Source of the DNA: a virus
Virus record (IMG/VR): IMGVR_UViG_3300023276_000007
Coordinates: 1-64,000 of that record
Length of the DNA: 64,000 nucleotides
Strand: one strand, 5' to 3'
The notes under the pieces were generated by a model. It ran no database searches. It was not told the origin of the DNA and saw only the letters and a list, made by a program, of their open reading frames with translations. Positions 1 through 64,000 of this stretch are shown one piece after another; the stretch's first letter is position 1; each line of letters starts with the position of its first letter. The position numbers were made by a program, and so were the translations under genes.

Positions 1-92
1 ACAGTAATCATTTTATATCTCCAAAAACATTGGTCAGCCCCTTATGCGCAGGGTCATTTAAGTTGTTAGTATGCAACATATTATAAAAGTCG

Positions 93-290
93 CTATTTTT
101 CGGGTTGGATGTAGTTATAGACGGTAATAAGCGCCCCATCCATGCTTGCGGCATAGTCTTCAACCTTACGAGAAGATCTTAGGTGGTCAAGCATTTGTTG
201 TAACCACCATTCAGGGGGTAGATTGGTCTTGCGATCTTTAAAGAAGGATACCTTATCGACATCCGCAGGGTAGTTTGTCATAGTTTCCAT
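93..290 (-). CDS. Hypothetical protein, 65 aa
   Basis: Small leftward gene of unknown function. Its ATG overlaps the stop codon of the upstream leftward gene in a TAATG arrangement, so the two are very likely translationally coupled. The product has an acidic N-terminus and a central aromatic stretch (PPEWWLQQM) followed by a predicted helix; there is no signal peptide or membrane segment and no motif I recognise. The 92 bases to its left hold no gene that I can see. Leftward orientation sets this pair apart from the late structural genes that fill the rest of the window. Confidence 0.6.
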   Translation of the reverse strand: METMTNYPADVDKVSFFKDRKTNLPPEWWLQQMLDHLRSSRKVEDYAASMDGALITVYNYIQPEK

Positions 291-1312
291 TAGGTTTGAT
301 CTTCTAGTTGAGCTATTAGGCGGGCAGTATTACCTTGTGGGCCTTCTTGATTCTTCTGAGACGCTTGTGTTTTCTTAAGTTCAGCAAGTCTGTCCTTAAC
401 CTTATCATCCATGGCAAAAAGATCGTCGTCTTCAACTTCAGCCATTGTTGGGGCTACACCACTAATCAAGTTAATAACTTCACGCTGGTCTTTATCTAAC
501 TCGCCTTCAGCATGGTCTTCAAGCATACGGTGAGATACCTCAAGCATGGCTACAGCAGCAACCCTTGGAGTCTCTCCAGCAGCAGAAAGCTTACGAGCAT
601 TATTCAAGGTCAACTGTTGCAATGACTTAGCAACCGCAACAACAGGAACACCCTCATGCTCCATACACCAACCCCATTCATTGTAAAGAAGCTTACATCC
701 ATGAATAGCACCGGTGTACTTCCAATACTTGGCGTCATCAACACCCGGAGGTAAAGAAAGAGCACCCTCTAAAGCGAAGTGCCTTCTTAGAGAAGCTTTG
801 ACTGCACTACCATCAGGAGTTCTACAGTTATAGAAGATCTTCTCGTAGGTTTCGATACCACCCTCTGAGATAGGTAGCTGCTCCGCGATGTCGTCTAGCT
901 CGATATCGTAGCAAAGTAAAAGGGATTCAGCATAAGCACTAGTGGCCGAGGAACTGTTAAGGCTGTCGTGATAGATACGATGAGCCTCGCAAACAAAAGC
1001 CCTTGGGTCTTCAGCTAAGACTCCGAGGGCTATCAATTGTTGGAATAAATCTTTTAGGTGATCGTTGCTTAGTATTCTGCGATAAGCAACTGCATACATA
1101 AGGTATTCATCATCAAGTCTGGTAAGGATATCAACGATGTCATCCCGGTCAGCGATTGCTCCGGCTGCGGCCCATCGCCAGTTGGGATCATAACTATCCG
1201 GGTGGCTAAAAGGGGTCCGTACATCTTCAAGTAGTAGCATAATAAATTCGTGTTCCGTTTTATTGTTCGTGCCTTTAATATATACATAGAGTAGTTTATC
1301 TTTCAAAGCCAT
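290..1312 (-). CDS. Hypothetical protein, 340 aa
   Basis: Leftward gene, first of a two-gene unit with the 65-aa gene downstream. The protein looks soluble and mainly helical, with an acidic stretch near residue 295 (EVEDDDLFAMDD) and a charged, Gln-rich C-terminal tail. A Trp/Tyr-rich section with a Cys (residues about 195-220) may be structural. I recognise no catalytic motif. It is transcribed divergently from the glycosyltransferase gene at 1380 across a 67-bp gap. Leftward genes beside a late structural block in large phages are often early or middle genes, but nothing here assigns a function. Confidence 0.65.
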   Translation of the reverse strand: MALKDKLLYVYIKGTNNKTEHEFIMLLLEDVRTPFSHPDSYDPNWRWAAAGAIADRDDIVDILTRLDDEYLMYAVAYRRILSNDHLKDLFQQLIALGVLAEDPRAFVCEAHRIYHDSLNSSSATSAYAESLLLCYDIELDDIAEQLPISEGGIETYEKIFYNCRTPDGSAVKASLRRHFALEGALSLPPGVDDAKYWKYTGAIHGCKLLYNEWGWCMEHEGVPVVAVAKSLQQLTLNNARKLSAAGETPRVAAVAMLEVSHRMLEDHAEGELDKDQREVINLISGVAPTMAEVEDDDLFAMDDKVKDRLAELKKTQASQKNQEGPQGNTARLIAQLEDQT

Positions 1313-1379
1313 ACCGTTGATTATCTAGTAGGCTATGGTAGTGTTACGCTATAAAACCGAGTAGCAGAAGGATACGTTA
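1313..1379. promoter_or_regulatory. Divergent intergenic region, possible promoters
   Basis: This 67-bp gap separates the leftward pair (93-1312) from the rightward block starting at 1380, so transcription must start in or near it in at least one direction. A -10-like TATAAA lies at 1350-1355 on the + strand, but I find no convincing -35 element 16-18 bases upstream of it. An AGAAGGA ribosome binding site lies just before the ATG at 1380. Promoter assignment is therefore weak. Confidence 0.3.
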
Positions 1380-2066
1380 ATGAGTAGTATAATAGTCTTT
1401 GCAGAGTCTTGCGAAAAGTATGAAAGTACCCGAGTTAGGGCCTGCGAAGATACCTGGGCTCCGCTGTTAAGAGCTCGCGGTATAGACGTTTTATTTGTGT
1501 TAGGCTGCCCTGGCCAGCCAGACGAGTTCCAAGTTATAGGCAACATACTTTACGTCAAGTGTCGGGACGAATATAGGGACCTACCTGCCAAGACTAGAAT
1601 GGCAGCTAAGTACTTCACAGAGCATTGCCCCGGCCATGACTACATGTTTAAGTGTGACGATGATACTTATATACACGCCCGCAACTTTTCTAAGTTTGAT
1701 ATAAAAGGATCCGCATACCTAGGAGCACGATGCGGTGCATATCTAAGTGGTGGCGCTGGGTACTTTCTAAACAGGCAGGCTGCGTCGATAGTAGCTCAAT
1801 CCAAACTGAGCACAGGCCCGGAAGATAAAGAAGTTGGGCAACTTCTGCGAGATAACGGTATAACTCCAGTATTTGATAGAAGGTTTTCGGGATGGCCTTC
1901 CCCGGACTGGAAGCAATCACCCTCTATACAAGGCACTGGTACGCATGGCGACGTACCTCCGCCATATGAAAAACTTAAAGACCAAATTACAGACCACCTT
2001 CTAAGAGCACCTGCTAGTGTGATGTACGACATTCATAACGTAGTCGAGCGAGGCCTTACGTGTTAG
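1380..2066 (+). CDS. GT31-like (Fringe/beta-1,3-galactosyltransferase-like) glycosyltransferase
   Basis: Predicted GT-A fold sugar transferase of 228 aa. A DDD metal/nucleotide-sugar motif lies at residues 93-95 in the context DYMFKCDDDTYIHA, which matches the GT31 galactosyltransferase/Fringe pattern. A glycine-rich acceptor-side segment (SGGAGYFLNRQAA) follows at about residues 122-135, also typical of that family. The N-terminal strand SSIIVFAESCEKYESTR fits the usual first beta-alpha unit of these enzymes. There is no signal peptide or membrane anchor, so it would act in the cytoplasm, probably on phage DNA, a virion protein or a host glycan precursor; the substrate is unknown. The stop overlaps the GTG start of the next transferase gene, which suggests that they act together. 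An AGAAGGA ribosome binding site precedes the ATG. Confidence 0.75.
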   Translation: MSSIIVFAESCEKYESTRVRACEDTWAPLLRARGIDVLFVLGCPGQPDEFQVIGNILYVKCRDEYRDLPAKTRMAAKYFTEHCPGHDYMFKCDDDTYIHARNFSKFDIKGSAYLGARCGAYLSGGAGYFLNRQAASIVAQSKLSTGPEDKEVGQLLRDNGITPVFDRRFSGWPSPDWKQSPSIQGTGTHGDVPPPYEKLKDQITDHLLRAPASVMYDIHNVVERGLTC

Positions 2067-2713
2067 ACAAGCCTTACGTATACCTAACAGGCGGGTTGGG
2101 TAACAGACTTAATAATATCTTTAACTACATAGGCACGGACGTACAGTATATCTGGCCTCTAAATGGCGGCCTTGACGCCGTATGGGAGGACCTATTCCAG
2201 CCAGCAGGGTTAGACATCACCTACGAAAGCCCGGTGCCCTCAACACCTAATTATGCCTGGTCATTTAACCGAGCAGGGGACAAGGCACAGGTAACCCGTG
2301 TGCAGAGGTTTATCTCTAGCCTAAAACCGTCGGCGGAAGTAAGTAAGCTCATGGTAAAGTTGCCAGAGGGTACAGATGGGTATACGGTAAGGCTGCTACA
2401 CCCTAGGTCGTTAGTTACGAAACCCGTCAGTATACCAAAGAACGCCTTTATGGCGACAGACTCACAGGCACAGAAGAACGCCAACCCACTGCCCCTGCAG
2501 GTTATTGGCGACAAAGGCCTATGGGACGAGTGCCCTAACATACGTAAAGGAGAAGGAGCCGCAAGAGCTGCTGCTGAGTGGTTCACGTTATTGAGCTGTG
2601 CGACTATATATACAATAGGATGTCCTTTCAAAAGTATTACGGACACTACGCACACTACCTTCGTCGATGCGCACCGTATCTTAGGTAAGGATGTAGTCGA
2701 TTTGACGATCTGA
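2060..2713 (+). CDS. NodZ/fucosyltransferase-like glycosyltransferase
   Basis: Probable GT-B type transferase of 217 aa. The start is GTG at 2060, overlapping the upstream gene by 7 bases, with a GAGCGAGG ribosome-binding-like stretch just upstream. The N-terminal glycine motif TGGLGNRLNNIFNY is characteristic of the GDP-fucose transferase superfamily (GT11, GT23/NodZ). The C-terminal segment EWFTLLSCATIYTIG, followed by a Ser/Thr-rich stretch, resembles the donor-binding 'W..LS.C..I.G....F' region. The usual arginine-rich middle motif (HxRxxD) is not clear; VRLLHPRS near residue 110 may be its remnant. The protein is shorter than cellular relatives (about 300 aa), so it may be a minimal form. 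The donor sugar is unknown. Confidence 0.55.
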   Translation: MLDKPYVYLTGGLGNRLNNIFNYIGTDVQYIWPLNGGLDAVWEDLFQPAGLDITYESPVPSTPNYAWSFNRAGDKAQVTRVQRFISSLKPSAEVSKLMVKLPEGTDGYTVRLLHPRSLVTKPVSIPKNAFMATDSQAQKNANPLPLQVIGDKGLWDECPNIRKGEGAARAAAEWFTLLSCATIYTIGCPFKSITDTTHTTFVDAHRILGKDVVDLTI

Positions 2714-2762
2714 CCCTTCCGTGTTAATGTACGACTACATGTTAACCAACGTAGGAGAAGGC

Positions 2763-2999
2763 ATGACACGTACTAAGTACATACTAAAACGTATAGTGGG
2801 AAGCTGGAGATTATTTTGGGGATTCTGTCCCGGATGCTACAGCCACGAAGACCTACAAAACGTTTGCAAAGTCTGTAACGGCGCCCGTGGAAGCGATAAC
2901 GAAATGTTGAAGATGTGGAAAGAAAGGTACAAAGCAAAGCTTGACGAGAATCGGGCCTTGTACCGAACGAATAAACAATTAGATCACCTGAATAATTAA
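2763..2999 (+). CDS. Small putative zinc-ribbon protein, 78 aa
   Basis: I take the start at ATG 2763 because GGAGAAGG lies just upstream; an in-frame GTG at 2721 would add 14 residues but lacks a good ribosome binding site. The basic N-terminus is followed by a CPGC and a CKVC pair about 15 residues apart, which could bind one zinc. The C-terminal half is a charged helix (KMWKERYKAKLDENRALYR) that may form a coiled coil. It directly precedes the terminase, separated by two hairpins. Small zinc-ribbon proteins next to large terminases are sometimes the small terminase or a regulator, but that is only positional inference. Confidence 0.55.
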   Translation: MTRTKYILKRIVGSWRLFWGFCPGCYSHEDLQNVCKVCNGARGSDNEMLKMWKERYKAKLDENRALYRTNKQLDHLNN

Positions 3000-3027
3000 G
3001 TACCGTCTGGTACAACGAACTAAAAAC

Positions 3028-3058
3028 AGTACGTTAGGGACACTATCCCTAACGTACT
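3028..3058 (-). terminator. 13-bp hairpin; terminator-like only on the minus strand
   Basis: A perfect 13-bp inverted repeat (AGTACGTTAGGGA / TCCCTAACGTACT) with a 5-base loop lies between the zinc-ribbon gene and the terminase. No T-run follows it on the + strand. The + strand has TAAAAAC immediately upstream, so on the minus strand the stem is followed by GTTTTTA. It therefore reads as an intrinsic terminator for leftward transcription, or as an RNA-processing or mRNA-stabilising stem for rightward transcripts. A smaller hairpin (GTACC/GGTAC) sits just upstream at 3000-3013. Confidence 0.5.
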
Positions 3059-3075
3059 AATATAAGAAGCAAACA

Positions 3076-4785
3076 ATGGCCAAAGATGAAGTAATAGTAG
3101 CAAACGACAATGACAAAAAGGTTCTAGAAAACTTTGACCGTACTACGTTGCTGCCACACCTATTCAAGATTAAGGGCAAAGAATTCTCCTTAGACAAATA
3201 CCCACAGATGAAGGCACTCTATGCCTCACAGTTTGTCCCCAAGACCATTTACTTCTGCGGTCGTCAGGTTTCTAAGAGTACCAACCTATCTCGTAGTGAG
3301 GTATTCGACGCGATAAGCATCGACCAGTTCCAGCAGCTCTTCATAGCACCGCTACAGGATCAGACCCTAAGATACAGTCGGTCCGTATTACAAGAAGCAA
3401 TCAATACCTGCCGTACTGCAAAGCTCATGCAGTCAAAGAAGTTCGCCTCCAAGCATGGTAAGGGCGGCATTGACATTACCAATAACATTACCAACAAATC
3501 CTTTTCCAACGGCGCGTCTATACAGCTATCGTATGCTAGTACAGATCCTGACCGTGTTCGTGGTATCACTGCTGACCGTATCGACTTTGACGAAGTACAG
3601 GATCAGATCTTTGACAACGTTAACGTAATCGCAGAATGTCTATCTAACTCTGAGTGGGGTATCCAACGATACACTGGTACAGCCAAGACAATGGACAACC
3701 CGATTCAGTACCTTTGGGAGGGTTCCTCACAAGGCGAATGGGTGATACAATGTACTGGATGTAATACATATAACTTTCCTACCAAGGATGGTAATGTACT
3801 AGACATGATACAAGTACAAGGGCCGTCCTGTCACAAGTGTGGTAAGCTACTAAACCCACGTAAAGGACAATGGATACATGCCTTCCCTGATAGGGTAGAT
3901 AAGTTTGTCGGGTACCATATCCCTCAAATTGTACTACCTGCTATGACCGAGGACAAAAAGCGTTGGTTGTCGATACTTAACAAGGTAGCCGAACTACCCG
4001 AAAGTGTACTATACATGGAAATCCTTGGTATCAGTACAGACCAAGGTACTAGACTTATTTCCCAGTCAGATATTGATCGCGTTAGTACACTAGGTGCACC
4101 CGACGACTATAAAGGTAAGGGTTGCGAGAAGTACCAGAAAATCTGTATCGGTGTTGACTGGGGTATCGCTAACATTACATCTTTCACCGCTGTCTCAGTA
4201 TGTGGTATAACTAACAACGGTAACATTGAGTGCATACACGGTGAGGTTTGGGGTGGCCTTGACATCGTAGAGATCTTTCAGCGCATAGTGAAGCTGTCTA
4301 CTGATTATAACTGTAACTTCGTCGCCTGTGACTACGGTGCCGGCTTTCACAATAACCAAATCCTTTCTCTTGAGTATAAGCTACCGGTAGTGCAACTCTT
4401 CTATGTAGCACAGGGTCAGTTCCTTAACTATGCAGAGAAGATGGGGATACCTTTATGGAAGGTTGACCGTAACACAGCTTTCGATGTGCTATTCGATAAC
4501 ATCAAGAAGGATAAGATAAAGTTCCTTAACCCGGAATACTCAGGGCATTACACTAAACACTTCCTAGCAGTCACCGAAGAACGTACTGAGACCAGCTCTG
4601 GCCAAGGTAGAAGAAAGTTCGATAGAATACCTGATAGACCAGATGATTTCCTCCATGCTACTATCTTTGCATCACTCATTTTGTACCAAGCAACAGGACA
4701 TGATGTCATCAGCACTGTACCACAAGATAAGTCCGGGCAAGACATTGCGTCCCAGGCAATTGACAGAGAATATGGTTACGAATAA
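3076..4785 (+). CDS. terL: Terminase large subunit (packaging ATPase-nuclease)
   Basis: DNA-packaging motor of 569 aa. ATPase domain: a Walker A variant GRQVSKST at residues 62-69 (the usual Gly before Lys is Ser, tolerated in terminases) and Walker B RIDFDE at 168-173. Between ATPase and nuclease lies a CxxC...CxxC zinc ribbon (Cys226, 229, 252, 255), which recalls GpA-type large terminases. The C-terminal RNase H-like nuclease has Asp361 (IGVDWGIA), Asp419 (VACDYGAG) and the RPDDFLHA segment at 521-528. All elements of an active enzyme are present. It opens the packaging-to-portal gene run. A conventional small terminase was not identified; the upstream 78-aa zinc-ribbon protein or a downstream accessory gene are candidates. 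Confidence 0.95.
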   Translation: MAKDEVIVANDNDKKVLENFDRTTLLPHLFKIKGKEFSLDKYPQMKALYASQFVPKTIYFCGRQVSKSTNLSRSEVFDAISIDQFQQLFIAPLQDQTLRYSRSVLQEAINTCRTAKLMQSKKFASKHGKGGIDITNNITNKSFSNGASIQLSYASTDPDRVRGITADRIDFDEVQDQIFDNVNVIAECLSNSEWGIQRYTGTAKTMDNPIQYLWEGSSQGEWVIQCTGCNTYNFPTKDGNVLDMIQVQGPSCHKCGKLLNPRKGQWIHAFPDRVDKFVGYHIPQIVLPAMTEDKKRWLSILNKVAELPESVLYMEILGISTDQGTRLISQSDIDRVSTLGAPDDYKGKGCEKYQKICIGVDWGIANITSFTAVSVCGITNNGNIECIHGEVWGGLDIVEIFQRIVKLSTDYNCNFVACDYGAGFHNNQILSLEYKLPVVQLFYVAQGQFLNYAEKMGIPLWKVDRNTAFDVLFDNIKKDKIKFLNPEYSGHYTKHFLAVTEERTETSSGQGRRKFDRIPDRPDDFLHATIFASLILYQATGHDVISTVPQDKSGQDIASQAIDREYGYE

Positions 4786-4789
4786 ACCT

Positions 4790-4818
4790 TTGACCTATCA
4801 TGTTTTATGGTGTATAAG
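4790..4818 (+). promoter_or_regulatory. Sigma70-type promoter candidate
   Basis: TTGACC at 4790-4795, a 17-base spacer, then TATAAG at 4813-4818: five of six matches to each bacterial consensus hexamer. It starts inside the 83-bp gap after the terminase and would drive the gene at 4869 and those beyond. A short palindrome followed by TTTTTAT (CTAATTGCAATTAG, 4825-4838) lies just downstream of the -10 box, in the expected start-site region; it could be an operator or a weak hairpin. Confidence 0.55.
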
Positions 4819-4868
4819 TACATTCTAATTGCAATTAGTTTTTATAGAAACTCCTAGGAGACAATGTT

Positions 4869-5393
4869 ATGCCACAAAATATAGTACCAGCCGATGAAGC
4901 TCAGATGACTGAGTTCCTCAAGTCAGCTTCAGCCAAGATGACCGAGCTAGGTGTACCTCAAGAGTATCACCAAGACCTACTTACCAATGAGTTAGCCGCT
5001 CAGGCCGCTAACCTTTCTATCCCCAGTTTAAAACAAGCCGCCATGGAGAAAGAAGTCGAGTCCCCATGCGACGCACTAGCCGATGCAGCCGAAGACTCTT
5101 CTGATGATAAGAAGAAGCCTATCGCTAAGGCAGTTAAGATTACAGTCCTTAAGAAGGCTATGGCCTCCGCTAAGGAGAATAAGGGTAAGACCCCTGAAGA
5201 GAAGAAAGATGAAGAAGTCGACAAGGAAATCCCTGCGAAGACGGAAAGCATTGAGACCTCTGAGAAGGAAGCCGCCGAGAAGGTAGCAAGAGAGGCTTTA
5301 TTCAACTCTGCTTTGGATCATATGGTTACCTCTATGCAGATCCCAGAGAAGCAAGCAAAAGAAATTCTTGTCCGTCAGTTCGGAAAAGTTTAA
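4869..5393 (+). CDS. Hypothetical charged helical protein, 174 aa
   Basis: The ATG at 4869 is preceded by TAGGAGA. The product is helical, with an Asp/Glu/Lys-rich low-complexity middle (residues about 65-130) between two more ordered ends. The N-terminal helix (EFLKSASAKMTELGVPQEY) weakly resembles the 'GF..K' tag of many head-region proteins in this window, but without the GF pair. The C-terminal piece looks like a small three-helix domain. No catalytic motif. Its place between terminase and portal suggests a packaging or assembly accessory role. A small terminase is possible but unsupported by sequence. Confidence 0.6.
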   Translation: MPQNIVPADEAQMTEFLKSASAKMTELGVPQEYHQDLLTNELAAQAANLSIPSLKQAAMEKEVESPCDALADAAEDSSDDKKKPIAKAVKITVLKKAMASAKENKGKTPEEKKDEEVDKEIPAKTESIETSEKEAAEKVAREALFNSALDHMVTSMQIPEKQAKEILVRQFGKV

Positions 5394-5415
5394 CAAAAAC
5401 GAAAAGGAACATTGT

Positions 5416-6189
5416 ATGAAAATACGAAACGAGAAGTCATACCCAGTATTTCTACGGTACGCAGGTAAAGGTCGTGCAGGAAGAAATCTAAGAGCCGGTG
5501 AAGTATCACCAGAGTGTCCTAACGACAGGCTCCACCTGAAGTTAGTCCAACGTCACATGGTAAGTAAGATCATTACAATCTATGTAACTAAAGACGAGAG
5601 AGCAGCCCTCCGAGGTAACCTACCTGAAGAGATAACACAACTTTTAAATTGCAGCAGACCTTCTTGTTCTATAAAGGATAAAGCAGCACCTGCACCTGTA
5701 GCAGCACCTGCTCCTGTAGTTGAAGAAGCTCCGGTAGCACCTGAAGAAGTTCCTGACGCTCCTGTAGCTGAAGAAGCTCCGGTAGCACCTGAAGAAGTTC
5801 CTGACGCTCCTGTAGCTGAAGAGCCTAAAGCTGAAGAAGCTTCTGCTGAAGTTGAATGTCCTGTTGTCGAAGGCGAAGCTCCTAAGGTTGAAGACCAGCC
5901 TAAGTCTAAGCACCTTGATGAAGCAGGCGCTAAGCCAGCTCCTGAAAAGACTGCTGCAGAACTTGTGGAAGATCCAATCAAGAAGAATGCCAAGAAGTCA
6001 AAGCCAGCTCCGGCTAAAGCTAAGGCACCTGCTAAAGCTCCTGCTAAAGCTAAAGTGGAAGACTACAAAGGCCTCAACAAGAAAGAACTTCTTGCAGAGA
6101 TTGCTAGCCGTGGACTTAAGAAGCCAGCGGCAACTACTTCAACCACTAGACTACGCGACAAGCTGATTAAAGACGACGAGTCTAAGTAG
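5416..6189 (+). CDS. Pro/Ala/Glu-repeat protein with C-terminal SAP-like domain, 257 aa
   Basis: I choose ATG 5416 because AAAGGAAC precedes it; the reading frame is open further upstream to 5368 but without a start of comparable quality. Domains: an N-terminal basic module (residues 1-85), a long Pro-Ala-Glu-Val linker (about 90-190) with a perfect 16-residue tandem repeat, a Lys/Ala/Pro-rich stretch (about 195-215), and a SAP-like helix-loop-helix at the end (YKGLNKKELLAEIASRGL). SAP domains bind DNA, so a DNA-binding role during packaging or head assembly is plausible. The extended linker would act as a flexible tether. Repeat length may vary between relatives. Confidence 0.65.
   Translation: MKIRNEKSYPVFLRYAGKGRAGRNLRAGEVSPECPNDRLHLKLVQRHMVSKIITIYVTKDERAALRGNLPEEITQLLNCSRPSCSIKDKAAPAPVAAPAPVVEEAPVAPEEVPDAPVAEEAPVAPEEVPDAPVAEEPKAEEASAEVECPVVEGEAPKVEDQPKSKHLDEAGAKPAPEKTAAELVEDPIKKNAKKSKPAPAKAKAPAKAPAKAKVEDYKGLNKKELLAEIASRGLKKPAATTSTTRLRDKLIKDDESK
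5722..5817 (+). repeat. Perfect 48-bp tandem duplication
   Basis: Two identical 48-base units, 5722-5769 and 5770-5817, each encode EEAPVAPEEVPDAPVA. The two copies are identical at the nucleotide level, including third positions, which points to a recent duplication. It lies inside the Pro/Ala/Glu linker of the SAP-domain protein and keeps the frame. Confidence 0.9.
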
Positions 6190-6199
6190 AGTGGTGACA

Positions 6200-7000
6200 A
6201 TGGAGAACGAGGCTATAGACGGCTTCCTTGCTAAGAATACAATACCGTCGGCACAAGCTAACGGTAAGCAGAAGAAAGGCCCTGCAAAGAATCGCAATGA
6301 GGAACGGTCTGCACTACACGATGGTATACGAGGTTTCTCGAAAGCTAAAGTGACTAGTGCGTCCGAGGCCTCGGCTGTTTTGAGCCAAGCTAATATGCCG
6401 AGTGATAAGAGCATGGACCCTAACATACCAGGGCACATAGCTAATAAGTCCGGCAAGAAGATGGCAGGCAGCCGCAAAACTCGTAAAGAACGAGCAAGGA
6501 GTAATATAGGTTTGAGTAAAGACGGAGCATATGACCCATTCTCAGGACAACCTCCTGAAGATGGAGTACCCGACGACATTGATTGGCGCGGAGAGAGTGA
6601 TGAAGCTGTTGAGGAGAACCTTTTTGGAGGACACACACCACAGACGAGGACAGTCATTAAGGAAGTCATTAAAGAGGTAGAGGTCGTTAAAGAGGTACGA
6701 GTACCTTCTAAGGCTGATAACTTCTTAGCTCAAAGCAGGCGTATCACTATCAAGACTAATGATGGTATGTTTATGTTGCCGGCTGTAGACCTTAAGACGT
6801 CTGCGGATTGTATAACGTTACTGTTACCTCTTAGTGAGGACAGCACCACATACATTCCCAACCGTGGCTCTGAGTTAACTATTATTTGGAGAGAAGATAA
6901 TAAAGACAGGAAGGAGAAGGTATTCTTCCCAGGTACTTGTGTAGAGGTACAAGAACTTGGTGTTATTATAGTCTCCCTAATTATTATAGACGACAAATAA
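6200..7000 (+). CDS. Hypothetical protein, about 266 aa
   Basis: The start is uncertain: GTG 6191, GTG 6194 or ATG 6200, none with a strong ribosome binding site; I use the ATG. The N-terminus (ENEAIDGFLAKNTIPSA) carries a short version of the GF tag. A long, basic, disordered half follows, then a charged heptad-like stretch near residues 150-170 (repeats of K-E-V), and a C-terminal beta-rich domain of about 90 residues beginning RRITIKTNDGMFMLP. The final strands are hydrophobic (VIIVSLIIID). No homologous family is recognised. Position between terminase and portal suggests a head or packaging accessory protein. Confidence 0.6.
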   Translation: MENEAIDGFLAKNTIPSAQANGKQKKGPAKNRNEERSALHDGIRGFSKAKVTSASEASAVLSQANMPSDKSMDPNIPGHIANKSGKKMAGSRKTRKERARSNIGLSKDGAYDPFSGQPPEDGVPDDIDWRGESDEAVEENLFGGHTPQTRTVIKEVIKEVEVVKEVRVPSKADNFLAQSRRITIKTNDGMFMLPAVDLKTSADCITLLLPLSEDSTTYIPNRGSELTIIWREDNKDRKEKVFFPGTCVEVQELGVIIVSLIIIDDK

Positions 7001-7003
7001 AAA

Positions 7004-7033
7004 ATATTGGCAAGCTGTATGGCTTGCCAATAT
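7004..7033 (-). terminator. 12-bp hairpin; terminator-like only on the minus strand
   Basis: A perfect 12-bp stem (ATATTGGCAAGC / GCTTGCCAATAT) with a 6-base loop lies directly after the stop codon at 7000. The + strand has AAATAAAAA before it and no T-run after it, so the intrinsic-terminator geometry is on the minus strand. It has the same layout as the hairpin at 3028-3058. It could also be an mRNA stability or processing element for the + strand operon. Confidence 0.5.
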
Positions 7034-7052
7034 CTAAATGAAAGAGAATATT

Positions 7053-7193
7053 ATGGAAAAGCAAAACATTATCCCGATGCCTGAAGGAAGTAAGCAAGCA
7101 TCATCTGAGAAACCTGCTAAGTTTGATAAGTTGTCTAATTCTGAGACTAACAAGTCATTTGACTTTAGTAAGGATAAAAAGTTAAACAAGTAG
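7053..7193 (+). CDS. Small hydrophilic protein, 46 aa
   Basis: An open frame of 47 codons from ATG 7053 to TAG, with AAAGAGA about 7 bases upstream as ribosome binding site. The peptide is very hydrophilic, rich in Lys, Ser and Asn, and begins EKQNIIPMPEGSK. It sits between the hairpin at 7004-7033 and the portal gene, in the same codon-use style as its neighbours. Function unknown. After it, 7194-7245 holds only a strong GGAGG ribosome binding site for the portal. Confidence 0.5.
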   Translation: MEKQNIIPMPEGSKQASSEKPAKFDKLSNSETNKSFDFSKDKKLNK

Positions 7194-7245
7194 GTGCGTA
7201 ACGTGTCAGACACTATATCTAAGAAGTTCATAATGGAGGCACACG

Positions 7246-9243
7246 ATGCCCGCTAACAGCAACGACCCTTATAACGATAGGCAGCAGTCCAATGGGGCTG
7301 GTAAATTCCCTAACCCTTTCTATGATGTAGCTTCAGAATTTATCCCTACTGACATTAACAACGTCCTTGAGTGGGCAGAGTATGTTTACATGTCCTTTGG
7401 AACATGGAGAGCAGCCTCTCGAAGAGTTGTAAGATATTTCCTTACCGACCTAATATTAGAAGGGGAGTCTGATCAAGAACGTGAAGACTTCAACAAGTTC
7501 CTTAATGATAAGCTACATATAACTACAGAGCTGGGCCAGATCGGTGATGAGTACATGACCTATGGTAATGCTTTCGTAAGTATCTATTTCCCCTTCGATC
7601 GCTGGTTCAAGTGCCCTGAGTGTAATATAGAGATCAAGTCAGGCAAGCTTCCTTATAAATATAATGCTAGTAAGGCTACCTTTAATGCAACATGCCATAA
7701 GTGTGCATACACTGGTGCTTGGAACCATGAAGATAGAAGAAGCGCTGATAAAGACCGAGTTAAGATCATCAGATGGAACCCTAAGCAGATGCGCCTTAGA
7801 GTCCACCCAGTTAGTGGTAGAACCACATACTTCTGGGCTATCCCTCAGTCATTCATCAAGAACGTCGAGGAAGGCAAGCACTTTTACATTGACGACACAC
7901 CATGGCATGTCCTTAAGACTATTGCTAAGAACACTGCACAGAGTGGTTCAGAAGCCGGCCCGCTGTTTGAGTTTAACGACGGAGCCATCTATCACTTTAA
8001 AGAAAACACCCTAGCAGGGCTTCCGATAGTAGGATGGGGAATACCTCAGATACTACCAAACTTTAAGTTGATTTACTACATTCAGGTCTTGCGTCGATTC
8101 GACGAGGCTATAGCTCACGACTTCATTGTTCCTTTTCGTGTTCTTTACCCAGATGCTGGGCCTTCTCCGGCGCAAGATCCTCTGACCAAGACATCTCTTA
8201 GTGGTTTCGTCACGAAGCTACAAGAGGTTAAGAAGATGCACCGCGCAGATCCTACTGGTATAACCATTGCACCTTTCAAGGTCGGATACCAGATGCTAGG
8301 TGGTGAAGGTAAGTCCCTCACACCTAAGGACCAGATCATGCAGGCTCTCGACGAGCTACTTAACGCGATGGGTTACCCTGCAGAACTCTACAGAGGCTCT
8401 CTAGGAATCCAAGCGGCACCAGTTGCCCTAAGATTGTTCGAGAAGACGTGGGGATCACTTGTTGATGGTTATAACGACCTAATCGCTTGGATGCTTGAAC
8501 GTATCTCTAAACACTTCATGTGGGGTGAGATCACTGGTAAGCTTCAACCTGTTACTCTTGCAGACGATATGGAACGTAAGGCACTTAACCTTCAAGCATC
8601 TGCAGGTATGGATGTTTCTAAAGGCACAGCCTACAGACCATTTGGTATCGACTACATGGCGGAACAGGAAAGAATCGTACAAGAGCAGCAGTCTATTCAG
8701 AAGCTGCAGCAGTCTGCTATGGAAGAAGCCCAAGCCCAACAAGGTATGGAAGGCGGAACTGGTGGTGGAGGCGCTCCTGGTGGAGAAGCCGGCGCTACTC
8801 CTGGTGATATCCATGAGCAAGCTAAGCAAACAGCCCAACAGCTATTGTTCCAGACTCCGGAGACCCAGAGACGATCTGCCCTTATTGATATTAAGCATAG
8901 TAACCCAACGCTACATGCACTAGTACTGCAAGAGATGAGTAACATCCGTCAAGAAGCATCTAGCCAAGGCCAGTCAATGGTCATGGAACAACAGAAGCAG
9001 CAGATGGGTGACGCTGGTGGGGGCATGGTAGCCCAAGCTAGTGATACTGGCGGTAAGTACGACGCAACCACGATGTCAGTATTCTCTATGGACAGTATCA
9101 TAGCCGACGGGGTCCTTTCTTATAACAATTCTGATTGGCAGAAGTTAGCTACTGCCATTACTAATATTAAAGATACTACAGCCCCAGCCTATCAGGCCTT
9201 CCGATTTGCATTTAGGAAGCTGAAAGGATGGGACGAAGAGTAG
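7246..9243 (+). CDS. Portal protein with internal zinc ribbon
   Basis: A protein of 665 aa at the portal position, downstream of the terminase, with ATG preceded by AATGGAGG. The N-terminal half has the alternating helix and beta pattern of portals. A CPEC ... CHKC zinc ribbon (Cys123, 126, 150, 153) is inserted in the wing region, an uncommon feature. The central segment (about residues 265-400) fits the long stem/crown helices, including GYPAELYRGSLGIQAAPVALRLFE, a pattern seen in myovirus portals. The C-terminal third is Gln/Gly-rich low complexity with a final helical domain. It forms the dodecameric ring through which DNA enters and leaves. Confidence 0.85.
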   Translation: MPANSNDPYNDRQQSNGAGKFPNPFYDVASEFIPTDINNVLEWAEYVYMSFGTWRAASRRVVRYFLTDLILEGESDQEREDFNKFLNDKLHITTELGQIGDEYMTYGNAFVSIYFPFDRWFKCPECNIEIKSGKLPYKYNASKATFNATCHKCAYTGAWNHEDRRSADKDRVKIIRWNPKQMRLRVHPVSGRTTYFWAIPQSFIKNVEEGKHFYIDDTPWHVLKTIAKNTAQSGSEAGPLFEFNDGAIYHFKENTLAGLPIVGWGIPQILPNFKLIYYIQVLRRFDEAIAHDFIVPFRVLYPDAGPSPAQDPLTKTSLSGFVTKLQEVKKMHRADPTGITIAPFKVGYQMLGGEGKSLTPKDQIMQALDELLNAMGYPAELYRGSLGIQAAPVALRLFEKTWGSLVDGYNDLIAWMLERISKHFMWGEITGKLQPVTLADDMERKALNLQASAGMDVSKGTAYRPFGIDYMAEQERIVQEQQSIQKLQQSAMEEAQAQQGMEGGTGGGGAPGGEAGATPGDIHEQAKQTAQQLLFQTPETQRRSALIDIKHSNPTLHALVLQEMSNIRQEASSQGQSMVMEQQKQQMGDAGGGMVAQASDTGGKYDATTMSVFSMDSIIADGVLSYNNSDWQKLATAITNIKDTTAPAYQAFRFAFRKLKGWDEE

Positions 9244-9251
9244 GCACCGCA

Positions 9252-9419
9252 ATGGGAGAATACACTGTAACTGATTTAACCTGTGCCCACTGCCAGCAGC
9301 AAGAGTTTCTTAAGATTACAGAGAAACTCTTGCAATGCATACACTGTAAGAAGTATCGCTTTAACCCTGAACATCTAAAAGAAGGGTTTCCTCCCCCAAA
9401 GGAGGATGAACAGCCTTAG
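9252..9419 (+). CDS. Small zinc-ribbon protein, 55 aa
   Basis: Two CxxC pairs (CAHC and CIHC, about 20 residues apart) form a rubredoxin-like zinc ribbon, followed by a Pro/Glu tail. I prefer ATG 9252, clear of the portal stop; ATG 9228 is in frame and would overlap the portal end, but its AAGG lies too close. The last gene before the terminator at 9425. It may be a small transcription or packaging accessory factor; nothing more specific can be said. Confidence 0.6.
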   Translation: MGEYTVTDLTCAHCQQQEFLKITEKLLQCIHCKKYRFNPEHLKEGFPPPKEDEQP

Positions 9420-9424
9420 ATAGT

Positions 9425-9453
9425 AAAGCCCTTAGCCCTCTAAGGGCTTTTTT
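9425..9453 (+). terminator. Intrinsic terminator after the terminase-portal unit
   Basis: An 11-bp stem AAAGCCCTTAG / CTAAGGGCTTT with a 4-base loop is followed directly by a short T-tract (TTT then ATT). It lies 6 bases after the stop codon at 9419 and closes the packaging-portal operon. Confidence 0.85.
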
Positions 9454-9491
9454 ATTGCATGCCTGGGAGCCCTTTTTCTTTAGCTATCAGA

Positions 9492-9520
9492 TTGCATAAC
9501 ATGTGGTTACATGATATAAA
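9492..9520 (+). promoter_or_regulatory. Promoter candidate upstream of the protease gene
   Basis: TTGCAT at 9492-9497, a 17-base spacer and TATAAA at 9515-9520. The -10 is good (5 of 6) and the -35 weak (3 of 6). The spacer contains a CATGT/ACATG inverted repeat that might be an operator. Its position, just after an intrinsic terminator and 38 bases before the next start codon, supports a real promoter. The remainder of 9454-9558 holds no gene. Confidence 0.45.
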
Positions 9521-9558
9521 TTAATAAAGATACTTTTTAACTCTGGCCAGGAGAAAAC

Positions 9559-10206
9559 ATGCTAAAGACCTTAGGACGTATACACATACCAGATGAGCGC
9601 GATGCCTCATTTCCATTCGCATCAGCATTGATGTCCGCTGCCCCTACAAAGCAAAGTAAGTACTACCGAGCAACACCTATCCTTAATCAAGGGTATGAGC
9701 CACAATGCGTAGCCTTTGCTTGGAAACAACTTTTACAATCATCACCGTTCTGCCAAGGACGTCAGCTCAAGGAAGACTTTATCTATGAGCTATGTCAGGA
9801 AAGAGACAGATGGCCCGGTGAAGCATATGACGGCACCTCAGTAAGAGCAGGAGCTAAAGTCCTACAAAGACTCGGCTTCATTGATACTTACCTATGGGCA
9901 AACACTGTACAGGACGTTAAGACTTGGATACTATCCACATCCCCAGTAGTGCTGGGCACCCTATGGTACTCAGAGATGTCTACTCCTGATGATAAAGGAT
10001 TTGTTAAGGCAGCCGGCGGTATCGCTGGTGGTCATGCTTACCTTTGTGTCGGCTACTCCCATAAGAGGAAAGCTTTCCGCTGTGTTAACTCATGGGGAAC
10101 AGGATGGGGCGATAAAGGAAGATTCTGGTTAACAGAAGACGACCTTGCAAAGCTACTAAGCGAAAGTGGAGAGGCCTGCACTGCAAAAGAGGTTAGAATA
10201 CGATAA
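9559..10206 (+). CDS. Papain-like (C1A family) cysteine protease
   Basis: A compact papain-fold enzyme of 215 aa with the full catalytic set visible: oxyanion Gln44 in ILNQGYEPQC, nucleophile Cys50, His159 in GGHAYLCVGY, and Asn177 in CVNSWGTGWG, the hallmark C1A box. There is no signal peptide and no inhibitory propeptide of the usual length, so the enzyme may be active on synthesis. It starts the unit after the terminator at 9425-9453 and is coupled to the next gene by TAATG. Possible roles: trimming of virion proteins, cleavage of host proteins, or degradation of a peptide substrate during entry. The prohead protease is a different gene (33402), so this one is probably not the main head-maturation enzyme. 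Confidence 0.85.
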   Translation: MLKTLGRIHIPDERDASFPFASALMSAAPTKQSKYYRATPILNQGYEPQCVAFAWKQLLQSSPFCQGRQLKEDFIYELCQERDRWPGEAYDGTSVRAGAKVLQRLGFIDTYLWANTVQDVKTWILSTSPVVLGTLWYSEMSTPDDKGFVKAAGGIAGGHAYLCVGYSHKRKAFRCVNSWGTGWGDKGRFWLTEDDLAKLLSESGEACTAKEVRIR

Positions 10207-10547
10207 TGACCACCTCTAGATCTACACCCCACCGCTTAAGTGATCAAGACTTGGAAATGTTAGCTGTCGTGGCAAACAAACGCGACTACCCTAAGTGGGG
10301 TTGGAACCCGATAAAGACGTCGGTAGACTTTGAGCACATACTTACTAATGCGTCGAAAGTTGGTTTTTATATAGATCTATCTTTTCGACCACAAGGCCGT
10401 ATTAGCGTAAAGGTTAAGTACCCTACAAACGAGTTCTTCTCTAATGCAGAGACGGCGGAGACATATAAAACGTATGTATGCAGGACGATACTAAACATAC
10501 TCAACGACTTACCTAACAAACAGTTAGAGGCTTTTTTAAATGAATAA
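10206..10547 (+). CDS. Hypothetical protein, 113 aa
   Basis: Small soluble alpha/beta protein, TAATG-coupled to the papain-like protease gene and overlapping the next gene by 8 bases. It has a Trp-containing core (YPKWGWNPIKTSVDFEHIL) and a central strand pair. No motif recognised. Tight coupling suggests it works with the protease, perhaps as a regulator or inhibitor, but that is inference from position only. Confidence 0.6.
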   Translation: MTTSRSTPHRLSDQDLEMLAVVANKRDYPKWGWNPIKTSVDFEHILTNASKVGFYIDLSFRPQGRISVKVKYPTNEFFSNAETAETYKTYVCRTILNILNDLPNKQLEAFLNE

Positions 10548-11196
10548 TGAAATGATACAAGCCTCTTATGTTGCTGGCTTCCGTGATAGACTAGCTAGCG
10601 TGTTAGAAAAAGAGTCGGCCTATACTCCCTTCGACCATCTACTCAGACAGAAGCCATTACCAGAACCAGTAGCAGCGTTCCTAAGAAAGTACTTAGGGCA
10701 TATAGATGACGGCGGCGACACAGCTGCACTTTCTAAGATCCAACAAGAGTTCCTATCTGGTAAGCCATCTAAGGCTATACAGCCAGAGCTGCCAGGATTT
10801 GATGACCTACTTAATAAGCAGTCAGCCGAGAAGGTAGCAGGCCTAGCCTCTCTTCTAGCAAGGATGAAACAGCCATTGATACCTAGAGGCACAGTACCTA
10901 GGACAGGCGACAGGACAGTTTACAAGATACTTAACACGATAGACCCGCGACTAGGTAAGAAATATCAGCGCAAGGTAGAGTTCAGACCAAGCAAACCTTT
11001 CAGCGACTCTGATTCGATAACAGGTAAGTCAGTAGACCTCCCAGTAGTGGATCGTATGCTAGACGTAACAGAAGGTATGGATGACCTAGGCTATGGAAGT
11101 CTAAGACTACCAGCTAAGCCGTCACAAAATAGCGTTATTGATAAGTTAACGAACTATGCGCGGAAGCAAACTAAAAACATACAAGGGTACGTATGA
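10540..11196 (+). CDS. Hypothetical protein with N-terminal GF tag, 218 aa
   Basis: The N-terminus (MIQASYVAGFRDRLASVLEK) shows the 'GF.[DK][KR]' tag shared by many head-region proteins here. The remainder is mixed, with basic segments around residues 120-160, a K-x-A rich middle (NKQSAEKVAGL) and a basic C-terminus (YARKQTKNIQGYV). No enzyme motif. The stop overlaps the ATG of the 2H phosphoesterase gene (ATGA), so the two are coupled. Likely a virion or assembly protein. Confidence 0.6.
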   Translation: MNNEMIQASYVAGFRDRLASVLEKESAYTPFDHLLRQKPLPEPVAAFLRKYLGHIDDGGDTAALSKIQQEFLSGKPSKAIQPELPGFDDLLNKQSAEKVAGLASLLARMKQPLIPRGTVPRTGDRTVYKILNTIDPRLGKKYQRKVEFRPSKPFSDSDSITGKSVDLPVVDRMLDVTEGMDDLGYGSLRLPAKPSQNSVIDKLTNYARKQTKNIQGYV

Positions 11197-13148
11197 AGAC
11201 GCCACAGTTACTAACTATTATTAAAGAAGCAGCCAAGGGTGACTCCTATGGTTGCGCTATGCTGTATTTCGAGGATGCAGACTCTAACTGCCTTAAGAAC
11301 TGGAACGCCGACATGAAGGCCATAGAGATCCCAGACGAGGATCTTCATGAGTACGGTAGAGAGGATGAACCTCACGTCACGGTACTATACGGATTACACA
11401 CAGGCTCTGCAGCTAAGGTTAAGAAGGCCCTTGCAGATAATGAGTGTACTGTAATGACGGTAAGAATGGGTGGACTGGATATCTTTGAGAACGACGACTT
11501 CGATGTTCTGATCCGTAAGGTAGAAAGGGTGGACCATCTAACCGAGGTGCGTAAGCATCTTATCGACAAGTTGGAAACAACAATCACTTTTAAAGACTAT
11601 AAGCCACACGCTACCGTTGCCTACCTTAAGAAGGGTAAGGGGAAGGAATACCTCAAGAAGTATAAAGACCTCGACTGGAAACTTAACGGTGAATTCGACT
11701 GTGACACAATAGATTTCTCTAATAAAGGAAAGACGCATACTAAGATAAACTTGACAGCTGTCAAGGCTGCCTCAATAGATGTAGATATCGAAGTAGGCGA
11801 TACAGTCCTTACCGGAAGATTTAAGAACAAGAAGACTGTAGTTAAAGAGATAGGCACTGACAGCAATGGCCAGCCGACGATTAACGGCATGAAGCTATTA
11901 GCTATGCGTATTGATAAGTTAATGCCTGCTAAGGCCGAGAAGAAAGCCGCCGATCTCCCAGGAAGATGTGACCGATGCGACGAACCTATAAAGGAAGCAG
12001 ATACAACTAAAGAGACCTTGTGCGCTCACTGCATAGGCCTTAAGAAGAAAGCCGGTGAAGGCTCTGCTCCTAACTATAAGCAAGCAACAGACCCAGCAAC
12101 TAAGTGTTCTAGCTGCTCACATGCTGAGGCCGGTTACTGCACTCTGTATGACTTCGCGTTCAATGCCAAATTTACCTGTGATAGCTTTGCTACTGATATG
12201 CAAGCCTTGACAGACGAGGGAGTTCCTCAAGTAGTTGAGAAGTACCTCCCCAAAACAGCACAGTACGTAAACCCGTACTTAAAAGATATAGAGATGGAAC
12301 ATTTAAAGAAGCCACTGCCAGATAGCCTTACTAAGCTAGTAGCTTGGCTTGTTAGCCGTAACGACGCTAACCGCAAGATAAACACTTACTATGGAGCCAT
12401 GGATAACATGAAACAAGCACAGGTATTACCTACCGGCCCTGCTACCAACAATACCCTACCAGGGTCTGCTACTGCACCTACTGGTGGGATAGTAGCGCCT
12501 ATGAATAACAGCGTACCTAGTATGAACGCTGGCGGAGCGGGTGTTGTGTCCCCGAACCTTAAGAACAGTTTCCAGAACATTGCTCAGACAGGAGTACGTA
12601 ACTCAGCAGCGGCAAAATCTAAAGGACAACTGCCTGACGCCCCTAAAGCTAAAGAACAGCTCTCTGAAGTTGCGGCAGACCTTAACCAATCTAATACAGA
12701 CACCCCGGAGTCAGAAGCTGGTACGCCCGCATCTTCCGGAGTGGCGGACAATGGTAGCCTTTCTTATGGCGTCAACCCACAGGCATCGGCATACGGCGTT
12801 AATGCAGCACCGACCACTGATACTAAGGCGGCCTCTTTTGCACACGGATTCGTAGCAAAGTGTCACGAGTATGGAGTAGACCCAGAAGAGTTACTCAATA
12901 AGTCTGCACAGTTAGAGTTTGGTAAGCCAGGTACTCCAGGGTACCAACACTCCTACCAACCACAAGGCGCATTTGAGATGGAGCCGGGTAAGTCAGTATG
13001 GTCACCGCAGCAAAGGAAAGATATACAGAGGGGGCAGTTTACTAGCGCAGCGCTAAAGAACGTCGCCCGATCTATGTTCAGTAATCAATACGGTAATATA
13101 CCAACCTCACAAACTCAGATGATTAACTTTACAGAAGGCAAGGCATAA
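11193..13148 (+). CDS. 2H phosphoesterase (LigT/cyclic phosphodiesterase-like) fused to Cys-rich and tagged segments
   Basis: A 651-aa mosaic. Residues about 18-180 form a 2H phosphoesterase domain with two catalytic HxT motifs, EPHVTVLYGL (His61, Thr63) and KPHATVAYLKKG (His139, Thr141), spaced about 78 residues apart as in the family. A CDRC...CAHC zinc finger follows near residues 257-280, then a second Cys cluster (KCSSCSHAEAGYC ... FTCDSF) near 305-330. A Gly/Ser/Ala/Pro-rich linker leads to a GF tag at about 545-570 (SFAHGFVAKCHEYGVDPEEL) and a tail. 2H enzymes hydrolyse cyclic or 2'-5' phosphodiester bonds; the phage anti-CBASS protein Acb1 belongs to this superfamily. RNA end processing is an alternative. 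Its tag and location suggest a virion-carried enzyme. Confidence 0.75.
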   Translation: MKTPQLLTIIKEAAKGDSYGCAMLYFEDADSNCLKNWNADMKAIEIPDEDLHEYGREDEPHVTVLYGLHTGSAAKVKKALADNECTVMTVRMGGLDIFENDDFDVLIRKVERVDHLTEVRKHLIDKLETTITFKDYKPHATVAYLKKGKGKEYLKKYKDLDWKLNGEFDCDTIDFSNKGKTHTKINLTAVKAASIDVDIEVGDTVLTGRFKNKKTVVKEIGTDSNGQPTINGMKLLAMRIDKLMPAKAEKKAADLPGRCDRCDEPIKEADTTKETLCAHCIGLKKKAGEGSAPNYKQATDPATKCSSCSHAEAGYCTLYDFAFNAKFTCDSFATDMQALTDEGVPQVVEKYLPKTAQYVNPYLKDIEMEHLKKPLPDSLTKLVAWLVSRNDANRKINTYYGAMDNMKQAQVLPTGPATNNTLPGSATAPTGGIVAPMNNSVPSMNAGGAGVVSPNLKNSFQNIAQTGVRNSAAAKSKGQLPDAPKAKEQLSEVAADLNQSNTDTPESEAGTPASSGVADNGSLSYGVNPQASAYGVNAAPTTDTKAASFAHGFVAKCHEYGVDPEELLNKSAQLEFGKPGTPGYQHSYQPQGAFEMEPGKSVWSPQQRKDIQRGQFTSAALKNVARSMFSNQYGNIPTSQTQMINFTEGKA

Positions 13149-13207
13149 GAAAAGGAACTGGAAAGTATAGCCTATCGCTATATATTAATACTTTTAGGAA
13201 GGTACTC

Positions 13208-14047
13208 ATGACACAAGAAGAACTTAGAACAGAATTGCTGAAGGTTGCAGGCGGTCCGGAACTTACTCCGGAAGGTGAACTGTACCTTGATGGCTTCTCT
13301 AAGAAAGCACACGAGCTTATGGAGAAGGAAGCCCTACCTTTATCTGCCTTGATGAACATCGGGTGGGCACTACCAGGAGCTATATATGCTGGATCTAATC
13401 TTGCAGGTGCCGCGGGATCAGCCTTAAAAGGTGAAGGTACTGATGCTATGAGACAGGCAGGACTTGCCGGACTTGGTGCGTTAGGTTCGCTACCCTTCCT
13501 TGGCGGAGCAGGAGCTGGTGTAGGTCAGATAGGCCTAGCCATGCAACGTTTGGCCAAAGGTAAGAAGTCTCCAGCGTTCAGAGCAATGATGCCTGGAAAG
13601 TCTACCGGCGTTCTTGGACACAGTAGCAAATTTAGAAAAGCCCTTCGTTACCCAGGTACAAAAGTACTCCAAGGACTTACTAAAGTATTAGGACCGGAAA
13701 GAGCTACCGCACTAGGTAAGACTCTTGCTGCTAAAGGCAAGTACGTATCAGAGATAAAGCCTTTAAGATTTATGGATAGAGGTATTTGGGGAAAGACTCC
13801 GCCACCTATAGGTATGGCGGGCATGTTTGGCTCCATGATACCAATGATGGGTACCGACGCAGCAATAAGAGCTGTAACTACTCCTAGCATAAACAAACTT
13901 GAATCACAACTAGCTCAGTCTAGAAATCAGGTACCTAGCGTGCCTAGGCCAGTCAGCAGAACTGACGGGCTATTCTCTAAAGTAAAAGAGTGGGATAACG
14001 CTAACAACCCAAGCAGACAGTATGCTAGACAGATGGGGCTAATATAA
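13208..14047 (+). CDS. GF-tagged Gly/Ala-rich membrane-like protein, 279 aa
   Basis: ATG 13208 is preceded by TTTTAGGAAGG. Near the N-terminus is a tag-like helix (GELYLDGFSKKAHELMEKEA). Two hydrophobic Gly/Ala stretches follow (about residues 45-70 and 85-115), resembling glycine-zipper membrane segments, and a third near 195-215. The C-terminus is polar. No catalytic motif. This type of protein, repeated several times up to 17341, could be an inner-capsid protein ejected with the DNA and inserted in the envelope. The upstream gap 13149-13207 is AT-rich (TATATATTAATA) and may hold a promoter, but the -35 is weak. Confidence 0.6.
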   Translation: MTQEELRTELLKVAGGPELTPEGELYLDGFSKKAHELMEKEALPLSALMNIGWALPGAIYAGSNLAGAAGSALKGEGTDAMRQAGLAGLGALGSLPFLGGAGAGVGQIGLAMQRLAKGKKSPAFRAMMPGKSTGVLGHSSKFRKALRYPGTKVLQGLTKVLGPERATALGKTLAAKGKYVSEIKPLRFMDRGIWGKTPPPIGMAGMFGSMIPMMGTDAAIRAVTTPSINKLESQLAQSRNQVPSVPRPVSRTDGLFSKVKEWDNANNPSRQYARQMGLI

Positions 14048-14391
14048 TGAGTTGGGACTTCGCAACGAATAACAGCTTAGCAAATTTACACCACGGTATT
14101 ATGGTAGACAATGCACTGTCCCAAGCTGAGCGTCAGTATGCCTCTCAACATGTCCAAATGGATTTAGGTAACCCATCACTACAAACACCTCTTAGCGGAG
14201 TGCTTCCTAAGCTAGGCGGTGGGTTCCTTGGTTATCAGGTAGGTAAGTTTATGGATATGTCCATGCCGGGCAAAGTAGTATCTACTGCAGCAGGTTATGG
14301 TGTTGGTAAAATGGTTCACGATTTTTACCAAGGATACAATAAAGCCATGGGTCCAGACAACTCATGGAAAATGCAATCCTTTTCAGGATAG
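14047..14391 (+). CDS. Small Gly-rich protein, 114 aa
   Basis: TAATG-coupled to the preceding gene. The N-terminal half is polar and helical (SQAERQYASQHVQMD). The C-terminal half has an amphipathic Gly-rich region (PKLGGGFLGYQVGKF and AAGYGVGKMVHDFYQGY). It lacks the GF tag and any recognised motif. It probably belongs with its neighbours to one structural or ejection complex. Confidence 0.55.
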   Translation: MSWDFATNNSLANLHHGIMVDNALSQAERQYASQHVQMDLGNPSLQTPLSGVLPKLGGGFLGYQVGKFMDMSMPGKVVSTAAGYGVGKMVHDFYQGYNKAMGPDNSWKMQSFSG

Positions 14392-14400
14392 GAGTATAAA

Positions 14401-14754
14401 ATGAAACCAGTATATACACAAGTATTAAGTAGAGAGGAAAGATCACAGGCAATTAATGTCGGTATGATCACCAAGACAGCCTCTGTTGCTAAGAACGCAA
14501 GCATCTCAAGTATCCTAGGTAGCGTAGCAGACCTTGGAACTAAAGGTGTCGTTGTTGGTTCACTTGTCACAGGAATCCCGTTAGGTATTATGGCCCACAT
14601 AATGCATAACAAGGTTAAGCAAGTCCGACAGAAAGAAAAAGATATGGATGCACAGATTGACTATTACAATAATGCTTCCGGTAGTATCGAAAGAACACTA
14701 GCAGACGAGCTAGGGTCTAAATCAACTTTAAACAATCCATATAAGTACGTATAA
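14401..14754 (+). CDS. Single-pass membrane-like protein, 117 aa
   Basis: ATG 14401 follows AGGAG by a few bases. One hydrophobic segment at about residues 45-65 (GVVVGSLVTGIPLGIMAHIM) is followed at once by a basic, coiled-coil-like stretch (KVKQVRQKEKDMDAQIDYY), which suggests an N-out/C-in anchor or an amphipathic stem. Function unknown. It sits in the run of small hydrophobic head-region proteins. Confidence 0.6.
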   Translation: MKPVYTQVLSREERSQAINVGMITKTASVAKNASISSILGSVADLGTKGVVVGSLVTGIPLGIMAHIMHNKVKQVRQKEKDMDAQIDYYNNASGSIERTLADELGSKSTLNNPYKYV

Positions 14755-14756
14755 TT

Positions 14757-15182
14757 ATGAATGGTATGGTCGAAAATATGTTTAGCAACCCGTTTGCTGG
14801 AGAAGATAAAGGCAGTCAGCAGAACTTTGAAAGTATGCTTGACTTCGGGTCTAGTGTTCCTGGGCTACCCTCTATGCAGAAGGATGGAGAGCCTACTCCT
14901 AAGGAAATGGAAGAAGCTGCAGAAGCTGTTCGATACTCCAAAGTAGTAAAGGTACAAGACATTATGGTAGAGACCTTTGACATGAGCAACCCAGGGCATG
15001 TCAAAAGATATAGAGAAATCTATAAAGAGCTTTATGGTCTAGCTTCCGAGAGTAAGATACTTATAACAGTTAACGAGAGGCAGTTTATAAACTGCGTCAC
15101 AAACCCACGGTGGGTACTGCATTTAGAATGGATTGTATATGATATGCAGAAGAAAGATCACATGATGAGCTCAGGAGACTGA
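14757..15182 (+). CDS. Hypothetical protein, 141 aa
   Basis: Soluble acidic protein. The N-terminal 60 residues look disordered (Asn, Ser, Gly and Pro rich). The C-terminal 80 residues look like a compact alpha/beta domain (VVKVQDIMVETFDMSNPGH ... KYREIYKELYGLASESKI), ending with aromatic strands. The next gene starts 2 bases after its stop. No motif recognised. Confidence 0.55.
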   Translation: MNGMVENMFSNPFAGEDKGSQQNFESMLDFGSSVPGLPSMQKDGEPTPKEMEEAAEAVRYSKVVKVQDIMVETFDMSNPGHVKRYREIYKELYGLASESKILITVNERQFINCVTNPRWVLHLEWIVYDMQKKDHMMSSGD

Positions 15183-15183
15183 T

Positions 15184-16593
15184 ATGAATAAGGAAGCAAA
15201 CGAAGATTTTATTGATAAAGATACCGTACTTAGATACGGCCTAGGCGGCCTAGCTGCTGGTGCTGGTAGTGCTGGGTTACTCAGCCTCGTTAACATGCTT
15301 AAGCGTATGAAAGATGAAAACGAACCCGAGACAGATGACAAAACGATTGTACTCACCTTACCTAACAAGCGGGCAAGCGACAGGTCTGAGGCTGGTGTTG
15401 ACCAGCCAGTACAGACGGCGCCTACTACTGGAAAGGCCCCAGAAGAAGAAGCCGGAGTAAAAGAAACTACTATGGTTACTTCTACTGCTAAAGCTAAGAA
15501 GCAGAGCTATCAGGTTAAACACCTTAAGAGTTCTAACGGACAAGTTAGAGATCCTAACGGTAAGTATGGGATTAAGATACAGAAGCAAGCAGCTTGGCCC
15601 ACTCTGACTGCCTCCCTCCTGGCCGCTGGCGCAGGTGGAGTGGCTGGCTACAAGCTTGTAGATAAGATATATGAAATGAGACAGATGAAGAAGAAAGAAG
15701 AGGAGCTTGGCAAAGCTAAGCAGGAATATCTTGACCTACTTGGTAAAGCAGCCTCCTCTGATTCCGAGAAACAAGCAGCAAGTGACTTTAACCTATGGGA
15801 CTACCCAGCAGGTCTAGGCGCACTAGCTTTAATCCTCGGTGGTGGTGGGACAGCGTACCTTACTAAGAAGGTACTGGATGAACAGACAAGACAACCGGAA
15901 GCTGATGAAGTAGGTAAGATCCAAAAGATTATCTTCCGTTCAGCTCCTGGCCAAGGTGTAAGAGCTGCAGAAGGAGAAGAAGACGAGGATGAAGGCTATG
16001 ATAAAGCAGCCTCTGCCGAAGCTACTGATGTATTCCAGTCAGCTCTTGGAGTTATGCTCGATGTCTGTGAAAGTAAACATAACATCCTAAAGACAGCATC
16101 TGTATCCGCAGAGCTCGATCGTTTGGATATGTCTGCATCTGACCTATACAAGATGGCTGGTGAAGATTATGAAAAACTACTAGCAACGTTACAGGGTAAC
16201 CCTGATCTACGTAAGCTAGTTACTAGAGCTTCAATGGATCAACACCCGCTTCTTAAATACTTTAAATGGTCTGCCGGACTTCCTGGTGTTAAGCAATACA
16301 CTGACAGCAAGATGTACGATAAGGTTGAAGAGATGTTTGGGCCTAAGGCCGAGAAGGTTGCTGGTATCCTAGACATGCTAGGAAGTATCTCTGCATCTGC
16401 CATTGGTAGTAACATTGCCGAGAAGGATGACATCGAAGCTCAGCAAGCAGAGGGCGATGAAGATGAAGAAGCTCAAAGTGGTTCCGGTATTGATGTAGGT
16501 GCCGCAGACCCAGAAGCTGCAGCCTTTGTTCTTGCTAACCAAGAGAAGATACAAAAGGTTATCGAAACACTTAAAGCCCAAGGGAAGATCTAA
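15184..16593 (+). CDS. Multi-segment membrane-like head-region protein, 469 aa
   Basis: Three hydrophobic Gly/Ala segments at about residues 15-38, 138-155 and 203-225 alternate with charged linkers, one of them strongly coiled-coil (YEMRQMKKKEEELGKAKQEY). The second half is helical and rich in the K-x-A pattern (LGKAASSDSEKQAASDF, NILKTASVSAEL, LYKMAGEDY). An acidic stretch near 415-440 (EQQAEGDEDEEAQ-like) precedes the C-terminus. No enzymatic motif. Composition and context suggest an internal virion protein processed by the prohead protease and possibly delivered to the host membrane; this is inference. Confidence 0.55.
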   Translation: MNKEANEDFIDKDTVLRYGLGGLAAGAGSAGLLSLVNMLKRMKDENEPETDDKTIVLTLPNKRASDRSEAGVDQPVQTAPTTGKAPEEEAGVKETTMVTSTAKAKKQSYQVKHLKSSNGQVRDPNGKYGIKIQKQAAWPTLTASLLAAGAGGVAGYKLVDKIYEMRQMKKKEEELGKAKQEYLDLLGKAASSDSEKQAASDFNLWDYPAGLGALALILGGGGTAYLTKKVLDEQTRQPEADEVGKIQKIIFRSAPGQGVRAAEGEEDEDEGYDKAASAEATDVFQSALGVMLDVCESKHNILKTASVSAELDRLDMSASDLYKMAGEDYEKLLATLQGNPDLRKLVTRASMDQHPLLKYFKWSAGLPGVKQYTDSKMYDKVEEMFGPKAEKVAGILDMLGSISASAIGSNIAEKDDIEAQQAEGDEDEEAQSGSGIDVGAADPEAAAFVLANQEKIQKVIETLKAQGKI

Positions 16594-17099
16594 TGAGTAA
16601 TACTAGCATGACTCAAGAGCAGGAAGTAGCTCTAGCCTATGCTAAGGGATTCCTTGAGAAGTGTGCCCAAGCCGAAGTAGCCCCGGAAGCTGTTGACGAA
16701 GGTGGTCGACTTGGCGCCTATCTAGCAGGCTTGTTTCCTGGGGTCGGTGGTGCTGTTCATGGCGCTGCGACAGCAGACGAGGGTGACAGTAAGATTTGGG
16801 AAGGACTTAAGTCTATGCTCGGTGGTACTGCAGGTTTTGTTGGTGGCGGACTATTAGGTAGTAAGCTAGGAAAACTTCTAGGTAAAGGCTCTGCAAAGAT
16901 GGGAGTCGGTAGTCGAGACCTTATACCCAAGCAGTTGCAGCAGTGGCGCGAAGTTGGACCAGTACTTGAGTCTGGACGACGTAACGCTATAAAGATGAAC
17001 CCGTTCACTAAAGCTGAGCTTATGGGGATTCTTGGTGGAGCAGGAGCTGGTAGTGTTGTTGGGGCAGGTGAAACTCTTAACGCTATGAGAGGCGACTAA
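16593..17099 (+). CDS. GF-tagged glycine-zipper protein, 168 aa
   Basis: A clear tag at the N-terminus (LAYAKGFLEKCAQAEVAPEA, residues about 14-33), followed by two Gly-rich hydrophobic stretches (LAGLFPGVGGAVHGAAT and GGTAGFVGGGLLGSKLGKLL) typical of glycine zippers. A third lies at the C-terminus (GILGGAGAGSVVGAGETL). TAATG coupling on both sides. A membrane-active ejected protein is the best guess; no direct functional motif. Confidence 0.6.
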   Translation: MSNTSMTQEQEVALAYAKGFLEKCAQAEVAPEAVDEGGRLGAYLAGLFPGVGGAVHGAATADEGDSKIWEGLKSMLGGTAGFVGGGLLGSKLGKLLGKGSAKMGVGSRDLIPKQLQQWREVGPVLESGRRNAIKMNPFTKAELMGILGGAGAGSVVGAGETLNAMRGD

Positions 17100-17341
17100 T
17101 GCATAACGAAGCATTTCAACAAGGCTTTCACGATAGATGTGCTGAGTACGGCATTGATGGCGAAGCACTCAAGCAAGCTGCGGAAGGTCCTTTTCTAAGT
17201 GATGCAGAGAACAAAGCAGATAAAAATCGTAAAAAAGGTAAACCAGCCGTTACCACTAGCGCTAAAGACACTGAAGAAACTCCAAAGTCTTTGGCTAAGA
17301 AGATCAAAGACGGCTACAGTGTTGGCACTGTAAACAAGTAA
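17099..17341 (+). CDS. Small GF-tagged protein, 80 aa
   Basis: Almost the first half is the tag itself: HNEAFQQGFHDRCAEYGIDG followed by EALKQAAEG. The rest is Lys-rich and hydrophilic. It is one of the cleanest examples of the motif and nearly free of other sequence, so the tag alone seems sufficient to define the protein. It immediately precedes the RNA polymerase beta N gene. The 36-bp gap to that gene carries only an AGAGGAAA ribosome binding site. Confidence 0.6.
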   Translation: MHNEAFQQGFHDRCAEYGIDGEALKQAAEGPFLSDAENKADKNRKKGKPAVTTSAKDTEETPKSLAKKIKDGYSVGTVNK

Positions 17342-17377
17342 AGCTTTAAAGAAGCCGGTAAACACTAAGAGGAAACT

Positions 17378-19411
17378 ATGCACAACAGTCTTTCGCAAGA
17401 TGATATTAATAAACACGCTCTAGTTGCCGGCTTCGACCTTCTCCTTAAGGAATCACAGGTTGCAGGCGCACTACCAGAGCACCTACGAGCATTCGATGAT
17501 GTAGATAAGACAAGAGAGCTTATCTATGGCAACGTTATTAGCTCCCTTACAGATAAGTTCCCATACTCAGATGGTAAGCACCGTCTTGAGTTACACAACG
17601 TTAAATATTCTGGACCTAAGGAGTATACCTGGGCCCAACAGAAGAAAGCGTTGATTAGCAACAAATCATTGAAGACCCCAGTTAAAGGTACTTGGAAGTT
17701 ATTCGACGAAGAGACAGGAGAGCAGCTCGATGAGAAAGAAGAAGTTGTCATGGACGTTCCTTACTATACCCAACGAGGAACCATCGTTAATAATGGCAAT
17801 GAGTATACCGTCGTTAACCAATCCCGACTCAAACCTGGAGTTTACACACGGACCAAACAGAACGGGGAACATGAAACCCAGTTTAATGTTAAGCCCGGCA
17901 CCGGTAGAGGATTCCGTATATGGATGGAACCTTCTTCAGGTATCTTCCGTGTTAACGTAGGTCAGGCCAACATACCAGCATACCCTTTCCTTAAGATGCA
18001 AGGCGTCTCCGATGAGCAGATGCAGAAGTCTTGGGGTGATGATGTTTATAATGCGAATGTTAAGAAGCAAGACCCACAAGCAGTAAATAAACTTTATGAA
18101 AGGTTTGCCGGTAGTAAGGCAGACAAAGAAGCCACACAAGATCAGAAGGCCGACTACATCAGAGAGCAGCTGACTAAGTCTGAGCTAGATGAGCGCGTGG
18201 TCGAAAGAACTACTGGCTTAGTAGGAACTAAGACCGTCACACCCGAACTACTGCTGCGGACGACTAATAAGTTGCTTAACGTCAACCGTAGAGAAGAAGA
18301 CACCGACGATCGTGACGCGCCAGAGTTCTCCAATATTTTAAGTGTAGAAGACTTCGTTAAAGAACGTATCGATAAAGATGCCGGTAATACAGCTAGGCAG
18401 ATGCTCTTTAACGTCAGAAGGGATAAGAACCTTGGAAGAGTTAGACGAGGAGCCCTGAACAGCTACATGAGCTCACTACTGTTAGGATCAGGCCTAGCCT
18501 CTCCTACTGAAGAGACGAACCCTTTCCAAATCATGGATCAACACAACCGTATCATTAAGCTTGGTGAGGGTGGTATAAGTTCTGCCCAAACTATTACTGA
18601 TGAAGCACGTGACGTTAATACTGGTCAGGTTGGTTTCATTGATCCTGTCGCTGGGCCTGAGTCTGATAAGGTAGGTATCGATGTTCGAGCATCCTACAAA
18701 TCATTCAAAGGTAATGACGGACAGATCTATGCAGAGTTCTTAGACAATAAAGGTAAGAAGCAATACCTGAAGCCAGAGGATATGGCTGGAGCTACTGTTG
18801 CATTCCCCGGACAAGACCCTAAGAAGCAGAAGTACGCTAACGTTATTAAGAATGGTAAGCTTACAAAGACTGACTGGGAGGACGTCGATTATACAGTGCC
18901 GTCACAAGCACATATGTACTTCGGTGGATTCAACCTCACACCATTACCAACATCATTTCAGCCAGGACGTGCGTTCTACGCCTCTAAGTATTGGAGTCAG
19001 TACCTTCCACTTAAGAATGGGGAAGTCCCACTCGTCCAGACACAGGTTCCAGGAGAGGACGCAAGTTTCTCTGAACACTACGGTAGAAAGACTGCCGGTA
19101 TAAACTCCAAGGTTGGCGGCATTGTTACTAAGGTTACCGACGGTGGAGTTACAGTTACAGACGAAGAAGGCAAGAAGCATTTCTACGAGACTGTAAAAGA
19201 TTTCCCTTTCAACAGGCTTACCGCGATATCATTCAGCCCAAAGGTTAAGTCCGGCGATGTGGTAAAGCCTGGCGACATGATTGCCCACTCGAACTTCACA
19301 GATAAAGAAACTGGTGCGTTCAACATGGGTACTAACCTCAAGACTGCAGTCGTACCGTATGAAGGATTCTCTTTTGAGGATGCATACGTTATCTCGGAGG
19401 CTGCCGCATAA
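17378..19411 (+). CDS. RNA polymerase beta subunit, N-terminal part, GF-tagged
   Basis: A protein of 677 aa matching the N-terminal two thirds of bacterial RpoB. Visible landmarks: QRGTIVNNGNEYTVVNQSRLKPGVY (protrusion/lobe, residues about 130-155, counterpart of [24 protein letters not shown]); MDQHNR...LGEGGIS near 387-402, the fork/Rif region; VNTGQVGFIDPVAGPESDKVG, counterpart of HYGRVCPIETPEGPNIGL; and PYEGFSFEDAYVISEAA (662-676), counterpart of GYNFEDSILVSE with the FED acidic pair. It ends right after that motif at TAA. The N-terminus has the head-protein tag (HALVAGFDLLLKES). The Rif pocket is shortened. Together with the next two polymerase genes it should make a virion or late phage polymerase. 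Confidence 0.93.
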   Translation: MHNSLSQDDINKHALVAGFDLLLKESQVAGALPEHLRAFDDVDKTRELIYGNVISSLTDKFPYSDGKHRLELHNVKYSGPKEYTWAQQKKALISNKSLKTPVKGTWKLFDEETGEQLDEKEEVVMDVPYYTQRGTIVNNGNEYTVVNQSRLKPGVYTRTKQNGEHETQFNVKPGTGRGFRIWMEPSSGIFRVNVGQANIPAYPFLKMQGVSDEQMQKSWGDDVYNANVKKQDPQAVNKLYERFAGSKADKEATQDQKADYIREQLTKSELDERVVERTTGLVGTKTVTPELLLRTTNKLLNVNRREEDTDDRDAPEFSNILSVEDFVKERIDKDAGNTARQMLFNVRRDKNLGRVRRGALNSYMSSLLLGSGLASPTEETNPFQIMDQHNRIIKLGEGGISSAQTITDEARDVNTGQVGFIDPVAGPESDKVGIDVRASYKSFKGNDGQIYAEFLDNKGKKQYLKPEDMAGATVAFPGQDPKKQKYANVIKNGKLTKTDWEDVDYTVPSQAHMYFGGFNLTPLPTSFQPGRAFYASKYWSQYLPLKNGEVPLVQTQVPGEDASFSEHYGRKTAGINSKVGGIVTKVTDGGVTVTDEEGKKHFYETVKDFPFNRLTAISFSPKVKSGDVVKPGDMIAHSNFTDKETGAFNMGTNLKTAVVPYEGFSFEDAYVISEAAA

Positions 19412-21838
19412 ATGCTTGAGACTGAACGGTTGGTAGGCTTTGATAAGACGTCTAGAGGTGAGGACGTAGTTAACAAGAATAAGTTTCTATCAGCCTTCAG
19501 TAAGAAGTTCACCGCCGACCAGTATAAGACTATTACTGATAACGGTGTGGTGAAGACGGGAACTATACTCAAGAAAGGCGACCCCATTATTTTAGCTCTT
19601 GGACCTAAGGTTCTAGGTAAAGAAGATGAGAAGCTTGGTCGTCTACATAAAACTTTAAGAAACGCCTTCAAGGATGACTCGGTAGTTTGGGAATCAAGGT
19701 TCCCTGGAGTTGTTACTGATGTTGGTATTACTAACAAAGGCGTAAAGGTTAACGTTAAAACATCGTCCCCAGCTCAGATGGGTGACAAACTGGCAAATCT
19801 TGCCGCATCTAAAGGTGTTATAGGGAAAATTATTCCTGATGACGAGATGCCTAAGGATCAGTTAACAGACGAACCTTATGAAATGCTACTTAACCCTATG
19901 GTAGTCCAGTCCCGTGTTGCGCCGAACCAGTTAGCAGAGATGCAGCTGGCTAAGATAGCTAAAAAAACAGGGAAGGCTTATAAGTTACCATCCGAAGCAC
20001 CAGAAGAGGGATGGAGCGCGTTTGCTAAAGCAGAGTTAGATAAGAATGGACTATCTGCAAGGAACACTGTCTACGACCCAGTAAAAGGTAGAGAGATAAA
20101 GAACCTTGGTGAAGGCTATATGTATATGAGTGCATTCCACCACTTAGCAGAAAAGAAAGTATCTGGCCGCGATATGGTTGGTGGCTACACAGATGCTGGT
20201 CAACCTTCTAAAGGCGGAAAGACTGGAGCTAAGAAGTTTAGTGGTATGAACCTTAACGCTGCATTAGCTCACGGTGCCCATGAGGTTATCAAGGATGCTA
20301 CCCTTATCCGAGGTGTTAAGAACGAAGACTATTGGAACACTCTAAGGTCAGGTAGACCACTTCCAGAGCCAGAGACACCATTTATATATGACAAGTTTAT
20401 GAACACCTTGAAGGCCGGCGGTATTAACGTCGACAAGAAGGGTGACATCCTTTCTATCATGCCGATGACTAATTCAGACATCGATAAGATATCTGGCGGA
20501 GAGATCAAGAATAGCCGTACTGTCGACATCAAGAATCAGGACAGTGCTCCTGGTGGTTTATTTGATATGGCAGTTACTGGCGGTGCCGGGGGTAATAAGT
20601 GGGGACACATAACTCTAGCAGAGCCTATCCCTAACCCAGTAATGGAAGAACCTATCAGACGTGTACTTGGTCTTAAGGTAAAAGACTTCCACGACATACT
20701 AGCCGGTAAGCAAGAGCTTGAAGGCGAGACTGGTGGCAAGGCTATACGTAAGGCACTTGGCGCAATAGACGTTGATAAAGATATTGAAAAGTATACCCAT
20801 GAGATTAAGACTGCTCGTGGTGCGCGTAGAGATAATGCAGTGAAAGCACTTCGTTACTTACATGCAGCTCGTAAGCAAAGTATTAGCCCTACTGATTGGA
20901 TACTAGATAAGGTACCAGTAATCCCACCAGCGTTCAGGCCTATCTCACAAGTAGGCGATATGCTCAAGGCTTCTGACCTTAATGGTTTGTACCGCGACGT
21001 TATCGAAACAAACAATAGTATTAAAGACTTAAGAGAAGACCTACCAGAAGATGAGCTAGCAGATGAGAAGATCGCTCTTTATAAATCTGTAACTGCAGCA
21101 TTTGGTTTAGGTCAGCCTATTACTCCAGATGGTACCTCCAAGAATTGGAAGGGCGCGATCAGACAAGTTATTGGTAGCAACCCTAAGACAGGTATGCTCC
21201 AGAGTAAGGTTCTTTCCAAGACTGTTAACTTTGTAGGTAGAGCTGTTGCCAGCCCTAACCCTAACTATGATATGGACACAGTCGGTATCCCAGAGAATAA
21301 GGCATGGACTATTTATAGACCTTTCATCATTCGCGCACTTGTACGTGATGGTGTACCACAAGCCAAAGCTACTGAGATGGTAGAAGACCAAGATAAAGTA
21401 GCTAAGGATGCCTTGATTGCAGAGATGGATAAGCGCCCAGTGATTATGGATAGAGCGCCTACATGGCACAAGTTCAACCTTCTTGCATTCAAGGGTAAGC
21501 TAGTTGAGAGCGACACCATACAGGTAAGCCCTCTTATTGTTGCAGGGTTCAATATGGACTTTGATGGCGATGCTGTTAACTTCCACGTTCCAGTCTCAGA
21601 CAAAGCTGTTAAGCAAGCCTGGGAAAAGATGACACCATCTAAGAACCTGTTTGCAGTTAATGACCTTAAGTCCCCTCAACATGCTATCAGTAAAGAGATG
21701 GCTATGGGACTTTACCAACTTACTCGTAAGGCTAAGAATAAGAAGCCTGTAGTCTTTAGTTCTGTAGAAGAAGCTAAGAAGGCCTACAAGGAAGGATTGA
21801 TTGATGCCAACGACCCAATTGAAATAGAGGGTGCATAA
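19412..21838 (+). CDS. RNA polymerase beta C-terminal / beta' N-terminal fusion with catalytic DFDGD
   Basis: A protein of 808 aa joining two subunits. Residues 1-335 are beta C-terminal: MGDKLANLAASKGVIGKIIP (about 122-141, keeping both active-site lysines of GDKMAGRHGNKG), LLNPMVVQSRVAPNQLAE, and GKTGAKKFSGMNL near 270, the counterpart of GGKAQFGGQRFGEME. Residues from about 347 are beta' N-terminal: SDIDKISGGEIKNSRT, WGHITLAEPIPNP, the rudder/switch region VLSKTVNFVGRAVA, RPVIMDRAPTWHK, and NMDFDGDAVNFHVP with Asp716, 718, 720 chelating Mg. The N-terminal zinc-binding domain of beta' is missing: only a few Gly-rich residues separate LFDMAVTGG from WGHI. The start ATG directly follows the TAA of beta N in the same frame; GGAGG lies 11 bases upstream. 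The C-terminus stops just before the TTVG motif of beta'. Confidence 0.93.
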   Translation: MLETERLVGFDKTSRGEDVVNKNKFLSAFSKKFTADQYKTITDNGVVKTGTILKKGDPIILALGPKVLGKEDEKLGRLHKTLRNAFKDDSVVWESRFPGVVTDVGITNKGVKVNVKTSSPAQMGDKLANLAASKGVIGKIIPDDEMPKDQLTDEPYEMLLNPMVVQSRVAPNQLAEMQLAKIAKKTGKAYKLPSEAPEEGWSAFAKAELDKNGLSARNTVYDPVKGREIKNLGEGYMYMSAFHHLAEKKVSGRDMVGGYTDAGQPSKGGKTGAKKFSGMNLNAALAHGAHEVIKDATLIRGVKNEDYWNTLRSGRPLPEPETPFIYDKFMNTLKAGGINVDKKGDILSIMPMTNSDIDKISGGEIKNSRTVDIKNQDSAPGGLFDMAVTGGAGGNKWGHITLAEPIPNPVMEEPIRRVLGLKVKDFHDILAGKQELEGETGGKAIRKALGAIDVDKDIEKYTHEIKTARGARRDNAVKALRYLHAARKQSISPTDWILDKVPVIPPAFRPISQVGDMLKASDLNGLYRDVIETNNSIKDLREDLPEDELADEKIALYKSVTAAFGLGQPITPDGTSKNWKGAIRQVIGSNPKTGMLQSKVLSKTVNFVGRAVASPNPNYDMDTVGIPENKAWTIYRPFIIRALVRDGVPQAKATEMVEDQDKVAKDALIAEMDKRPVIMDRAPTWHKFNLLAFKGKLVESDTIQVSPLIVAGFNMDFDGDAVNFHVPVSDKAVKQAWEKMTPSKNLFAVNDLKSPQHAISKEMAMGLYQLTRKAKNKKPVVFSSVEEAKKAYKEGLIDANDPIEIEGA

Positions 21839-22356
21839 TGCCAGCAAAGCCTGTAGTCGAAAAGGAGAAGAGCTCTTGGTTAATAATAGCCGAGAAGGTA
21901 GTACTTCCTATCTTAGGGTTCCTTTGCATCTGGATCTTTAATACAATTAACGTATTAGAGGATGAGTATAGCAAACTATCTGATAAGAACTTGCACGAAC
22001 GTATCTTGGAGCTAGAGAAGCGAGAAGAGGCTATTGATGAGAAGTTTAAAGAGATGTCTGCTATGTGGCGGGTTATTAAAAGCTATGATGACAAGATAAC
22101 AGCTAACAAGGTACAATCACAAGTGAACGCATTAGTACATGCCAGACTTACAACTACTAGTACTGTAGAGTCGTCTGTATTACCTAACCCATCTAAGAGT
22201 TGGAAACCTCTTCCTCTGCCTCATATTCTTAAGCCTGTTGACAATAAAGAACTTATTCTAAATAAGTTTAAGCTTGACCTAGACAAAGACCCGGAGCAGT
22301 TTAAACAAAAGCATCTACGAGAATTTAACCAAGAACAGCTAGAAAGGAAGAGGTAA
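21838..22356 (+). CDS. Membrane-anchored coiled-coil protein inside the RNAP cluster, 172 aa
   Basis: TAATG-coupled to the fusion polymerase gene and to the next gene. One hydrophobic segment at residues about 14-37 (WLIIAEKVVLPILGFLCIWI) is followed by a long charged coiled coil (LHERILELEKREEAIDEKF ...). The C-terminal 60 residues are basic and Lys-rich. No known RNAP-associated family is recognised. Its position between the two halves of beta' suggests co-translation with the polymerase; it may tether it, or may simply be an inserted late gene. Confidence 0.55.
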   Translation: MPAKPVVEKEKSSWLIIAEKVVLPILGFLCIWIFNTINVLEDEYSKLSDKNLHERILELEKREEAIDEKFKEMSAMWRVIKSYDDKITANKVQSQVNALVHARLTTTSTVESSVLPNPSKSWKPLPLPHILKPVDNKELILNKFKLDLDKDPEQFKQKHLREFNQEQLERKR

Positions 22357-23048
22357 TGTCACAGCAACCACCTAAACAAGCACCATCGTTACTAAATAGA
22401 GCTAAACACTTAGCAGGCGCAGCAGGGCGCATAGGTAAAGCCGCAGCTAGCGGAGATGCGGTTAAGGTGACTAATGATACTCGTAATAAACGGATAGCGA
22501 TCTGTGAGAGTAACAAGTGTGGGGCATTTAATAGTAAGGAGCGAATCTGTAACTGGTGTGGTTGCTTTATAAACCAAAAGGCTAAGTTCGCCACCGAAAT
22601 GTGTGGAGAAAGAGAAATCGCAGAGCAGAACGGTACTGCCGGGCATGATTGGTGGGAAGCACAGACGGTTAACAGTAAGGGCAAGGTAGAAACTCCTGAA
22701 ACACCTAAACCACAACGTACTAAACGGTTTGAACTACACGGCAACTCCCACTATATTACCGGAACGAAATTGTTAGAGCAGGAAGCCCATCTTAGGATGA
22801 TACTACCTACTAATGGTGAGTTAGTTAAAAAATTTAATGAGTATCACGTAGCTCAGAGTCAGCCTGGAGGTTGTTCCGGATGTCGGAAGAATTCTTTTGG
22901 AAGAGCTTTTGAGAAGGCATTGTCCACGGACTTTGTTAAACAAGGAACAGAACTAGTTGAAAAGGTTAGAGCTATATACCCAGAGTCTAAGTATATCTCT
23001 GCACCCAGCCCGATTACTTGGGAAGAATTAATAAAGAGGACAAAATGA
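22356..23048 (+). CDS. Putative zinc-binding protein, 230 aa
   Basis: A dense cysteine cluster near residues 50-84 (ICESNKCGAF ... ICNWCGCFINQKAK ... MCGE) fits a small phage zinc-ribbon family of the type C..C..F...C..CGCF...K....C. A second pair (GGCSGCRKNSFGRAFEKAL) lies near residue 170. The rest is mixed helical. Inside the polymerase cluster, a zinc-ribbon protein could replace the lost beta' zinc-binding domain, but this is speculation. The stop overlaps the next ATG (ATGA). Confidence 0.6.
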   Translation: MSQQPPKQAPSLLNRAKHLAGAAGRIGKAAASGDAVKVTNDTRNKRIAICESNKCGAFNSKERICNWCGCFINQKAKFATEMCGEREIAEQNGTAGHDWWEAQTVNSKGKVETPETPKPQRTKRFELHGNSHYITGTKLLEQEAHLRMILPTNGELVKKFNEYHVAQSQPGGCSGCRKNSFGRAFEKALSTDFVKQGTELVEKVRAIYPESKYISAPSPITWEELIKRTK

Positions 23049-23782
23049 ACTACTTAGATGACAATACCTTAAAAGCTATCAGAGCTTCTCAACTAAACAA
23101 AGAAGCTTTTGTTGCTATGCCGGGCGGTATGCCTGAAGATCAAGGCCAGGGCGGGGCACCACCACAAGGCGGACCTCCTCAGGGCGGACCACCAATGGAC
23201 CCAGCAGCAGGCGGACCACCACAAGGCGATCCTTCAATGGGCGGCGGAGCACCTATGGGTGAGCCAGTACCTCAAGAGATTATACCAATACTACAGCAGA
23301 TGGGTATTCAAGTAGATCCTCAGACAGGTATGGCAGTTGATCCAGAGACAGGGCAACCAATACCTACTGAAATGGTTATGCAAGTTCTACAAGAGAACGG
23401 TATGCTTGGTGGTGGCGATCCTTCAATGGGCGGAGATCCTTCAATGGGTGGCGCACCAATGGGCGGCGATCCTTCAATGGGCGGCGGAGCACCAATGCCA
23501 CCCGAGCCAGCACCTGCACCACCCGAGCCGCTACTACCACCAGATAGTATAGCAATGGCATCTAAAGAAGAATTTAAAGCAATCATGTCGGATGTTCTTA
23601 AGAGAGACCTACCAGGGCTTCTTAAGCAAGAACTTCCAACATTGTTACAGCCACTACTTAAAGAGGCAGTAGCTCAAGTCCTATCAGGACAGTATCAGGG
23701 CGATGAGCAGTTACTTACTAGTATTGCGGATTCGGTATCAAGTAACAATGAACTATTAAACTCAATCACAGGAGTATTATAA
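23045..23782 (+). CDS. Gly/Pro/Met-repeat protein, 245 aa
   Basis: Start ATG 23045 overlaps the upstream stop; the frame is open further upstream but that part lies within the previous gene. Residues 30-170 are low complexity, built from PPQGGPP and GGDPSMGG-like units, which would be flexible. The C-terminal 70 residues form a helical module (FKAIMSDVLKRDLPGLLKQE and LTSIADSVSSNNELLNSI). An N-terminal K-x-A pattern (QLNKEAFVAM) is present. No catalytic motif. Probably an assembly or structural linker protein. Confidence 0.6.
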   Translation: MNYLDDNTLKAIRASQLNKEAFVAMPGGMPEDQGQGGAPPQGGPPQGGPPMDPAAGGPPQGDPSMGGGAPMGEPVPQEIIPILQQMGIQVDPQTGMAVDPETGQPIPTEMVMQVLQENGMLGGGDPSMGGDPSMGGAPMGGDPSMGGGAPMPPEPAPAPPEPLLPPDSIAMASKEEFKAIMSDVLKRDLPGLLKQELPTLLQPLLKEAVAQVLSGQYQGDEQLLTSIADSVSSNNELLNSITGVL

Positions 23783-24270
23783 TGACACAAGAACAGGCAT
23801 TCCAACAAGGATTCGTAGATAAGTGCGCAGCACACGGGGTCGACCCAGTGTTGGTAATAGATGCACATCTAAAGAAAGAAGCAGGGCTTAAGGACCTTGG
23901 ACAGGACCTTGTGGGGAAGCTATTTGGAAGAAGCGTTCCAGAAAGTGTAGGTAGGTATATCGACGCAGTACTAGGTGGGAAGAAAACCGGACTGGGACAT
24001 AAAATCAGCCTAACAGATATGAACATGCGCAATGCGCGCAGCCAAGCAGACAACATTACCCGCAATAGCGCCCTCAATGGTCCAGCCATCGAGAAGGACC
24101 TCGAAAGGTACGAAGACATGTACAATGCGATGAAAACCCAGAAGGGAAGGCTTGAATCAGATCTGTTTGACGAGACCCGGCGAGTAGCTGATGCGCGTAC
24201 CGGTACCGCCGCTGGTGCTGGCGTAGGCGGACTACTAGCTAGCTTGTTAGGTAATAAAGACGAGGAATAA
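23782..24270 (+). CDS. GF-tagged protein, 162 aa
   Basis: A textbook tag at the start (AFQQGFVDKCAAHGVDPVLV, then HLKKEAG), nearly the same as in the 80-aa protein at 17099. A short hydrophobic/polar region follows, then a helical, charged core with several Arg, and a Gly/Ala stretch at the C-terminus (TGTAAGAGVGGLLASLLG) that may be membrane-active. TAATG couplings on both sides. Predicted virion protein. Confidence 0.6.
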   Translation: MTQEQAFQQGFVDKCAAHGVDPVLVIDAHLKKEAGLKDLGQDLVGKLFGRSVPESVGRYIDAVLGGKKTGLGHKISLTDMNMRNARSQADNITRNSALNGPAIEKDLERYEDMYNAMKTQKGRLESDLFDETRRVADARTGTAAGAGVGGLLASLLGNKDEE

Positions 24271-24497
24271 TGGCTAAACGAGTAATAGTAAAAGGTCCTA
24301 TCGGTTGTCCAATACTCTTGGACACTGATCACGCAACTGCCATCGAGTTCTATGATGACAGTGGGGACCTTTGTGCTGTTTTCGGTAAGGTTATAAATAA
24401 AAACTTTTGGTCGTTCTCTACTAAGAACGATAAGGATTGGAACGAAACGCTCCAGCAATTGGGTGTTAAATATATGAAGGCACCGATACTGACATGA
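24270..24497 (+). CDS. Small hypothetical protein, 75 aa
   Basis: Compact beta-rich protein with Trp/Phe residues in the middle (VINKNFWSFSTKNDKDW). It overlaps the beta' C-terminal gene by 4 bases (ATGA). No motif recognised. Proximity to the polymerase gene and tight coupling leave open a role as a small polymerase-associated factor. Confidence 0.55.
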   Translation: MAKRVIVKGPIGCPILLDTDHATAIEFYDDSGDLCAVFGKVINKNFWSFSTKNDKDWNETLQQLGVKYMKAPILT

Positions 24498-26353
24498 GCA
24501 CTACCGTTGGACAGCTACTAGTTAATGACCTACTTCCTGAGAAGTATAAGGATCATGAGAGATCGCTTACTGGGGATAACCTTACAGATCTTCTTGCCCA
24601 GATTGGTAACGAAGACCCTGACCTTTATAAAAGCCTTTCCCATAAGCTTATGCAGATGGGCGCCAAGGCTTCTTATACAGAAGGTACTACTATCTCCATA
24701 GAAGACCTATTAACTCCCGATCCGAAGCTGCGTAAAGAAGTCTTTGCCTTTGTTGATAAGCAAGAAGACGTTATACGTAAATCTAAAGACCTGACAGACG
24801 AAGAAAAGCAGACAGCCTTATCTACAGTCTACTCAGCAGCTCAGAAGAAACTAGTCGACGGCACAATGGCTGCCGCAGTTGCCCAAGACAATCCACTAGC
24901 ATTACAGATCTTATCTAAAGCAAGAGGTAACCCAGGACAGCTTACTGCTATGACAGCAAGTCCTGGTATCTATACTGATGCCAAGGATAACGTCGTTCCA
25001 TTATTCGTAAGAAGAAGCTATGCAGAAGGCTTAAGCCCTGCAGAATACTATGCAGCAACGTTCGGTACTCGTAAGGGTGTCATTGCTACAAAGTTTGCTA
25101 CTCGCGATGCAGGAGACTTTGGTAAGCAACTTAACACTGCATCAGCTGACCTTATTGTTACTGAAGAAGACTGCGGTACTCCTAATGGAATACCTGTTGG
25201 AGTTGGCGATACAGACTCGGTAGGAGCTTTGCTTGCTAAAGATGTAAGTGGTTATAAAGCCGACGCTGCTGTTGATTCTCGTATGCTCAATAAGCTAGAT
25301 GGATCTAAATATAAGAAGATCGTAGTACGCTCTCCAATTACCTGTCAAGCAAAAGGTGGTGTATGTAAGAAGTGTGTAGGTCTTCGTGAGAATGGCAAGC
25401 TACCCGAACTACGACAAGCTGTAGGTATCCAAGCATCATCTGCATTAGCAGAAAGAATTGCACAGGGATCACTCAATACCAAACATGCCGGAGGTCAAGC
25501 TTCTGGCGATGGTGAAAAAGTTTATGCAGGGTTCCCTATCATTAATCAGATAGGACAGATCCCTAAGACATTCAGACACAAAGCAACTCTTGCAGACGTT
25601 GACGGTGCCGTATCTAAAGTAGAGACAGCACCTCAGGGTGGTACTAATGTATACATCGGTGACACGATACATTACATAGAACCAGAGCAAACAGTCAACG
25701 TGAAAGAGGGTGACGACCTAGAGGCTGGTGATCAGCTTTCAACAGGTATCATTAACCCAGCAGAAGTCGTTAGGCATAAAGGTATCGGCGAAGGTCGACG
25801 TTACTATGCAGAGCGATTGACTAAAGCCTTTAACGACAGTAAGTTAAAAGCAAACAGGCGAAATACAGAGTTAGTAGCACGAGCTGCTATTAATCATGTA
25901 GAAGTTGAAGACCCTAGTGGGTTAGGAGATTACTTACCTGGAGATGTAGTTAGTTACAATAACCTTGCAACAAGCTATGCCCCTAGAAAAGACGCCGTAG
26001 CTGATAAGCCCTCAAAGCTTGTTGGTAAATATTTAGAGCAACCTTACTTGCACCACACGATCGGTTCAAGAGTCACCAATAAGGTCGCTAAAGAGTTAGA
26101 AGAGTTTGGTATAGATAACATACAAGTACATGATAACCAGCCAGGTTTTACTGCGAGTATGATACGGTTAAGAGCTGTACCACATTATGGTAAAGATTGG
26201 TTAGCCAAGTTGCAAGGTTCATACTTGCAGAGTAACTTGTTGCAGGATGCACAGACAGGTGCAACCAGCGACATACACGGCACCCACCCAGTACCTGCAG
26301 TTGTTTTTGGCAAAGAACTTGGTGAAAGTAAAAAAGATAGAGTTACATTTTAA
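24494..26353 (+). CDS. RNA polymerase beta' subunit, C-terminal part
   Basis: A protein of 619 aa starting exactly at the TTVG point of bacterial beta' (STTVGQLLVNDLLPE). Landmarks: KARGNPGQLTAMTASPGIYTD near 142-162 (SGARGS...QLAGMRGL), bridge helix about 184-213 with EYYAATFGTRKGVIATKF, the zinc-binding cysteines Cys227 (EEDCGT), Cys284, Cys291 and Cys294 (ITCQAKGGVCKKC), and the trigger loop about 309-337 (AVGIQASSALAERIAQGSLN ... TKHAGG) where the active-site His936 of E. coli is kept as His331, while Met932 and Arg933 are Leu and Asn. The large E. coli SI3 insertion is absent. The C-terminal part runs to the normal end (VVFGKELG). Probably catalytically competent with the other two pieces. 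No alpha or omega gene is seen in the window. Confidence 0.93.
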   Translation: MSTTVGQLLVNDLLPEKYKDHERSLTGDNLTDLLAQIGNEDPDLYKSLSHKLMQMGAKASYTEGTTISIEDLLTPDPKLRKEVFAFVDKQEDVIRKSKDLTDEEKQTALSTVYSAAQKKLVDGTMAAAVAQDNPLALQILSKARGNPGQLTAMTASPGIYTDAKDNVVPLFVRRSYAEGLSPAEYYAATFGTRKGVIATKFATRDAGDFGKQLNTASADLIVTEEDCGTPNGIPVGVGDTDSVGALLAKDVSGYKADAAVDSRMLNKLDGSKYKKIVVRSPITCQAKGGVCKKCVGLRENGKLPELRQAVGIQASSALAERIAQGSLNTKHAGGQASGDGEKVYAGFPIINQIGQIPKTFRHKATLADVDGAVSKVETAPQGGTNVYIGDTIHYIEPEQTVNVKEGDDLEAGDQLSTGIINPAEVVRHKGIGEGRRYYAERLTKAFNDSKLKANRRNTELVARAAINHVEVEDPSGLGDYLPGDVVSYNNLATSYAPRKDAVADKPSKLVGKYLEQPYLHHTIGSRVTNKVAKELEEFGIDNIQVHDNQPGFTASMIRLRAVPHYGKDWLAKLQGSYLQSNLLQDAQTGATSDIHGTHPVPAVVFGKELGESKKDRVTF

Positions 26354-26388
26354 TAGGCGGCGAGCCGGATAAACAGGAGACAATATAA

Positions 26389-28701
26389 ATGAATTTCAAT
26401 GACTTACTTGTCGATGAAAGTGTGCTGACAAAGCTCGCAGTCGAAGGACCTAACCAACAGCAGGTCGAGCAAGATTTCGGAAAAATGGCTTATGCCTTCT
26501 TGAAGGATAGAGCACCTAGCCTCATTACACACCTAATTGGGTTTGAAGTAGTTGAGGCAGAACCAGATGGGTCCCGAGCTGTAGGCCTTTTCGGTTTCGA
26601 CGTAGGTGGTAGATACTTCTATGTCCCAACGTTCTTCCTAAGTAATCAGATTAAAGGTATGGATCTTCTTTATGATAAAGAAGCCGACATGTTCTACCCT
26701 TTAAGAGAGAACTGGATCAACCACATTCTTAATAAGCAGACTATACAGTTAGGCGATGCCGCCCAACCAGGAGTCTCCCAGGATTTCGATACACCAGATT
26801 TTACAGCCATTTCAGATCCCCCAGTCGGCGGATCAACAAAACTTTCAGCTCATCAAGTAGGCCACGACCTAGCGGCTACTTGGAATCAGATACAGAAGAC
26901 TGTCGCTGACTCACTTGAGAATGATGACGCCTTTAAGTCAGCGTATGCAAATGCTGTACTTACTATGAAAGGTGAGCCTAACATTAAAGAAGCCAGTTTC
27001 CTTACCGACTTTATCGAGCATAAAGGCGGACCTAAGATGGCAGCAGCAGTTGCGCAGTCTTTACAGGACATCAACTTCATCAAAGCAGCAGCTGTGTTCT
27101 ATGAGCCTAGCGAACTATTGATTAATGACTTCAGTGAGGCACTAGCCCCTAAAGAAGCTAAGTCTGTTAAAATCGTTACAAGAGAACTTGTCGACGATTA
27201 CAGTAAGGACATGGATGATGATGACCGTACTCGTATCGTTGAAGACGGATTCACTCTTACAGATAACCGTGAAAAGGCTAATAAGTCAGACGTTTATACT
27301 GTTGACTATGCTAGCTCGCTACAGAATCCAGATTACTCTGGTGAATGTGACGTAGTTCTTTCAAGTGGTATCTGTACCCCTTGTTATGTAGCAACTACAC
27401 CTTTTGGCGCAACTAGCCCAGGACAAGTCTTAGTTATCAGTAAAGATACTAAGAGATTCTTCACAGCACATGAAAGAGTTGTTTTCGTAAGAGACGCCCT
27501 TAATGAGTCCGACAAGACTAATGCCCCTCTTTATAAAGGAGCTGTTGAGGTTGGAGACATGGAGCTTGATGCTACTTATGTACTTGTTAAGGAAAATGGA
27601 CAAACGTCTATACCTTTCAAGACTAGATCAATTACCTCAGAAGACGGCGATGATGTCCGTATCAGAGTTAACTGGATTAACAACTTAGACTTCGGTGACG
27701 ACTACGAGGGTACTGACTACCCAAGAGCGCACATTGCAGAAGCTAACCCTAGCTGCCTACCTTCTTACGGGGAAAGTTCTATTATACCTGTAGATCGTAT
27801 TGGTGGTTTAAGAGTATCCTCTAGAAATATGATTGTGCCTACTGAAACCTGGAAAGCTGTTAAGCTTACAGAGAAGAGACACAGCTCTATGGAAGGTAAG
27901 GTATTCTCACCAGGAACTTATTCAGAAGTTAAAGAAAATTTACTTAAGATGGCTTATCATGACGTTGTCATTGAGTCTATGGGTGAAGGCGTTGGTTACA
28001 ACATCAGTATTGACGGTTCTGTAGTCCAAGACAACCTAGATGCTAAAGAAGCGTCATTAGCGATTGCTAGAGACCTTGGTATCGATGCAGGTGAAACGCT
28101 AGCTATCATGGACGAGGTCAAACAGGCCGGAGCTACTAATAGACTAGTTAAGTTTGCTCAGCAGGTTTCTATGCCGGAAGTACCTCCACAGTATGTCGGT
28201 TACGACGCACACACTGGAGTACCTATCCATCCAGCACAGATTGACAGAGTAGAAGGCTCAACAGAACCATATACACCACCATACGTAGGACCTGGCGACA
28301 GTATCTACATGGGCGGTGAAGGTGAAAGACAGCAGCAGTCTGCACAAGGACAAGGCGGACCTAGCCCTACTGAATTATCACAGCAGGCAGCAGCAGCTGG
28401 CCAGCAACAAGTATTTGACCATAGTGTCGTCGGCGGTCTAGCGCAGACTTATGATGTAAGCTTTGCAGTCGACAGTTACGTCCCGGACCTTCTTAAGTGT
28501 CTAGACCGTATCGGTAGAATCTTATTCTTATTCTACTGGAAGAACGTCGACTTCGCAGAACGCTATGGCGATCAAGACCTTACCGCAATGGAAGATCAGC
28601 TACGAGGTGTCTTTAAGTCACTTGGCGATCTATCATTGAAGCTTAAGCAAAAGACTATTGACGCCGAAGGTACGGAGTTCGTAGACGGAGGAGCTATCTA
28701 A
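26389..28701 (+). CDS. Large hypothetical virion protein, 770 aa
   Basis: ATG 26389 follows ACAGGAGACAAT. The N-terminus (VDESVLTKLAVEGPNQQQ) shows the K-x-A pattern, as do several later points (NIKEASFLTDF, FIKAAAVF). The middle is beta-rich with one Cys-containing segment near residue 320 (CDVVLSSGICTPCYV). A Gln/Gly-rich linker at about 640-690 leads to a helical C-terminal domain (FLFYWKNVDFAERYGDQDL). No family recognised. The size, context and processing-like motifs suggest an internal head protein. It directly follows the polymerase cluster and might be packaged with it. Confidence 0.6.
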   Translation: MNFNDLLVDESVLTKLAVEGPNQQQVEQDFGKMAYAFLKDRAPSLITHLIGFEVVEAEPDGSRAVGLFGFDVGGRYFYVPTFFLSNQIKGMDLLYDKEADMFYPLRENWINHILNKQTIQLGDAAQPGVSQDFDTPDFTAISDPPVGGSTKLSAHQVGHDLAATWNQIQKTVADSLENDDAFKSAYANAVLTMKGEPNIKEASFLTDFIEHKGGPKMAAAVAQSLQDINFIKAAAVFYEPSELLINDFSEALAPKEAKSVKIVTRELVDDYSKDMDDDDRTRIVEDGFTLTDNREKANKSDVYTVDYASSLQNPDYSGECDVVLSSGICTPCYVATTPFGATSPGQVLVISKDTKRFFTAHERVVFVRDALNESDKTNAPLYKGAVEVGDMELDATYVLVKENGQTSIPFKTRSITSEDGDDVRIRVNWINNLDFGDDYEGTDYPRAHIAEANPSCLPSYGESSIIPVDRIGGLRVSSRNMIVPTETWKAVKLTEKRHSSMEGKVFSPGTYSEVKENLLKMAYHDVVIESMGEGVGYNISIDGSVVQDNLDAKEASLAIARDLGIDAGETLAIMDEVKQAGATNRLVKFAQQVSMPEVPPQYVGYDAHTGVPIHPAQIDRVEGSTEPYTPPYVGPGDSIYMGGEGERQQQSAQGQGGPSPTELSQQAAAAGQQQVFDHSVVGGLAQTYDVSFAVDSYVPDLLKCLDRIGRILFLFYWKNVDFAERYGDQDLTAMEDQLRGVFKSLGDLSLKLKQKTIDAEGTEFVDGGAI

Positions 28702-29741
28702 TGGATGCAGTACTCGTTAAAGTAGCTTTCATGCGAGGGGTCTTTGAAGACTCCTGTCGTATACCAACTAGAGCAGAGCTCAATTATGTGTCAGGCTTTT
28801 ATGATAAGCTTGCCTCTGTAACTATGCCTTTTGAAAAAACGGCAGCTGAGTCTATTGACTTTAACGAGTACCTCGACACCGCCTATGCAGTTATGTGTAA
28901 AGAGGCAGGAGCCTGGGACTGGTTTAAGCGTAAAGCTAAGGCAGTAGGTAATACTGTTTATAATGCAGCAGCCGACGCAGGTGATGCTATCGATAAAGGC
29001 TTTAATAAGGTTCATGACTACCTCGGTGATAAAATACACCAAACAGGCGTGTTTGACGGTGGCGGTAACAAACTTACTAACGCCCTAGCAGACTACGGTA
29101 ACAAAGGTTACCAAGGTATATTAGGGGATACTCTAAAAACCATGGGAACCGTGGCTACTTTAGGTTATGGTGGAGCAGCATTAGGCGCTGGTCGTGGTCT
29201 GGCAGCAGCTAGAGGACTTGCACCTAGAGTTTTATCATCAGCTAGAGGCCTTGCCCCTAGAGCCTTATCAGGTATGAAGAACATCGCTAGCGGTGCGAAG
29301 AATCTTGTAGGTAGAGGCCTGAGTAAGATGAAGAATTGGTGGAGAGGCGGTAAAGGTGGTCAAGGAGCTACTAATGCTGCTGATAAGCTTTCTAAGATGC
29401 AGCAGGCGAAGAAGTGGGGCGGTAGAGCTCTGAACACTTATTTCGTAGGCGATGCGGTGAATTCTCTTGGTAAGGGTATGGGTTGGTGGGGCGGAGCACC
29501 AGGACAACAACAGCCAGGACAACAACAAGCTATGGCAGGTGCCGCAGGACAAGGTCCAGCAGCACAAGGTCAGATTCAACAAGGACCTCGCGGTGTAGGA
29601 ATGTCAGGTGCAGCAGGCGCCGGTGGTATGGGGCTGGGTTCAGCACCTACAGCACCTAAAAATGACGCACGCTACAGTGGGTTCTTAAACAAGTTTAAAC
29701 TTGGCGCAGGTGCCGGCGGTAAAGGGAGCTTCTTCAAATGA
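28701..29741 (+). CDS. GF-tagged basic protein, 346 aa
   Basis: TAATG-coupled to the previous gene. Residues about 26-50 carry the tag (AELNYVSGFYDKLASV then FEKTAAES). The rest is basic and Gly/Ala-rich, with a duplicated segment (SARGLAPRV and SARGLAPRA) near residues 170-195, Gly/Lys-rich linkers and a Gln/Pro/Gly low-complexity stretch at 265-300. A hydrophobic Gly stretch at about 150-165 could be membrane-active. No catalytic motif. Likely an internal virion protein that also contacts DNA through its basic surface. Confidence 0.6.
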   Translation: MDAVLVKVAFMRGVFEDSCRIPTRAELNYVSGFYDKLASVTMPFEKTAAESIDFNEYLDTAYAVMCKEAGAWDWFKRKAKAVGNTVYNAAADAGDAIDKGFNKVHDYLGDKIHQTGVFDGGGNKLTNALADYGNKGYQGILGDTLKTMGTVATLGYGGAALGAGRGLAAARGLAPRVLSSARGLAPRALSGMKNIASGAKNLVGRGLSKMKNWWRGGKGGQGATNAADKLSKMQQAKKWGGRALNTYFVGDAVNSLGKGMGWWGGAPGQQQPGQQQAMAGAAGQGPAAQGQIQQGPRGVGMSGAAGAGGMGLGSAPTAPKNDARYSGFLNKFKLGAGAGGKGSFFK

Positions 29742-30166
29742 CAGACGAGAAGTACGTAGAGTATCACAAACAGGGTTTTATGGATAAGTGTGCTAGCGCA
29801 GGCCTTACTCAGGAACAGTCGGATGAACTCTATAAACAAGCAAATCCGTTTTTGACAATAGGCAAAGGGCTCTGGAACGCAGGTAAGAAGTTTCTTGGAA
29901 GCGGCGCTAGTAAAGGTAAGGACGCCCTTAAGTGGGTAGGTAAGAATAAAGGCAAGACAGCCCTAAACACGGCAATGTACGGACCACTTGCTTACCAAGG
30001 CATAAACATGGCAGGTAATGCTATGGGCCTCTGGGGTGGCGACGGACAACCACAACAACAACCTGGAGCCGCAGGACCACAAGGACCTCAACTACCACAA
30101 CGGGGCTACGGACAAGCTAAATTAAATGTTAGAGGAATGGGTGGCATAACGCCATACCTGACGTAA
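29738..30166 (+). CDS. GF-tagged small protein, 142 aa
   Basis: N-terminal tag (YVEYHKQGFMDKCASAGLTQ then LYKQANPF) is very similar to those at 17099 and 23782. A basic Gly/Lys region (KKFLGSGASKGKDALKWVGK) and a Gln/Pro/Gly-rich tail follow; the tail resembles that of the preceding 346-aa protein, suggesting a shared origin. The 28-bp gap to the next gene holds only a GATAGGAG ribosome binding site. Confidence 0.6.
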   Translation: MTDEKYVEYHKQGFMDKCASAGLTQEQSDELYKQANPFLTIGKGLWNAGKKFLGSGASKGKDALKWVGKNKGKTALNTAMYGPLAYQGINMAGNAMGLWGGDGQPQQQPGAAGPQGPQLPQRGYGQAKLNVRGMGGITPYLT

Positions 30167-30194
30167 CTTATTTATTACGATAGGAGTAAGATAA

Positions 30195-31577
30195 ATGTTT
30201 AAAGACCGATTAATGGAAGCCCTAGATAGCGCAGTCAGCCACTTCAATGGTGGTCTTGATGACAACGCTTCTGTTGTGAAAGCAGCTTCCGACTATGATT
30301 TCAATAAGGATCAGACGCTAAGACTTATGGAGACGTATAACACTGCGAAGACTATAAGTTTCCTTAAGACAGCCGACGATAGGAGCCAAAACTTTTCTAC
30401 AGCCAAGCCAGACGATGTACTTCCTGCGTTATTCGATGCAGATGAAATACTTAAGTCAGCGGCTCCAGTAGAACACCATGACTATTCTTTCTATACAGAA
30501 GCACCAGAACATCAGAAGGTGGCCGGAGACTATTCTATTCTCGATAAGGCTGCTGCGGAGTTCAGCGACGACAGCCTTGAAAGCGTAAGCCACTATGCCC
30601 TACATAGAATAGGCGAGCTTAAGAAGACTGCAGGTTTCTGTGAGGACCAAAAAATTATGACTGGGGAAGTTTATGATAGAACTCTCCAAAAGATCGCACA
30701 GCACCTTAAACCAGATTACCTTGAAGAGTCTCTATTCCCACAAGCGGAAGTAGCCCTACACGTTATGTATAAGGATGCCGGAGATCACATAGCAGAAGAG
30801 CTTATGGCTTACCTACCTGCTGATACTAAGAGAGCGAACGCCCGTGATAAGGCAGTACGCATTTCTATCTTCGACGTTGAGCACCCAAGTCTTAATGGAC
30901 TACTTAAGGATGCACATGACTGTAGAACTCAATGGAGTAAGTTCGCTTCTCTAGAGCAGCACTACAATACCGAGTCTAAATCTTATGAAAAAGGATTTAA
31001 GAGAGCTATGCACCTCGAAACCGAAGACACAGACGCCTTCGATGAGATTAACGATATTTTTACTGAAGACTTCGCATCTGGGCTGAAGTCTGCACAAGAA
31101 GCCTCAGCCTCAAGTAGCACACTAGGTAACGTCACAGGCGACACCGCAGAAGCAGCTACTGCCGGATTAGGGTTAGCCCAGAAAGGCCTAGCTACTGTAG
31201 CTGACAAAGCAACCAGTATGGTTCCCATGCCAAAGGTTGACGTAGCAGGTGCACTAGCTAATCCGAAAGCACGAGAAGCTAAAGGCACTGCTAACAAGAT
31301 GAAGAATCTACAGCGCCAACTTATACTTGAAGAACTTATGGTGACAGATCCAGTACTTAAGGGTGAGAATCCTGACTCTGTTTCTAGAGCCTACCAAACA
31401 CTTATACAAATAGCCCCAGACGTTTCTCTTAATAGAGAAGTTGCGAGGTCTATCTTACGACAGTCTGTACAGTCTGTGGCAGTAAGTCCTTACGATGCTA
31501 AGTCTTGGTCTGACCTTGAAAATGAAATGCGTAAGAGACTGAAGCAGGGCGCGTCGGTACAGGAGACAGCAAGATGA
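30195..31577 (+). CDS. Helical head-region protein rich in K-x-A, 460 aa
   Basis: Mainly helical and soluble. Repeated hydrophobic-x-K-x-A sequences occur along the chain (SVVKAASDY, SFLKTADDR, EILKSAAPV, LDKAAAEF, LKKTAGF, LQKIAQHL, MYKDAGDH), more densely than in any tail protein here. One Cys-containing segment lies near residue 155. No enzymatic motif. The pattern suggests a scaffold-core or internal protein cut repeatedly by the prohead protease. It overlaps the next gene by 4 bases. Confidence 0.6.
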   Translation: MFKDRLMEALDSAVSHFNGGLDDNASVVKAASDYDFNKDQTLRLMETYNTAKTISFLKTADDRSQNFSTAKPDDVLPALFDADEILKSAAPVEHHDYSFYTEAPEHQKVAGDYSILDKAAAEFSDDSLESVSHYALHRIGELKKTAGFCEDQKIMTGEVYDRTLQKIAQHLKPDYLEESLFPQAEVALHVMYKDAGDHIAEELMAYLPADTKRANARDKAVRISIFDVEHPSLNGLLKDAHDCRTQWSKFASLEQHYNTESKSYEKGFKRAMHLETEDTDAFDEINDIFTEDFASGLKSAQEASASSSTLGNVTGDTAEAATAGLGLAQKGLATVADKATSMVPMPKVDVAGALANPKAREAKGTANKMKNLQRQLILEELMVTDPVLKGENPDSVSRAYQTLIQIAPDVSLNREVARSILRQSVQSVAVSPYDAKSWSDLENEMRKRLKQGASVQETAR

Positions 31578-32596
31578 AGATCCGCACCTTTAAAGAAATA
31601 GAGAACGGTGTCTACAAAGTTAAGATTCATGCAGAAGACTATAGTGAGCTTGAGAATGAACTCATGGCCAACTATGGAGAGCCTGAGATAAACACAGGCG
31701 GTTACTATGAAGCGGCAGCAGCAGTTGCGGCTTTACTTGATCTTAGCTTTATAGCCAATCCGGCGTCTACAGGGTTTGTAGCTGGCTTTGGTGATGTACT
31801 ATTCGTAGCTAACCCCTCGGAAGATGATACTGTTACAATCGGCGACGGAACCAACTCGGTCATATTTGAGTTCGGCACCTCCCTCACCGTAGGCGATGTC
31901 CTTGTCGATAACTCTGTAGACGCCCCCACTACTTTAGCAAACCTAGAAACAGCTATTGGGGCAAGCGCTCTTACAGTAAGTACTGTTATAAACGCAGGAA
32001 CAATTACAATTACTCACACCGATGCATGGGCTGACGTCACTATGGCGACAAGCAATGCAGTCGATATCACAGTATCAGACACGGCACATGTAGCTCCTCT
32101 CAATACGACGGTTAACATCAACGATGGTACTAACACTGTTATCTTTGAGATTAAACGATCTACAGAACCTTTGATCAACCTTAATGCGTTACCTGTCGAC
32201 AATGATACTGACGCAGCTACAACTCTTGCAGCTTTTGATACAGCAGTACAGGGCAGTACGTTAAACGTAGCTACTGATATAGCTGGTAGCATTTTGACTT
32301 TGACACATGTACTAACCGATGCTAACTTTATTGCAAGTACTTTAGATGGAGACGTTTCGCTAGTTGATACATCATTCGTTCCGCCAACAGAGCCAACATT
32401 TACTCTGCCGGACAATCTAGAGTTGATTAAGTCCGATTCACCCTTTGCACAAGGGTTTGATGAAAGAGACAGCGCGGATGCAGAAGCTAGGGCTGACTTA
32501 TGGACAGCAGAGGTTACAACTAAGCTTAAGGCCGCAGTAACTGCCCTGAGAGCTTTAGACGACACATTTACTGGCGAAACCGTGGAGACATATTAA
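31574..32596 (+). CDS. Head-region protein with two repeated beta modules, 340 aa
   Basis: Two similar beta modules lie in the middle: DTVTIGDGTNSVIFEFGTS with a following TLANLETAIGASALTVST, and TVNINDGTNTVIFEIKRS with TLAAFDTAVQGSTLNVAT. A related module occurs in the tail sheath (LTLNDGFNSVVFEFDNN, then LTNLLAAIQGSSLDAQ). The N-terminal 45 residues look like a separate alpha/beta cap, and the C-terminus is a charged helix. This is probably a surface or decoration protein; the shared module may be a common virion adhesion or packing domain. Confidence 0.55.
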   Translation: MKIRTFKEIENGVYKVKIHAEDYSELENELMANYGEPEINTGGYYEAAAAVAALLDLSFIANPASTGFVAGFGDVLFVANPSEDDTVTIGDGTNSVIFEFGTSLTVGDVLVDNSVDAPTTLANLETAIGASALTVSTVINAGTITITHTDAWADVTMATSNAVDITVSDTAHVAPLNTTVNINDGTNTVIFEIKRSTEPLINLNALPVDNDTDAATTLAAFDTAVQGSTLNVATDIAGSILTLTHVLTDANFIASTLDGDVSLVDTSFVPPTEPTFTLPDNLELIKSDSPFAQGFDERDSADAEARADLWTAEVTTKLKAAVTALRALDDTFTGETVETY

Positions 32597-32598
32597 TA

Positions 32599-33402
32599 AT
32601 GGATAAAGAAGCACAGATAGTAGAAGCCCTACAAGGCGCAGGCTCTAGTATTATGGACTCCCTAAAGAATGCCCCTGACAAGGTATCCGAATTCTGGGGC
32701 GGCTTATCAGATGCTCAAAAATCTACCGTACTAAATTCTTTAGCTGGAGCTGCCGCAGGTGGACTTGGTTCTGGCTTATTAGGTGGTGGGCTAGGAGACT
32801 CAGCAGTCGCAGCACTACTAGGTGGTGGCGGAGCTGCTGGACTTACAATGGGATACAATTCACTATTCGGTGATTCTAGACTTCCATCTGAAGTTGCAAA
32901 TAGTCCTGGACTCATTGACAGATCCCTAAGCACAGTAGGCAACCCTGTACTAGGTAATCCTGGTACTTCTATCGGAGGTGCTCTTGGTGCCTGGATAGCA
33001 GGTAAGCATGGCGGACTACCTTTCTCTGATAAAGGAACTGTAGAAGGATTCGAGCAATGGGCTAATGAAGCCAAAAATCGTAAAGTCCCTACAAAAGCAA
33101 ACCTCGGACTAGGTAAAGACATTGATGCTAAAAAACTTTTAGGTAAAATTAGAGATGCTGCAGGAACAGGCAGTGCTTTAGATCCTGAAGCAAGAGGTTT
33201 TAAAAACCTTGCCAAAAGAATTCTTTCCGGAGACTTCGGTGCGGTACTAGATCCTCAGTTAGGTACTAGAGGTATACTAGAGCAAGCCACACAAGGTACA
33301 GGAGCTTCTAGGTTCATGCCTAACAGAGCTGCTTGGATGGCGTTACCAGCAGGCTTAGCTGCCGGTGCTATGGCAGATAAATATGTACAGGGAGAGTTAT
33401 AA
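32599..33402 (+). CDS. Glycine-zipper protein, 267 aa
   Basis: The N-terminal helix (KEAQIVEALQGAGSSIMDSL) is followed by a long Gly/Ala-rich hydrophobic region at about residues 50-95 (SLAGAAAGGLGSGLLGGG ... GGGGAAGLTMG), a classical glycine zipper, and another at 115-135. The C-terminal half is more polar, ending in a hydrophobic Ala/Gly segment (AWMALPAGLAAGAMAD). No catalytic motif. TAATG coupling to the prohead protease gene. A membrane-interacting virion protein is the best guess. Confidence 0.55.
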   Translation: MDKEAQIVEALQGAGSSIMDSLKNAPDKVSEFWGGLSDAQKSTVLNSLAGAAAGGLGSGLLGGGLGDSAVAALLGGGGAAGLTMGYNSLFGDSRLPSEVANSPGLIDRSLSTVGNPVLGNPGTSIGGALGAWIAGKHGGLPFSDKGTVEGFEQWANEAKNRKVPTKANLGLGKDIDAKKLLGKIRDAAGTGSALDPEARGFKNLAKRILSGDFGAVLDPQLGTRGILEQATQGTGASRFMPNRAAWMALPAGLAAGAMADKYVQGEL

Positions 33403-34847
33403 TGAGCGGGATGACCAAACTGATCTATAACGACAGTATGATAGACAGTAACTCTGAGTTCAGTATCCGTATCGTAGAAGATACCTCTACCCTAACAAAA
33501 CAAGCTTCTGTCTTTTCTAAAGTAGCAAAAGACATCCAGCCAGATAAAGATCATGTAGGCATACACGTCATAGCACTTGGTGAGTCCGAGCGTTATGGTT
33601 TCAATAGAAATGGTGATGCCTTCACTAAGAAAGCCTGTATCGAATCTCACCCTACCTTTGTTAAGCATGGTCATGTATATGAGCATCACCAGAACAAAGA
33701 CCCCGAGAAGAAGCTAGGGGACATCGTTAAGTCTGCCTACAATGAAGATATGGGTCGTATAGAACTATTCATACATGCACATAAAGACAAGGCCGAGACG
33801 CACCTGAACAAGCTGGCATCTAGTGGTGAAGTACCAGTGTCTATGGCATGTAGAGTAAAGGAAGACCGCTGCTCCGTATGTGACCAGCTAAGATCTTCTA
33901 GCAAAGACCCTCGCCAGTGTTCTCATATAGCTATGAGTCTAGGTAAGACTGCAGAAGACGGTCAGGTCATTGGTACATATAATGACCACCCTAAATTTTT
34001 TGATATTAGTTTCGTCTATCGTCCAGCAGACAGAATTGCTTGGAACCTTAATAAGACAGCCAGCGCCGCAGGTGTTGATAGTGTTAAACTAGCAGAGGAC
34101 GCAGGTTTGTGGACTCCGCCAGAACTTATTATGGAAGACGGCGCACCTTTTGATAAGCTTGATATCTTGAAGAAGATGGCAAGCTTTGAAGATAAGTACC
34201 GCAGCATTGCACAGAGAGGACCTCAAGACCCTTGGGAAACTCAAATGTGGGAGCTACGTAAAGCCGCTTATGCAACATCAGTACCTGATGCTTATATAAG
34301 TGACCTGCGTAGGTACGAGCCCGAAGATGTACTTTCCAATTTGGCGAGGAACAAGGTTATACTTGATCCGGAATCTTATTGCAAGTACGCTATGGGTATA
34401 GACCTAGGCCAATTGCGTCCGCATTTGGGTGAGGTTAAGAAGGCCTGTGATGGACTCTTTACTAGATTGTTAAAAGAAGGTAAGGCGTATGAGGTTTGTA
34501 GTGACAGTTACTATGACTTTATAACACCATCGAAGTATGTAATACCGCAAGCAAGTACACTGGACGCTAAGGTGGCAATGGTTAAAAGTGCGTCGTCTTT
34601 CTCAGATGACTACGTATTTAAACGTGCTGTTGATGCAACCGCTTCAGGTTTGAATCCACAACTTAGTTGTAAAAGTGTACCATCAAGTACTATTTCTCAG
34701 GTTGCAAAAGTTGTGTCGGAGAAGTATGCTAGTTATAAACTGGCGAGTATTAACGCGATGCGGTATTTCCACCCATCTGAAAGTGTGGACCGCCAATTAG
34801 CCATATTGGCTGTTCAAAGCATGTTTAAGCAAGAATCAGGAGACTAG
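33402..34847 (+). CDS. Prohead maturation protease
   Basis: A protein of 481 aa. Residues about 45-180 resemble the herpesvirus-assemblin-like prohead protease fold (T4 gp21 / HK97-type): catalytic His91 in KHGHVYEHH and Ser147 in VPVSMACRV, spaced as in the family, with an acidic/His partner likely nearby. A CxxC...CxH zinc site (Cys157, Cys160, Cys173, His175) is inserted after the Ser strand. The C-terminal 250 residues are helical and dense in K-x-A (NLNKTASAAGV, LKKMASFED, MVKSASSF), consistent with self-cleavage. It is followed by scaffold, core, decoration and capsid genes, the expected order for a head-maturation unit. Confidence 0.8.
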   Translation: MSGMTKLIYNDSMIDSNSEFSIRIVEDTSTLTKQASVFSKVAKDIQPDKDHVGIHVIALGESERYGFNRNGDAFTKKACIESHPTFVKHGHVYEHHQNKDPEKKLGDIVKSAYNEDMGRIELFIHAHKDKAETHLNKLASSGEVPVSMACRVKEDRCSVCDQLRSSSKDPRQCSHIAMSLGKTAEDGQVIGTYNDHPKFFDISFVYRPADRIAWNLNKTASAAGVDSVKLAEDAGLWTPPELIMEDGAPFDKLDILKKMASFEDKYRSIAQRGPQDPWETQMWELRKAAYATSVPDAYISDLRRYEPEDVLSNLARNKVILDPESYCKYAMGIDLGQLRPHLGEVKKACDGLFTRLLKEGKAYEVCSDSYYDFITPSKYVIPQASTLDAKVAMVKSASSFSDDYVFKRAVDATASGLNPQLSCKSVPSSTISQVAKVVSEKYASYKLASINAMRYFHPSESVDRQLAILAVQSMFKQESGD

Positions 34848-34852
34848 GATAA

Positions 34853-36160
34853 ATGTCCACTTCAAAAACAATGAATGAAATACTCGCAGACACTAAGCAA
34901 TTTCTTAGCATCAAAGAAGCGAGTTTTGGTAAACAGGCCAAGGAAGAAGCTTTGGATAACCCCAACAGCATCCCTGGATCTGCCCATGATAAGCCTGTAG
35001 ACGATGGTGCATCTGCGCCAGACAAAGAAGTCCAACAGGAATTACCCCCGAACACTGCAAATAGCAACGCTGGTGCTACTGAAGCTGAAAAGCTTGAGTC
35101 AGGCCATGCTACAGATGCTACACAAGCTGTTCAGGATGTAGCCAAGAAACCTATGGTCAGTAGCGACTCAAACGCTAAAGAAGCTTCAGCTGGTGTTAAT
35201 GCACATGCTCAAGACCTTATTGACCTTATCGGTAACTTCAACAGCGAGAAGACTGCTGCGAGATCAGCCGTTGACGTTTTGACAGACGAGAAGTGTTCCA
35301 AGTGTGATAAGGAAGACTGCGACTGTGAAAAAGAAGACGATTCTGATGACTCCAAGGAAGCTTCGCAGGAAGAGTCCAAGGAAGCTACTGTTGGTGGTGA
35401 AATCGAACTTAGCAGAGATGTACTCGCTAAGATCGCTTGTACAATCCTTTCTACTGAAGAAGGTGTAAATTTCACAGAAACAATTTTACAAAAAGAAGCT
35501 GGAGCTCAGGCTGCTAGAGACACTATGGAGTTTCTAAACAAGCAAGCTGAAGACTCTGAAAAACAAGCTGCATATGATGCCGGACAGGAACATGCTGACC
35601 AGTTGATTAATGAAGCTGTTAAACAAGCTGAAGATGCTAGATTTGAGCAAGCTTATGAAGCAGGTCGTAATGACGCGATTAAGTTGGCACAAGCTACTTC
35701 TCCAGACGGCTCTATCGATTATAAAGCTCTCGGCGCTACTGTTGCTGCCGAAGCTGTTAAAAGAGCACAAGCTGAATTGATGGGTATGGACCCAGCAGCT
35801 ATGGACTCTGGTATCGGCGCTGACGAAGCTTTAGCTGGCATGGCTGGCGAAGGTGAAGAAGCAGGTGACGATATCGCTCCTGAGGAACTTGAAGCGGCAT
35901 TAGCCATGATGGTTCAGAGTGGAGAACTCTCGGAAGAAGAAGTTGCAGCTATTATGTCGCAGATCGGAGCCTCTGAAGGCGCTGAAGAAGCGGGTGAAGC
36001 TGTAGGCGCTATCGAGGGAGCTGCTCCAGAAGGTTTAGGCGAACTAGAAGGACTTGAGGGACTTGAAGAAGCTCCTGCAGGTATGGAAGTCGCTGCATCC
36101 GCTAGTGTTGAGAAGAGCTTTCTAAACGCGCTAGCTACGGTTAGAGCCAACAGCAAGTAA
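34853..36160 (+). CDS. Scaffold (core) protein
   Basis: A protein of 435 aa, acidic and predicted almost wholly helical, between the prohead protease and the capsid genes. A Cys cluster (KCSKCDKEDCDCEKEDD) lies near residue 145. I count by hand at least 13 K-x-A sites, which fits a scaffold that is fully degraded during maturation. A strongly acidic Gly/Glu segment occupies about residues 340-410. The C-terminus (VEKSFLNALATVRANSK) is basic and helical, the usual capsid-binding end of scaffolds. Confidence 0.75.
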   Translation: MSTSKTMNEILADTKQFLSIKEASFGKQAKEEALDNPNSIPGSAHDKPVDDGASAPDKEVQQELPPNTANSNAGATEAEKLESGHATDATQAVQDVAKKPMVSSDSNAKEASAGVNAHAQDLIDLIGNFNSEKTAARSAVDVLTDEKCSKCDKEDCDCEKEDDSDDSKEASQEESKEATVGGEIELSRDVLAKIACTILSTEEGVNFTETILQKEAGAQAARDTMEFLNKQAEDSEKQAAYDAGQEHADQLINEAVKQAEDARFEQAYEAGRNDAIKLAQATSPDGSIDYKALGATVAAEAVKRAQAELMGMDPAAMDSGIGADEALAGMAGEGEEAGDDIAPEELEAALAMMVQSGELSEEEVAAIMSQIGASEGAEEAGEAVGAIEGAAPEGLGELEGLEGLEEAPAGMEVAASASVEKSFLNALATVRANSK

Positions 36161-36170
36161 GGAGCTTACC

Positions 36171-36572
36171 ATGAGCAATGATAAAAATTTAGAAGAGATC
36201 CTCGAAAAGAGCGCTGCTTATGTCGAAGAGAGTCAGAAAGAGATTAGTAATCTCAACGCTGCACTTTCTAAGCAAGCTAGCGAAAAGCTAACAGAAAAGA
36301 AAGCTTTTGATCTCCAGGCCCAACGCACCGCTGCCATCTTAGCAGATCGCGGCGTTATTGAAGCAACTAAAGTTAACGACTTTGTCGACAAGCTAGCCTC
36401 CTCTCCGGTAGAGGCCTTGAAGACACTTGAAAAGTTAGCTAAACTTTTAGGTACTTCTTCGTTGGGAGGACCCTCTGCGGTAAAGGAGGCTTCGGCCTCT
36501 ACGGACACATGTCCATTTGTAGCAGAATTATTTCCAGAGCTGGGTAACTCCCGTTCTGGATTGGTAGATTAA
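36171..36572 (+). CDS. Head core/accessory protein, 133 aa
   Basis: Small helical protein between scaffold and decoration genes, with repeated K-x-A pattern (LEKSAAYVEES, LSKQASEKL, DKLASSPV, LEKLAKLLG, VKEASAST). It is probably a minor core component removed by the maturation protease. No other motif. Confidence 0.6.
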   Translation: MSNDKNLEEILEKSAAYVEESQKEISNLNAALSKQASEKLTEKKAFDLQAQRTAAILADRGVIEATKVNDFVDKLASSPVEALKTLEKLAKLLGTSSLGGPSAVKEASASTDTCPFVAELFPELGNSRSGLVD

Positions 36573-36595
36573 CATATTAAATTGAGGTAATTAAC

Positions 36596-37114
36596 ATGGC
36601 TAAAGGTCATTTTAACGTACTAAAAGGGGCTTATCCTTCTTTAGTGCAATTGGATAAAACCCTCAAGGTTAATGACGCTGTCACTAACCTTGTTAGAGGT
36701 AATTCCCTTCGAGTTGATACATCTGATAACACTTGGCTTAAGACTGCAGATGATGCAGCGTCTAAGGGTGCCGCTGGTACTCCTGGACCAATCATCTATT
36801 TTGCACTCCAAGACCAAGATCAAACAGATGTTGAGATGGCAGGCGCATTGACTGCACTTTCTTGCACAATGCCTATGGAAGTTGAAACGGATCAGTATAA
36901 CGGAACTCCTGCTTTAGGCGCACTACTTGTTGGTGGACTTGACGGTAAAGTTCAGGCTCATGCTGATGGAGAGACTGCGTGTGGCGTAGTTACTAAAGCT
37001 GAGTACCGTCGTTTTATCAACGATAAGACGGTCAGCGGAACTAGCACTAAAGGTGGATTCGGTATGGTATTAGGTTTTGCCACTATCTACTCACCTGACA
37101 TCGACGGAGTATAA
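36596..37114 (+). CDS. Capsid decoration/stabilisation protein candidate, 172 aa
   Basis: Beta-rich protein immediately before the major capsid gene, a place often taken by head decoration or stabilising proteins. It is rich in Gly, Asp and Thr, with a hydrophobic segment near the middle (GALTALSCTMPMEVET) and a C-terminus GFGMVLGFATIYSPDIDG. No membrane segment. ATG 36596 is preceded by TTGAGGTAA. Function by position and composition only. Confidence 0.6.
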   Translation: MAKGHFNVLKGAYPSLVQLDKTLKVNDAVTNLVRGNSLRVDTSDNTWLKTADDAASKGAAGTPGPIIYFALQDQDQTDVEMAGALTALSCTMPMEVETDQYNGTPALGALLVGGLDGKVQAHADGETACGVVTKAEYRRFINDKTVSGTSTKGGFGMVLGFATIYSPDIDGV

Positions 37115-37116
37115 TC

Positions 37117-38172
37117 ATGAGCGATAACATTCCAGTTTCAGTAATGAACAACAAAATTATGGAAGCGTTTAACGAAGGTAGCGATACCTCAATCAAGAAG
37201 GCACAAAGTGCCGCGACTGGTTTTACACGCATTCAGGTCCGTGAAGATTCTTTTACTTATAAGATCCTTCCTCCGGAAAAAGCTACAGATGACATTCTTA
37301 ATGTCTCTCTTGATAATGACATGCCTTCAGTTATTTGGGAAATCGAGCCAGATTCTCCAGGAGCTAAATGGGTACCACTTCAGTCTATTCCTGAAGGTGA
37401 GTATATCCAGGGTCGTCGTTACTTGATTCCTATGGCACGTATCGTTACTCCTAAGTTTACTAAGGACATCGACGAATTGCGTACCTACAGAATGGACCTT
37501 CGTAAAGTCCTTACTGACAACGCTATCAAAGACGGTCTCGCTGAGATTGACGGTAAGTGGATCGAAACCTGTGACGGTATCGTAATCGACCTTATGTGGT
37601 TGAACACTGCTACTGGCGCAACGACTGCTACAGTCTATGACCCAGATGCTGACACTTATACTGTTGCTAACCCTTACGCTGGTGACGGTGTTGCGGTTCA
37701 GACTCTTACAGGTAAAGTTCAGTACCGCAGATTCTCTGCTGGTCTTGACAGATCTGATATCGCCGAAGCTAAGAAGATGATGCCTTCTGGTTCACTCTTC
37801 CCAGGTTTCGAAGATAAGTTCCGTCTACGTAACTACCTAATGCTTATGAACGATGTTACTGCTCAGGACTTCCTGAAGTATCGTCGTGAAGACGCCGGTG
37901 GTGATCTATCTCAAGAATTGTTCGAGAACGGACTTACTCTTGAAAAGATCATGGGTATGAAGACCATTTACACTATTAAGGGCGGTATCGTTCCTGATGG
38001 TGTGGTTTATTTCTTCGCAGCTCCAGAGTTCCTTGGTAAGTTTTTCTATCTTACTGATTGGACTATGTACATGAAGAAAGAAGCTTACTTCATTGAATGC
38101 TTCGCTTACTGGCTTGGTGGATTCGCCATCGGTAACGTAGCTGCTGTCTGTCGTGCTGACTTTGTTGACTAA
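37117..38172 (+). CDS. Major capsid protein
   Basis: A protein of 351 aa in the standard place after protease, scaffold and decoration genes and just before a strong terminator. It has an N-terminal helical region that contains SIKKAQSAATGF near residues 25-36, a K-x-A site that would remove a short propeptide on maturation. Beyond it the chain has the pattern of an HK97-like capsid protein: a long spine helix region near 105-130, beta-rich P-domain strands, and a C-terminal A-domain with ECFAYWLGGFAIGNVAAVCR. No direct family assignment can be made by eye, but order and codon use leave little doubt. Confidence 0.8.
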   Translation: MSDNIPVSVMNNKIMEAFNEGSDTSIKKAQSAATGFTRIQVREDSFTYKILPPEKATDDILNVSLDNDMPSVIWEIEPDSPGAKWVPLQSIPEGEYIQGRRYLIPMARIVTPKFTKDIDELRTYRMDLRKVLTDNAIKDGLAEIDGKWIETCDGIVIDLMWLNTATGATTATVYDPDADTYTVANPYAGDGVAVQTLTGKVQYRRFSAGLDRSDIAEAKKMMPSGSLFPGFEDKFRLRNYLMLMNDVTAQDFLKYRREDAGGDLSQELFENGLTLEKIMGMKTIYTIKGGIVPDGVVYFFAAPEFLGKFFYLTDWTMYMKKEAYFIECFAYWLGGFAIGNVAAVCRADFVD

Positions 38173-38215
38173 AGAAGTTAACAAGTCCAGCAGCCCTATA
38201 GGCAGCTAGTTCTTA

Positions 38216-38253
38216 GGGGCGTCTGGTGATTGTAACCGACGCCCCTTTTTTTT
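38216..38253 (+). terminator. Strong intrinsic terminator after the capsid gene
   Basis: An 8-bp GC-rich stem, GGGGCGTC / GACGCCCC, can extend with a TGGT/ACC inner part and is followed by eight consecutive T's. It lies 43 bases after the capsid stop codon and 28 bases before the next start, so the neck and tail genes need readthrough or a promoter that I cannot see. Confidence 0.92.
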
Positions 38254-38281
38254 ATAACTCCTTACTTATAGGATAAAGCAA

Positions 38282-39160
38282 ATGATCGACGTAGAAAATC
38301 AGAACTGGATGGAAGGCTTTGTAAAAGAAAGCGCGAACTACGGGCTCAACCCAGACCAGACAAAAGAATTATTGGCGAATGCCACACATTTTCATATGTA
38401 TAAAGAAAGCGAAGCATATCGCGACGGTTTCGATAAAGAAGCTCAAAGATTTGGCGGACTAGGTAAAGCTCTTAAGGGTTTATTTGGTAAAGGCAAAGCT
38501 AAAGCTCCTAAAGTTAACTCTCCCAAGCTAGGACCTGTCAAGCCATTAGGCGGCAAGGCACCTAGAGTTCCAGCAACAGGCGCAGGAGCCGCAGCAGCAG
38601 GTATGGGCGCTATTAAGCCGATAGGTACTACAGCAGCTAAGGCAAAGGCAACAGCCGGAGCAGGTGCCGCAGCAGGCGCAGGTAAGAAGATGAAAGTTAA
38701 CTCTGAAAGTCTCAATAAGGCCAAAGACACCGCAGCCGCTTCAAGAGGGGCAGGTAGTAAGAGTACTAATAGCCAGAAGTCCACTACACCTAAAGATACT
38801 GCCGGCGAAACAGCAGCAGCAGGCGCAGAACAGTCTAAAGGATTCTTCAGTGGTACAGGAAGCGGCCTCAAAACTATGGGTACACTAGGACTAGGCGGTG
38901 CAGGCATGTATGGCCTTGGTAAAGCTCAAGAAGGTATTGAGAACCTTAGTAAAGGTGAAGACGAACTTGCTATGCAAAGTATCATGGAAGGCGGTGGTAG
39001 CGAATCATCCAAGATGCGCCAAATGCAGATGATGCTTAAACAAAAAGCTCAACGTGACTTTAACGCAGCTAGAGACACTTATGGCTTTGGTAAGGACAAA
39101 GGCGGCGGCGGTAGAAACTTCTACGGTATGAAGGACATCTACTCTGGCGCAGGAATGTAA
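38282..39160 (+). CDS. Protein with two GF tags, Ala/Lys-rich, 292 aa
   Basis: Two tag copies in the first 60 residues: NWMEGFVKESANYGLNPDQT (about 8-27) and AYRDGFDKEAQRFGG (about 44-58). A long Ala/Gly/Lys/Pro-rich low-complexity core follows, then a hydrophobic segment (LKTMGTLGLGGAGMYGL) and a helical C-terminus (MLKQKAQRDFNAARDTYGF). The hydrophobic segment and C-terminus are paralogous to the gene at 39170. ATG 38282 is preceded by TAGGATAA. Likely a virion protein; the doubled tag is unique in the window. Confidence 0.6.
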   Translation: MIDVENQNWMEGFVKESANYGLNPDQTKELLANATHFHMYKESEAYRDGFDKEAQRFGGLGKALKGLFGKGKAKAPKVNSPKLGPVKPLGGKAPRVPATGAGAAAAGMGAIKPIGTTAAKAKATAGAGAAAGAGKKMKVNSESLNKAKDTAAASRGAGSKSTNSQKSTTPKDTAGETAAAGAEQSKGFFSGTGSGLKTMGTLGLGGAGMYGLGKAQEGIENLSKGEDELAMQSIMEGGGSESSKMRQMQMMLKQKAQRDFNAARDTYGFGKDKGGGGRNFYGMKDIYSGAGM

Positions 39161-39169
39161 GGTACTATT

Positions 39170-39505
39170 ATGGATGAACATTGGTTACAAGGATTCATGC
39201 ACAGAGCCGAAGAGAGAGGGGTGGCACCCTCTGTCGCACAATCCCTGCTTAAAAAAGCAGGTTTAGGCGGCAGTCTTAAAACCTTAGGTACGTTAGGCCT
39301 AGGCGGAGCAGGTGCGTTAGGCGGACTAGCTCTAAAGGATACTATTGAAGACGTACAAAAGTCAGACAGTCAGGTAGATCTAGAACGGATGTTAGAGCAG
39401 ACGCAAAGTATGTCTGAAGGTTCTAGAGACGCATATATAGCTAATTACCTGAAAGACTTAATGAAGCGTAGACACGACAACGCTAAAGACATTTATAATC
39501 TATAA
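39170..39505 (+). CDS. GF-tagged protein, paralogue of 38282 gene, 111 aa
   Basis: Tag near the start (HWLQGFMHRAEERGVAPSVA, then LLKKAGLGG), then LKTLGTLGLGGAGALGGL, nearly identical to the hydrophobic segment of the upstream gene, and a matching helical C-terminus (LKDLMKRRHDNAKDIYNL). It looks like a compact version of the 292-aa protein without its Ala/Lys linker. Probably a duplication product. No other function visible. Confidence 0.6.
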   Translation: MDEHWLQGFMHRAEERGVAPSVAQSLLKKAGLGGSLKTLGTLGLGGAGALGGLALKDTIEDVQKSDSQVDLERMLEQTQSMSEGSRDAYIANYLKDLMKRRHDNAKDIYNL

Positions 39506-39517
39506 GGGGTATTAGTA

Positions 39518-39952
39518 ATGGCTGACACACCGCAAGGAAATCCTGGGTTCATATCCGAAATGGATATAAGAATCTGGTTACGTGATACAGATCCGGAAGC
39601 GAACACGTTGTTACTTGACTTAGAGTTCAGCCCTGAAGAGATCCGTACAGCGCAGACCTTTGCTGTGGACCGATGGAATGAGACACCTCCTTTCGTCGCT
39701 CGGTATAGCGTTGCCACATTCCCATGGCGCTGGAACCTACTAAGAGGCACTGTAGCTAACCTGCTAACAATAGCAGGGCATCGCTACCGTAGGAACCACC
39801 TAAACTATAACGTACCAGGTGGTGCTATTAACGATCAAGATAAAGCTCCGGCATATGATGCTGCCGCTGCTAAACTATCCGCAGAGTATGGTCAGTTCAT
39901 TCATGATAAGAAGATCGAACTTAACATCGAAGGCGGATGGGGGTGGACTTAA
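39518..39952 (+). CDS. Neck/head-tail connector protein candidate, 144 aa
   Basis: Begins with a short polar arm, then a helical domain typical of head-tail connectors (IRIWLRDTDPEANTLLLDLE; FSPEEIRTAQTFAVDRWNE) and ends with YGQFIHDKKIELN. It lies between capsid and tail genes. The next gene starts in a TAATG overlap. No signature motif, so assignment rests on order and fold pattern. Confidence 0.55.
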   Translation: MADTPQGNPGFISEMDIRIWLRDTDPEANTLLLDLEFSPEEIRTAQTFAVDRWNETPPFVARYSVATFPWRWNLLRGTVANLLTIAGHRYRRNHLNYNVPGGAINDQDKAPAYDAAAAKLSAEYGQFIHDKKIELNIEGGWGWT

Positions 39953-40746
39953 TGCCAGAAGTCACCTGCGATATCTTTCAACAATTTGACATATTTCCGA
40001 ATTACTATGGTGGTTTTACTTTCGGATGGTTACTTAAAAAGCAGGCTGAGGTTCCTCAGCCTTTGGTGTTTAACGTACAGTACTCTCCAACAGGCCTAAG
40101 CGATTGGGAAGATCACTCCCCCGCTGTAGAGGGTTACACTTGGGCAGAAGAATGCCGTAACCGTAAAAATAAAAATAACAATTTATTCTTCAGGGTTAAA
40201 GCAACCTTCGGGGAAGACAACGACGTATGCTACTCTGATGTACAGACAGCCTTTGGTGGTCAAGAGTTAAAGGCGTATGCCTACTCTAAAGAAATCATGC
40301 GTAAAGAAGTCCTACAGATGAGAGGGCTTGCTGGCGTTGAGATAAACATTTTCAAGAAGATGCATAAGGGTGAAGAGTGTACAGAATGCTTAGACCCTAT
40401 CACTAAGAAGGTTATGGACCCTACCTGTGAGGTCTGTGGTGGAACTGGATTCCTCGATGGTTGGTACGGGCCTTTCCCTGCATTCGGAACTTTTAGCGTA
40501 AGAACTATACATAAGAAGCATGCCAAAGATGGCGCTTTCGTAGAAGACGATAGAGGACATAAGATAAGATTAGTTGGCAGTCCTTTATTACTTCGTGACG
40601 ATATGATAGTGGACACGACTAATAACCTACGTTATATTGCTAACATAATCAGTAACTTAACTGAATTAAGAAGGATTGCCGTAATCCAAGAAATAACAGC
40701 CAATGAGCTGGAGACTTCGGATATAAGATATAGCGTAGGTATATAA
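39952..40746 (+). CDS. Neck protein candidate with zinc site, 264 aa
   Basis: I start at ATG 39952, which overlaps the upstream stop (TAATG). The N-terminal 85 residues are beta-rich. Then come two Cys pairs, ECTEC and CEVCGGTGF (about 20 residues apart), a DnaJ-like zinc ribbon. The C-terminal part is beta-rich. In myoviruses, proteins at this position close the head or attach the tail. TAATG coupling to the next gene. Confidence 0.55.
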   Translation: MPEVTCDIFQQFDIFPNYYGGFTFGWLLKKQAEVPQPLVFNVQYSPTGLSDWEDHSPAVEGYTWAEECRNRKNKNNNLFFRVKATFGEDNDVCYSDVQTAFGGQELKAYAYSKEIMRKEVLQMRGLAGVEINIFKKMHKGEECTECLDPITKKVMDPTCEVCGGTGFLDGWYGPFPAFGTFSVRTIHKKHAKDGAFVEDDRGHKIRLVGSPLLLRDDMIVDTTNNLRYIANIISNLTELRRIAVIQEITANELETSDIRYSVGI

Positions 40747-41459
40747 TGAGCAAATCAGTAGAAAGACTTAACCTGGAAGATCAGCAGGCAGAATCACGGC
40801 TTAAAGACCCTACGCAGGTTAAGCCGTTGGAAACTATTGCTACCTACTTTCAGATGCGCCGCGACCCAGTAGTTCTTGAGGGAGGATTCCTGGAGATACT
40901 CCGCGCCATGTACAGTTTTGAGGATAACCTGTTACACCACACTAAACCATGGGACCCTTCCGGTAAAACGAAAGGCTCTCCATATATAGACGTGGATAGC
41001 ACCTGGGAAGACTCAGAAAACAACCCATACCCTATGGTGATCGTTGCCTTAGGGGATTTAAAATACTCAACTCAAGGTGTGCAAGGCTTAGGTGATAATG
41101 CCGGCTATAATCTAGAGGAAGGTATACAATATCAGGCTCGTGTAGTTAACGGGACTGTAACATTCAATCACATTGGAAAATCAAAATCGCAAGTTCTTTC
41201 ATATCAGGCGTCTACGTTAGATATGGTTGACTCTTTTGCGGAGATGATTAAGAGGGACTTATGTTTTGAAAAATTTGATGTGACTGATATATTTAAACCA
41301 AGGCAGCGTAAAGACCAACCACGTGAGTGGGAAGCCGGTGTTAGATCGCAGTTCAGGTTCCAGGAATTCTTTGGTAATAAGCAGGAATCACCTAAACTTA
41401 AACAAATGTCTATTAAGATGAAATCTGGTTTAGACCAAAGATTCAAAATGGTACAATAA
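40746..41459 (+). CDS. Tail completion/terminator protein candidate, 237 aa
   Basis: Lies immediately before the sheath gene, where tail-terminator or head-tail joining proteins are found. The chain is alpha/beta with a central Gly/Tyr-rich loop and a basic C-terminus (KLKQMSIKMKSGLDQRFKMV). No specific motif. Function by position only. Confidence 0.5.
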   Translation: MSKSVERLNLEDQQAESRLKDPTQVKPLETIATYFQMRRDPVVLEGGFLEILRAMYSFEDNLLHHTKPWDPSGKTKGSPYIDVDSTWEDSENNPYPMVIVALGDLKYSTQGVQGLGDNAGYNLEEGIQYQARVVNGTVTFNHIGKSKSQVLSYQASTLDMVDSFAEMIKRDLCFEKFDVTDIFKPRQRKDQPREWEAGVRSQFRFQEFFGNKQESPKLKQMSIKMKSGLDQRFKMVQ

Positions 41460-41476
41460 ACTAAGGAGACAGTACA

Positions 41477-44400
41477 GTGACTTATGTAAAGCCACAAGTT
41501 AAAGTATTTCAAGAGTTTCAAGCCGCTCCGGAAGCTGTCGTTCAGAACCTGAACGCGTTCGTATTCGGACCGCACTATCAACTCTTTAGATACGCAGAAT
41601 CCTCTGAGAAAGCTTTAGTTAGCTTAGGGGATTATGATAAAGATAACGACACAGATTACTTGTGGCCTAATCAGCCGGCATTGTCTGTCGTTGACCAATC
41701 TTTCACCAAACTTTACGCAGACGATGCGCTTTTAAAGTATATCAGCTTTGCTGAGTCAGCGGTTAACCCGTTGGTTCTTACAAGTGCTAGTGTACGGAAT
41801 AAGCTTAGAGCTGCTCCAAGAATAGGTGCTACTACCTCTGCGGGTAACATTGACGTCACAGTCAGTGGTGTTCACAATGGTGGCGCAAATCTTCCGGAGA
41901 GCTATTACGTCTATCCTGCAGAAAGTTTCATTATCGGCTCAGCAGCCGGTGAATTAAATTATATTACGACTGACGGACTTAAAGGATCTATTGCAGTTCC
42001 TGCAGATGCTACGTTAGCTAACAAGGTTGTAGAAGGCCCGGACGGAGTCGCTTTAGACTTTGACCTTACTGGATTGGCAGTTAACGCTCCAAGACAGATT
42101 GTCGTGGCAGGTGCTTCATCAAGCTTCACACTTACACAGTTGAAGAGCAGAATACCTTCACACATTGCAGATGCAGAAGCAGCCGACGCTCTTAGAGTAA
42201 CGGTAGCAGATGCAGCACTCTCGGTTACATATAACCCAGGAACAAGCAATGAACTCTCTGTCAGCTTCGACATTGGCGGCGGTGGTGACTCAGTCGCTGC
42301 GGCTAGAGCTGCTGTTGTTGCAGTTACAGACATTCTCGAAGATTGGGAAGTAAGTGATATCTCTGGCGACGGACTCGATGCAGTTACTACTGTAGAAGAC
42401 CAAGACGCTGCAGACCTTGTTGCTGCCACTACTAACATCTTAGATGATTATGCGTTCTACACAGTATTCGCTAACTCAATTATCTTTAAGACTGAGAATG
42501 GGTTCAACCGTTCAGCTGGTCTTTTCAAAGACGTCGAAGTCGGTGACAGAATACGTCACGTCGTAACTCCAGTCAGCACAGGTGTCCCTGAAGAAGTCTT
42601 CAGCACAGTTGTTGGTTTCGAGCCAGACATCCTTAACGCTACAGTTTCTGACCAAACACCTGCCGACGACAACGCAGAGAACCAACTAAGCACAGATTTA
42701 AGTGCTGGTGATTCTTCCGTCCTAGCTGGTGGTGGTGATAATCAGAACACTGGACTTCTTGTAGGCGGTAACGCAGCAATCTATCTTCTCGATCAGACTG
42801 CTACTTACGATGACGCTTTCGGAGATCAATCACAAGGTGTAAGCGATCTAGACATCACAGTTACGATCGTAGCAGGCGGAGTTGCCACTAGTGGTAATGT
42901 CACTGCTAACGTCTCTAATGCTTCAGGAACGTACAACCGTACAGGTGTTCCAATAGTTGCAGATGCTAACTACCCTGATGGTAGTATCTATATCGGTAGC
43001 AACATGGTTCTCGCCTTTGACGCTACAGGTGATACTTCTGGATCAGGCGGTGGACCTGACAGAGAATTCAAAGCTGGTGACAGTTATGAAGTATCTGGAG
43101 TCCTTACCCCAGTTAACGCTGTTAACAATCTTATTGTCGAGGGTTCTTACTCTGGTCAGCAAGATACTACTTACAGACTAGAAGTTGTTCGTGGCGGACT
43201 TTTCGATAGAACAGTTGTTGCTCAGCCAGGTGTTAACTACTTCGGTAGAGGCCATAACGCTGTCTACGCTAATACAGTTATTACTTCTGCAGGTCAGCCT
43301 GCTGATACAGAAACCCTCACATTAAATGATGGGTTTAACAGTGTTGTCTTCGAGTTCGATAACAATGCTACTGTTTCTGGTACTAACGTTGCTGTAGTTA
43401 TCGGTGGAACTGCCGCAGACACACTAACTAACTTACTAGCAGCTATCCAAGGAAGTTCTCTTGATGCTCAGGCAATCGAGACTGTCTCTGGTACTGAGAT
43501 CACAGTTACGTCTAACAACCTAGCTAACGACCTCACTTCTGCAGGAACACCAACTAACTACTCTACAGTAGATACCGCACTATCAACTCCGACAGCCTCT
43601 ACGGTTATCGCAGCAGTAGTCGACATCTCTCAGTGGACTGGTGGTGATCTTGATGACGAGTATCGTCTAGTTGTTACTAAAGCAGGTGGTAACCTTGTTT
43701 CGACTGAGTTCGCTCTTGAGTCTAACGCTGGTGATAACCAGAACGGTATTTCCTTCCCAGCCTTCGCTACATCTGTAGACGTCGGTATCAAAGGACTTGC
43801 AATCACTCTTACTGATGGTGGCGCTGTTAACCCAGCCTTCGCTGTAGGTGAGACTTTCGTTCTAGACTTGAGACTCTCAAGACCTAAGCTTAAGATTACA
43901 GACTCTGCAGGTATCGATCAGCAGACTAACGTTGTAGTTGCAGATGGTGACATCATTAACGTCGGACTTAACGGCGTAACTGTTGAATTCCCTTCTAACA
44001 CCAACTCTAACGGTGGAATCGACATTAACGGCGGACTAAGCTTAGGCGACGTCTGGACTATTGAAGCTACTGCAAAAGCAAACGGACCTCTTAAGACTCT
44101 TGTTCTTAGTGAGCCTGTTTCTGATAACGTCGCAGCTGCAATCGACTCAGCAGGAGTTCCGGTACCAATACCTGACCTTTTCGCTATCGACCTGTTCTTG
44201 TTTAGCAACTCAGTCACTATCCCAAGTGAGCAGCGTGATCCTAACGTAGCCGCTGGTTTCTTTAACTGGCAAGGTATTGCAGCAAGCTTGACATCTAACT
44301 CTGGAATAACACTCCAGGATAGCAGATGGGTAGACCCAAGTGACAGTTCTATGCCTTACCTTGAATTATGGCAAGGTTCACTTTATGTAGAGTACAGAGC

Positions 44401-45715
44401 ATTACTCAGAGAGTATACTAGCTCAATCTTCTCTATATCTAACATTGACGATGTGGTCAGTTCACTCGGTCCAATTGTTCCAGACAACCCACTAGCTCTA
44501 GGTGTTTACAAAGCACTACAGAACAGTGCAGATGCTACCGTGTATTTCATGGGAGTTGAATCTGATGATGTTGCTGGATACTCTAAGGTCCTAAGTAAAG
44601 CTACTCTTTCTGATAAGCTTTACAGTCTCGTACCTCTTACGTTCGACGATACAATCCACGGATTGGTTGATGCGCATGTTGACGAGATGTCCACAGAAAA
44701 TCGTAAGAGATGGAGAATAGCATTCCTCGCAGCTGAGACCAGCTTCGAAAACGCAATCCTTTGGGGTGGTAACCATCCTACTAATGGAGTGTGGAACGCT
44801 ACTATCACTGACGATACACGAGCTGTCGGTACTCAATACACAAGAGTTGAGTTCACAGAGTTCGCAAACCTACTAGGTACTGTTGCAGTTGGCGATGAAA
44901 TTCGTTTCAACTTCGATATCGATGCTTGGGGTAACGAGACTCACACGTCAGCTGTCGTAGCAGAATTGGAAAGTAATCAGGTTCTTTACCTCGATGCCGC
45001 CCAGCCAGCCGCGATCACAACTGCAGTGAAGATGGAAATTTACCATCCTCTAAGCACAAGTGAGCAGGCTTCTAAACTTGCAGAAACTTCCGCAGCTTAC
45101 GCCGACAGAAGAATGTATGCAGTTTACCCAGACGTACTGTTTAACGAAGGCGTTGCAGAACCAGGATACTTCGCAGCAGCGGGTGTAGCCGGGTTAGCAA
45201 GCTCAGTAGTTCCTCAGCAAGGGTTAACAAACACTGAAGTAGCAGGGTTCGATGACGTTCCAGCTATCTACAGCATCTTTAGTGAAGATGACCTTAACAC
45301 TATGGCCGAGGGTGGTACATTGATCGTAGCTCAAGAGCTACCAGGTGGTCCGGTATTTATCCGTCACCAGATCTCTACCAACCAACGTAGCGGTGTTCTT
45401 GCTAAGACTGAATTGTCAATGGTTAAAAACTTTGACTCCATCAGTTACTACTTCGCTAACAAACTGTCCCCTTACATTGGTAAGTATAACGTAACTCCAG
45501 CACTTGTTGACCACCTCCGCACAGAGATTCTGTCTGGTATCAACTTCTTGAGTTCATTTACAGGTGTAGGTCTTCTTAGCCCGCAGGTCATTAAGGAAAA
45601 CAGTGAGATAGTTCTCATTCAGCAGCACCCAACGCTCGCTGATACGATTATCGCCAATGTGAACCTGAACTTACCAGCGCCGCTTAACGTAATCGAACTA
45701 CACTTAGTAGTATAA
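41477..45715 (+). CDS. Tail sheath protein, unusually long (1412 aa)
   Basis: GTG start at 41477 with CTAAGGAGAC upstream. The N-terminal domain (TYVKPQVKVFQEFQAAPEAV) and the C-terminal region (FIRHQISTNQRSGVLAKTE through VDHLRTEILSGINFL to the final strand) match contractile sheath proteins, whose C-terminal region forms the inner layer. T4 gp18 is 659 aa, so this protein is about twice as long. The middle (about residues 130-900) is a series of acidic, Asp/Ser/Thr-rich beta modules likely exposed on the tail surface; one, about 615-680, is related to the modules in the protein at 31574. Only one K-x-A site was found by hand. Confidence 0.92.
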   Translation: MTYVKPQVKVFQEFQAAPEAVVQNLNAFVFGPHYQLFRYAESSEKALVSLGDYDKDNDTDYLWPNQPALSVVDQSFTKLYADDALLKYISFAESAVNPLVLTSASVRNKLRAAPRIGATTSAGNIDVTVSGVHNGGANLPESYYVYPAESFIIGSAAGELNYITTDGLKGSIAVPADATLANKVVEGPDGVALDFDLTGLAVNAPRQIVVAGASSSFTLTQLKSRIPSHIADAEAADALRVTVADAALSVTYNPGTSNELSVSFDIGGGGDSVAAARAAVVAVTDILEDWEVSDISGDGLDAVTTVEDQDAADLVAATTNILDDYAFYTVFANSIIFKTENGFNRSAGLFKDVEVGDRIRHVVTPVSTGVPEEVFSTVVGFEPDILNATVSDQTPADDNAENQLSTDLSAGDSSVLAGGGDNQNTGLLVGGNAAIYLLDQTATYDDAFGDQSQGVSDLDITVTIVAGGVATSGNVTANVSNASGTYNRTGVPIVADANYPDGSIYIGSNMVLAFDATGDTSGSGGGPDREFKAGDSYEVSGVLTPVNAVNNLIVEGSYSGQQDTTYRLEVVRGGLFDRTVVAQPGVNYFGRGHNAVYANTVITSAGQPADTETLTLNDGFNSVVFEFDNNATVSGTNVAVVIGGTAADTLTNLLAAIQGSSLDAQAIETVSGTEITVTSNNLANDLTSAGTPTNYSTVDTALSTPTASTVIAAVVDISQWTGGDLDDEYRLVVTKAGGNLVSTEFALESNAGDNQNGISFPAFATSVDVGIKGLAITLTDGGAVNPAFAVGETFVLDLRLSRPKLKITDSAGIDQQTNVVVADGDIINVGLNGVTVEFPSNTNSNGGIDINGGLSLGDVWTIEATAKANGPLKTLVLSEPVSDNVAAAIDSAGVPVPIPDLFAIDLFLFSNSVTIPSEQRDPNVAAGFFNWQGIAASLTSNSGITLQDSRWVDPSDSSMPYLELWQGSLYVEYRALLREYTSSIFSISNIDDVVSSLGPIVPDNPLALGVYKALQNSADATVYFMGVESDDVAGYSKVLSKATLSDKLYSLVPLTFDDTIHGLVDAHVDEMSTENRKRWRIAFLAAETSFENAILWGGNHPTNGVWNATITDDTRAVGTQYTRVEFTEFANLLGTVAVGDEIRFNFDIDAWGNETHTSAVVAELESNQVLYLDAAQPAAITTAVKMEIYHPLSTSEQASKLAETSAAYADRRMYAVYPDVLFNEGVAEPGYFAAAGVAGLASSVVPQQGLTNTEVAGFDDVPAIYSIFSEDDLNTMAEGGTLIVAQELPGGPVFIRHQISTNQRSGVLAKTELSMVKNFDSISYYFANKLSPYIGKYNVTPALVDHLRTEILSGINFLSSFTGVGLLSPQVIKENSEIVLIQQHPTLADTIIANVNLNLPAPLNVIELHLVV

Positions 45716-45730
45716 GGAGAGGTATTAACA

Positions 45731-46219
45731 ATGGCTGATATATTTGGTTATAACAGAGGGGCGAAAGCTAAGCAGGTGTTCTCTTCGGAGAATACTAGAT
45801 TGGACTTCGCCACAGGCGGCGCGGGCTTAGCGGCCAACGCCGGTGGTTACCTTGTACAAAACTGGGCCGTTAACTACGGCCAGCAAGTACAAGAAGTATT
45901 TGAATTAGGTTCTAACGCGCTTTACTGGGTGAAGGGTCGACCGCAAGGTTCTGGCACTATCTCCCGAGTAATCGGACCAGCACCAGCTTCCACAGGTCGT
46001 CAAGGTTTATTCCCACAGGAAGCCTTTGATATTTGTGAAGGTGGCGCAATGTTTAACTTGAACGTCCGAGGCGGTTCTTGTGATAACAACGAGCTGGAAG
46101 GTGTTAACATATCCATGGATGGCTGTGTTATTACTACTATCGGGTTCTCTGCTAACGTTGCAGACGCGCGTGTCATGGAAAATATAGGTTGGCGTTTCGC
46201 TCACCTAGAAGTGGCATAA
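45731..46219 (+). CDS. Tail tube protein
   Basis: 162 aa, right after the sheath and the standard size for a myovirus tube protein. The segment QNWAVNYGQQVQEVFELGSN and the Gly-rich loop preceding it fit the tube beta-barrel fold. ATG preceded by AAGGAGAGG. Terminator follows. Confidence 0.88.
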   Translation: MADIFGYNRGAKAKQVFSSENTRLDFATGGAGLAANAGGYLVQNWAVNYGQQVQEVFELGSNALYWVKGRPQGSGTISRVIGPAPASTGRQGLFPQEAFDICEGGAMFNLNVRGGSCDNNELEGVNISMDGCVITTIGFSANVADARVMENIGWRFAHLEVA

Positions 46220-46243
46220 GTTACCGAACTTAAGTTATTAACG

Positions 46244-46282
46244 ACCGGTAACCGCTCATGAGTGGTTACCGGTTTCTTTTTT
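46244..46282 (+). terminator. Intrinsic terminator after the tube gene
   Basis: A 13-bp stem with one G-U pair (ACCGGTAACCGCT / AGTGGTTACCGGT), loop CATG, then TTTCTTTTTT. It lies 24 bases after the tube stop codon and 14 bases before the next gene. It would reduce downstream expression and favour abundant sheath and tube. Confidence 0.92.
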
Positions 46283-46296
46283 AAAGGATCAGCTAT

Positions 46297-48651
46297 ATGC
46301 CCAGTAAGCTTTACAATGACAATTTTAAAAATTCTACCGGTACTAAAGGCGGTCCTAAAGGATGTCGTGGTGAGTTCAAGCAAGGAATCATCACCAGAGC
46401 ACTACAAGGTCAATTCTCTTATTCTGTAGAAACCGACAAAGGCGAGACTATCACATGTAAGTCTGCAGCTAGTATGGTTTCCAATATTGTAGGTGTGAAG
46501 GACTTAGCAACACTGTCGTCAGGAACTCCGGTAATATTATGGACTGACGCCCCTGGAGCACAGAATGGTGTTATACTGTGTGCCCTACCTACCCATGCTA
46601 AGGGTAAACAAGAAATAACACCTAGACAGTTCTCAGCAGACCCCGAGTCTGGCACAGCTATGTGGAGTAGTCAGTACTACCAAGAGATGTTGAAAAATAG
46701 AGATTTCAAACAAAAGATATTCGCTAACAATGGAAGACCTTTTGATGTAAACCCAGGGGACTGGGGTAAGATAAACGATCACGGAGTCTTCCTAGGTATT
46801 ATGGGAATGACTGCCACTATGCGAGGGTCGCAGCAATGTGCGATTGAAGTGCATACCCTCGACGACCTATTAAGACTCAGAAGCGGCCAGTACCAGCATT
46901 TCTCTTCTTTCGGAGAGCAACACATCTATAATGATGGTGGTAATATATCTGTAGAGATATGCGGATCTTCTAGGCAGCATGAAGTTTCTGGCAAGGACGA
47001 CATCGGTGAAGAGGTTTTCGAAGAGTCGGACGATATTAGCAATGACTATAAAGATTTAAACATCAAACCCAAAGAGGCAGAGGCTACCCTAAAACGTCGT
47101 TTCCAGATGTTCTTCGGACACCTAGGATTGCTACAGATGTTTGTTGCCAACCCTGAAGAGGGTGATGAGAAGTATTCAAGGAAAGCAAAGCATCAAGGAC
47201 TTTTTCATCTTAACATCGCAGACAGCGGGCATCTAGGCGTTACCTCTGCAGCAGGTATGGCGTTTACTCGTGACGATATCATCCCTATACCTAAGAAGCT
47301 TAAAGAACCTTGGGACCCGTCAGGCGACAAGACAGAAGACGGTGAGATCGGAGAAGAGAAGGAACCTTATAAGATACCCCCAGCATTTAAGGGAGGTACT
47401 CATTTACTTGTAAGAGATATGACTGCATGGTCTAGAAAGAATAGTTACCAAAGATTTGACGAGCAAGAAAAGGATTGGTATGTACCCGAAGCAGATGACC
47501 TAGAAACTCCTAAGGATAAGTACGACACGTTATCCAATGGTAAGGAGTCTACAGAAGAGTTCCAGGATAAGAAAGAACTTAGAGCTGGTGTGTATATAAA
47601 CCCAGACGGGTCTGTTACTATTATGGATGCAGCTGGAACACAGCTAGTCCTTGATGGTAAAGGCGGAATGCAGCTTGGTGGAGCAGGTGCTTTAACTTTA
47701 ATGCCCGGAACTAACGTAAATATATTAGGCGGTGACGATGTTGTCATTAAAGCCAAGAATAGCGTAGACATCACAGCTACAGATAAGGATGTACGACTTA
47801 AGGCTGAGAAGAACCTACATAGTTTCTCTAATGGCGGAATACTACTAGAGTCAGCAGGAGAGCAGTCTGGCCATGGCTTTTCAGACGGAACTGACGGTGA
47901 GGCAGTTAATAGTTCTGGTATTGTCCTTAAGGCAGCAGAAAGCTCTATCTTTCTATGGGGGCAGGAAGTACTCTTGTCTGGTATTAGAGGTATTGGCATA
48001 GAAGCTGTGAAGGGTGCCGCTAAAGGTGTCCGTATTGTAGGTGACGTCGTGAGAGCTATTGGCGACCGCATCCTAGCAGCTACTGGTGGAGCGTACTTAC
48101 AGCTAACTGACACACAAGCAGCTCTAGCTGCATCTGGTAACGCTTTCTTAGGTGGTGAGTCTGGCGCAGCTATCGGTGACGGTGGCGAGTATTGGGTGCC
48201 ACTAACTAAAGCAGGTGACGATGTTTCCACACCACAGCTAGTAGGAGCCAGTAGGCAAGAGAAGGCCTTCTCCTTTGATAGCAGGTCTTGGTTAAGTACT
48301 TTTGAAGAAGGACAACGTGATCCTATAAAGTTCACGTTCAGAAGCTCTGACGAGTATGCTACCAATGACTTTGAACTATATCAACTTTCATGGCAGATAC
48401 TTATAGATAAGAGCCCTATGGCACTGACAGATGCCGGCCTCACCTCTAGTGATTCCTGGCAAGAGATTGAAGTTAATGGAACAATGCCATTTCCGGGTAA
48501 AGACAAAATTAACAGTAACGTATATATTGTCCTAACCAGCGGCGAAGAAAACGTCGATGAGAATGGAAAGATGAAGAACCGTGAGTCTATGACAAACGAA
48601 CCACAGTTTCAGAAGACTTCCTTAAACGAATACAAAGTAACGAAAAGGTAG
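46297..48651 (+). CDS. Baseplate central spike/needle protein
   Basis: A protein of 784 aa with the domain order of gp5/VgrG-type spikes: an N-terminal OB-fold like domain (FKQGIITRALQGQFSYSVET ... VILWTDAPGAQNGVILCALP, residues about 25-110), a helical/beta middle domain, and from about 430 a repeated beta-prism region with short strands (GSVTIMDAAGTQLVLDGKGG, NVNILGGDDVVIKAKNSVDI, VRLKAEKNLHSFSNGG) typical of the three-stranded beta-helix. A Gly-rich turn region and C-terminal globular domain follow. It should pierce the outer membrane. No lysozyme motif is obvious. Confidence 0.8.
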   Translation: MPSKLYNDNFKNSTGTKGGPKGCRGEFKQGIITRALQGQFSYSVETDKGETITCKSAASMVSNIVGVKDLATLSSGTPVILWTDAPGAQNGVILCALPTHAKGKQEITPRQFSADPESGTAMWSSQYYQEMLKNRDFKQKIFANNGRPFDVNPGDWGKINDHGVFLGIMGMTATMRGSQQCAIEVHTLDDLLRLRSGQYQHFSSFGEQHIYNDGGNISVEICGSSRQHEVSGKDDIGEEVFEESDDISNDYKDLNIKPKEAEATLKRRFQMFFGHLGLLQMFVANPEEGDEKYSRKAKHQGLFHLNIADSGHLGVTSAAGMAFTRDDIIPIPKKLKEPWDPSGDKTEDGEIGEEKEPYKIPPAFKGGTHLLVRDMTAWSRKNSYQRFDEQEKDWYVPEADDLETPKDKYDTLSNGKESTEEFQDKKELRAGVYINPDGSVTIMDAAGTQLVLDGKGGMQLGGAGALTLMPGTNVNILGGDDVVIKAKNSVDITATDKDVRLKAEKNLHSFSNGGILLESAGEQSGHGFSDGTDGEAVNSSGIVLKAAESSIFLWGQEVLLSGIRGIGIEAVKGAAKGVRIVGDVVRAIGDRILAATGGAYLQLTDTQAALAASGNAFLGGESGAAIGDGGEYWVPLTKAGDDVSTPQLVGASRQEKAFSFDSRSWLSTFEEGQRDPIKFTFRSSDEYATNDFELYQLSWQILIDKSPMALTDAGLTSSDSWQEIEVNGTMPFPGKDKINSNVYIVLTSGEENVDENGKMKNRESMTNEPQFQKTSLNEYKVTKR

Positions 48652-48657
48652 ACCATT

Positions 48658-49404
48658 ATGTCAGACAGTGTAAAAGATAAGATTAGCAAGAAGCTAGGTG
48701 ACGGCGAAAGCCTCGGTAGTGGAGATTTTGCAGAATTCTCTCAGCCTAAGAAAAAAGGCGACGCAGAACTAAGTAGCTCAGTACCTGTAGTAGACAGTGC
48801 TAAAGACGACCCCATCATGGGCGCAGGATCAGATGAAGCTGCACCGACTAACGCCGCAAGGTTGAACTTACATAAGTCTGGTGCCGATTTAGGTATTACT
48901 ATAAACTATGACGAGGTAGAGATTACAGAAGACGATCGTGACGAGTTTCTAAACTGCCTTATAGATAACAAACGATTCACCAGAGAGTTTACCATATTTG
49001 GTGGAAAAGTTACCGGCACCTTAAGAAGCAGAACCTCTGACGAAAGTAGAGCACTTATCTACGAATCTCAAAGAAGAGTTACTATGGGAGAGATCCTATC
49101 CGACTCAGACTATGCAGCTGTTTTCAGAAGAGCTACTATGAGGTTTCAGATACAGCGGTTAAACGCTACAGAGTACCCAGAGGCTAAAGGGCCTTTCTTG
49201 GCACAAGCAACTTTTAAGTCGTTCATGTTGGATGACAAAGCAGCCGAAGCACCTAAGTGGTATGAAGAAGCAGAAACCGCTTGGCAAGGTATGCAAACAG
49301 GACTTGAAGCAGCTATCTTCGCAGAGATACTGAAATTTGAGTATAAATATTGGACAATGGTAGAGAATGCTAATAATCAGGATTTTTGGAATCCCGAAGG
49401 TTAA
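48658..49404 (+). CDS. Tail assembly chaperone, short form (gpG-like)
   Basis: A protein of 248 aa located just before the tape measure gene, the standard place for the chaperone pair. The N-terminal 75 residues are polar and disordered. The folded part (FLNCLIDNKRFTREFTIFGG then KVTGTLRSRTSDESRALIYE) fits the typical 'FGGK...TFRSRT..E' pattern of tail assembly chaperones. A second frame overlaps its end and extends to 49790; a -1 frameshift would produce the long form. The short form ends at TAA 49402-49404. Confidence 0.7.
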   Translation: MSDSVKDKISKKLGDGESLGSGDFAEFSQPKKKGDAELSSSVPVVDSAKDDPIMGAGSDEAAPTNAARLNLHKSGADLGITINYDEVEITEDDRDEFLNCLIDNKRFTREFTIFGGKVTGTLRSRTSDESRALIYESQRRVTMGEILSDSDYAAVFRRATMRFQIQRLNATEYPEAKGPFLAQATFKSFMLDDKAAEAPKWYEEAETAWQGMQTGLEAAIFAEILKFEYKYWTMVENANNQDFWNPEG

Positions 49405-49431
49405 ACCTCGGCCTTCGGGCTCGCCTTCGGG
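49380..49431 (+). promoter_or_regulatory. Candidate -1 programmed frameshift site with stem-loop
   Basis: A five-T run (GATTTTTGG, 49381-49389) lies six codons before the 0-frame stop. The -1 frame is open from 49377 through 49790. The sequence CCCGAAGG at 49393-49400 is complementary to CCTTCGGG at both 49412-49419 and 49424-49431, so an 8-bp GC-rich stem can form a few bases after the slip site. The heptamer T-TTT-TGG is not a perfect X-XXY-YYZ, so efficiency may be modest. Confidence 0.6.
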
Positions 49432-49790
49432 GAATACCTACTAGAGATTCCGAAAAACATAGACACTCGGGAAAGTTCTACGCTACGGTATGTGAGGTTA
49501 TCGAGAGCGACATCCTTCGTGAAGTACGAGGACAGAAGTACACGGGTTTGATGGCAGGAGCCACTCACCCGACTATAGATTATGATAAAGCTATGGGTGT
49601 AGCTATAGATGCCTACTATAGCTTGTTAGAAACGATTCCTTACTTAACAGGAGGAGCCACTAAAGAGGACATGAAGAAGATGGAAAGAGAAAGAGCCGTC
49701 AAGGACTACCACGAGAACGTGGCCTTCGATAAGAGAGACAACTCTACCGAACCTCCACCTGTTTATGACCATAAGAAGGTTGGAGAATAA
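49386..49790 (+). CDS. Tail assembly chaperone, -1 frame extension (gpGT-like T part)
   Basis: 134 codons in the -1 frame relative to the short chaperone. The first codon of this open stretch is TTG with no ribosome binding site, which argues against independent initiation and for fusion by frameshift (about 243 + 134 = 377 aa in total). It begins with a basic arm (RRLNLGLRARLRG) and then a helical domain (FYATVCEVIESDILREVRG) and a charged C-terminus. The tape measure start is 3 bases after its stop. An internal ATG at 49550 is a weaker alternative for separate translation. Confidence 0.6.
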   Translation: MESRRLNLGLRARLRGIPTRDSEKHRHSGKFYATVCEVIESDILREVRGQKYTGLMAGATHPTIDYDKAMGVAIDAYYSLLETIPYLTGGATKEDMKKMERERAVKDYHENVAFDKRDNSTEPPPVYDHKKVGE

Positions 49791-49792
49791 CT

Positions 49793-52186
49793 GTGGCGCA
49801 ATCCCCATATAACACCCAGTATACCCCTAACGCCGTAAGCTCTAACTGGATGGTTAACACAGCCTACCAGATGGGCACCAACATGATGGGTATGTCTCAG
49901 TCTCCTGGCTTTGTTATGGGGCAGCGCCCTTCCGATACTATGTTTGTAGTTAACGGAGGAAGCCAACGCAATCAAAAGGCCCATGAAGACCTCGTGGGTC
50001 ATATCAACATAATAAATTCGCTACGTAATACAGGAGGAGAGGCTGGAAACATCGCCAGTACTGCAAGTGGTTACGATAACATGGCTAACTCTTACTTAAG
50101 CCAATTTGATTTTGTAAAGCAGGCGACTGGGGGTAACCTCGACGAATTCTCTCGTAGGATGATTGGAGGAGCTACCAGCATTGCCGGTGGTGGTGACTTA
50201 ACTAATGCACCTGGTGCTAATAGTTGGCAGAAGCAGATGGCATTCCACCAGCAGCATGTACAGCGGGCTAAAAGTTTTGGCAAGAGTATACTAGACTCAG
50301 CATACGTAGGTGGTGACGCTACAAAGGTTAACAAGAGCTTCACTAGAGGGTTTAAGATAGAAGAGGTCGCTGATGTAGTTAGCCAACTTGGTTACGAAGG
50401 CGGGGTAAGCTGGACAAACCGAGACGGCAGCAAAAGATCAGACGAGCAGAATAAAGACGTAGTAAGTCAGCGACTAGGTAAACTTGCGGCAGCTAGAAAC
50501 GTCTTTGGAGAGGGTGACGTTAATTCCCTACAGCAGCAGACACAGCAACTACTCGGCTCCAGCCTAGGGTCTAACGATGATGCCTCCGGTAAAATACTAC
50601 AGCAGATTTCTGCAGAGGCTAGAGTTCTTAATAAAGATGTTAAGAACATGGTCAAGTCTAGAGAGGTCATTAAGAACACTCTAGTATCGTTAAATAAAGC
50701 TAGAGACTCTCGCGGTGTCAACTTAACCTACGATGGTACAGGGTCTATTAGTGGTGATATGGAAGTCACTGCAAATGCTATTGGGTCGTTAGTAGATCAT
50801 GCAACAGCAGGTCTTCCAGGAAAGACGCAAGCAGCTATGTCACGTAACATGACTAGAACGCTTATTAAAGACGTCGACTCTGACGCAGGGCAGTTAGCTA
50901 AGCTAATGCAAGCCGGTATGATGTCCGGAGAAGTTAGTAAAGAGGACTATAACATATTCCAACAGGCCCAACGCTCCGGTAACACCCGAGGAGCTTCCGA
51001 CATAGCCAGACGTACTATTAAGGACGTTGATAAGATAATGTCAGATAAAGTCCTTTTCGAGAATACTATAGGGTGGATGAATGAAGGGGCGATTAAGAAT
51101 CAGTTTGGAGGTAACGTTGCCGAATTCCAAAAAGCCAACGCAGGATACTCAACACAACGTGTTCGTAATATTGCGTTAGGAGGTTCCGCACAACAAGCCA
51201 CTAGGATGCAGGAGATGGGCACCAAACGACGGCTCAATGATATGCGTAAAATTCGCAGAATTACTGGTGTCGAAGAAGATGAGTATACCGACGAGAATAA
51301 AATAGCTGACTATAAAAAAGATTTAGCTATAGGCGCTGGGAACCAAGCCGAGAATGAGAAGACTATACAACGCCAGAAACATCAAAGAGGCGACCTAACA
51401 GATGACCAACTAAAAGAAAAGCTTGCCGAGATAGATAGTACTCTTGCAGACGACTTAGTCTCTATCAAAGGGGTTTCCGGAGATAGCGTCTCAGACGTCA
51501 GAGGTGCTATTAGGTCCGGAAAGGTGGGTATATCTGAAGCACGGGCCGACAACATTTCCGATGTAGCAGACGCTGGGTTCACCAAGCGTCGGGCTAGGAA
51601 ATACTTTAAAAAGGTTCAAAAGTCTGGCAAGCTAGGCGCCTATACTCAGCTAGACAGTCTTGTAGCCCGCAAAGCTATATCAAAGGACCAGATGGCCGAG
51701 ATAATGGATATAGACGATAAAGAAGAACGTCAACAAAAGATCGAGGGTATTATAGGCGAACACTTCGGTGGAGACACTCGACAAGAGGATATATTTAGAA
51801 AACAGACATCGGCAGAAGCAGGCCGCATGACTAACATGTATCTAAGAGACGTAACCCTAAGTGGGGACCGTGGCTTTATAGATCATAAAACATACGCCAG
51901 CAGGAATAAACTTTCCAACGCAGTAGGTAAACAGGCGGGCAAGAGTAAAGACATATCAGACGCCGCTACTGACGATATGAAAGCAAGCGAGAGTCTTGCT
52001 GGAGATAAGAATAATGCAGAAAAGATTCTTAGTGGTATACAAGAACTAGCCGCCGCAGTAACTGACGGCCAAAAAGCCAACCTCGACACCTACGGCGAAG
52101 GCGGTGTCCTGAAGGTTAAAATAATCAACCCTGAAGAAGTTAAGCCATCCGACCCACCTATGGTCGAAAGTGGCAGCGGCGGGTAA
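49793..52186 (+). CDS. Tape measure protein
   Basis: GTG start at 49793, after GGAG in AAGGTTGGAGAATAA. 797 aa, mostly helical with long heptad-like charged stretches, after the chaperone pair, which is the standard order. Hydrophobic segments are few; a C-terminal acidic linker ends GEGGVLKVKIINPEE. At the usual 0.15 nm per residue the tail tube would be about 120 nm. No lytic transglycosylase motif was seen. Confidence 0.75.
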   Translation: MAQSPYNTQYTPNAVSSNWMVNTAYQMGTNMMGMSQSPGFVMGQRPSDTMFVVNGGSQRNQKAHEDLVGHINIINSLRNTGGEAGNIASTASGYDNMANSYLSQFDFVKQATGGNLDEFSRRMIGGATSIAGGGDLTNAPGANSWQKQMAFHQQHVQRAKSFGKSILDSAYVGGDATKVNKSFTRGFKIEEVADVVSQLGYEGGVSWTNRDGSKRSDEQNKDVVSQRLGKLAAARNVFGEGDVNSLQQQTQQLLGSSLGSNDDASGKILQQISAEARVLNKDVKNMVKSREVIKNTLVSLNKARDSRGVNLTYDGTGSISGDMEVTANAIGSLVDHATAGLPGKTQAAMSRNMTRTLIKDVDSDAGQLAKLMQAGMMSGEVSKEDYNIFQQAQRSGNTRGASDIARRTIKDVDKIMSDKVLFENTIGWMNEGAIKNQFGGNVAEFQKANAGYSTQRVRNIALGGSAQQATRMQEMGTKRRLNDMRKIRRITGVEEDEYTDENKIADYKKDLAIGAGNQAENEKTIQRQKHQRGDLTDDQLKEKLAEIDSTLADDLVSIKGVSGDSVSDVRGAIRSGKVGISEARADNISDVADAGFTKRRARKYFKKVQKSGKLGAYTQLDSLVARKAISKDQMAEIMDIDDKEERQQKIEGIIGEHFGGDTRQEDIFRKQTSAEAGRMTNMYLRDVTLSGDRGFIDHKTYASRNKLSNAVGKQAGKSKDISDAATDDMKASESLAGDKNNAEKILSGIQELAAAVTDGQKANLDTYGEGGVLKVKIINPEEVKPSDPPMVESGSGG

Positions 52187-52196
52187 TGGAGGAATT

Positions 52197-52715
52197 ATGC
52201 CAGTAATATTTGGAACAGACGAGAGTAGCCCTAGAGGCTGCTTTATGGCTTTTACCTTTGACGGTGGTAACAGCAAAGGAGCATTGCTCACGTTACCAGG
52301 CGGTAACTTAATAACTAAGCAAGACCCTACTTGGCCGTTGATTGTAACATCAGTCAAAACAGAGTTTAAAGAGAACACTCAGTTCCTTAAATGTTTTAAT
52401 GACCGTATCTACACATACACCTTCGGAGGTGACGTAGGTATTATGTCTGTGAACTTTATGGGATTCATCGAAGGTGGTGTAGAGGCTGGCGGCGGTGGAG
52501 GCGGCGCAGGAGCTGGCCAAGGACCTTGGGAGATTATGATAGATGGGTATAACGAAGCCCGAGTTTCTAAGTCATTAGACTTTGCAGTCTTAACAGTAGG
52601 TAAGAAGTCTATACAAGGTCTTGTGGGATCATTAACTTCCACCACACAGTCGCCAGAGTATGGACTACAAGGTTTTGCGCTAACATTAGCATACCTGCCG
52701 GAGGCTAACCAATGA
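52197..52715 (+). CDS. Tail/baseplate protein after the tape measure, 172 aa
   Basis: I start at ATG 52197, with GGAGG 5 bases upstream; a GTG at 52170 lies inside the preceding gene. Beta-rich, with a Gly linker (AGGGGGGAGAG) near the middle and a C-terminal domain DGYNEARVSKSLDFAVLTVG that recalls tube-type or baseplate hub-adaptor proteins. By position it may form the tube-baseplate junction. No specific family is certain. Confidence 0.55.
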   Translation: MPVIFGTDESSPRGCFMAFTFDGGNSKGALLTLPGGNLITKQDPTWPLIVTSVKTEFKENTQFLKCFNDRIYTYTFGGDVGIMSVNFMGFIEGGVEAGGGGGGAGAGQGPWEIMIDGYNEARVSKSLDFAVLTVGKKSIQGLVGSLTSTTQSPEYGLQGFALTLAYLPEANQ

Positions 52716-53200
52716 TAAATCATGCAAGAACACTTTTATTAAATGCACAGATACCTAACAGCGAAATATACATACCAGAAACCTATGGTGCGATAACCAT
52801 ACCGTTGTATCTACAGCGGTTCAGGCAGCAGGCGTTAGGTGATGGTGAAAACTTACAAACCCTAGAGCCTACTGTAGACTCTTGGCTAGGGTTACTACAT
52901 CAGGCAGATAGAGAATCATATGTCTTGGCTATAGATAAAAGAATTACCTATAAGCCGTTAGGACGTAAGAATATAAATAACAATAAAGTAAACCTAGCCT
53001 CTAAAATAAAAGCAACAGTGTTAAGCGCTAGCCCTTTAGCCGGCTCGGGTAAGTCAGGACTGTTCAAGTTAGTCCCAGGCTACACGAAGCAGTTAGAAGA
53101 CTTAAAAGAGATATGGGACTCCAGCACTCGTGATGAGGACAGAGCCTGTGTAGCTGTCATTGGTTATATCTATCAGTTGGAAGGAATACGTAATGGCTGA
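52712..53200 (+). CDS. Baseplate-region hypothetical protein, 162 aa
   Basis: Overlaps the previous gene by 4 bases and the next gene by 8. Mixed alpha/beta, basic in its second half (RITYKPLGRKNINNNKVN). No catalytic or peptidoglycan-binding motif recognised. Position after the tape measure suggests a baseplate or tail-tip component. Confidence 0.5.
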   Translation: MINHARTLLLNAQIPNSEIYIPETYGAITIPLYLQRFRQQALGDGENLQTLEPTVDSWLGLLHQADRESYVLAIDKRITYKPLGRKNINNNKVNLASKIKATVLSASPLAGSGKSGLFKLVPGYTKQLEDLKEIWDSSTRDEDRACVAVIGYIYQLEGIRNG

Positions 53201-55061
53201 TTTTGTTGTTGAGAACCTTCAAGAAATGTATGAACTATCCTTGTCCGCCTCAGGAGACACCTCCGAGGTTACAGACGAGGCGCTAACTTATATGCGTAAC
53301 GAGGTTGGTCCATATACTAATATAGACGGCTGGTCAGTACCAGTAGTTCCTATAGCTACAGCCCGTAGCCTTTTTGCTAGTGGGTCGGCAGTACCAGGCG
53401 TGGCTGTCAACGGAAGTGCGGGAACCCCAAAGAATAGCTCGGATTCCCAGAGTGGGTCTGAGAACAATGAAGCTAGCGATGATGTGTTCCAGTTCTTTAA
53501 AGAAAGTGCGGGAGACAACATAACGGTAACTATAGATGGAGACGACTACCCAGTAGCTGCTGTAGAGATGATTGCCACGCATAACGCCATACCATACTTT
53601 GTTTTAGTTATCGATGGCAAGCCTGTCAGCGGGTCTGACACAGGCAGCATAAGAAAACCCGACCTAGCAGAGATCCAAGAGGTGCGAGCATCTTTAAGTA
53701 AGTATATCTATGACTATGAGCAGCCAGTATCCTTTAAGTTACAAGAGGGTAACCTCAACGGTGTTACCCAGACTATGGAAGTTAAGGAGTGGATAATCTC
53801 TGGAGTAGGTAGTACTCAGATGGGAGCTTCTGGTGGCTATGCTATCAGTATAACAGTTAGTCATCCACTTATCATGGCAGACGTCACCCATACGAACCTC
53901 TTCAATGCTAAGGACGTCAAAGAACCAGCTAAGATAGATGGCGGCTCTAACATTAAAGATAAAGTAGTTAAGACTCTAGAAAAATACCTAGAGACTGTAG
54001 GTAGTGACGTCTTGTCTGTAAAAGGCATAGAAAAGGCTGATTGGGAAAAGCTTAAAGGAAGAGTTAAAAGAGCGGTGTCTGCTCTAGACGATAAACTTGA
54101 ATGGAATAATAAAGGCGGAGACGACCTGCCATTCTTTAAAGGGTCAGAGATAGACCTTACAGAAAAGCTTAGTAAGTACTTCGATACTGCCATCTGGCAT
54201 GAGGTATTCAAGGCGACAGAGGGTAACCACAGTCCGTTAAACACTATAAAGGCTTTTACACAAGGACTTTACGGAGTAGGTATGGATGGTGGGTTTAATG
54301 ATAAGCCTGTAATGCTTTCTCCTGAGGTACCATGGGGATTAGCTACTGCGACTATTTATGATGATGAGATAGCTCAGATATCCTTACCAGCGATAGACGA
54401 CCTACCGCTTGCTGGTTTAGTAATACCATACCCATCTAAGAAGGATGGAGCTACTTGGGACGTAGAAGCTCCTGGCCCTGACGGAGAGAACGAAAAAAGA
54501 AAAGATTCATGCGCGTTCTATATTGACCCAGCACTAGAAGGCCAAGTAGGTGCAATACCTTATGACTCCTTGCCAGGATGGTTACTATCTTACCCAGAGT
54601 TTGCAGTACAGGACTACGATAGATTTGACCCAGCAGACAGGAAGAATTATAGCATAGAGGCTCCTATCAGTACTGGAGACACCGATGATATTGCTGAGGA
54701 CTTTGAGAAGGCTGCAAAAGTATGGGCCTTGAATAGGTTTAGAGAATACTTCGGAGTAGGCAAGACCTGCAACATAAGCACCAAGCTAAACATCGGAACT
54801 GAGTGGTCTAGCATCTATACTGGCGACAATGTAGAAGTTAAGAGTAGGCAGACAGGTAAAGCGTTATTCTACTTTAATGTTAAGGCTATTAAGCATATTG
54901 TATCACCAAGTTCTAGTAAGGCCGGAACAGAATACTATGGTACACATGTAAGGCCACCAGAAGGATACCCGTCTGCTAAGATCACAGCAGGAGATGTCTC
55001 AGGAGGTATTCCTAACCTTCTATATAATGCTATAGCTAAATTTAATGTATCTGGAGATTAA
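53193..55061 (+). CDS. Baseplate hub protein candidate, 622 aa
   Basis: Start ATG 53193 with GGAAGGAA upstream, overlapping the previous gene's end; an upstream in-frame ATG lies inside that gene. N-terminal helix plus a disordered Ser/Asn/Gly linker (about 70-95), then beta-rich domains (VTIDGDDYPVAAVEMI; FKLQEGNLNGVTQTMEVKEW), a helical middle (about 265-335) and a C-terminal domain with IYTGDNVEVKSRQTGKALFY. Size and location fit a gp27-like hub that holds the spike. Low direct similarity; order is the main evidence. Confidence 0.6.
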   Translation: MADFVVENLQEMYELSLSASGDTSEVTDEALTYMRNEVGPYTNIDGWSVPVVPIATARSLFASGSAVPGVAVNGSAGTPKNSSDSQSGSENNEASDDVFQFFKESAGDNITVTIDGDDYPVAAVEMIATHNAIPYFVLVIDGKPVSGSDTGSIRKPDLAEIQEVRASLSKYIYDYEQPVSFKLQEGNLNGVTQTMEVKEWIISGVGSTQMGASGGYAISITVSHPLIMADVTHTNLFNAKDVKEPAKIDGGSNIKDKVVKTLEKYLETVGSDVLSVKGIEKADWEKLKGRVKRAVSALDDKLEWNNKGGDDLPFFKGSEIDLTEKLSKYFDTAIWHEVFKATEGNHSPLNTIKAFTQGLYGVGMDGGFNDKPVMLSPEVPWGLATATIYDDEIAQISLPAIDDLPLAGLVIPYPSKKDGATWDVEAPGPDGENEKRKDSCAFYIDPALEGQVGAIPYDSLPGWLLSYPEFAVQDYDRFDPADRKNYSIEAPISTGDTDDIAEDFEKAAKVWALNRFREYFGVGKTCNISTKLNIGTEWSSIYTGDNVEVKSRQTGKALFYFNVKAIKHIVSPSSSKAGTEYYGTHVRPPEGYPSAKITAGDVSGGIPNLLYNAIAKFNVSGD

Positions 55062-55063
55062 TA

Positions 55064-55774
55064 ATGAGTGAAGTTGATAATGCGTATGCGACATGGCTAG
55101 AAGATCCAAACCCAAGGTCAATGGCTGCAATTATAAAGGCGTTGAGTCCAGCTGTTAACTCTGAGATCCAACAGTTCAGCGGACCTAAACAATTACTAAG
55201 ACAACGTGCTAAACTACTTACAATCAAAGCAGTTAAGAACTATGACCCCACGTCTAAGGCAAAACTTAAGTCTTGGGTCGTCACTAACATGCAGCCTCTT
55301 AAGCGATATAACCGCGAACTAGGTAACGCTGTCCACGTACCCGAGCAAGCACAGCAGCAGGCAGCCCTTCTTAACAGAAGAGTTGAGGAGATCAAAGCGG
55401 AAACAGGCGAAGAGCCTAATGACGGTCAACTGGCCGACGAGATAGGAATATCTACCGATCGAGTTAAAAACCTTAGAGCTATGTCTAAAGCCGTTGTTTA
55501 TGAAGGCACGGTCAAAACAGATGCAGAGACAAACGTTTCAGACCTTGCAGTAGATAGCGGCAGGGACGGACGTATAGACGCAGCCGTCGATACTGTGTAC
55601 AATTCCTTAGACTCAAGAGACCAGATGATCTACGACCTAAAGACCGGTATAAACGCCGCTCCTGCGTTGGATAACCAAGGCGTAGCCAAGAGGTTAGGAG
55701 TGAGTCCTGGGCTGGTAAGTCAGCGTAGTGCTGATATAAGTAATAGGATACTGGAGGCAAGAGATCGTGTCTGA
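55064..55774 (+). CDS. Sigma-70 family transcription factor
   Basis: A protein of 236 aa. Region 2-like helices (AKLLTIKAVKNYDPTSKAKL then KSWVVTNMQPLKRYNRE) match the 'A..kFDP..g.kF.tya...i' pattern of sigma region 2; a region 3-like helix set follows (EEPNDGQLADEIGISTDRVKN); and region 4 helix-turn-helix near the end (LDSRDQMIYDLKTG and VAKRLGVSPGLVSQRSADI). It lacks region 1.1 and is about the size of FliA-type sigma factors. It lies in the baseplate genes and is coupled to the next gene by GTG overlap. It may direct the phage polymerase encoded at 17378-26353 or the host polymerase to late promoters. Confidence 0.8.
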   Translation: MSEVDNAYATWLEDPNPRSMAAIIKALSPAVNSEIQQFSGPKQLLRQRAKLLTIKAVKNYDPTSKAKLKSWVVTNMQPLKRYNRELGNAVHVPEQAQQQAALLNRRVEEIKAETGEEPNDGQLADEIGISTDRVKNLRAMSKAVVYEGTVKTDAETNVSDLAVDSGRDGRIDAAVDTVYNSLDSRDQMIYDLKTGINAAPALDNQGVAKRLGVSPGLVSQRSADISNRILEARDRV

Positions 55775-56183
55775 GATTAAGGATGTAGTAAAGTGGTTAA
55801 AGAAAGTCCATGAAGACAATGCCGACGCAGCTATGAATAAGTCTGTTAAGCGTTGGTCTACTAGTGACTACGATAGCTATTCTGCGTTACTTAACGAAGT
55901 GGCCGACTCTGATGACCTTAGTGAGAAACTTGCAAAGAGCATTACAGAAGCCATCGATGGTAGCGGCGGCAGAGACTTCGCCAAGAATAATGCACAAGAA
56001 CTGTCTCTCCAAGTTGTTAATGCTATCAAAGGATCTTTACGACGTAAGTTTGTACACGATACAGAAGATAAAGAGTTTGCCAGCATAAATTTTCAAAGGT
56101 ATGCTGTAAACGAGCGTAAGGAAGCTGTAGTTATTTTAGAAAGATTAGAAGCATGGGCTGAGCAGGCTCTCGGAGGTGGCTAA
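55767..56183 (+). CDS. Hypothetical baseplate-region protein, 138 aa
   Basis: GTG start at 55767, 8 bases before the end of the sigma gene, with CTGGAGG upstream. Helical, charged protein with two repeated patterns of helices and no motif. It is TAATG-coupled to the gp25-like gene. It could be a baseplate component or a sigma partner (for example an anti-sigma or co-activator) given the overlap; unproven. Confidence 0.5.
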   Translation: MSEIKDVVKWLKKVHEDNADAAMNKSVKRWSTSDYDSYSALLNEVADSDDLSEKLAKSITEAIDGSGGRDFAKNNAQELSLQVVNAIKGSLRRKFVHDTEDKEFASINFQRYAVNERKEAVVILERLEAWAEQALGGG

Positions 56184-56671
56184 TGCCCGTTGCTATTACG
56201 ACAGACTATAGTGGAAGAACCGTAGATCTAGAATCTTTACAGACCGCAGACGGAACTGTAGGGGTTAGGGAGCTAAGTCTTTCTGTTAGAGACAATAACC
56301 TTTCTAGGAGAATCACTGGTATCCAGAAACTTGCACAGCGGTATGCTACCTTATTCCTCACACAAAAAGGTTCTGTAGGCTTCTCAGCAGGGCAGGGTTC
56401 TGACTTTATAGAACCAGCGACGACAGGGCAGATAGCCAATGGCGCGAACTTAACACATTTTTTTAACATAGCTAACTTTCAAACAACGAGGCAGATGCGG
56501 CTAGACGACGTTGATCCAGCTTTTGGTGACACGCCTCCAGATGATGAGCGTATACAAACTGCAACCCTCATTGACTTTGAAGTCGATAAATTCCAAGGAC
56601 GAATTTACCTTAAGGTTAGATTAACAAGTTTGGCTGGAGACGATTATGTATACGTTCTCCCTGCTATTTAA
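56183..56671 (+). CDS. Baseplate wedge protein, gp25-like
   Basis: A protein of 162 aa. The segment ITGIQKLAQRYATLFLTQKG corresponds to the conserved 'GI..L.QR....L.T..GS' helix of the gp25/GPW family, followed by a Gly/Phe loop and C-terminal strands (QGRIYLKVRLTSLAGDDYV). It directly precedes the gp6/J-like gene, the classical order in contractile tails. Confidence 0.7.
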   Translation: MPVAITTDYSGRTVDLESLQTADGTVGVRELSLSVRDNNLSRRITGIQKLAQRYATLFLTQKGSVGFSAGQGSDFIEPATTGQIANGANLTHFFNIANFQTTRQMRLDDVDPAFGDTPPDDERIQTATLIDFEVDKFQGRIYLKVRLTSLAGDDYVYVLPAI

Positions 56672-56682
56672 GGAGGCCTGAT

Positions 56683-58347
56683 ATGGCAATAGATAGAAAT
56701 TTAAGCGACGTCAATCAAGATGACTTCGATGCTGCAGAAGCTAAACTCATCGCAGCTATAAGGGAATATAACCCCTCAGTAGACTTAAGAGTAGGTACTG
56801 CCCTGCGTGATTTATTAGTGAGACAATCGTCTCTACTTAACGCTTATAATGAGAAACTTAACGAAGACCTGCGTAACAGTCAGTCTTTACTAGCGGTTAG
56901 TGAGAACCCAGACTTAGCAGATGATGATGTAATTGCTGGAATACTTTCTAACATCAATGTAGTCCGACGAGATGGATCACCTGCGTCTGGGTTGGTAATT
57001 GTTACAGTACCTAACGAAGAGCGGTTTATTGTTCCAGAGGGATACACCTTTACTACTTCAGGCGGGGTTGCGTATGCTACTACTCAAGCCTACAGAGCTA
57101 GACCCTCTGCAGTATTTACTGCCGGACTAGACGAGTTATTAATAACAGCACACACTACTGACGCACTGTTGGGGAGCTTCTATGTTATAATACCTGTAGT
57201 CGCCACCACCACAGGTTCTAACACTAATATAAGTTCTGGCATAGCCATGACAGTGACAGAAGCTCTCGTAGTAGGGCTTACCAGTCAAGAGTCATATAAC
57301 AACTTCACAGGCGGAGCTGATCAAGAGTCTATTGATGAACTCTTGGCCCGAGTACCGACAGCCCTAGGGCAGAAGTCCATGGAGTCGCAACAGTCGATAG
57401 GCTCAGTTCTTCAAGGACAATTCCCGTCTGTCAGGGAGGTATCTGCAGTAGGCTTTGGTTTCGAAGCCCAACTTAGAGACAAACATAATATCTTCGGATC
57501 TGCTATGGGTGGCAAGGTTGATATCTATGTAAGACCATCTACAGCTCCAGAGACTCTCACAATACTAGCTACGGCTACTAAAGTTTCAGATGGTGTTTAT
57601 AGCGTAACACTTACACCAGATGTTGCAGCAGGTATACAATTTATAAGATCTGTAACGTCACCAGATGTTATTACCCCGGCAACCCCTTTAACAGACCAGC
57701 TACCTGTAATCGGTTCTTACCCATTTACATTCAGCAGAGGTTCTGCCGGTATGGATAGCAGCTACCACGACTTTGACGTTAATAACCTTTCTGTAGAAAC
57801 GGCATATAGCGCCTATCAGACTGTGACTCTAGTCGTTACCGATATACCAGCCATAGTCGAAGACGGTCAGTCAGTATGGCCAGATACCTTGACTCTTAAG
57901 GTCGAAGCATACGTTGCTAAGCTTATTAGAGAGATACAGTCCTATGTAGACAGTGAAGTAGTTAGAAACTTGAAAGCCGATCATGTAGTACGTTCTTTCG
58001 TACCAGTGATGGTATCGTTAACAGCTACACTCAATGAATCCCCAGGAGAGACTCTGGACACGACTGCGATAAGACAGGCGGTTGTGGACTACATTAATTC
58101 TAAAACATTTGGAGAGATTGTCACACCATCACAGATTGATAGTGTGTTACACACCTTTCCTATCGTTACCGTTAAAAGCCTAGAGCTGTCCGCCGTGACT
58201 GTAGACGCTGCTAATAACATCATACCTATTGCAGGGCCTACTCTAGATATTAGTGATGTATCGGTTCCGGAATATTTGTTAAACGGTACGACTGCTATGT
58301 TCAGCGCGGACATACGGGATATATTCATTACCACAACGGAGTCTTAA
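56683..58347 (+). CDS. Baseplate wedge protein, gp6/J-like
   Basis: A protein of 554 aa with the architecture of baseplate J proteins: N-terminal helical region (DLRVGTALRDLLVRQSSLLN), beta domain with VPEGYTFTTSGGVAY, then the segment TGGADQESIDELLARVPTAL (a J-like hallmark, 'GG.D.ES...L..R'), and a C-terminal helix/strand part with IRQAVVDYINSKTFGE. Clear assignment by motif and by order after gp25. Confidence 0.82.
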   Translation: MAIDRNLSDVNQDDFDAAEAKLIAAIREYNPSVDLRVGTALRDLLVRQSSLLNAYNEKLNEDLRNSQSLLAVSENPDLADDDVIAGILSNINVVRRDGSPASGLVIVTVPNEERFIVPEGYTFTTSGGVAYATTQAYRARPSAVFTAGLDELLITAHTTDALLGSFYVIIPVVATTTGSNTNISSGIAMTVTEALVVGLTSQESYNNFTGGADQESIDELLARVPTALGQKSMESQQSIGSVLQGQFPSVREVSAVGFGFEAQLRDKHNIFGSAMGGKVDIYVRPSTAPETLTILATATKVSDGVYSVTLTPDVAAGIQFIRSVTSPDVITPATPLTDQLPVIGSYPFTFSRGSAGMDSSYHDFDVNNLSVETAYSAYQTVTLVVTDIPAIVEDGQSVWPDTLTLKVEAYVAKLIREIQSYVDSEVVRNLKADHVVRSFVPVMVSLTATLNESPGETLDTTAIRQAVVDYINSKTFGEIVTPSQIDSVLHTFPIVTVKSLELSAVTVDAANNIIPIAGPTLDISDVSVPEYLLNGTTAMFSADIRDIFITTTES

Positions 58348-58350
58348 TAA

Positions 58351-59991
58351 ATGAAATCAGTTCCTTCAGATAATGCACAGCCTTATGGCACGACGCTGTT
58401 CAATCTCTTAGGAGATTACTGGACACGTTTGTATGCTGATTCAGAACTGTTAGCTAAGTTTAGCAATGGTAATGGATTAGCAGCTGCTCAAACCTACCTT
58501 GATTTCGTAGAGACAGTGCTATGCCTAGACAGGCAAAACATGCCAGCGTACCATAGGGAGATGTTTATACCTATCGTCATCAAGGCTTCCGAAGTTAACA
58601 CAGGCGTTGCGCTTAAGATAGGTCAGCAGCCAGTAGTAGGTATCGGACCACAACTAGACGGAGATTATACTGGCGGTGACATATTTAAGGTGGGTGGTAA
58701 CGCAGCCCTTAAGGACACACTATCTTATGTCATCAACACAAATGTTCCTTTCGACAAGGGTATCGACTCTATAAGCAATAAATTATTTAGCGCAGAAGCT
58801 ACACTTGTTTCAGGTAAAGACTTCTATGTAGAAGGTAGCGTTTTATTCATTGATAAGACTAAAGACCCGTTCAAGTCTGATAGGTATATGGTGAGAGAGG
58901 TTAGTGGTGCTAACGGCACTAAAGACTACGAGATTCTTCTGTGGGGCTCTAATGCCTTGGTAGATGATGACTTTACCCACACTCATTATGGCTACCCTCT
59001 TGGTAGGTATGATAAGGACCCAGAAATATACCGTAAGCAAATAAACGCTCTGTGGGATTTACAATTTGTAGGCTTTGACATCCAAGTGGTTAAGAGAGCC
59101 TTAGCCACCTTGATTAACGTACCAAGTATTAACGAAGACGGTGAAGTTGTTGAAACTATCGTCGGAGGTCAGGATGGTGAGAGTTACGTCGTTACAGACA
59201 AGCATTCCTACTTAGTAGAGCTTCCAGACACGATCATGCCACATATAATACCAGGAGCAGTTCTTCTTAAAGGTGACTACCTTACGGACGCACTCAAGGT
59301 TTATTGGAACCTGGATACAACTAAGTTCGTCTACCCACCAAATGACAAGATCACGTTATCAAGCTTTGTAGCAGATGTACCATCACTGCACCTACCTAAA
59401 GGCGTAGCCGGTAACTACTCTGCAGACTCCGGTATCATCGTGGATTGGGCAGACAGCCCTATAACCTATGAAGGTCTTGATGAAAATGGTAATTGGAAGA
59501 TAAGGTTTGACCTCCAAGCTAACTTTGGTAAGTCAGACATCTTCTGGCAGGAGATATGGGATAGAGCAGAGGCTAACAGCACAGACCTAGCCGAAGTATT
59601 TGCAGAGTTCATAACAGGACCTGCTGGTAATGTAGGTAGCGTTGTTGGCTCTATTAATCCATTAAAGTATTACATGGATAACTTCCTAAAAGCCAATGCC
59701 TCAATTGTTACTATAAACTTCAATTCCCTACCAAGTAGTATAACTTCTTTACGAGCATTAACGAGGTTGAAGAGTATAGTACCTGCTCATACATTACTAT
59801 TACTGATTGGAAGACTGGCTATTACTGAGCTACCTTATGACTTAAGCGATAGTAGTCAGGATGTTATAAATTATTATGATGCTTTTATTGTAGAGGATGA
59901 AGGTAACATACACGGTGCTGTTAGTAGTGACACGAACCTGACGTACAGAGACGCTAACTTAAAAACTAAATGGATAAGACGATGCAGCTAA
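58351..59991 (+). CDS. Baseplate wedge/tail protein, 546 aa
   Basis: Follows the J-like gene, where another wedge protein (gpI or gp7 analogue) is expected. The N-terminal helices (LFNLLGDYWTRLYADSELL) and the later alpha/beta domains are mixed. Two hydrophobic segments near residue 490 (LLLLIGRLAITELPYDL) could be structural. No hallmark motif. Stop overlaps the start of the next gene by 22 bases. Confidence 0.55.
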   Translation: MKSVPSDNAQPYGTTLFNLLGDYWTRLYADSELLAKFSNGNGLAAAQTYLDFVETVLCLDRQNMPAYHREMFIPIVIKASEVNTGVALKIGQQPVVGIGPQLDGDYTGGDIFKVGGNAALKDTLSYVINTNVPFDKGIDSISNKLFSAEATLVSGKDFYVEGSVLFIDKTKDPFKSDRYMVREVSGANGTKDYEILLWGSNALVDDDFTHTHYGYPLGRYDKDPEIYRKQINALWDLQFVGFDIQVVKRALATLINVPSINEDGEVVETIVGGQDGESYVVTDKHSYLVELPDTIMPHIIPGAVLLKGDYLTDALKVYWNLDTTKFVYPPNDKITLSSFVADVPSLHLPKGVAGNYSADSGIIVDWADSPITYEGLDENGNWKIRFDLQANFGKSDIFWQEIWDRAEANSTDLAEVFAEFITGPAGNVGSVVGSINPLKYYMDNFLKANASIVTINFNSLPSSITSLRALTRLKSIVPAHTLLLLIGRLAITELPYDLSDSSQDVINYYDAFIVEDEGNIHGAVSSDTNLTYRDANLKTKWIRRCS

Positions 59992-60590
59992 AGGAATCAT
60001 ACTTAGGAACTCAGGGGCGTATAAAAGCTTCATGGGTTAAGAATAAGGTCGTAGACAAAGACCCGGCCTACAATGGTAAAAACATTTTCACATTTAATGG
60101 AGCAGACGTATTAGCTAAGCTAATCGGCGGAGATACTACCTTTGTTCCAAATCAGCTAGGCTTCATCTACGGACCACAAGCCGGCGCGATGGCAAACCCT
60201 TCAGCCACTAGACAGCATACCTGGGATAGCATTGCTTCCGACGTTGCTGCCTTAGGTGGTAATATGATCCTAAGCCCTATAAGTAGCTGCCCCTCTTTCC
60301 GGGTCGACGGCGATGCTACTCGTTACAATCATAACGTAGTGACTCTCAACGCTATCAGTGACCCTACAGCTAACCTTGTGTTCTCCGGAGGCTCTTATGC
60401 AACACAGCCACCACAGAACCCCGATGATAGATTTTTTCAGGTAGTCCTTATCTCAGCCGTTAAGAAGCTTGGTTCAACTACCCCAACATACGTTCCGCTG
60501 GCCAGAGCACAGCTTGATGCAGGAACCAGTGGCTTACTGGTGCAGCAGCAGTCAGACTTGGCAGTATTTTGGGACTTAATATTTAGATAA
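59970..60590 (+). CDS. Baseplate/tail protein, 206 aa
   Basis: ATG 59970 lies within the upstream gene; ATG 59982 is a possible alternative. The protein is beta-rich with Asn/Gly/Ser loops (FIYGPQAGAMANPSATRQHT; SPISSCPSFRVDGDATRYNH) and no motif. Position suggests a fibre or baseplate appendage. Confidence 0.5.
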   Translation: MDKTMQLKESYLGTQGRIKASWVKNKVVDKDPAYNGKNIFTFNGADVLAKLIGGDTTFVPNQLGFIYGPQAGAMANPSATRQHTWDSIASDVAALGGNMILSPISSCPSFRVDGDATRYNHNVVTLNAISDPTANLVFSGGSYATQPPQNPDDRFFQVVLISAVKKLGSTTPTYVPLARAQLDAGTSGLLVQQQSDLAVFWDLIFR

Positions 60591-60602
60591 TGGAGTAACG
60601 AC

Positions 60603-63284
60603 ATGCCTACATTTCCAGCCGTAGATGGTTATAAAAATGAAGAAGACGTCGAAGAGGATATCCTCAATCGACCTATATTAGCCCTTAAAGAGCGCACAGA
60701 GTTCCTTAGACAACAACTAGAGAACTTAGCAGGGCAGCAGGCCTTTGAGTCTGTAAGAATAACAGACGTAGACTTAAACACTGAAGTACCTCCCGTAGTG
60801 TACGATTTTGTATTTGTAGAGCAGGGTAACACCTTCTCTAAGGCGATTGCCGCTTCGTCACAAAATTTCTTAACACCTTATCAGATGGCAGAAGATTCTG
60901 CATTTGCTGTAGGTATCCTGACCAGCATCTCTGGTGCAGGTAAAGGAACAGTTGCCTTATATGGTAAACTAGACCTGCCTTCTAATGTTGATGTTAACAC
61001 ACTTCTTGAAAGCGGCGAAAGCTTCCGACCAGGACCATATTACCTCTCGACTAGCGAAGAAGGTAAACTTACTGCTACACCGAAAGGCCCGGCAGTCTAT
61101 GTTGGCTTTATTATAGATGATACCGCAGACACCTCTATATCTGCGACTATCATGTTAGCACCTCAGTATAAAGATTTATGGCAGGCCCACTCACATTTTA
61201 AATTTGTCTTATCCGACAATGTGGCTGGCCGTCATGTACGAACAGGTGTTGACGTTGATGATGCACATGGTATCGCACCATTCCAGACAGATACTCCTAA
61301 TGACTTAGGTTGTTTCATTCTAGGTGGTTATACCGCCGATGAGTCTGGTGTAGCTCCTGTGTACACTTTGGTTCTAGAAGGTACTGACTTTGATGACATG
61401 GTTCTCAAGTGGTCTACCGATGACGGGTCTGATGACGGACTAGCAGGCCAGGCTGATCCTAAGTACGGTGCAAACACTGGGGTAAGAATTACTTCACTGT
61501 ATAGACCCGTTAGCTTTGGTAGCTTTGGTTTCCAGTTTGTGCTACATGCAGACTTAGATCCATTAAGTATGCCAGCAGTGCCGTCACAGCCGTGGGTTCC
61601 ACCTTTGACAGCTACCGCAGCAGAACGTACATGGACACTTACATTACCAGATGACGCCAAAGGTTGGCTTCCTCGTATGCACTATTCCGAAGGTGTCAGC
61701 ACTACTGGTGATCTTCCATTTGCTATCTTCGGGTACAATTACGATAACACCGCCAACGAGACAGCTCCTACATTCTCTTTAGAAGTGACTGTAGCAGGTG
61801 ATGTCGATACAGGTGGCCCTTTTCCTGATGTCGAGGTATTCGATAGTGCAGGTACTTCACTAGCTACACTCTCTGCAGTGTCAGGCAACAGCTTTATCCC
61901 AATAGCGGATGGCTTGTTCCTATATATCCCGCTATTTACCTCCGCTGGTGCCGCAGCAACGTCTGCGTTAGCTCTAGCCGAGACTTGGGACTTTTCTTTG
62001 GAAGATAGAGTGCCTCAAAGCTTATTTGAGTACGCTATCGACATGGATAAGTCTTTAACGGCCTATTACCCACCATCGCCAGTTAGTTCTGTAGTTATGG
62101 AGCTTAATGGCCTAACTATGAGCCAACGTGGTGAATTTGAGGCTGGAAAAGGCCTATATACCCCAGATGTTGCTACTTTATACTGGTTTGCCGATACTTT
62201 CGGCGGAACGCCTTGGAATAGGGATATACAGTTTGAAGTTACCCCTGACGCCCGCTTTGACGCCGATGTTGCTATTTATATGACCAAAATGGCTCTAAAT
62301 GCTGCTGGTATCGTTAATTCTATAAAAGTAGAAGAAGGTGCGCCCCTAACTATCGTTGACTGCCACACAGGACTACCTGCGTCTACAGGCGACCTTTTAA
62401 TCAAGGCTGCGTTCAACTTCTCTATCTTAGAAGGTAACTTAGGCGGATTTAAGACTGTTAAAGGTGTAGATGCGGAAGGTAACTTCCTAACTGGCCCTGT
62501 AGTTGAGAAACTAGTAGCAGGTCCTAATATCCTTATAGAAGGAGATACTTCTGCCCCTGGGCAAGGTATTGTTAGAGTTTCCGCTATCATAGAAGGTTCT
62601 AACCGAGGGCAGTTCCACGACGTAAGCCTGTTGAACGCTAAGTACGAAAGACTTAGAGACAGGTTATTCACATTCTTAAAGCTACTCGCATGGGACAGTC
62701 AGTCTGTTAACAATGTAGAGACAGGCTTTACGATGCAGTTCCGGGTTCCCGACTATTTGACCAGTAACTATAAAGTAAGCATGTACCTCACAACGTTTGG
62801 CCTAGCCGATGTTGCAGCAGGCGGTGTTAATAACGGTAGAAAGTACGCCGGCCTTAACATCAGCTATAACGTAGTTCCTGACCTTACCAACGTTAATGGT
62901 AATGGAGTCTTTGCCTTTGTAGGTAGAAACCTTGTAGATGCAGGAGCTTCCGGAATACTTACAGGAGAAGTCGATGCCGACATCGTCTTAGGTGCCGACG
63001 GCTCAGACTACACAGCATATGACCCACTTCTCGTTACAAGCGATCCATCTATCTCTCCGATACCAGGGCAGGTAGTTCTTCCTGGAGGTCTCTCACAGAT
63101 TCCTTTCCCAGGCGGAGACATAGCACATGTTACTGCTGGAGACATTGTCACAATCAAAGTGTCAAGAACTTCTCCTGTGACAAACATCGGCTCAAGCCCT
63201 GTAGCGGGAACTGATTATGAGTATACTGATGAGATCGGTTTCCTTAATCTTGACTGGAAATTAACTGACGTAGGCACTGTCTAA
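60603..63284 (+). CDS. Tail fibre/baseplate-attached structural protein, 893 aa
   Basis: ATG 60603 with AATGGAG upstream. N-terminal charged helix (VEEDILNRPILALKERTEFL), then a long series of beta-rich modules with Asp/Thr/Gly loops and a helical stretch near residues 675-700 (YERLRDRLFTFLKLLAWDSQ). A LWQAHSHFKFVLS segment near residue 195 has closely spaced His that could bind a metal. The C-terminal quarter is beta-rich with Gly/Pro loops. Probably a tail fibre or receptor-binding assembly protein. Confidence 0.6.
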   Translation: MPTFPAVDGYKNEEDVEEDILNRPILALKERTEFLRQQLENLAGQQAFESVRITDVDLNTEVPPVVYDFVFVEQGNTFSKAIAASSQNFLTPYQMAEDSAFAVGILTSISGAGKGTVALYGKLDLPSNVDVNTLLESGESFRPGPYYLSTSEEGKLTATPKGPAVYVGFIIDDTADTSISATIMLAPQYKDLWQAHSHFKFVLSDNVAGRHVRTGVDVDDAHGIAPFQTDTPNDLGCFILGGYTADESGVAPVYTLVLEGTDFDDMVLKWSTDDGSDDGLAGQADPKYGANTGVRITSLYRPVSFGSFGFQFVLHADLDPLSMPAVPSQPWVPPLTATAAERTWTLTLPDDAKGWLPRMHYSEGVSTTGDLPFAIFGYNYDNTANETAPTFSLEVTVAGDVDTGGPFPDVEVFDSAGTSLATLSAVSGNSFIPIADGLFLYIPLFTSAGAAATSALALAETWDFSLEDRVPQSLFEYAIDMDKSLTAYYPPSPVSSVVMELNGLTMSQRGEFEAGKGLYTPDVATLYWFADTFGGTPWNRDIQFEVTPDARFDADVAIYMTKMALNAAGIVNSIKVEEGAPLTIVDCHTGLPASTGDLLIKAAFNFSILEGNLGGFKTVKGVDAEGNFLTGPVVEKLVAGPNILIEGDTSAPGQGIVRVSAIIEGSNRGQFHDVSLLNAKYERLRDRLFTFLKLLAWDSQSVNNVETGFTMQFRVPDYLTSNYKVSMYLTTFGLADVAAGGVNNGRKYAGLNISYNVVPDLTNVNGNGVFAFVGRNLVDAGASGILTGEVDADIVLGADGSDYTAYDPLLVTSDPSISPIPGQVVLPGGLSQIPFPGGDIAHVTAGDIVTIKVSRTSPVTNIGSSPVAGTDYEYTDEIGFLNLDWKLTDVGTV

Positions 63285-64000
63285 TGAGTAACGTACTTGA
63301 ATGGCTAAATGAGAACTCCTTAAGAGCTTACCCTTTTAAGGAAGATACCTCGCGCTCCGATGGTACGCATGTTATCCCTAACGACCTTATAGTTGATATG
63401 GCCTTCGTCGTACCCGTTGCTACCACAGACACGTTCTACCTTAAAACTTTAATGATATCAGGAACACAGATTACAGGTGTTCTTGCTAATCAAAACGAGA
63501 ATAACGTAGGAACGTTCTCAGTACCTGTAACTTCTCATAAAGAGAATGACGGCTACGAGATAGTAGGCGCTGGTACATACACGGATGCCAGAGGTAGAGT
63601 TGTTGTAGGAGACCTTACGGATCTTGCTATAAAACTTCCAGAAGGTGTTTATAACTATGAAGTAGAAGCTACAGCCTTTGAGCTTTCTGCTATCCGACCT
63701 GACCTTCGTAAGCTTAGGGGTATAAAGATAGAAAAGGCCGATGGGTCTGTATCCGACTTATTAACCGGTATAGTGACTCTGGTGTCAGGAACAAACGTAA
63801 CTTTAGAAAACCCTTCAGCAGGTCTTGTAAGAATCAATGCTATTGGTAACGAAGACTATATAGAAGACTGTGGAGATTGCCTTAACGGATTCTCTATACC
63901 TGACCCGATAAGAACTATTAACGGAGTGGGTGGAGACGAAACTGGCAATCTAAATTTAATCTCTACGGAGCAGTGTTTAGTAATAACCCCAGACGCATCA
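63284..64000 (+). CDS. Tail/baseplate protein, partial (runs off the window)
   Basis: Overlaps the previous stop by one base (TAATG) and is open for 239 codons to the end of the window. The N-terminus (VLEWLNENSLRAYPFKEDTS) resembles the 'L.EN.lR.YPF' start of baseplate-attached phage tail proteins. The remainder is beta-rich with a CGDC pair near residue 200. The C-terminus is missing, so size and role cannot be given. Confidence 0.6.
   Translation, partial: MSNVLEWLNENSLRAYPFKEDTSRSDGTHVIPNDLIVDMAFVVPVATTDTFYLKTLMISGTQITGVLANQNENNVGTFSVPVTSHKENDGYEIVGAGTYTDARGRVVVGDLTDLAIKLPEGVYNYEVEATAFELSAIRPDLRKLRGIKIEKADGSVSDLLTGIVTLVSGTNVTLENPSAGLVRINAIGNEDYIEDCGDCLNGFSIPDPIRTINGVGGDETGNLNLISTEQCLVITPDAS

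Follow-up and report, generated by a model that had tools for sequence, protein, structure and literature searches.

Lys-x-Ala as the predicted recognition motif of a gp21-like prohead protease in a phage genome and its relatives

The motif Lys-x-Ala (K-x-A, more fully about [L/M/F/I]-x-K-[E/Q/V/T]-A-[S/A/G/E/Q]) recurs in the head proteins of the virus represented by IMG/VR record IMGVR_UViG_3300023276_000007, and very probably (roughly 0.9) marks the sites that the virus's own gp21-like protease, encoded at 33402, recognises and cuts. This phage, like relatives that have yet to be studied, would most likely cut its scaffold, protease and shell proteins at K-x-A during head building, and the scissile bond most likely lies after the alanine, with Lys at P3, Ala at P1 and a small residue at P1′. 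The original prediction had proposed K-x-A as the cut site of the prohead protease, and every prediction of that proposal that can be tested at the sequence level supports it. Searches of open-access papers turned up no description of K-x-A as a prohead motif. Positions refer to the window, the whole stretch of 64,000 nucleotides that was analysed (positions 1–64,000 of the record).

Lys-x-Ala in the head-core proteins

Expected numbers of K-x-A were obtained for each protein from composition-shuffled sequence. Against these shuffles, the recurrence of K-x-A that had been noticed in the head-core proteins lies far beyond chance. No residue pair is more strongly over-represented than K-x-A in the six core proteins of the window used for register and pair counts (75 observed, about 21.4 expected), where the other registers are flat (K..A 22/21.1, A.K 17/21.4, observed/expected here and below). 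An earlier hand count for the scaffold candidate proved exact, and the density ascribed to the protease and to the core genes at 30195 and 36171, like the single site in the 1412-residue sheath, was reproduced (Table 1). The product of 34853 is a candidate scaffold, so named from gene order and composition only. Beyond the window, at record position 84566, a further 13 K-x-A were counted against 3.0 expected.

The signal recurs in the corresponding genes of about 130 related loci; Salmonella phage Arash and Vibrio phage D69 are among them. Among the non-redundant proteins of this clade, whose sequences are related and hence not independent, K-x-A stands at 2609/1023 (z 49.6), with the protease family at 704/273, core30 at 1051/404, small36 at 242/60.5, the scaffold at 231/112 and p26 at 381/173, and the register controls KA, K..A and A.K are near 1. 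Most individual positions turn over among homologues whilst the number of sites stays high. Tail proteins are depleted in K-x-A, as is the mature capsid; across the clade the sheath family has 75/115 (0.65-fold) and other tail and connector genes 0.5–1.2 times the expectation. Nonstructural proteins show a mild excess (1.46-fold) that is equalled by A-x-K.

The residues flanking the core K-x-A form a cleavage-type logo, [LMFI]-x-K-[EQVT]-A-[SAGEQ], and no such logo surrounds K-x-A in tail proteins. Past the alanine, Ser, Ala and Glu are favoured at +3 and Glu and Asp at +4, with Leu, Ile, Lys and Pro depleted. When the window was scanned for the extended form [LMFI].K[^GPDN]A[SACGQE], the core proteins gave 25/1.1 and other head-side proteins 21/3.8, with values near expectation elsewhere (tail 3/2.4, nonstructural 3/1.5). 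The same blind pair scan applied to the T4 core proteins returned I2E and L2E, which is the known gp21 I/L-x-E motif. In the clade's core proteins K-x-A heads the list of enriched pairs and no x-x-E pair (distance 2, Glu last) is found in the top 25, which argues for a different specificity and not against membership of the fold family.

Table 1. Features of the window, with K-x-A counts given as observed versus expected
Feature	Position	Strand	Basis
Tagged head-side protein	13208..14047	+	K-x-A at 12, 32, 40; 0 beyond (2.2 expected)
Unannotated head-side protein, 770 aa	26389..28701	+	13 K-x-A vs 3.4; family 2.2-fold
Tagged head-side protein	28701..29741	+	K-x-A at 7, 36, 46, 67; 0 in last 277 residues (3.8 expected)
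Tagged head-side protein	29738..30166	+	K-x-A at 17, 33, 61, 73
Core or inner-head candidate, 460 aa	30195..31577	+	13 K-x-A vs 4.3; family 2.6-fold
Predicted prohead (head maturation) protease, 481 aa	33402..34847	+	17 K-x-A vs 3.6, z 7.6
Predicted self-cut site K33-Q-A35, before catalytic domain	33498..33506	+	K-x-A in 46/54 homologues
Predicted self-cut site K218-T-A220, disordered linker after catalytic domain	34053..34061	+	K-x-A in 52/54 homologues
Scaffold candidate, 435 aa	34853..36160	+	13 K-x-A vs 5.2
Small core candidate, 133 aa	36171..36572	+	6 K-x-A vs 1.6; family 4.0-fold
Major capsid protein, 351 aa, HK97 fold	37117..38172	+	Foldseek prob 1.00 to HK97 heads
Predicted capsid maturation site K27-K28-A29; predicted mature start Q30	37195..37203	+	Conserved site
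Tagged head-side protein	38282..39160	+	Sole K-x-A at residue 52; 4.8 expected beyond, 0 seen
Tagged head-side protein	39170..39505	+	Sole K-x-A at residue 28 (LLKKAG)
Tail sheath, negative control	41477..45715	+	1 K-x-A vs 3.5; PHROGs phrog_279

Protease, capsid and N-terminal tags

The product of 33402 is predicted to be a gp21-like prohead protease acting on the capsid, the scaffold and itself. It comprises a catalytic beta domain at about residues 51–204, a disordered linker (215–223) and an all-helical C-terminal domain (227–472). In a Foldseek search of the PDB the two best matches to the model are chains of 5JBL, T4 gp21 (prob 0.95 and 0.91, E 0.056 and 0.068), and the next, unrelated match has prob 0.07; T4 gp21 is the model's only credible PDB match, at a modest E-value. 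Many prohead proteases are also matched in BFVD, at E<1e-4. A PDB sequence search returned no usable protease relative, and PHROGs and Pfam gave weak matches only for the protease and none for the scaffold, core or capsid proteins of the window. Head proteins of the clade are mostly without annotation. H96 and S147, the putative catalytic His and Ser, are invariant among 54 protease homologues, and S147 falls opposite a T4 gp21 serine at 140 in a profile alignment that is itself weak. The gene order of protease 33402, scaffold candidate 34853 and capsid 37117 is the same in relatives.

Two K-x-A sites of the protease, one on each side of the catalytic domain, are held by nearly all homologues (Table 1), and each of the others is common to at most about half of them. 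K-x-G or K-x-S accounts for several, indeed most, of the exceptions at K33, the substitution that would be expected of a small S1 pocket. The site at K218 has the consensus L-x-K-V-A-S, in a linker with pLDDT below 50 that is flanked by two confident domains. Six of the 17 sites fall in the N-terminal or catalytic part, so that folding would have to shield several of them.

A capsid motif had been placed near residues 25–36, and it is present there: SIKKAQSAATGF, with S25-I26-K27-K28-A29. In 33 of 35 non-redundant capsids a K-x-A lies at −13 to −15 from a conserved RE-x-x-F, directly before the shell fold, and the capsid as a whole shows no overall K-x-A enrichment. Counting against a cut site is the AlphaFold model of the capsid, in which K27–A29 lies within an N-terminal helix; so does the retention of a second site in the window capsid, K321-E-A323, that the original prediction had not mentioned. 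The Arash homologue is assigned in PHROGs to phrog_2522, major head protein. A PDB sequence search with the capsid returned phage G gp27 only, at E about 1, and so provided no solved mature N-terminus to borrow.

Several head-side proteins carry K-x-A close to the N-terminus (Table 1). The claim that such tags usually finish with L.K.A holds in part: several end instead in D-K-x-A or C-K-x-A, and the one at 10540 lacks K-x-A throughout residues 1–70. A first ‘tagged-like’ set was dropped as circular, its members having been chosen by K-x-A near the N-terminus, and the N-terminal bias was taken from unselected sets only (head-side non-core proteins, and all non-core proteins). In residues 1–15 of 778 non-core, non-tail non-redundant proteins the extended motif occurs 104 times against 8.0 expected, 13-fold, and none of 389 tail proteins has it within residues 1–30. 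T4-style capsid-targeting tags are short N-terminal stretches that finish at the motif of the protease and are removed by it, and the tagged proteins carry a stretch of this form; their packaging role is putative.

Cleavage and the alternatives

Under the preferred reading, the prohead would enclose the protease together with the scaffold, core proteins and tagged cargo. The protease would free its own catalytic domain at K33-x-A and K218-x-A, trim the capsid protein behind K27-K-A29, chop scaffold and core at many scattered K-x-A sites, and take the short N-terminal tags off packaged proteins. Enrichment, register, logo, fixed sites and fold similarity are what we observe; that K-x-A is cut, at which bond, and what becomes of the products we infer.

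It is unlikely that K-x-A is the protease motif with the scissile bond elsewhere within it, for example after the lysine. Sequence by itself cannot locate the bond, and Lys is the least replaceable residue among the exceptions at the N-terminal site of the protease; however, selection extends past the alanine to P1′ and P2′ (the +3 and +4 preferences), Gly or Ser replace the alanine as they would at P1, and the P3-x-P1 layout with Ser at P1′ matches that of SPN3US gp245, A-x-E followed by S (PMC10052503). Were K-x-A a signal for docking or for targeting to the capsid, one that scaffold or shell binds as the head assembles and that is left uncut, it would be found in the expected prohead-interior proteins and near the N-termini of head-side proteins, as it is. 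We nevertheless consider this reading quite improbable, as it leaves unexplained the two fixed sites around the catalytic domain, one of them in a disordered linker, the avoidance of the motif in the mature capsid and tail proteins, and the preference for a small residue after the alanine.

It is scarcely credible that helical, Lys/Ala-rich composition or common descent produces the enrichment as a side effect. The scaffold is indeed helical and rich in Ala, the homologues have a common ancestry, and even nonstructural proteins show some excess, but only the i,i+2 Lys-to-Ala spacing is raised, and not i+1, i+3, i+4 or the reverse A-x-K, whereas helix periodicity would favour i+3 and i+4. Positions turn over among homologues whilst counts persist; K-x-A in tail proteins lacks the flanking logo, and the register and logo controls already contradict this explanation.

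Comparison with known systems

T4 gp21 acts at I/L-x-E sites in gp22, gp67, gp68, gp23, gp24 and internal proteins. The system described here resembles it in the best PDB match (5JBL), the protease–scaffold–capsid gene order, the many motif copies in core proteins, the N-terminal capsid site and the short N-terminal tags. It differs in that T4 cuts after Glu, against K-x-A and then a small residue here, and in the large helical C-terminal domain and the conserved Cys-Cys-Cys-His cluster of the window protease.

The giant-phage proteases phiKZ gp175 and SPN3US gp245 use A-x-E and S-x-E motifs (PMC10052503, PMC5694885), and every one described cleaves on the C-terminal side of glutamate (PMC5694885). 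They share with the present system the P3-x-P1 layout and preference for Ser at P1′ (PMC10052503), a C-terminal self-cut and long multi-site propeptides (PMC10052503, PMC5694885); here, however, Lys and Ala take the P3 and P1 places. As the characterised large-phage relatives cut after Glu, K-x-A would represent a new specificity in a known kind of enzyme. If this is true, a gp21-like prohead protease breaks the ‘after glutamate’ rule of those enzymes, and the genomes of the clade could be read directly for scaffolds, for mature N-termini and for proteins packaged in the head and possibly injected.

Arash and the Vibrio phages D69, D148 and D181 have a homologous protease, a homologous capsid (27–28% identical) with LVKEAG or LTKEAG at the same place, and K-x-A-dense core genes. 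The Arash protease, gp222, carries no annotation beyond that of a structural protein, and Arash virions still yield peptides from the homologues of the protease and core proteins, gp222, gp223 and gp220 (PMC10585845), so degradation may be incomplete. Capsid coverage of 86.6% in Arash fits the loss of 28 residues and is not diagnostic; the coverage column looks unreliable, as many proteins are given 100% from two peptides. Arash and D69 are cultivable, which would make the K-x-A reading testable at once.

In Bacillus phage G the protease relative gp19 is K-x-A dense (8 versus 2.5), and the capsid gp27 has R-V-A in place of K-x-A, so this phage is not counted as support. The actinophages compared (Bxz1/Pleione, Stormageddon, E3, Pupper and ScoobyDoobyDoo) show K-x-A at 1.9-fold in a protease–scaffold fusion and K-L-A in the capsid N-terminus; R-x-A and other pairs are raised too, so that extending the motif to them is only suggestive.

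Published work has proposed that herpesvirus assemblin and the phage proteases, as one fold family, share an ancestry. The present system resembles assemblin in the Ala followed by Ser or Thr at the predicted bond and in a release site directly after the catalytic domain, as at K218-T-A220; the two differ in that the third residue before the bond is not a conserved Lys in assemblin. Release and maturation sites of assemblin include YLQA-T and VQA-S (PMC4498786). The assemblin-like specificity suggested by these patterns is a likeness limited to the predicted Ala–Ser site and could be convergence. A wider proposal, offered tentatively and as less likely than not, is that one ‘zip code’ of Lys-x-Ala and a small residue both labels head-interior proteins and matures the head throughout a widespread, uncharacterised clade of large tailed phages, its assemblin-like Ala–Ser specificity being ancestral or regained and unlike that of the Glu-cutting T4 and phiKZ enzymes. 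Should the K-x-A reading be correct, an Ala–Ser type of specificity, so far typical of herpesvirus assemblin, would also occur in the phage branch of the same fold.

K-x-A in the head-core proteins and their relatives

The original prediction took Lys-any-Ala (K-x-A) to mark where the prohead protease cuts. It had noted many such sites in the head-core proteins and a single one in the tail sheath, and both observations held when counts were set against shuffles that keep each protein's own composition (see table); the scaffold and core identities are candidates that rest on gene order and composition. Among all residue pairs at distances of 1-8 in six core proteins, K-x-A ranked first (75 observed, 21.3 expected, z 11.7), the ranks below were taken by the motif's own flanks (K..S, L.K, L...A), and neither K..A nor A.K was in excess. 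An extended motif, [LMFI].K[^GPDN]A[SACGQE], occurred 25 times in the core against 1.1 expected and 21 times against 3.8 in other head-side proteins; its counts in tail genes (3 vs 2.4) and in nonstructural genes (3 vs 1.5) stayed at background level.

Capsid and protease searches recovered about 150 IMG/VR loci, Salmonella phage Arash and Vibrio phages D69, D148 and D181 as relatives; one near-identical locus (L004), either this phage itself or a close sister, does not count as independent. At most loci K-x-A came first, or within the first few, among enriched pairs over the whole head region. Family counts were taken after clustering at 70% identity, between homologues that share ancestry; connector and tail families other than the sheath lay at 0.5-1.2 times expectation, and the capsid family had no overall excess. 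The control pairs KA, K..A, K...A and A.K stayed near 1 in most families and at about 0.7-1.4 in core families, well under K-x-A.

Positions (gene start, or start and end) and K-x-A counts of the features discussed
Feature	Position	Observed	Expected	Clustered family, observed/expected
RNA-ligase-like protein	11193-13148	12		
Head-side protein	26389	13	3.4	381/173
Core candidate	30195	13	4.3	1051/404
Protease (with Cys/His cluster)	33402-34847	17	3.6	704/273 (72 proteins)
Scaffold candidate	34853	13	5.2	231/112
Core candidate	36171	6	1.6	242/60.5
Major capsid protein	37117			55/51
Sheath	41477-45715	1	3.5	75/115
K-x-A-dense protein, later in record	84566-85612 (L002:566-1612)	13	3.0	
Arash gp222	L008:16039-17511			
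Phage G gp19	L165	8	2.5	

The K-x-A-dense protein later in the record is encoded far from the head module, with a motif density like that of the core candidates. The sheath gene product has 1412 aa, whereas the gene in that position in a relative (L006) encodes 684 aa. The sheath-family match of the 1412-aa protein is limited to residues 1192-1342, so that the bulk of it is extra sequence.

Fixed sites in the capsid protein and the protease

A K-x-A close to the capsid N-terminus had been correctly counted (K27-K28-A29), and the site is kept in 33 of 35 non-redundant capsids, 13-15 residues upstream of the conserved R-E-x-x-F that opens the capsid shell fold; the two full-length exceptions have R-S-A and E-S-A in the same place. 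Elsewhere in the capsid K-x-A is at about half of expectation (22 of the 55 observed sites, against ~50). The window capsid is modelled with an HK97 fold, the site falling within a predicted helix, and the Arash capsid matches the PHROG 'major head protein'.

Across 54 protease homologues below 70% identity, K-x-A is present at K33 in 46 (44 without positional tolerance) and at K218 in 52 (50), and no third site is common to much more than half. Most exceptions at the N-terminal site retain the Lys and replace Ala by Gly or Ser. The AlphaFold model (mean pLDDT 86.8; single-chain, like all models here, and uninformative on substrate binding) has a catalytic beta domain predicted with confidence at residues 51-204, a helical C-terminal domain and, at 215-223, a linker of pLDDT below 50 containing K218-T-A220. 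Given these domain limits, the two most conserved sites bracket the catalytic domain, and in the model they are placed as would be expected of self-release sites. The remaining sites change between homologues and their number stays high, as expected of a protein that merely needs to be choppable.

T4 gp21 (5JBL) supplied the top two PDB matches to the protease model, at probabilities of 0.95 and 0.91 with an E of only 0.06, and there was no third credible match. The invariant H96 and S147 fit a catalytic pair, and the homologue in Arash hits the PHROG 'head maturation protease'. The Arash product annotated simply as a structural protein, gp222, is that phage's head maturation protease. C157, C160 and C173 are invariant in the 54 homologues and H175 is conserved in a smaller alignment, forming a CxxC...CxH cluster within the catalytic domain that is perhaps a zinc site.

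Motif flanks and N-terminal tags

A logo of 2609 core K-x-A sites favours Leu/Met/Phe/Ile two before the Lys, Glu/Val/Thr directly before it and Gln/Val/Thr/Glu in the middle (Gly, Pro, Asn and Asp are rare). The residue following Ala tends to be Ser (2.6-3.4x), Ala, Glu or Cys and is seldom Leu, Ile, Lys or Pro, and the one after that tends to be Glu/Asp. The ~230 K-x-A sites of the tail and connector families lack this flank preference. Spanning both sides of the point after Ala, it looks like a protease footprint. As a positive control, this pair scan, run blind on T4 gp67, gp68, gp21 and gp22, ranked I-x-E first and L-x-E third; these are the established gp21 motif, and core sequences alone can therefore reveal a true cut motif.

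In head-side non-core proteins of the window, K-x-A is concentrated in residues 1-40 (21 vs 8.4) and near background beyond; tail-side proteins have 2 in the first 40 residues against 5.0 expected. Among 778 non-redundant proteins of the relatives, neither core nor tail, the extended motif occurred 104 times in residues 1-15 (8.0 expected), 72 times in residues 16-30 (6.4 expected), and at ~2-6 times expectation further on (the set still includes some diverged core proteins); the first 30 residues of 389 tail proteins held none. Eight tagged window proteins, a set chosen post hoc, have no K-x-A past the last N-terminal site (~15 expected). T4 capsid targeting sequences have 10-20 residues (PMC5694885), and by analogy the N-terminal bias fits short tags resembling them.

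A 651-aa window protein with an RNA-ligase-like domain (phrog_755) starts with a K-E-A tag (TIIKEAAKG), which suggests that it may be packed inside the head; RNA ligases are present in Arash virions by mass spectrometry (PMC10585845).

Proposed processing and known systems

From the enrichment, register, logo, fixed positions and fold we infer that the protease would release itself in the prohead at K33-x-A and K218-x-A, trim the capsid protein behind A29, shred the scaffold and core, and remove tags from packaged proteins. The cut bond probably follows Ala, with Lys at P3, Ala at P1 and a small residue at P1'. Arash virions keep some core peptides.

Use of the motif by phage G and Bxz1-like actinophages is only suggestive. 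The unannotated phage G gp19 is a K-x-A-rich prohead protease homologue. Bxz1-like mycobacteriophages and related Gordonia/Rhodococcus phages (L171, L167-L170) have a distant protease relative fused to a very long extension (~900-1370 aa in total), and their capsids have a conserved K-L-A near the N-terminus.

For T4, phiKZ, 201phi2-1 and SPN3US, the protease has in every case been reported to cleave C-terminally of Glu (PMC5694885). The SPN3US gp245 motif, A-x-E with Ser at P1' (PMC10052503), has the same layout as the site predicted here, although both key residues differ. Herpesvirus assemblin sites, YLQA-T and VQA-S (PMC4498786), show a similar pattern of Ala followed by Ser or Thr, a likeness that may reflect convergence.
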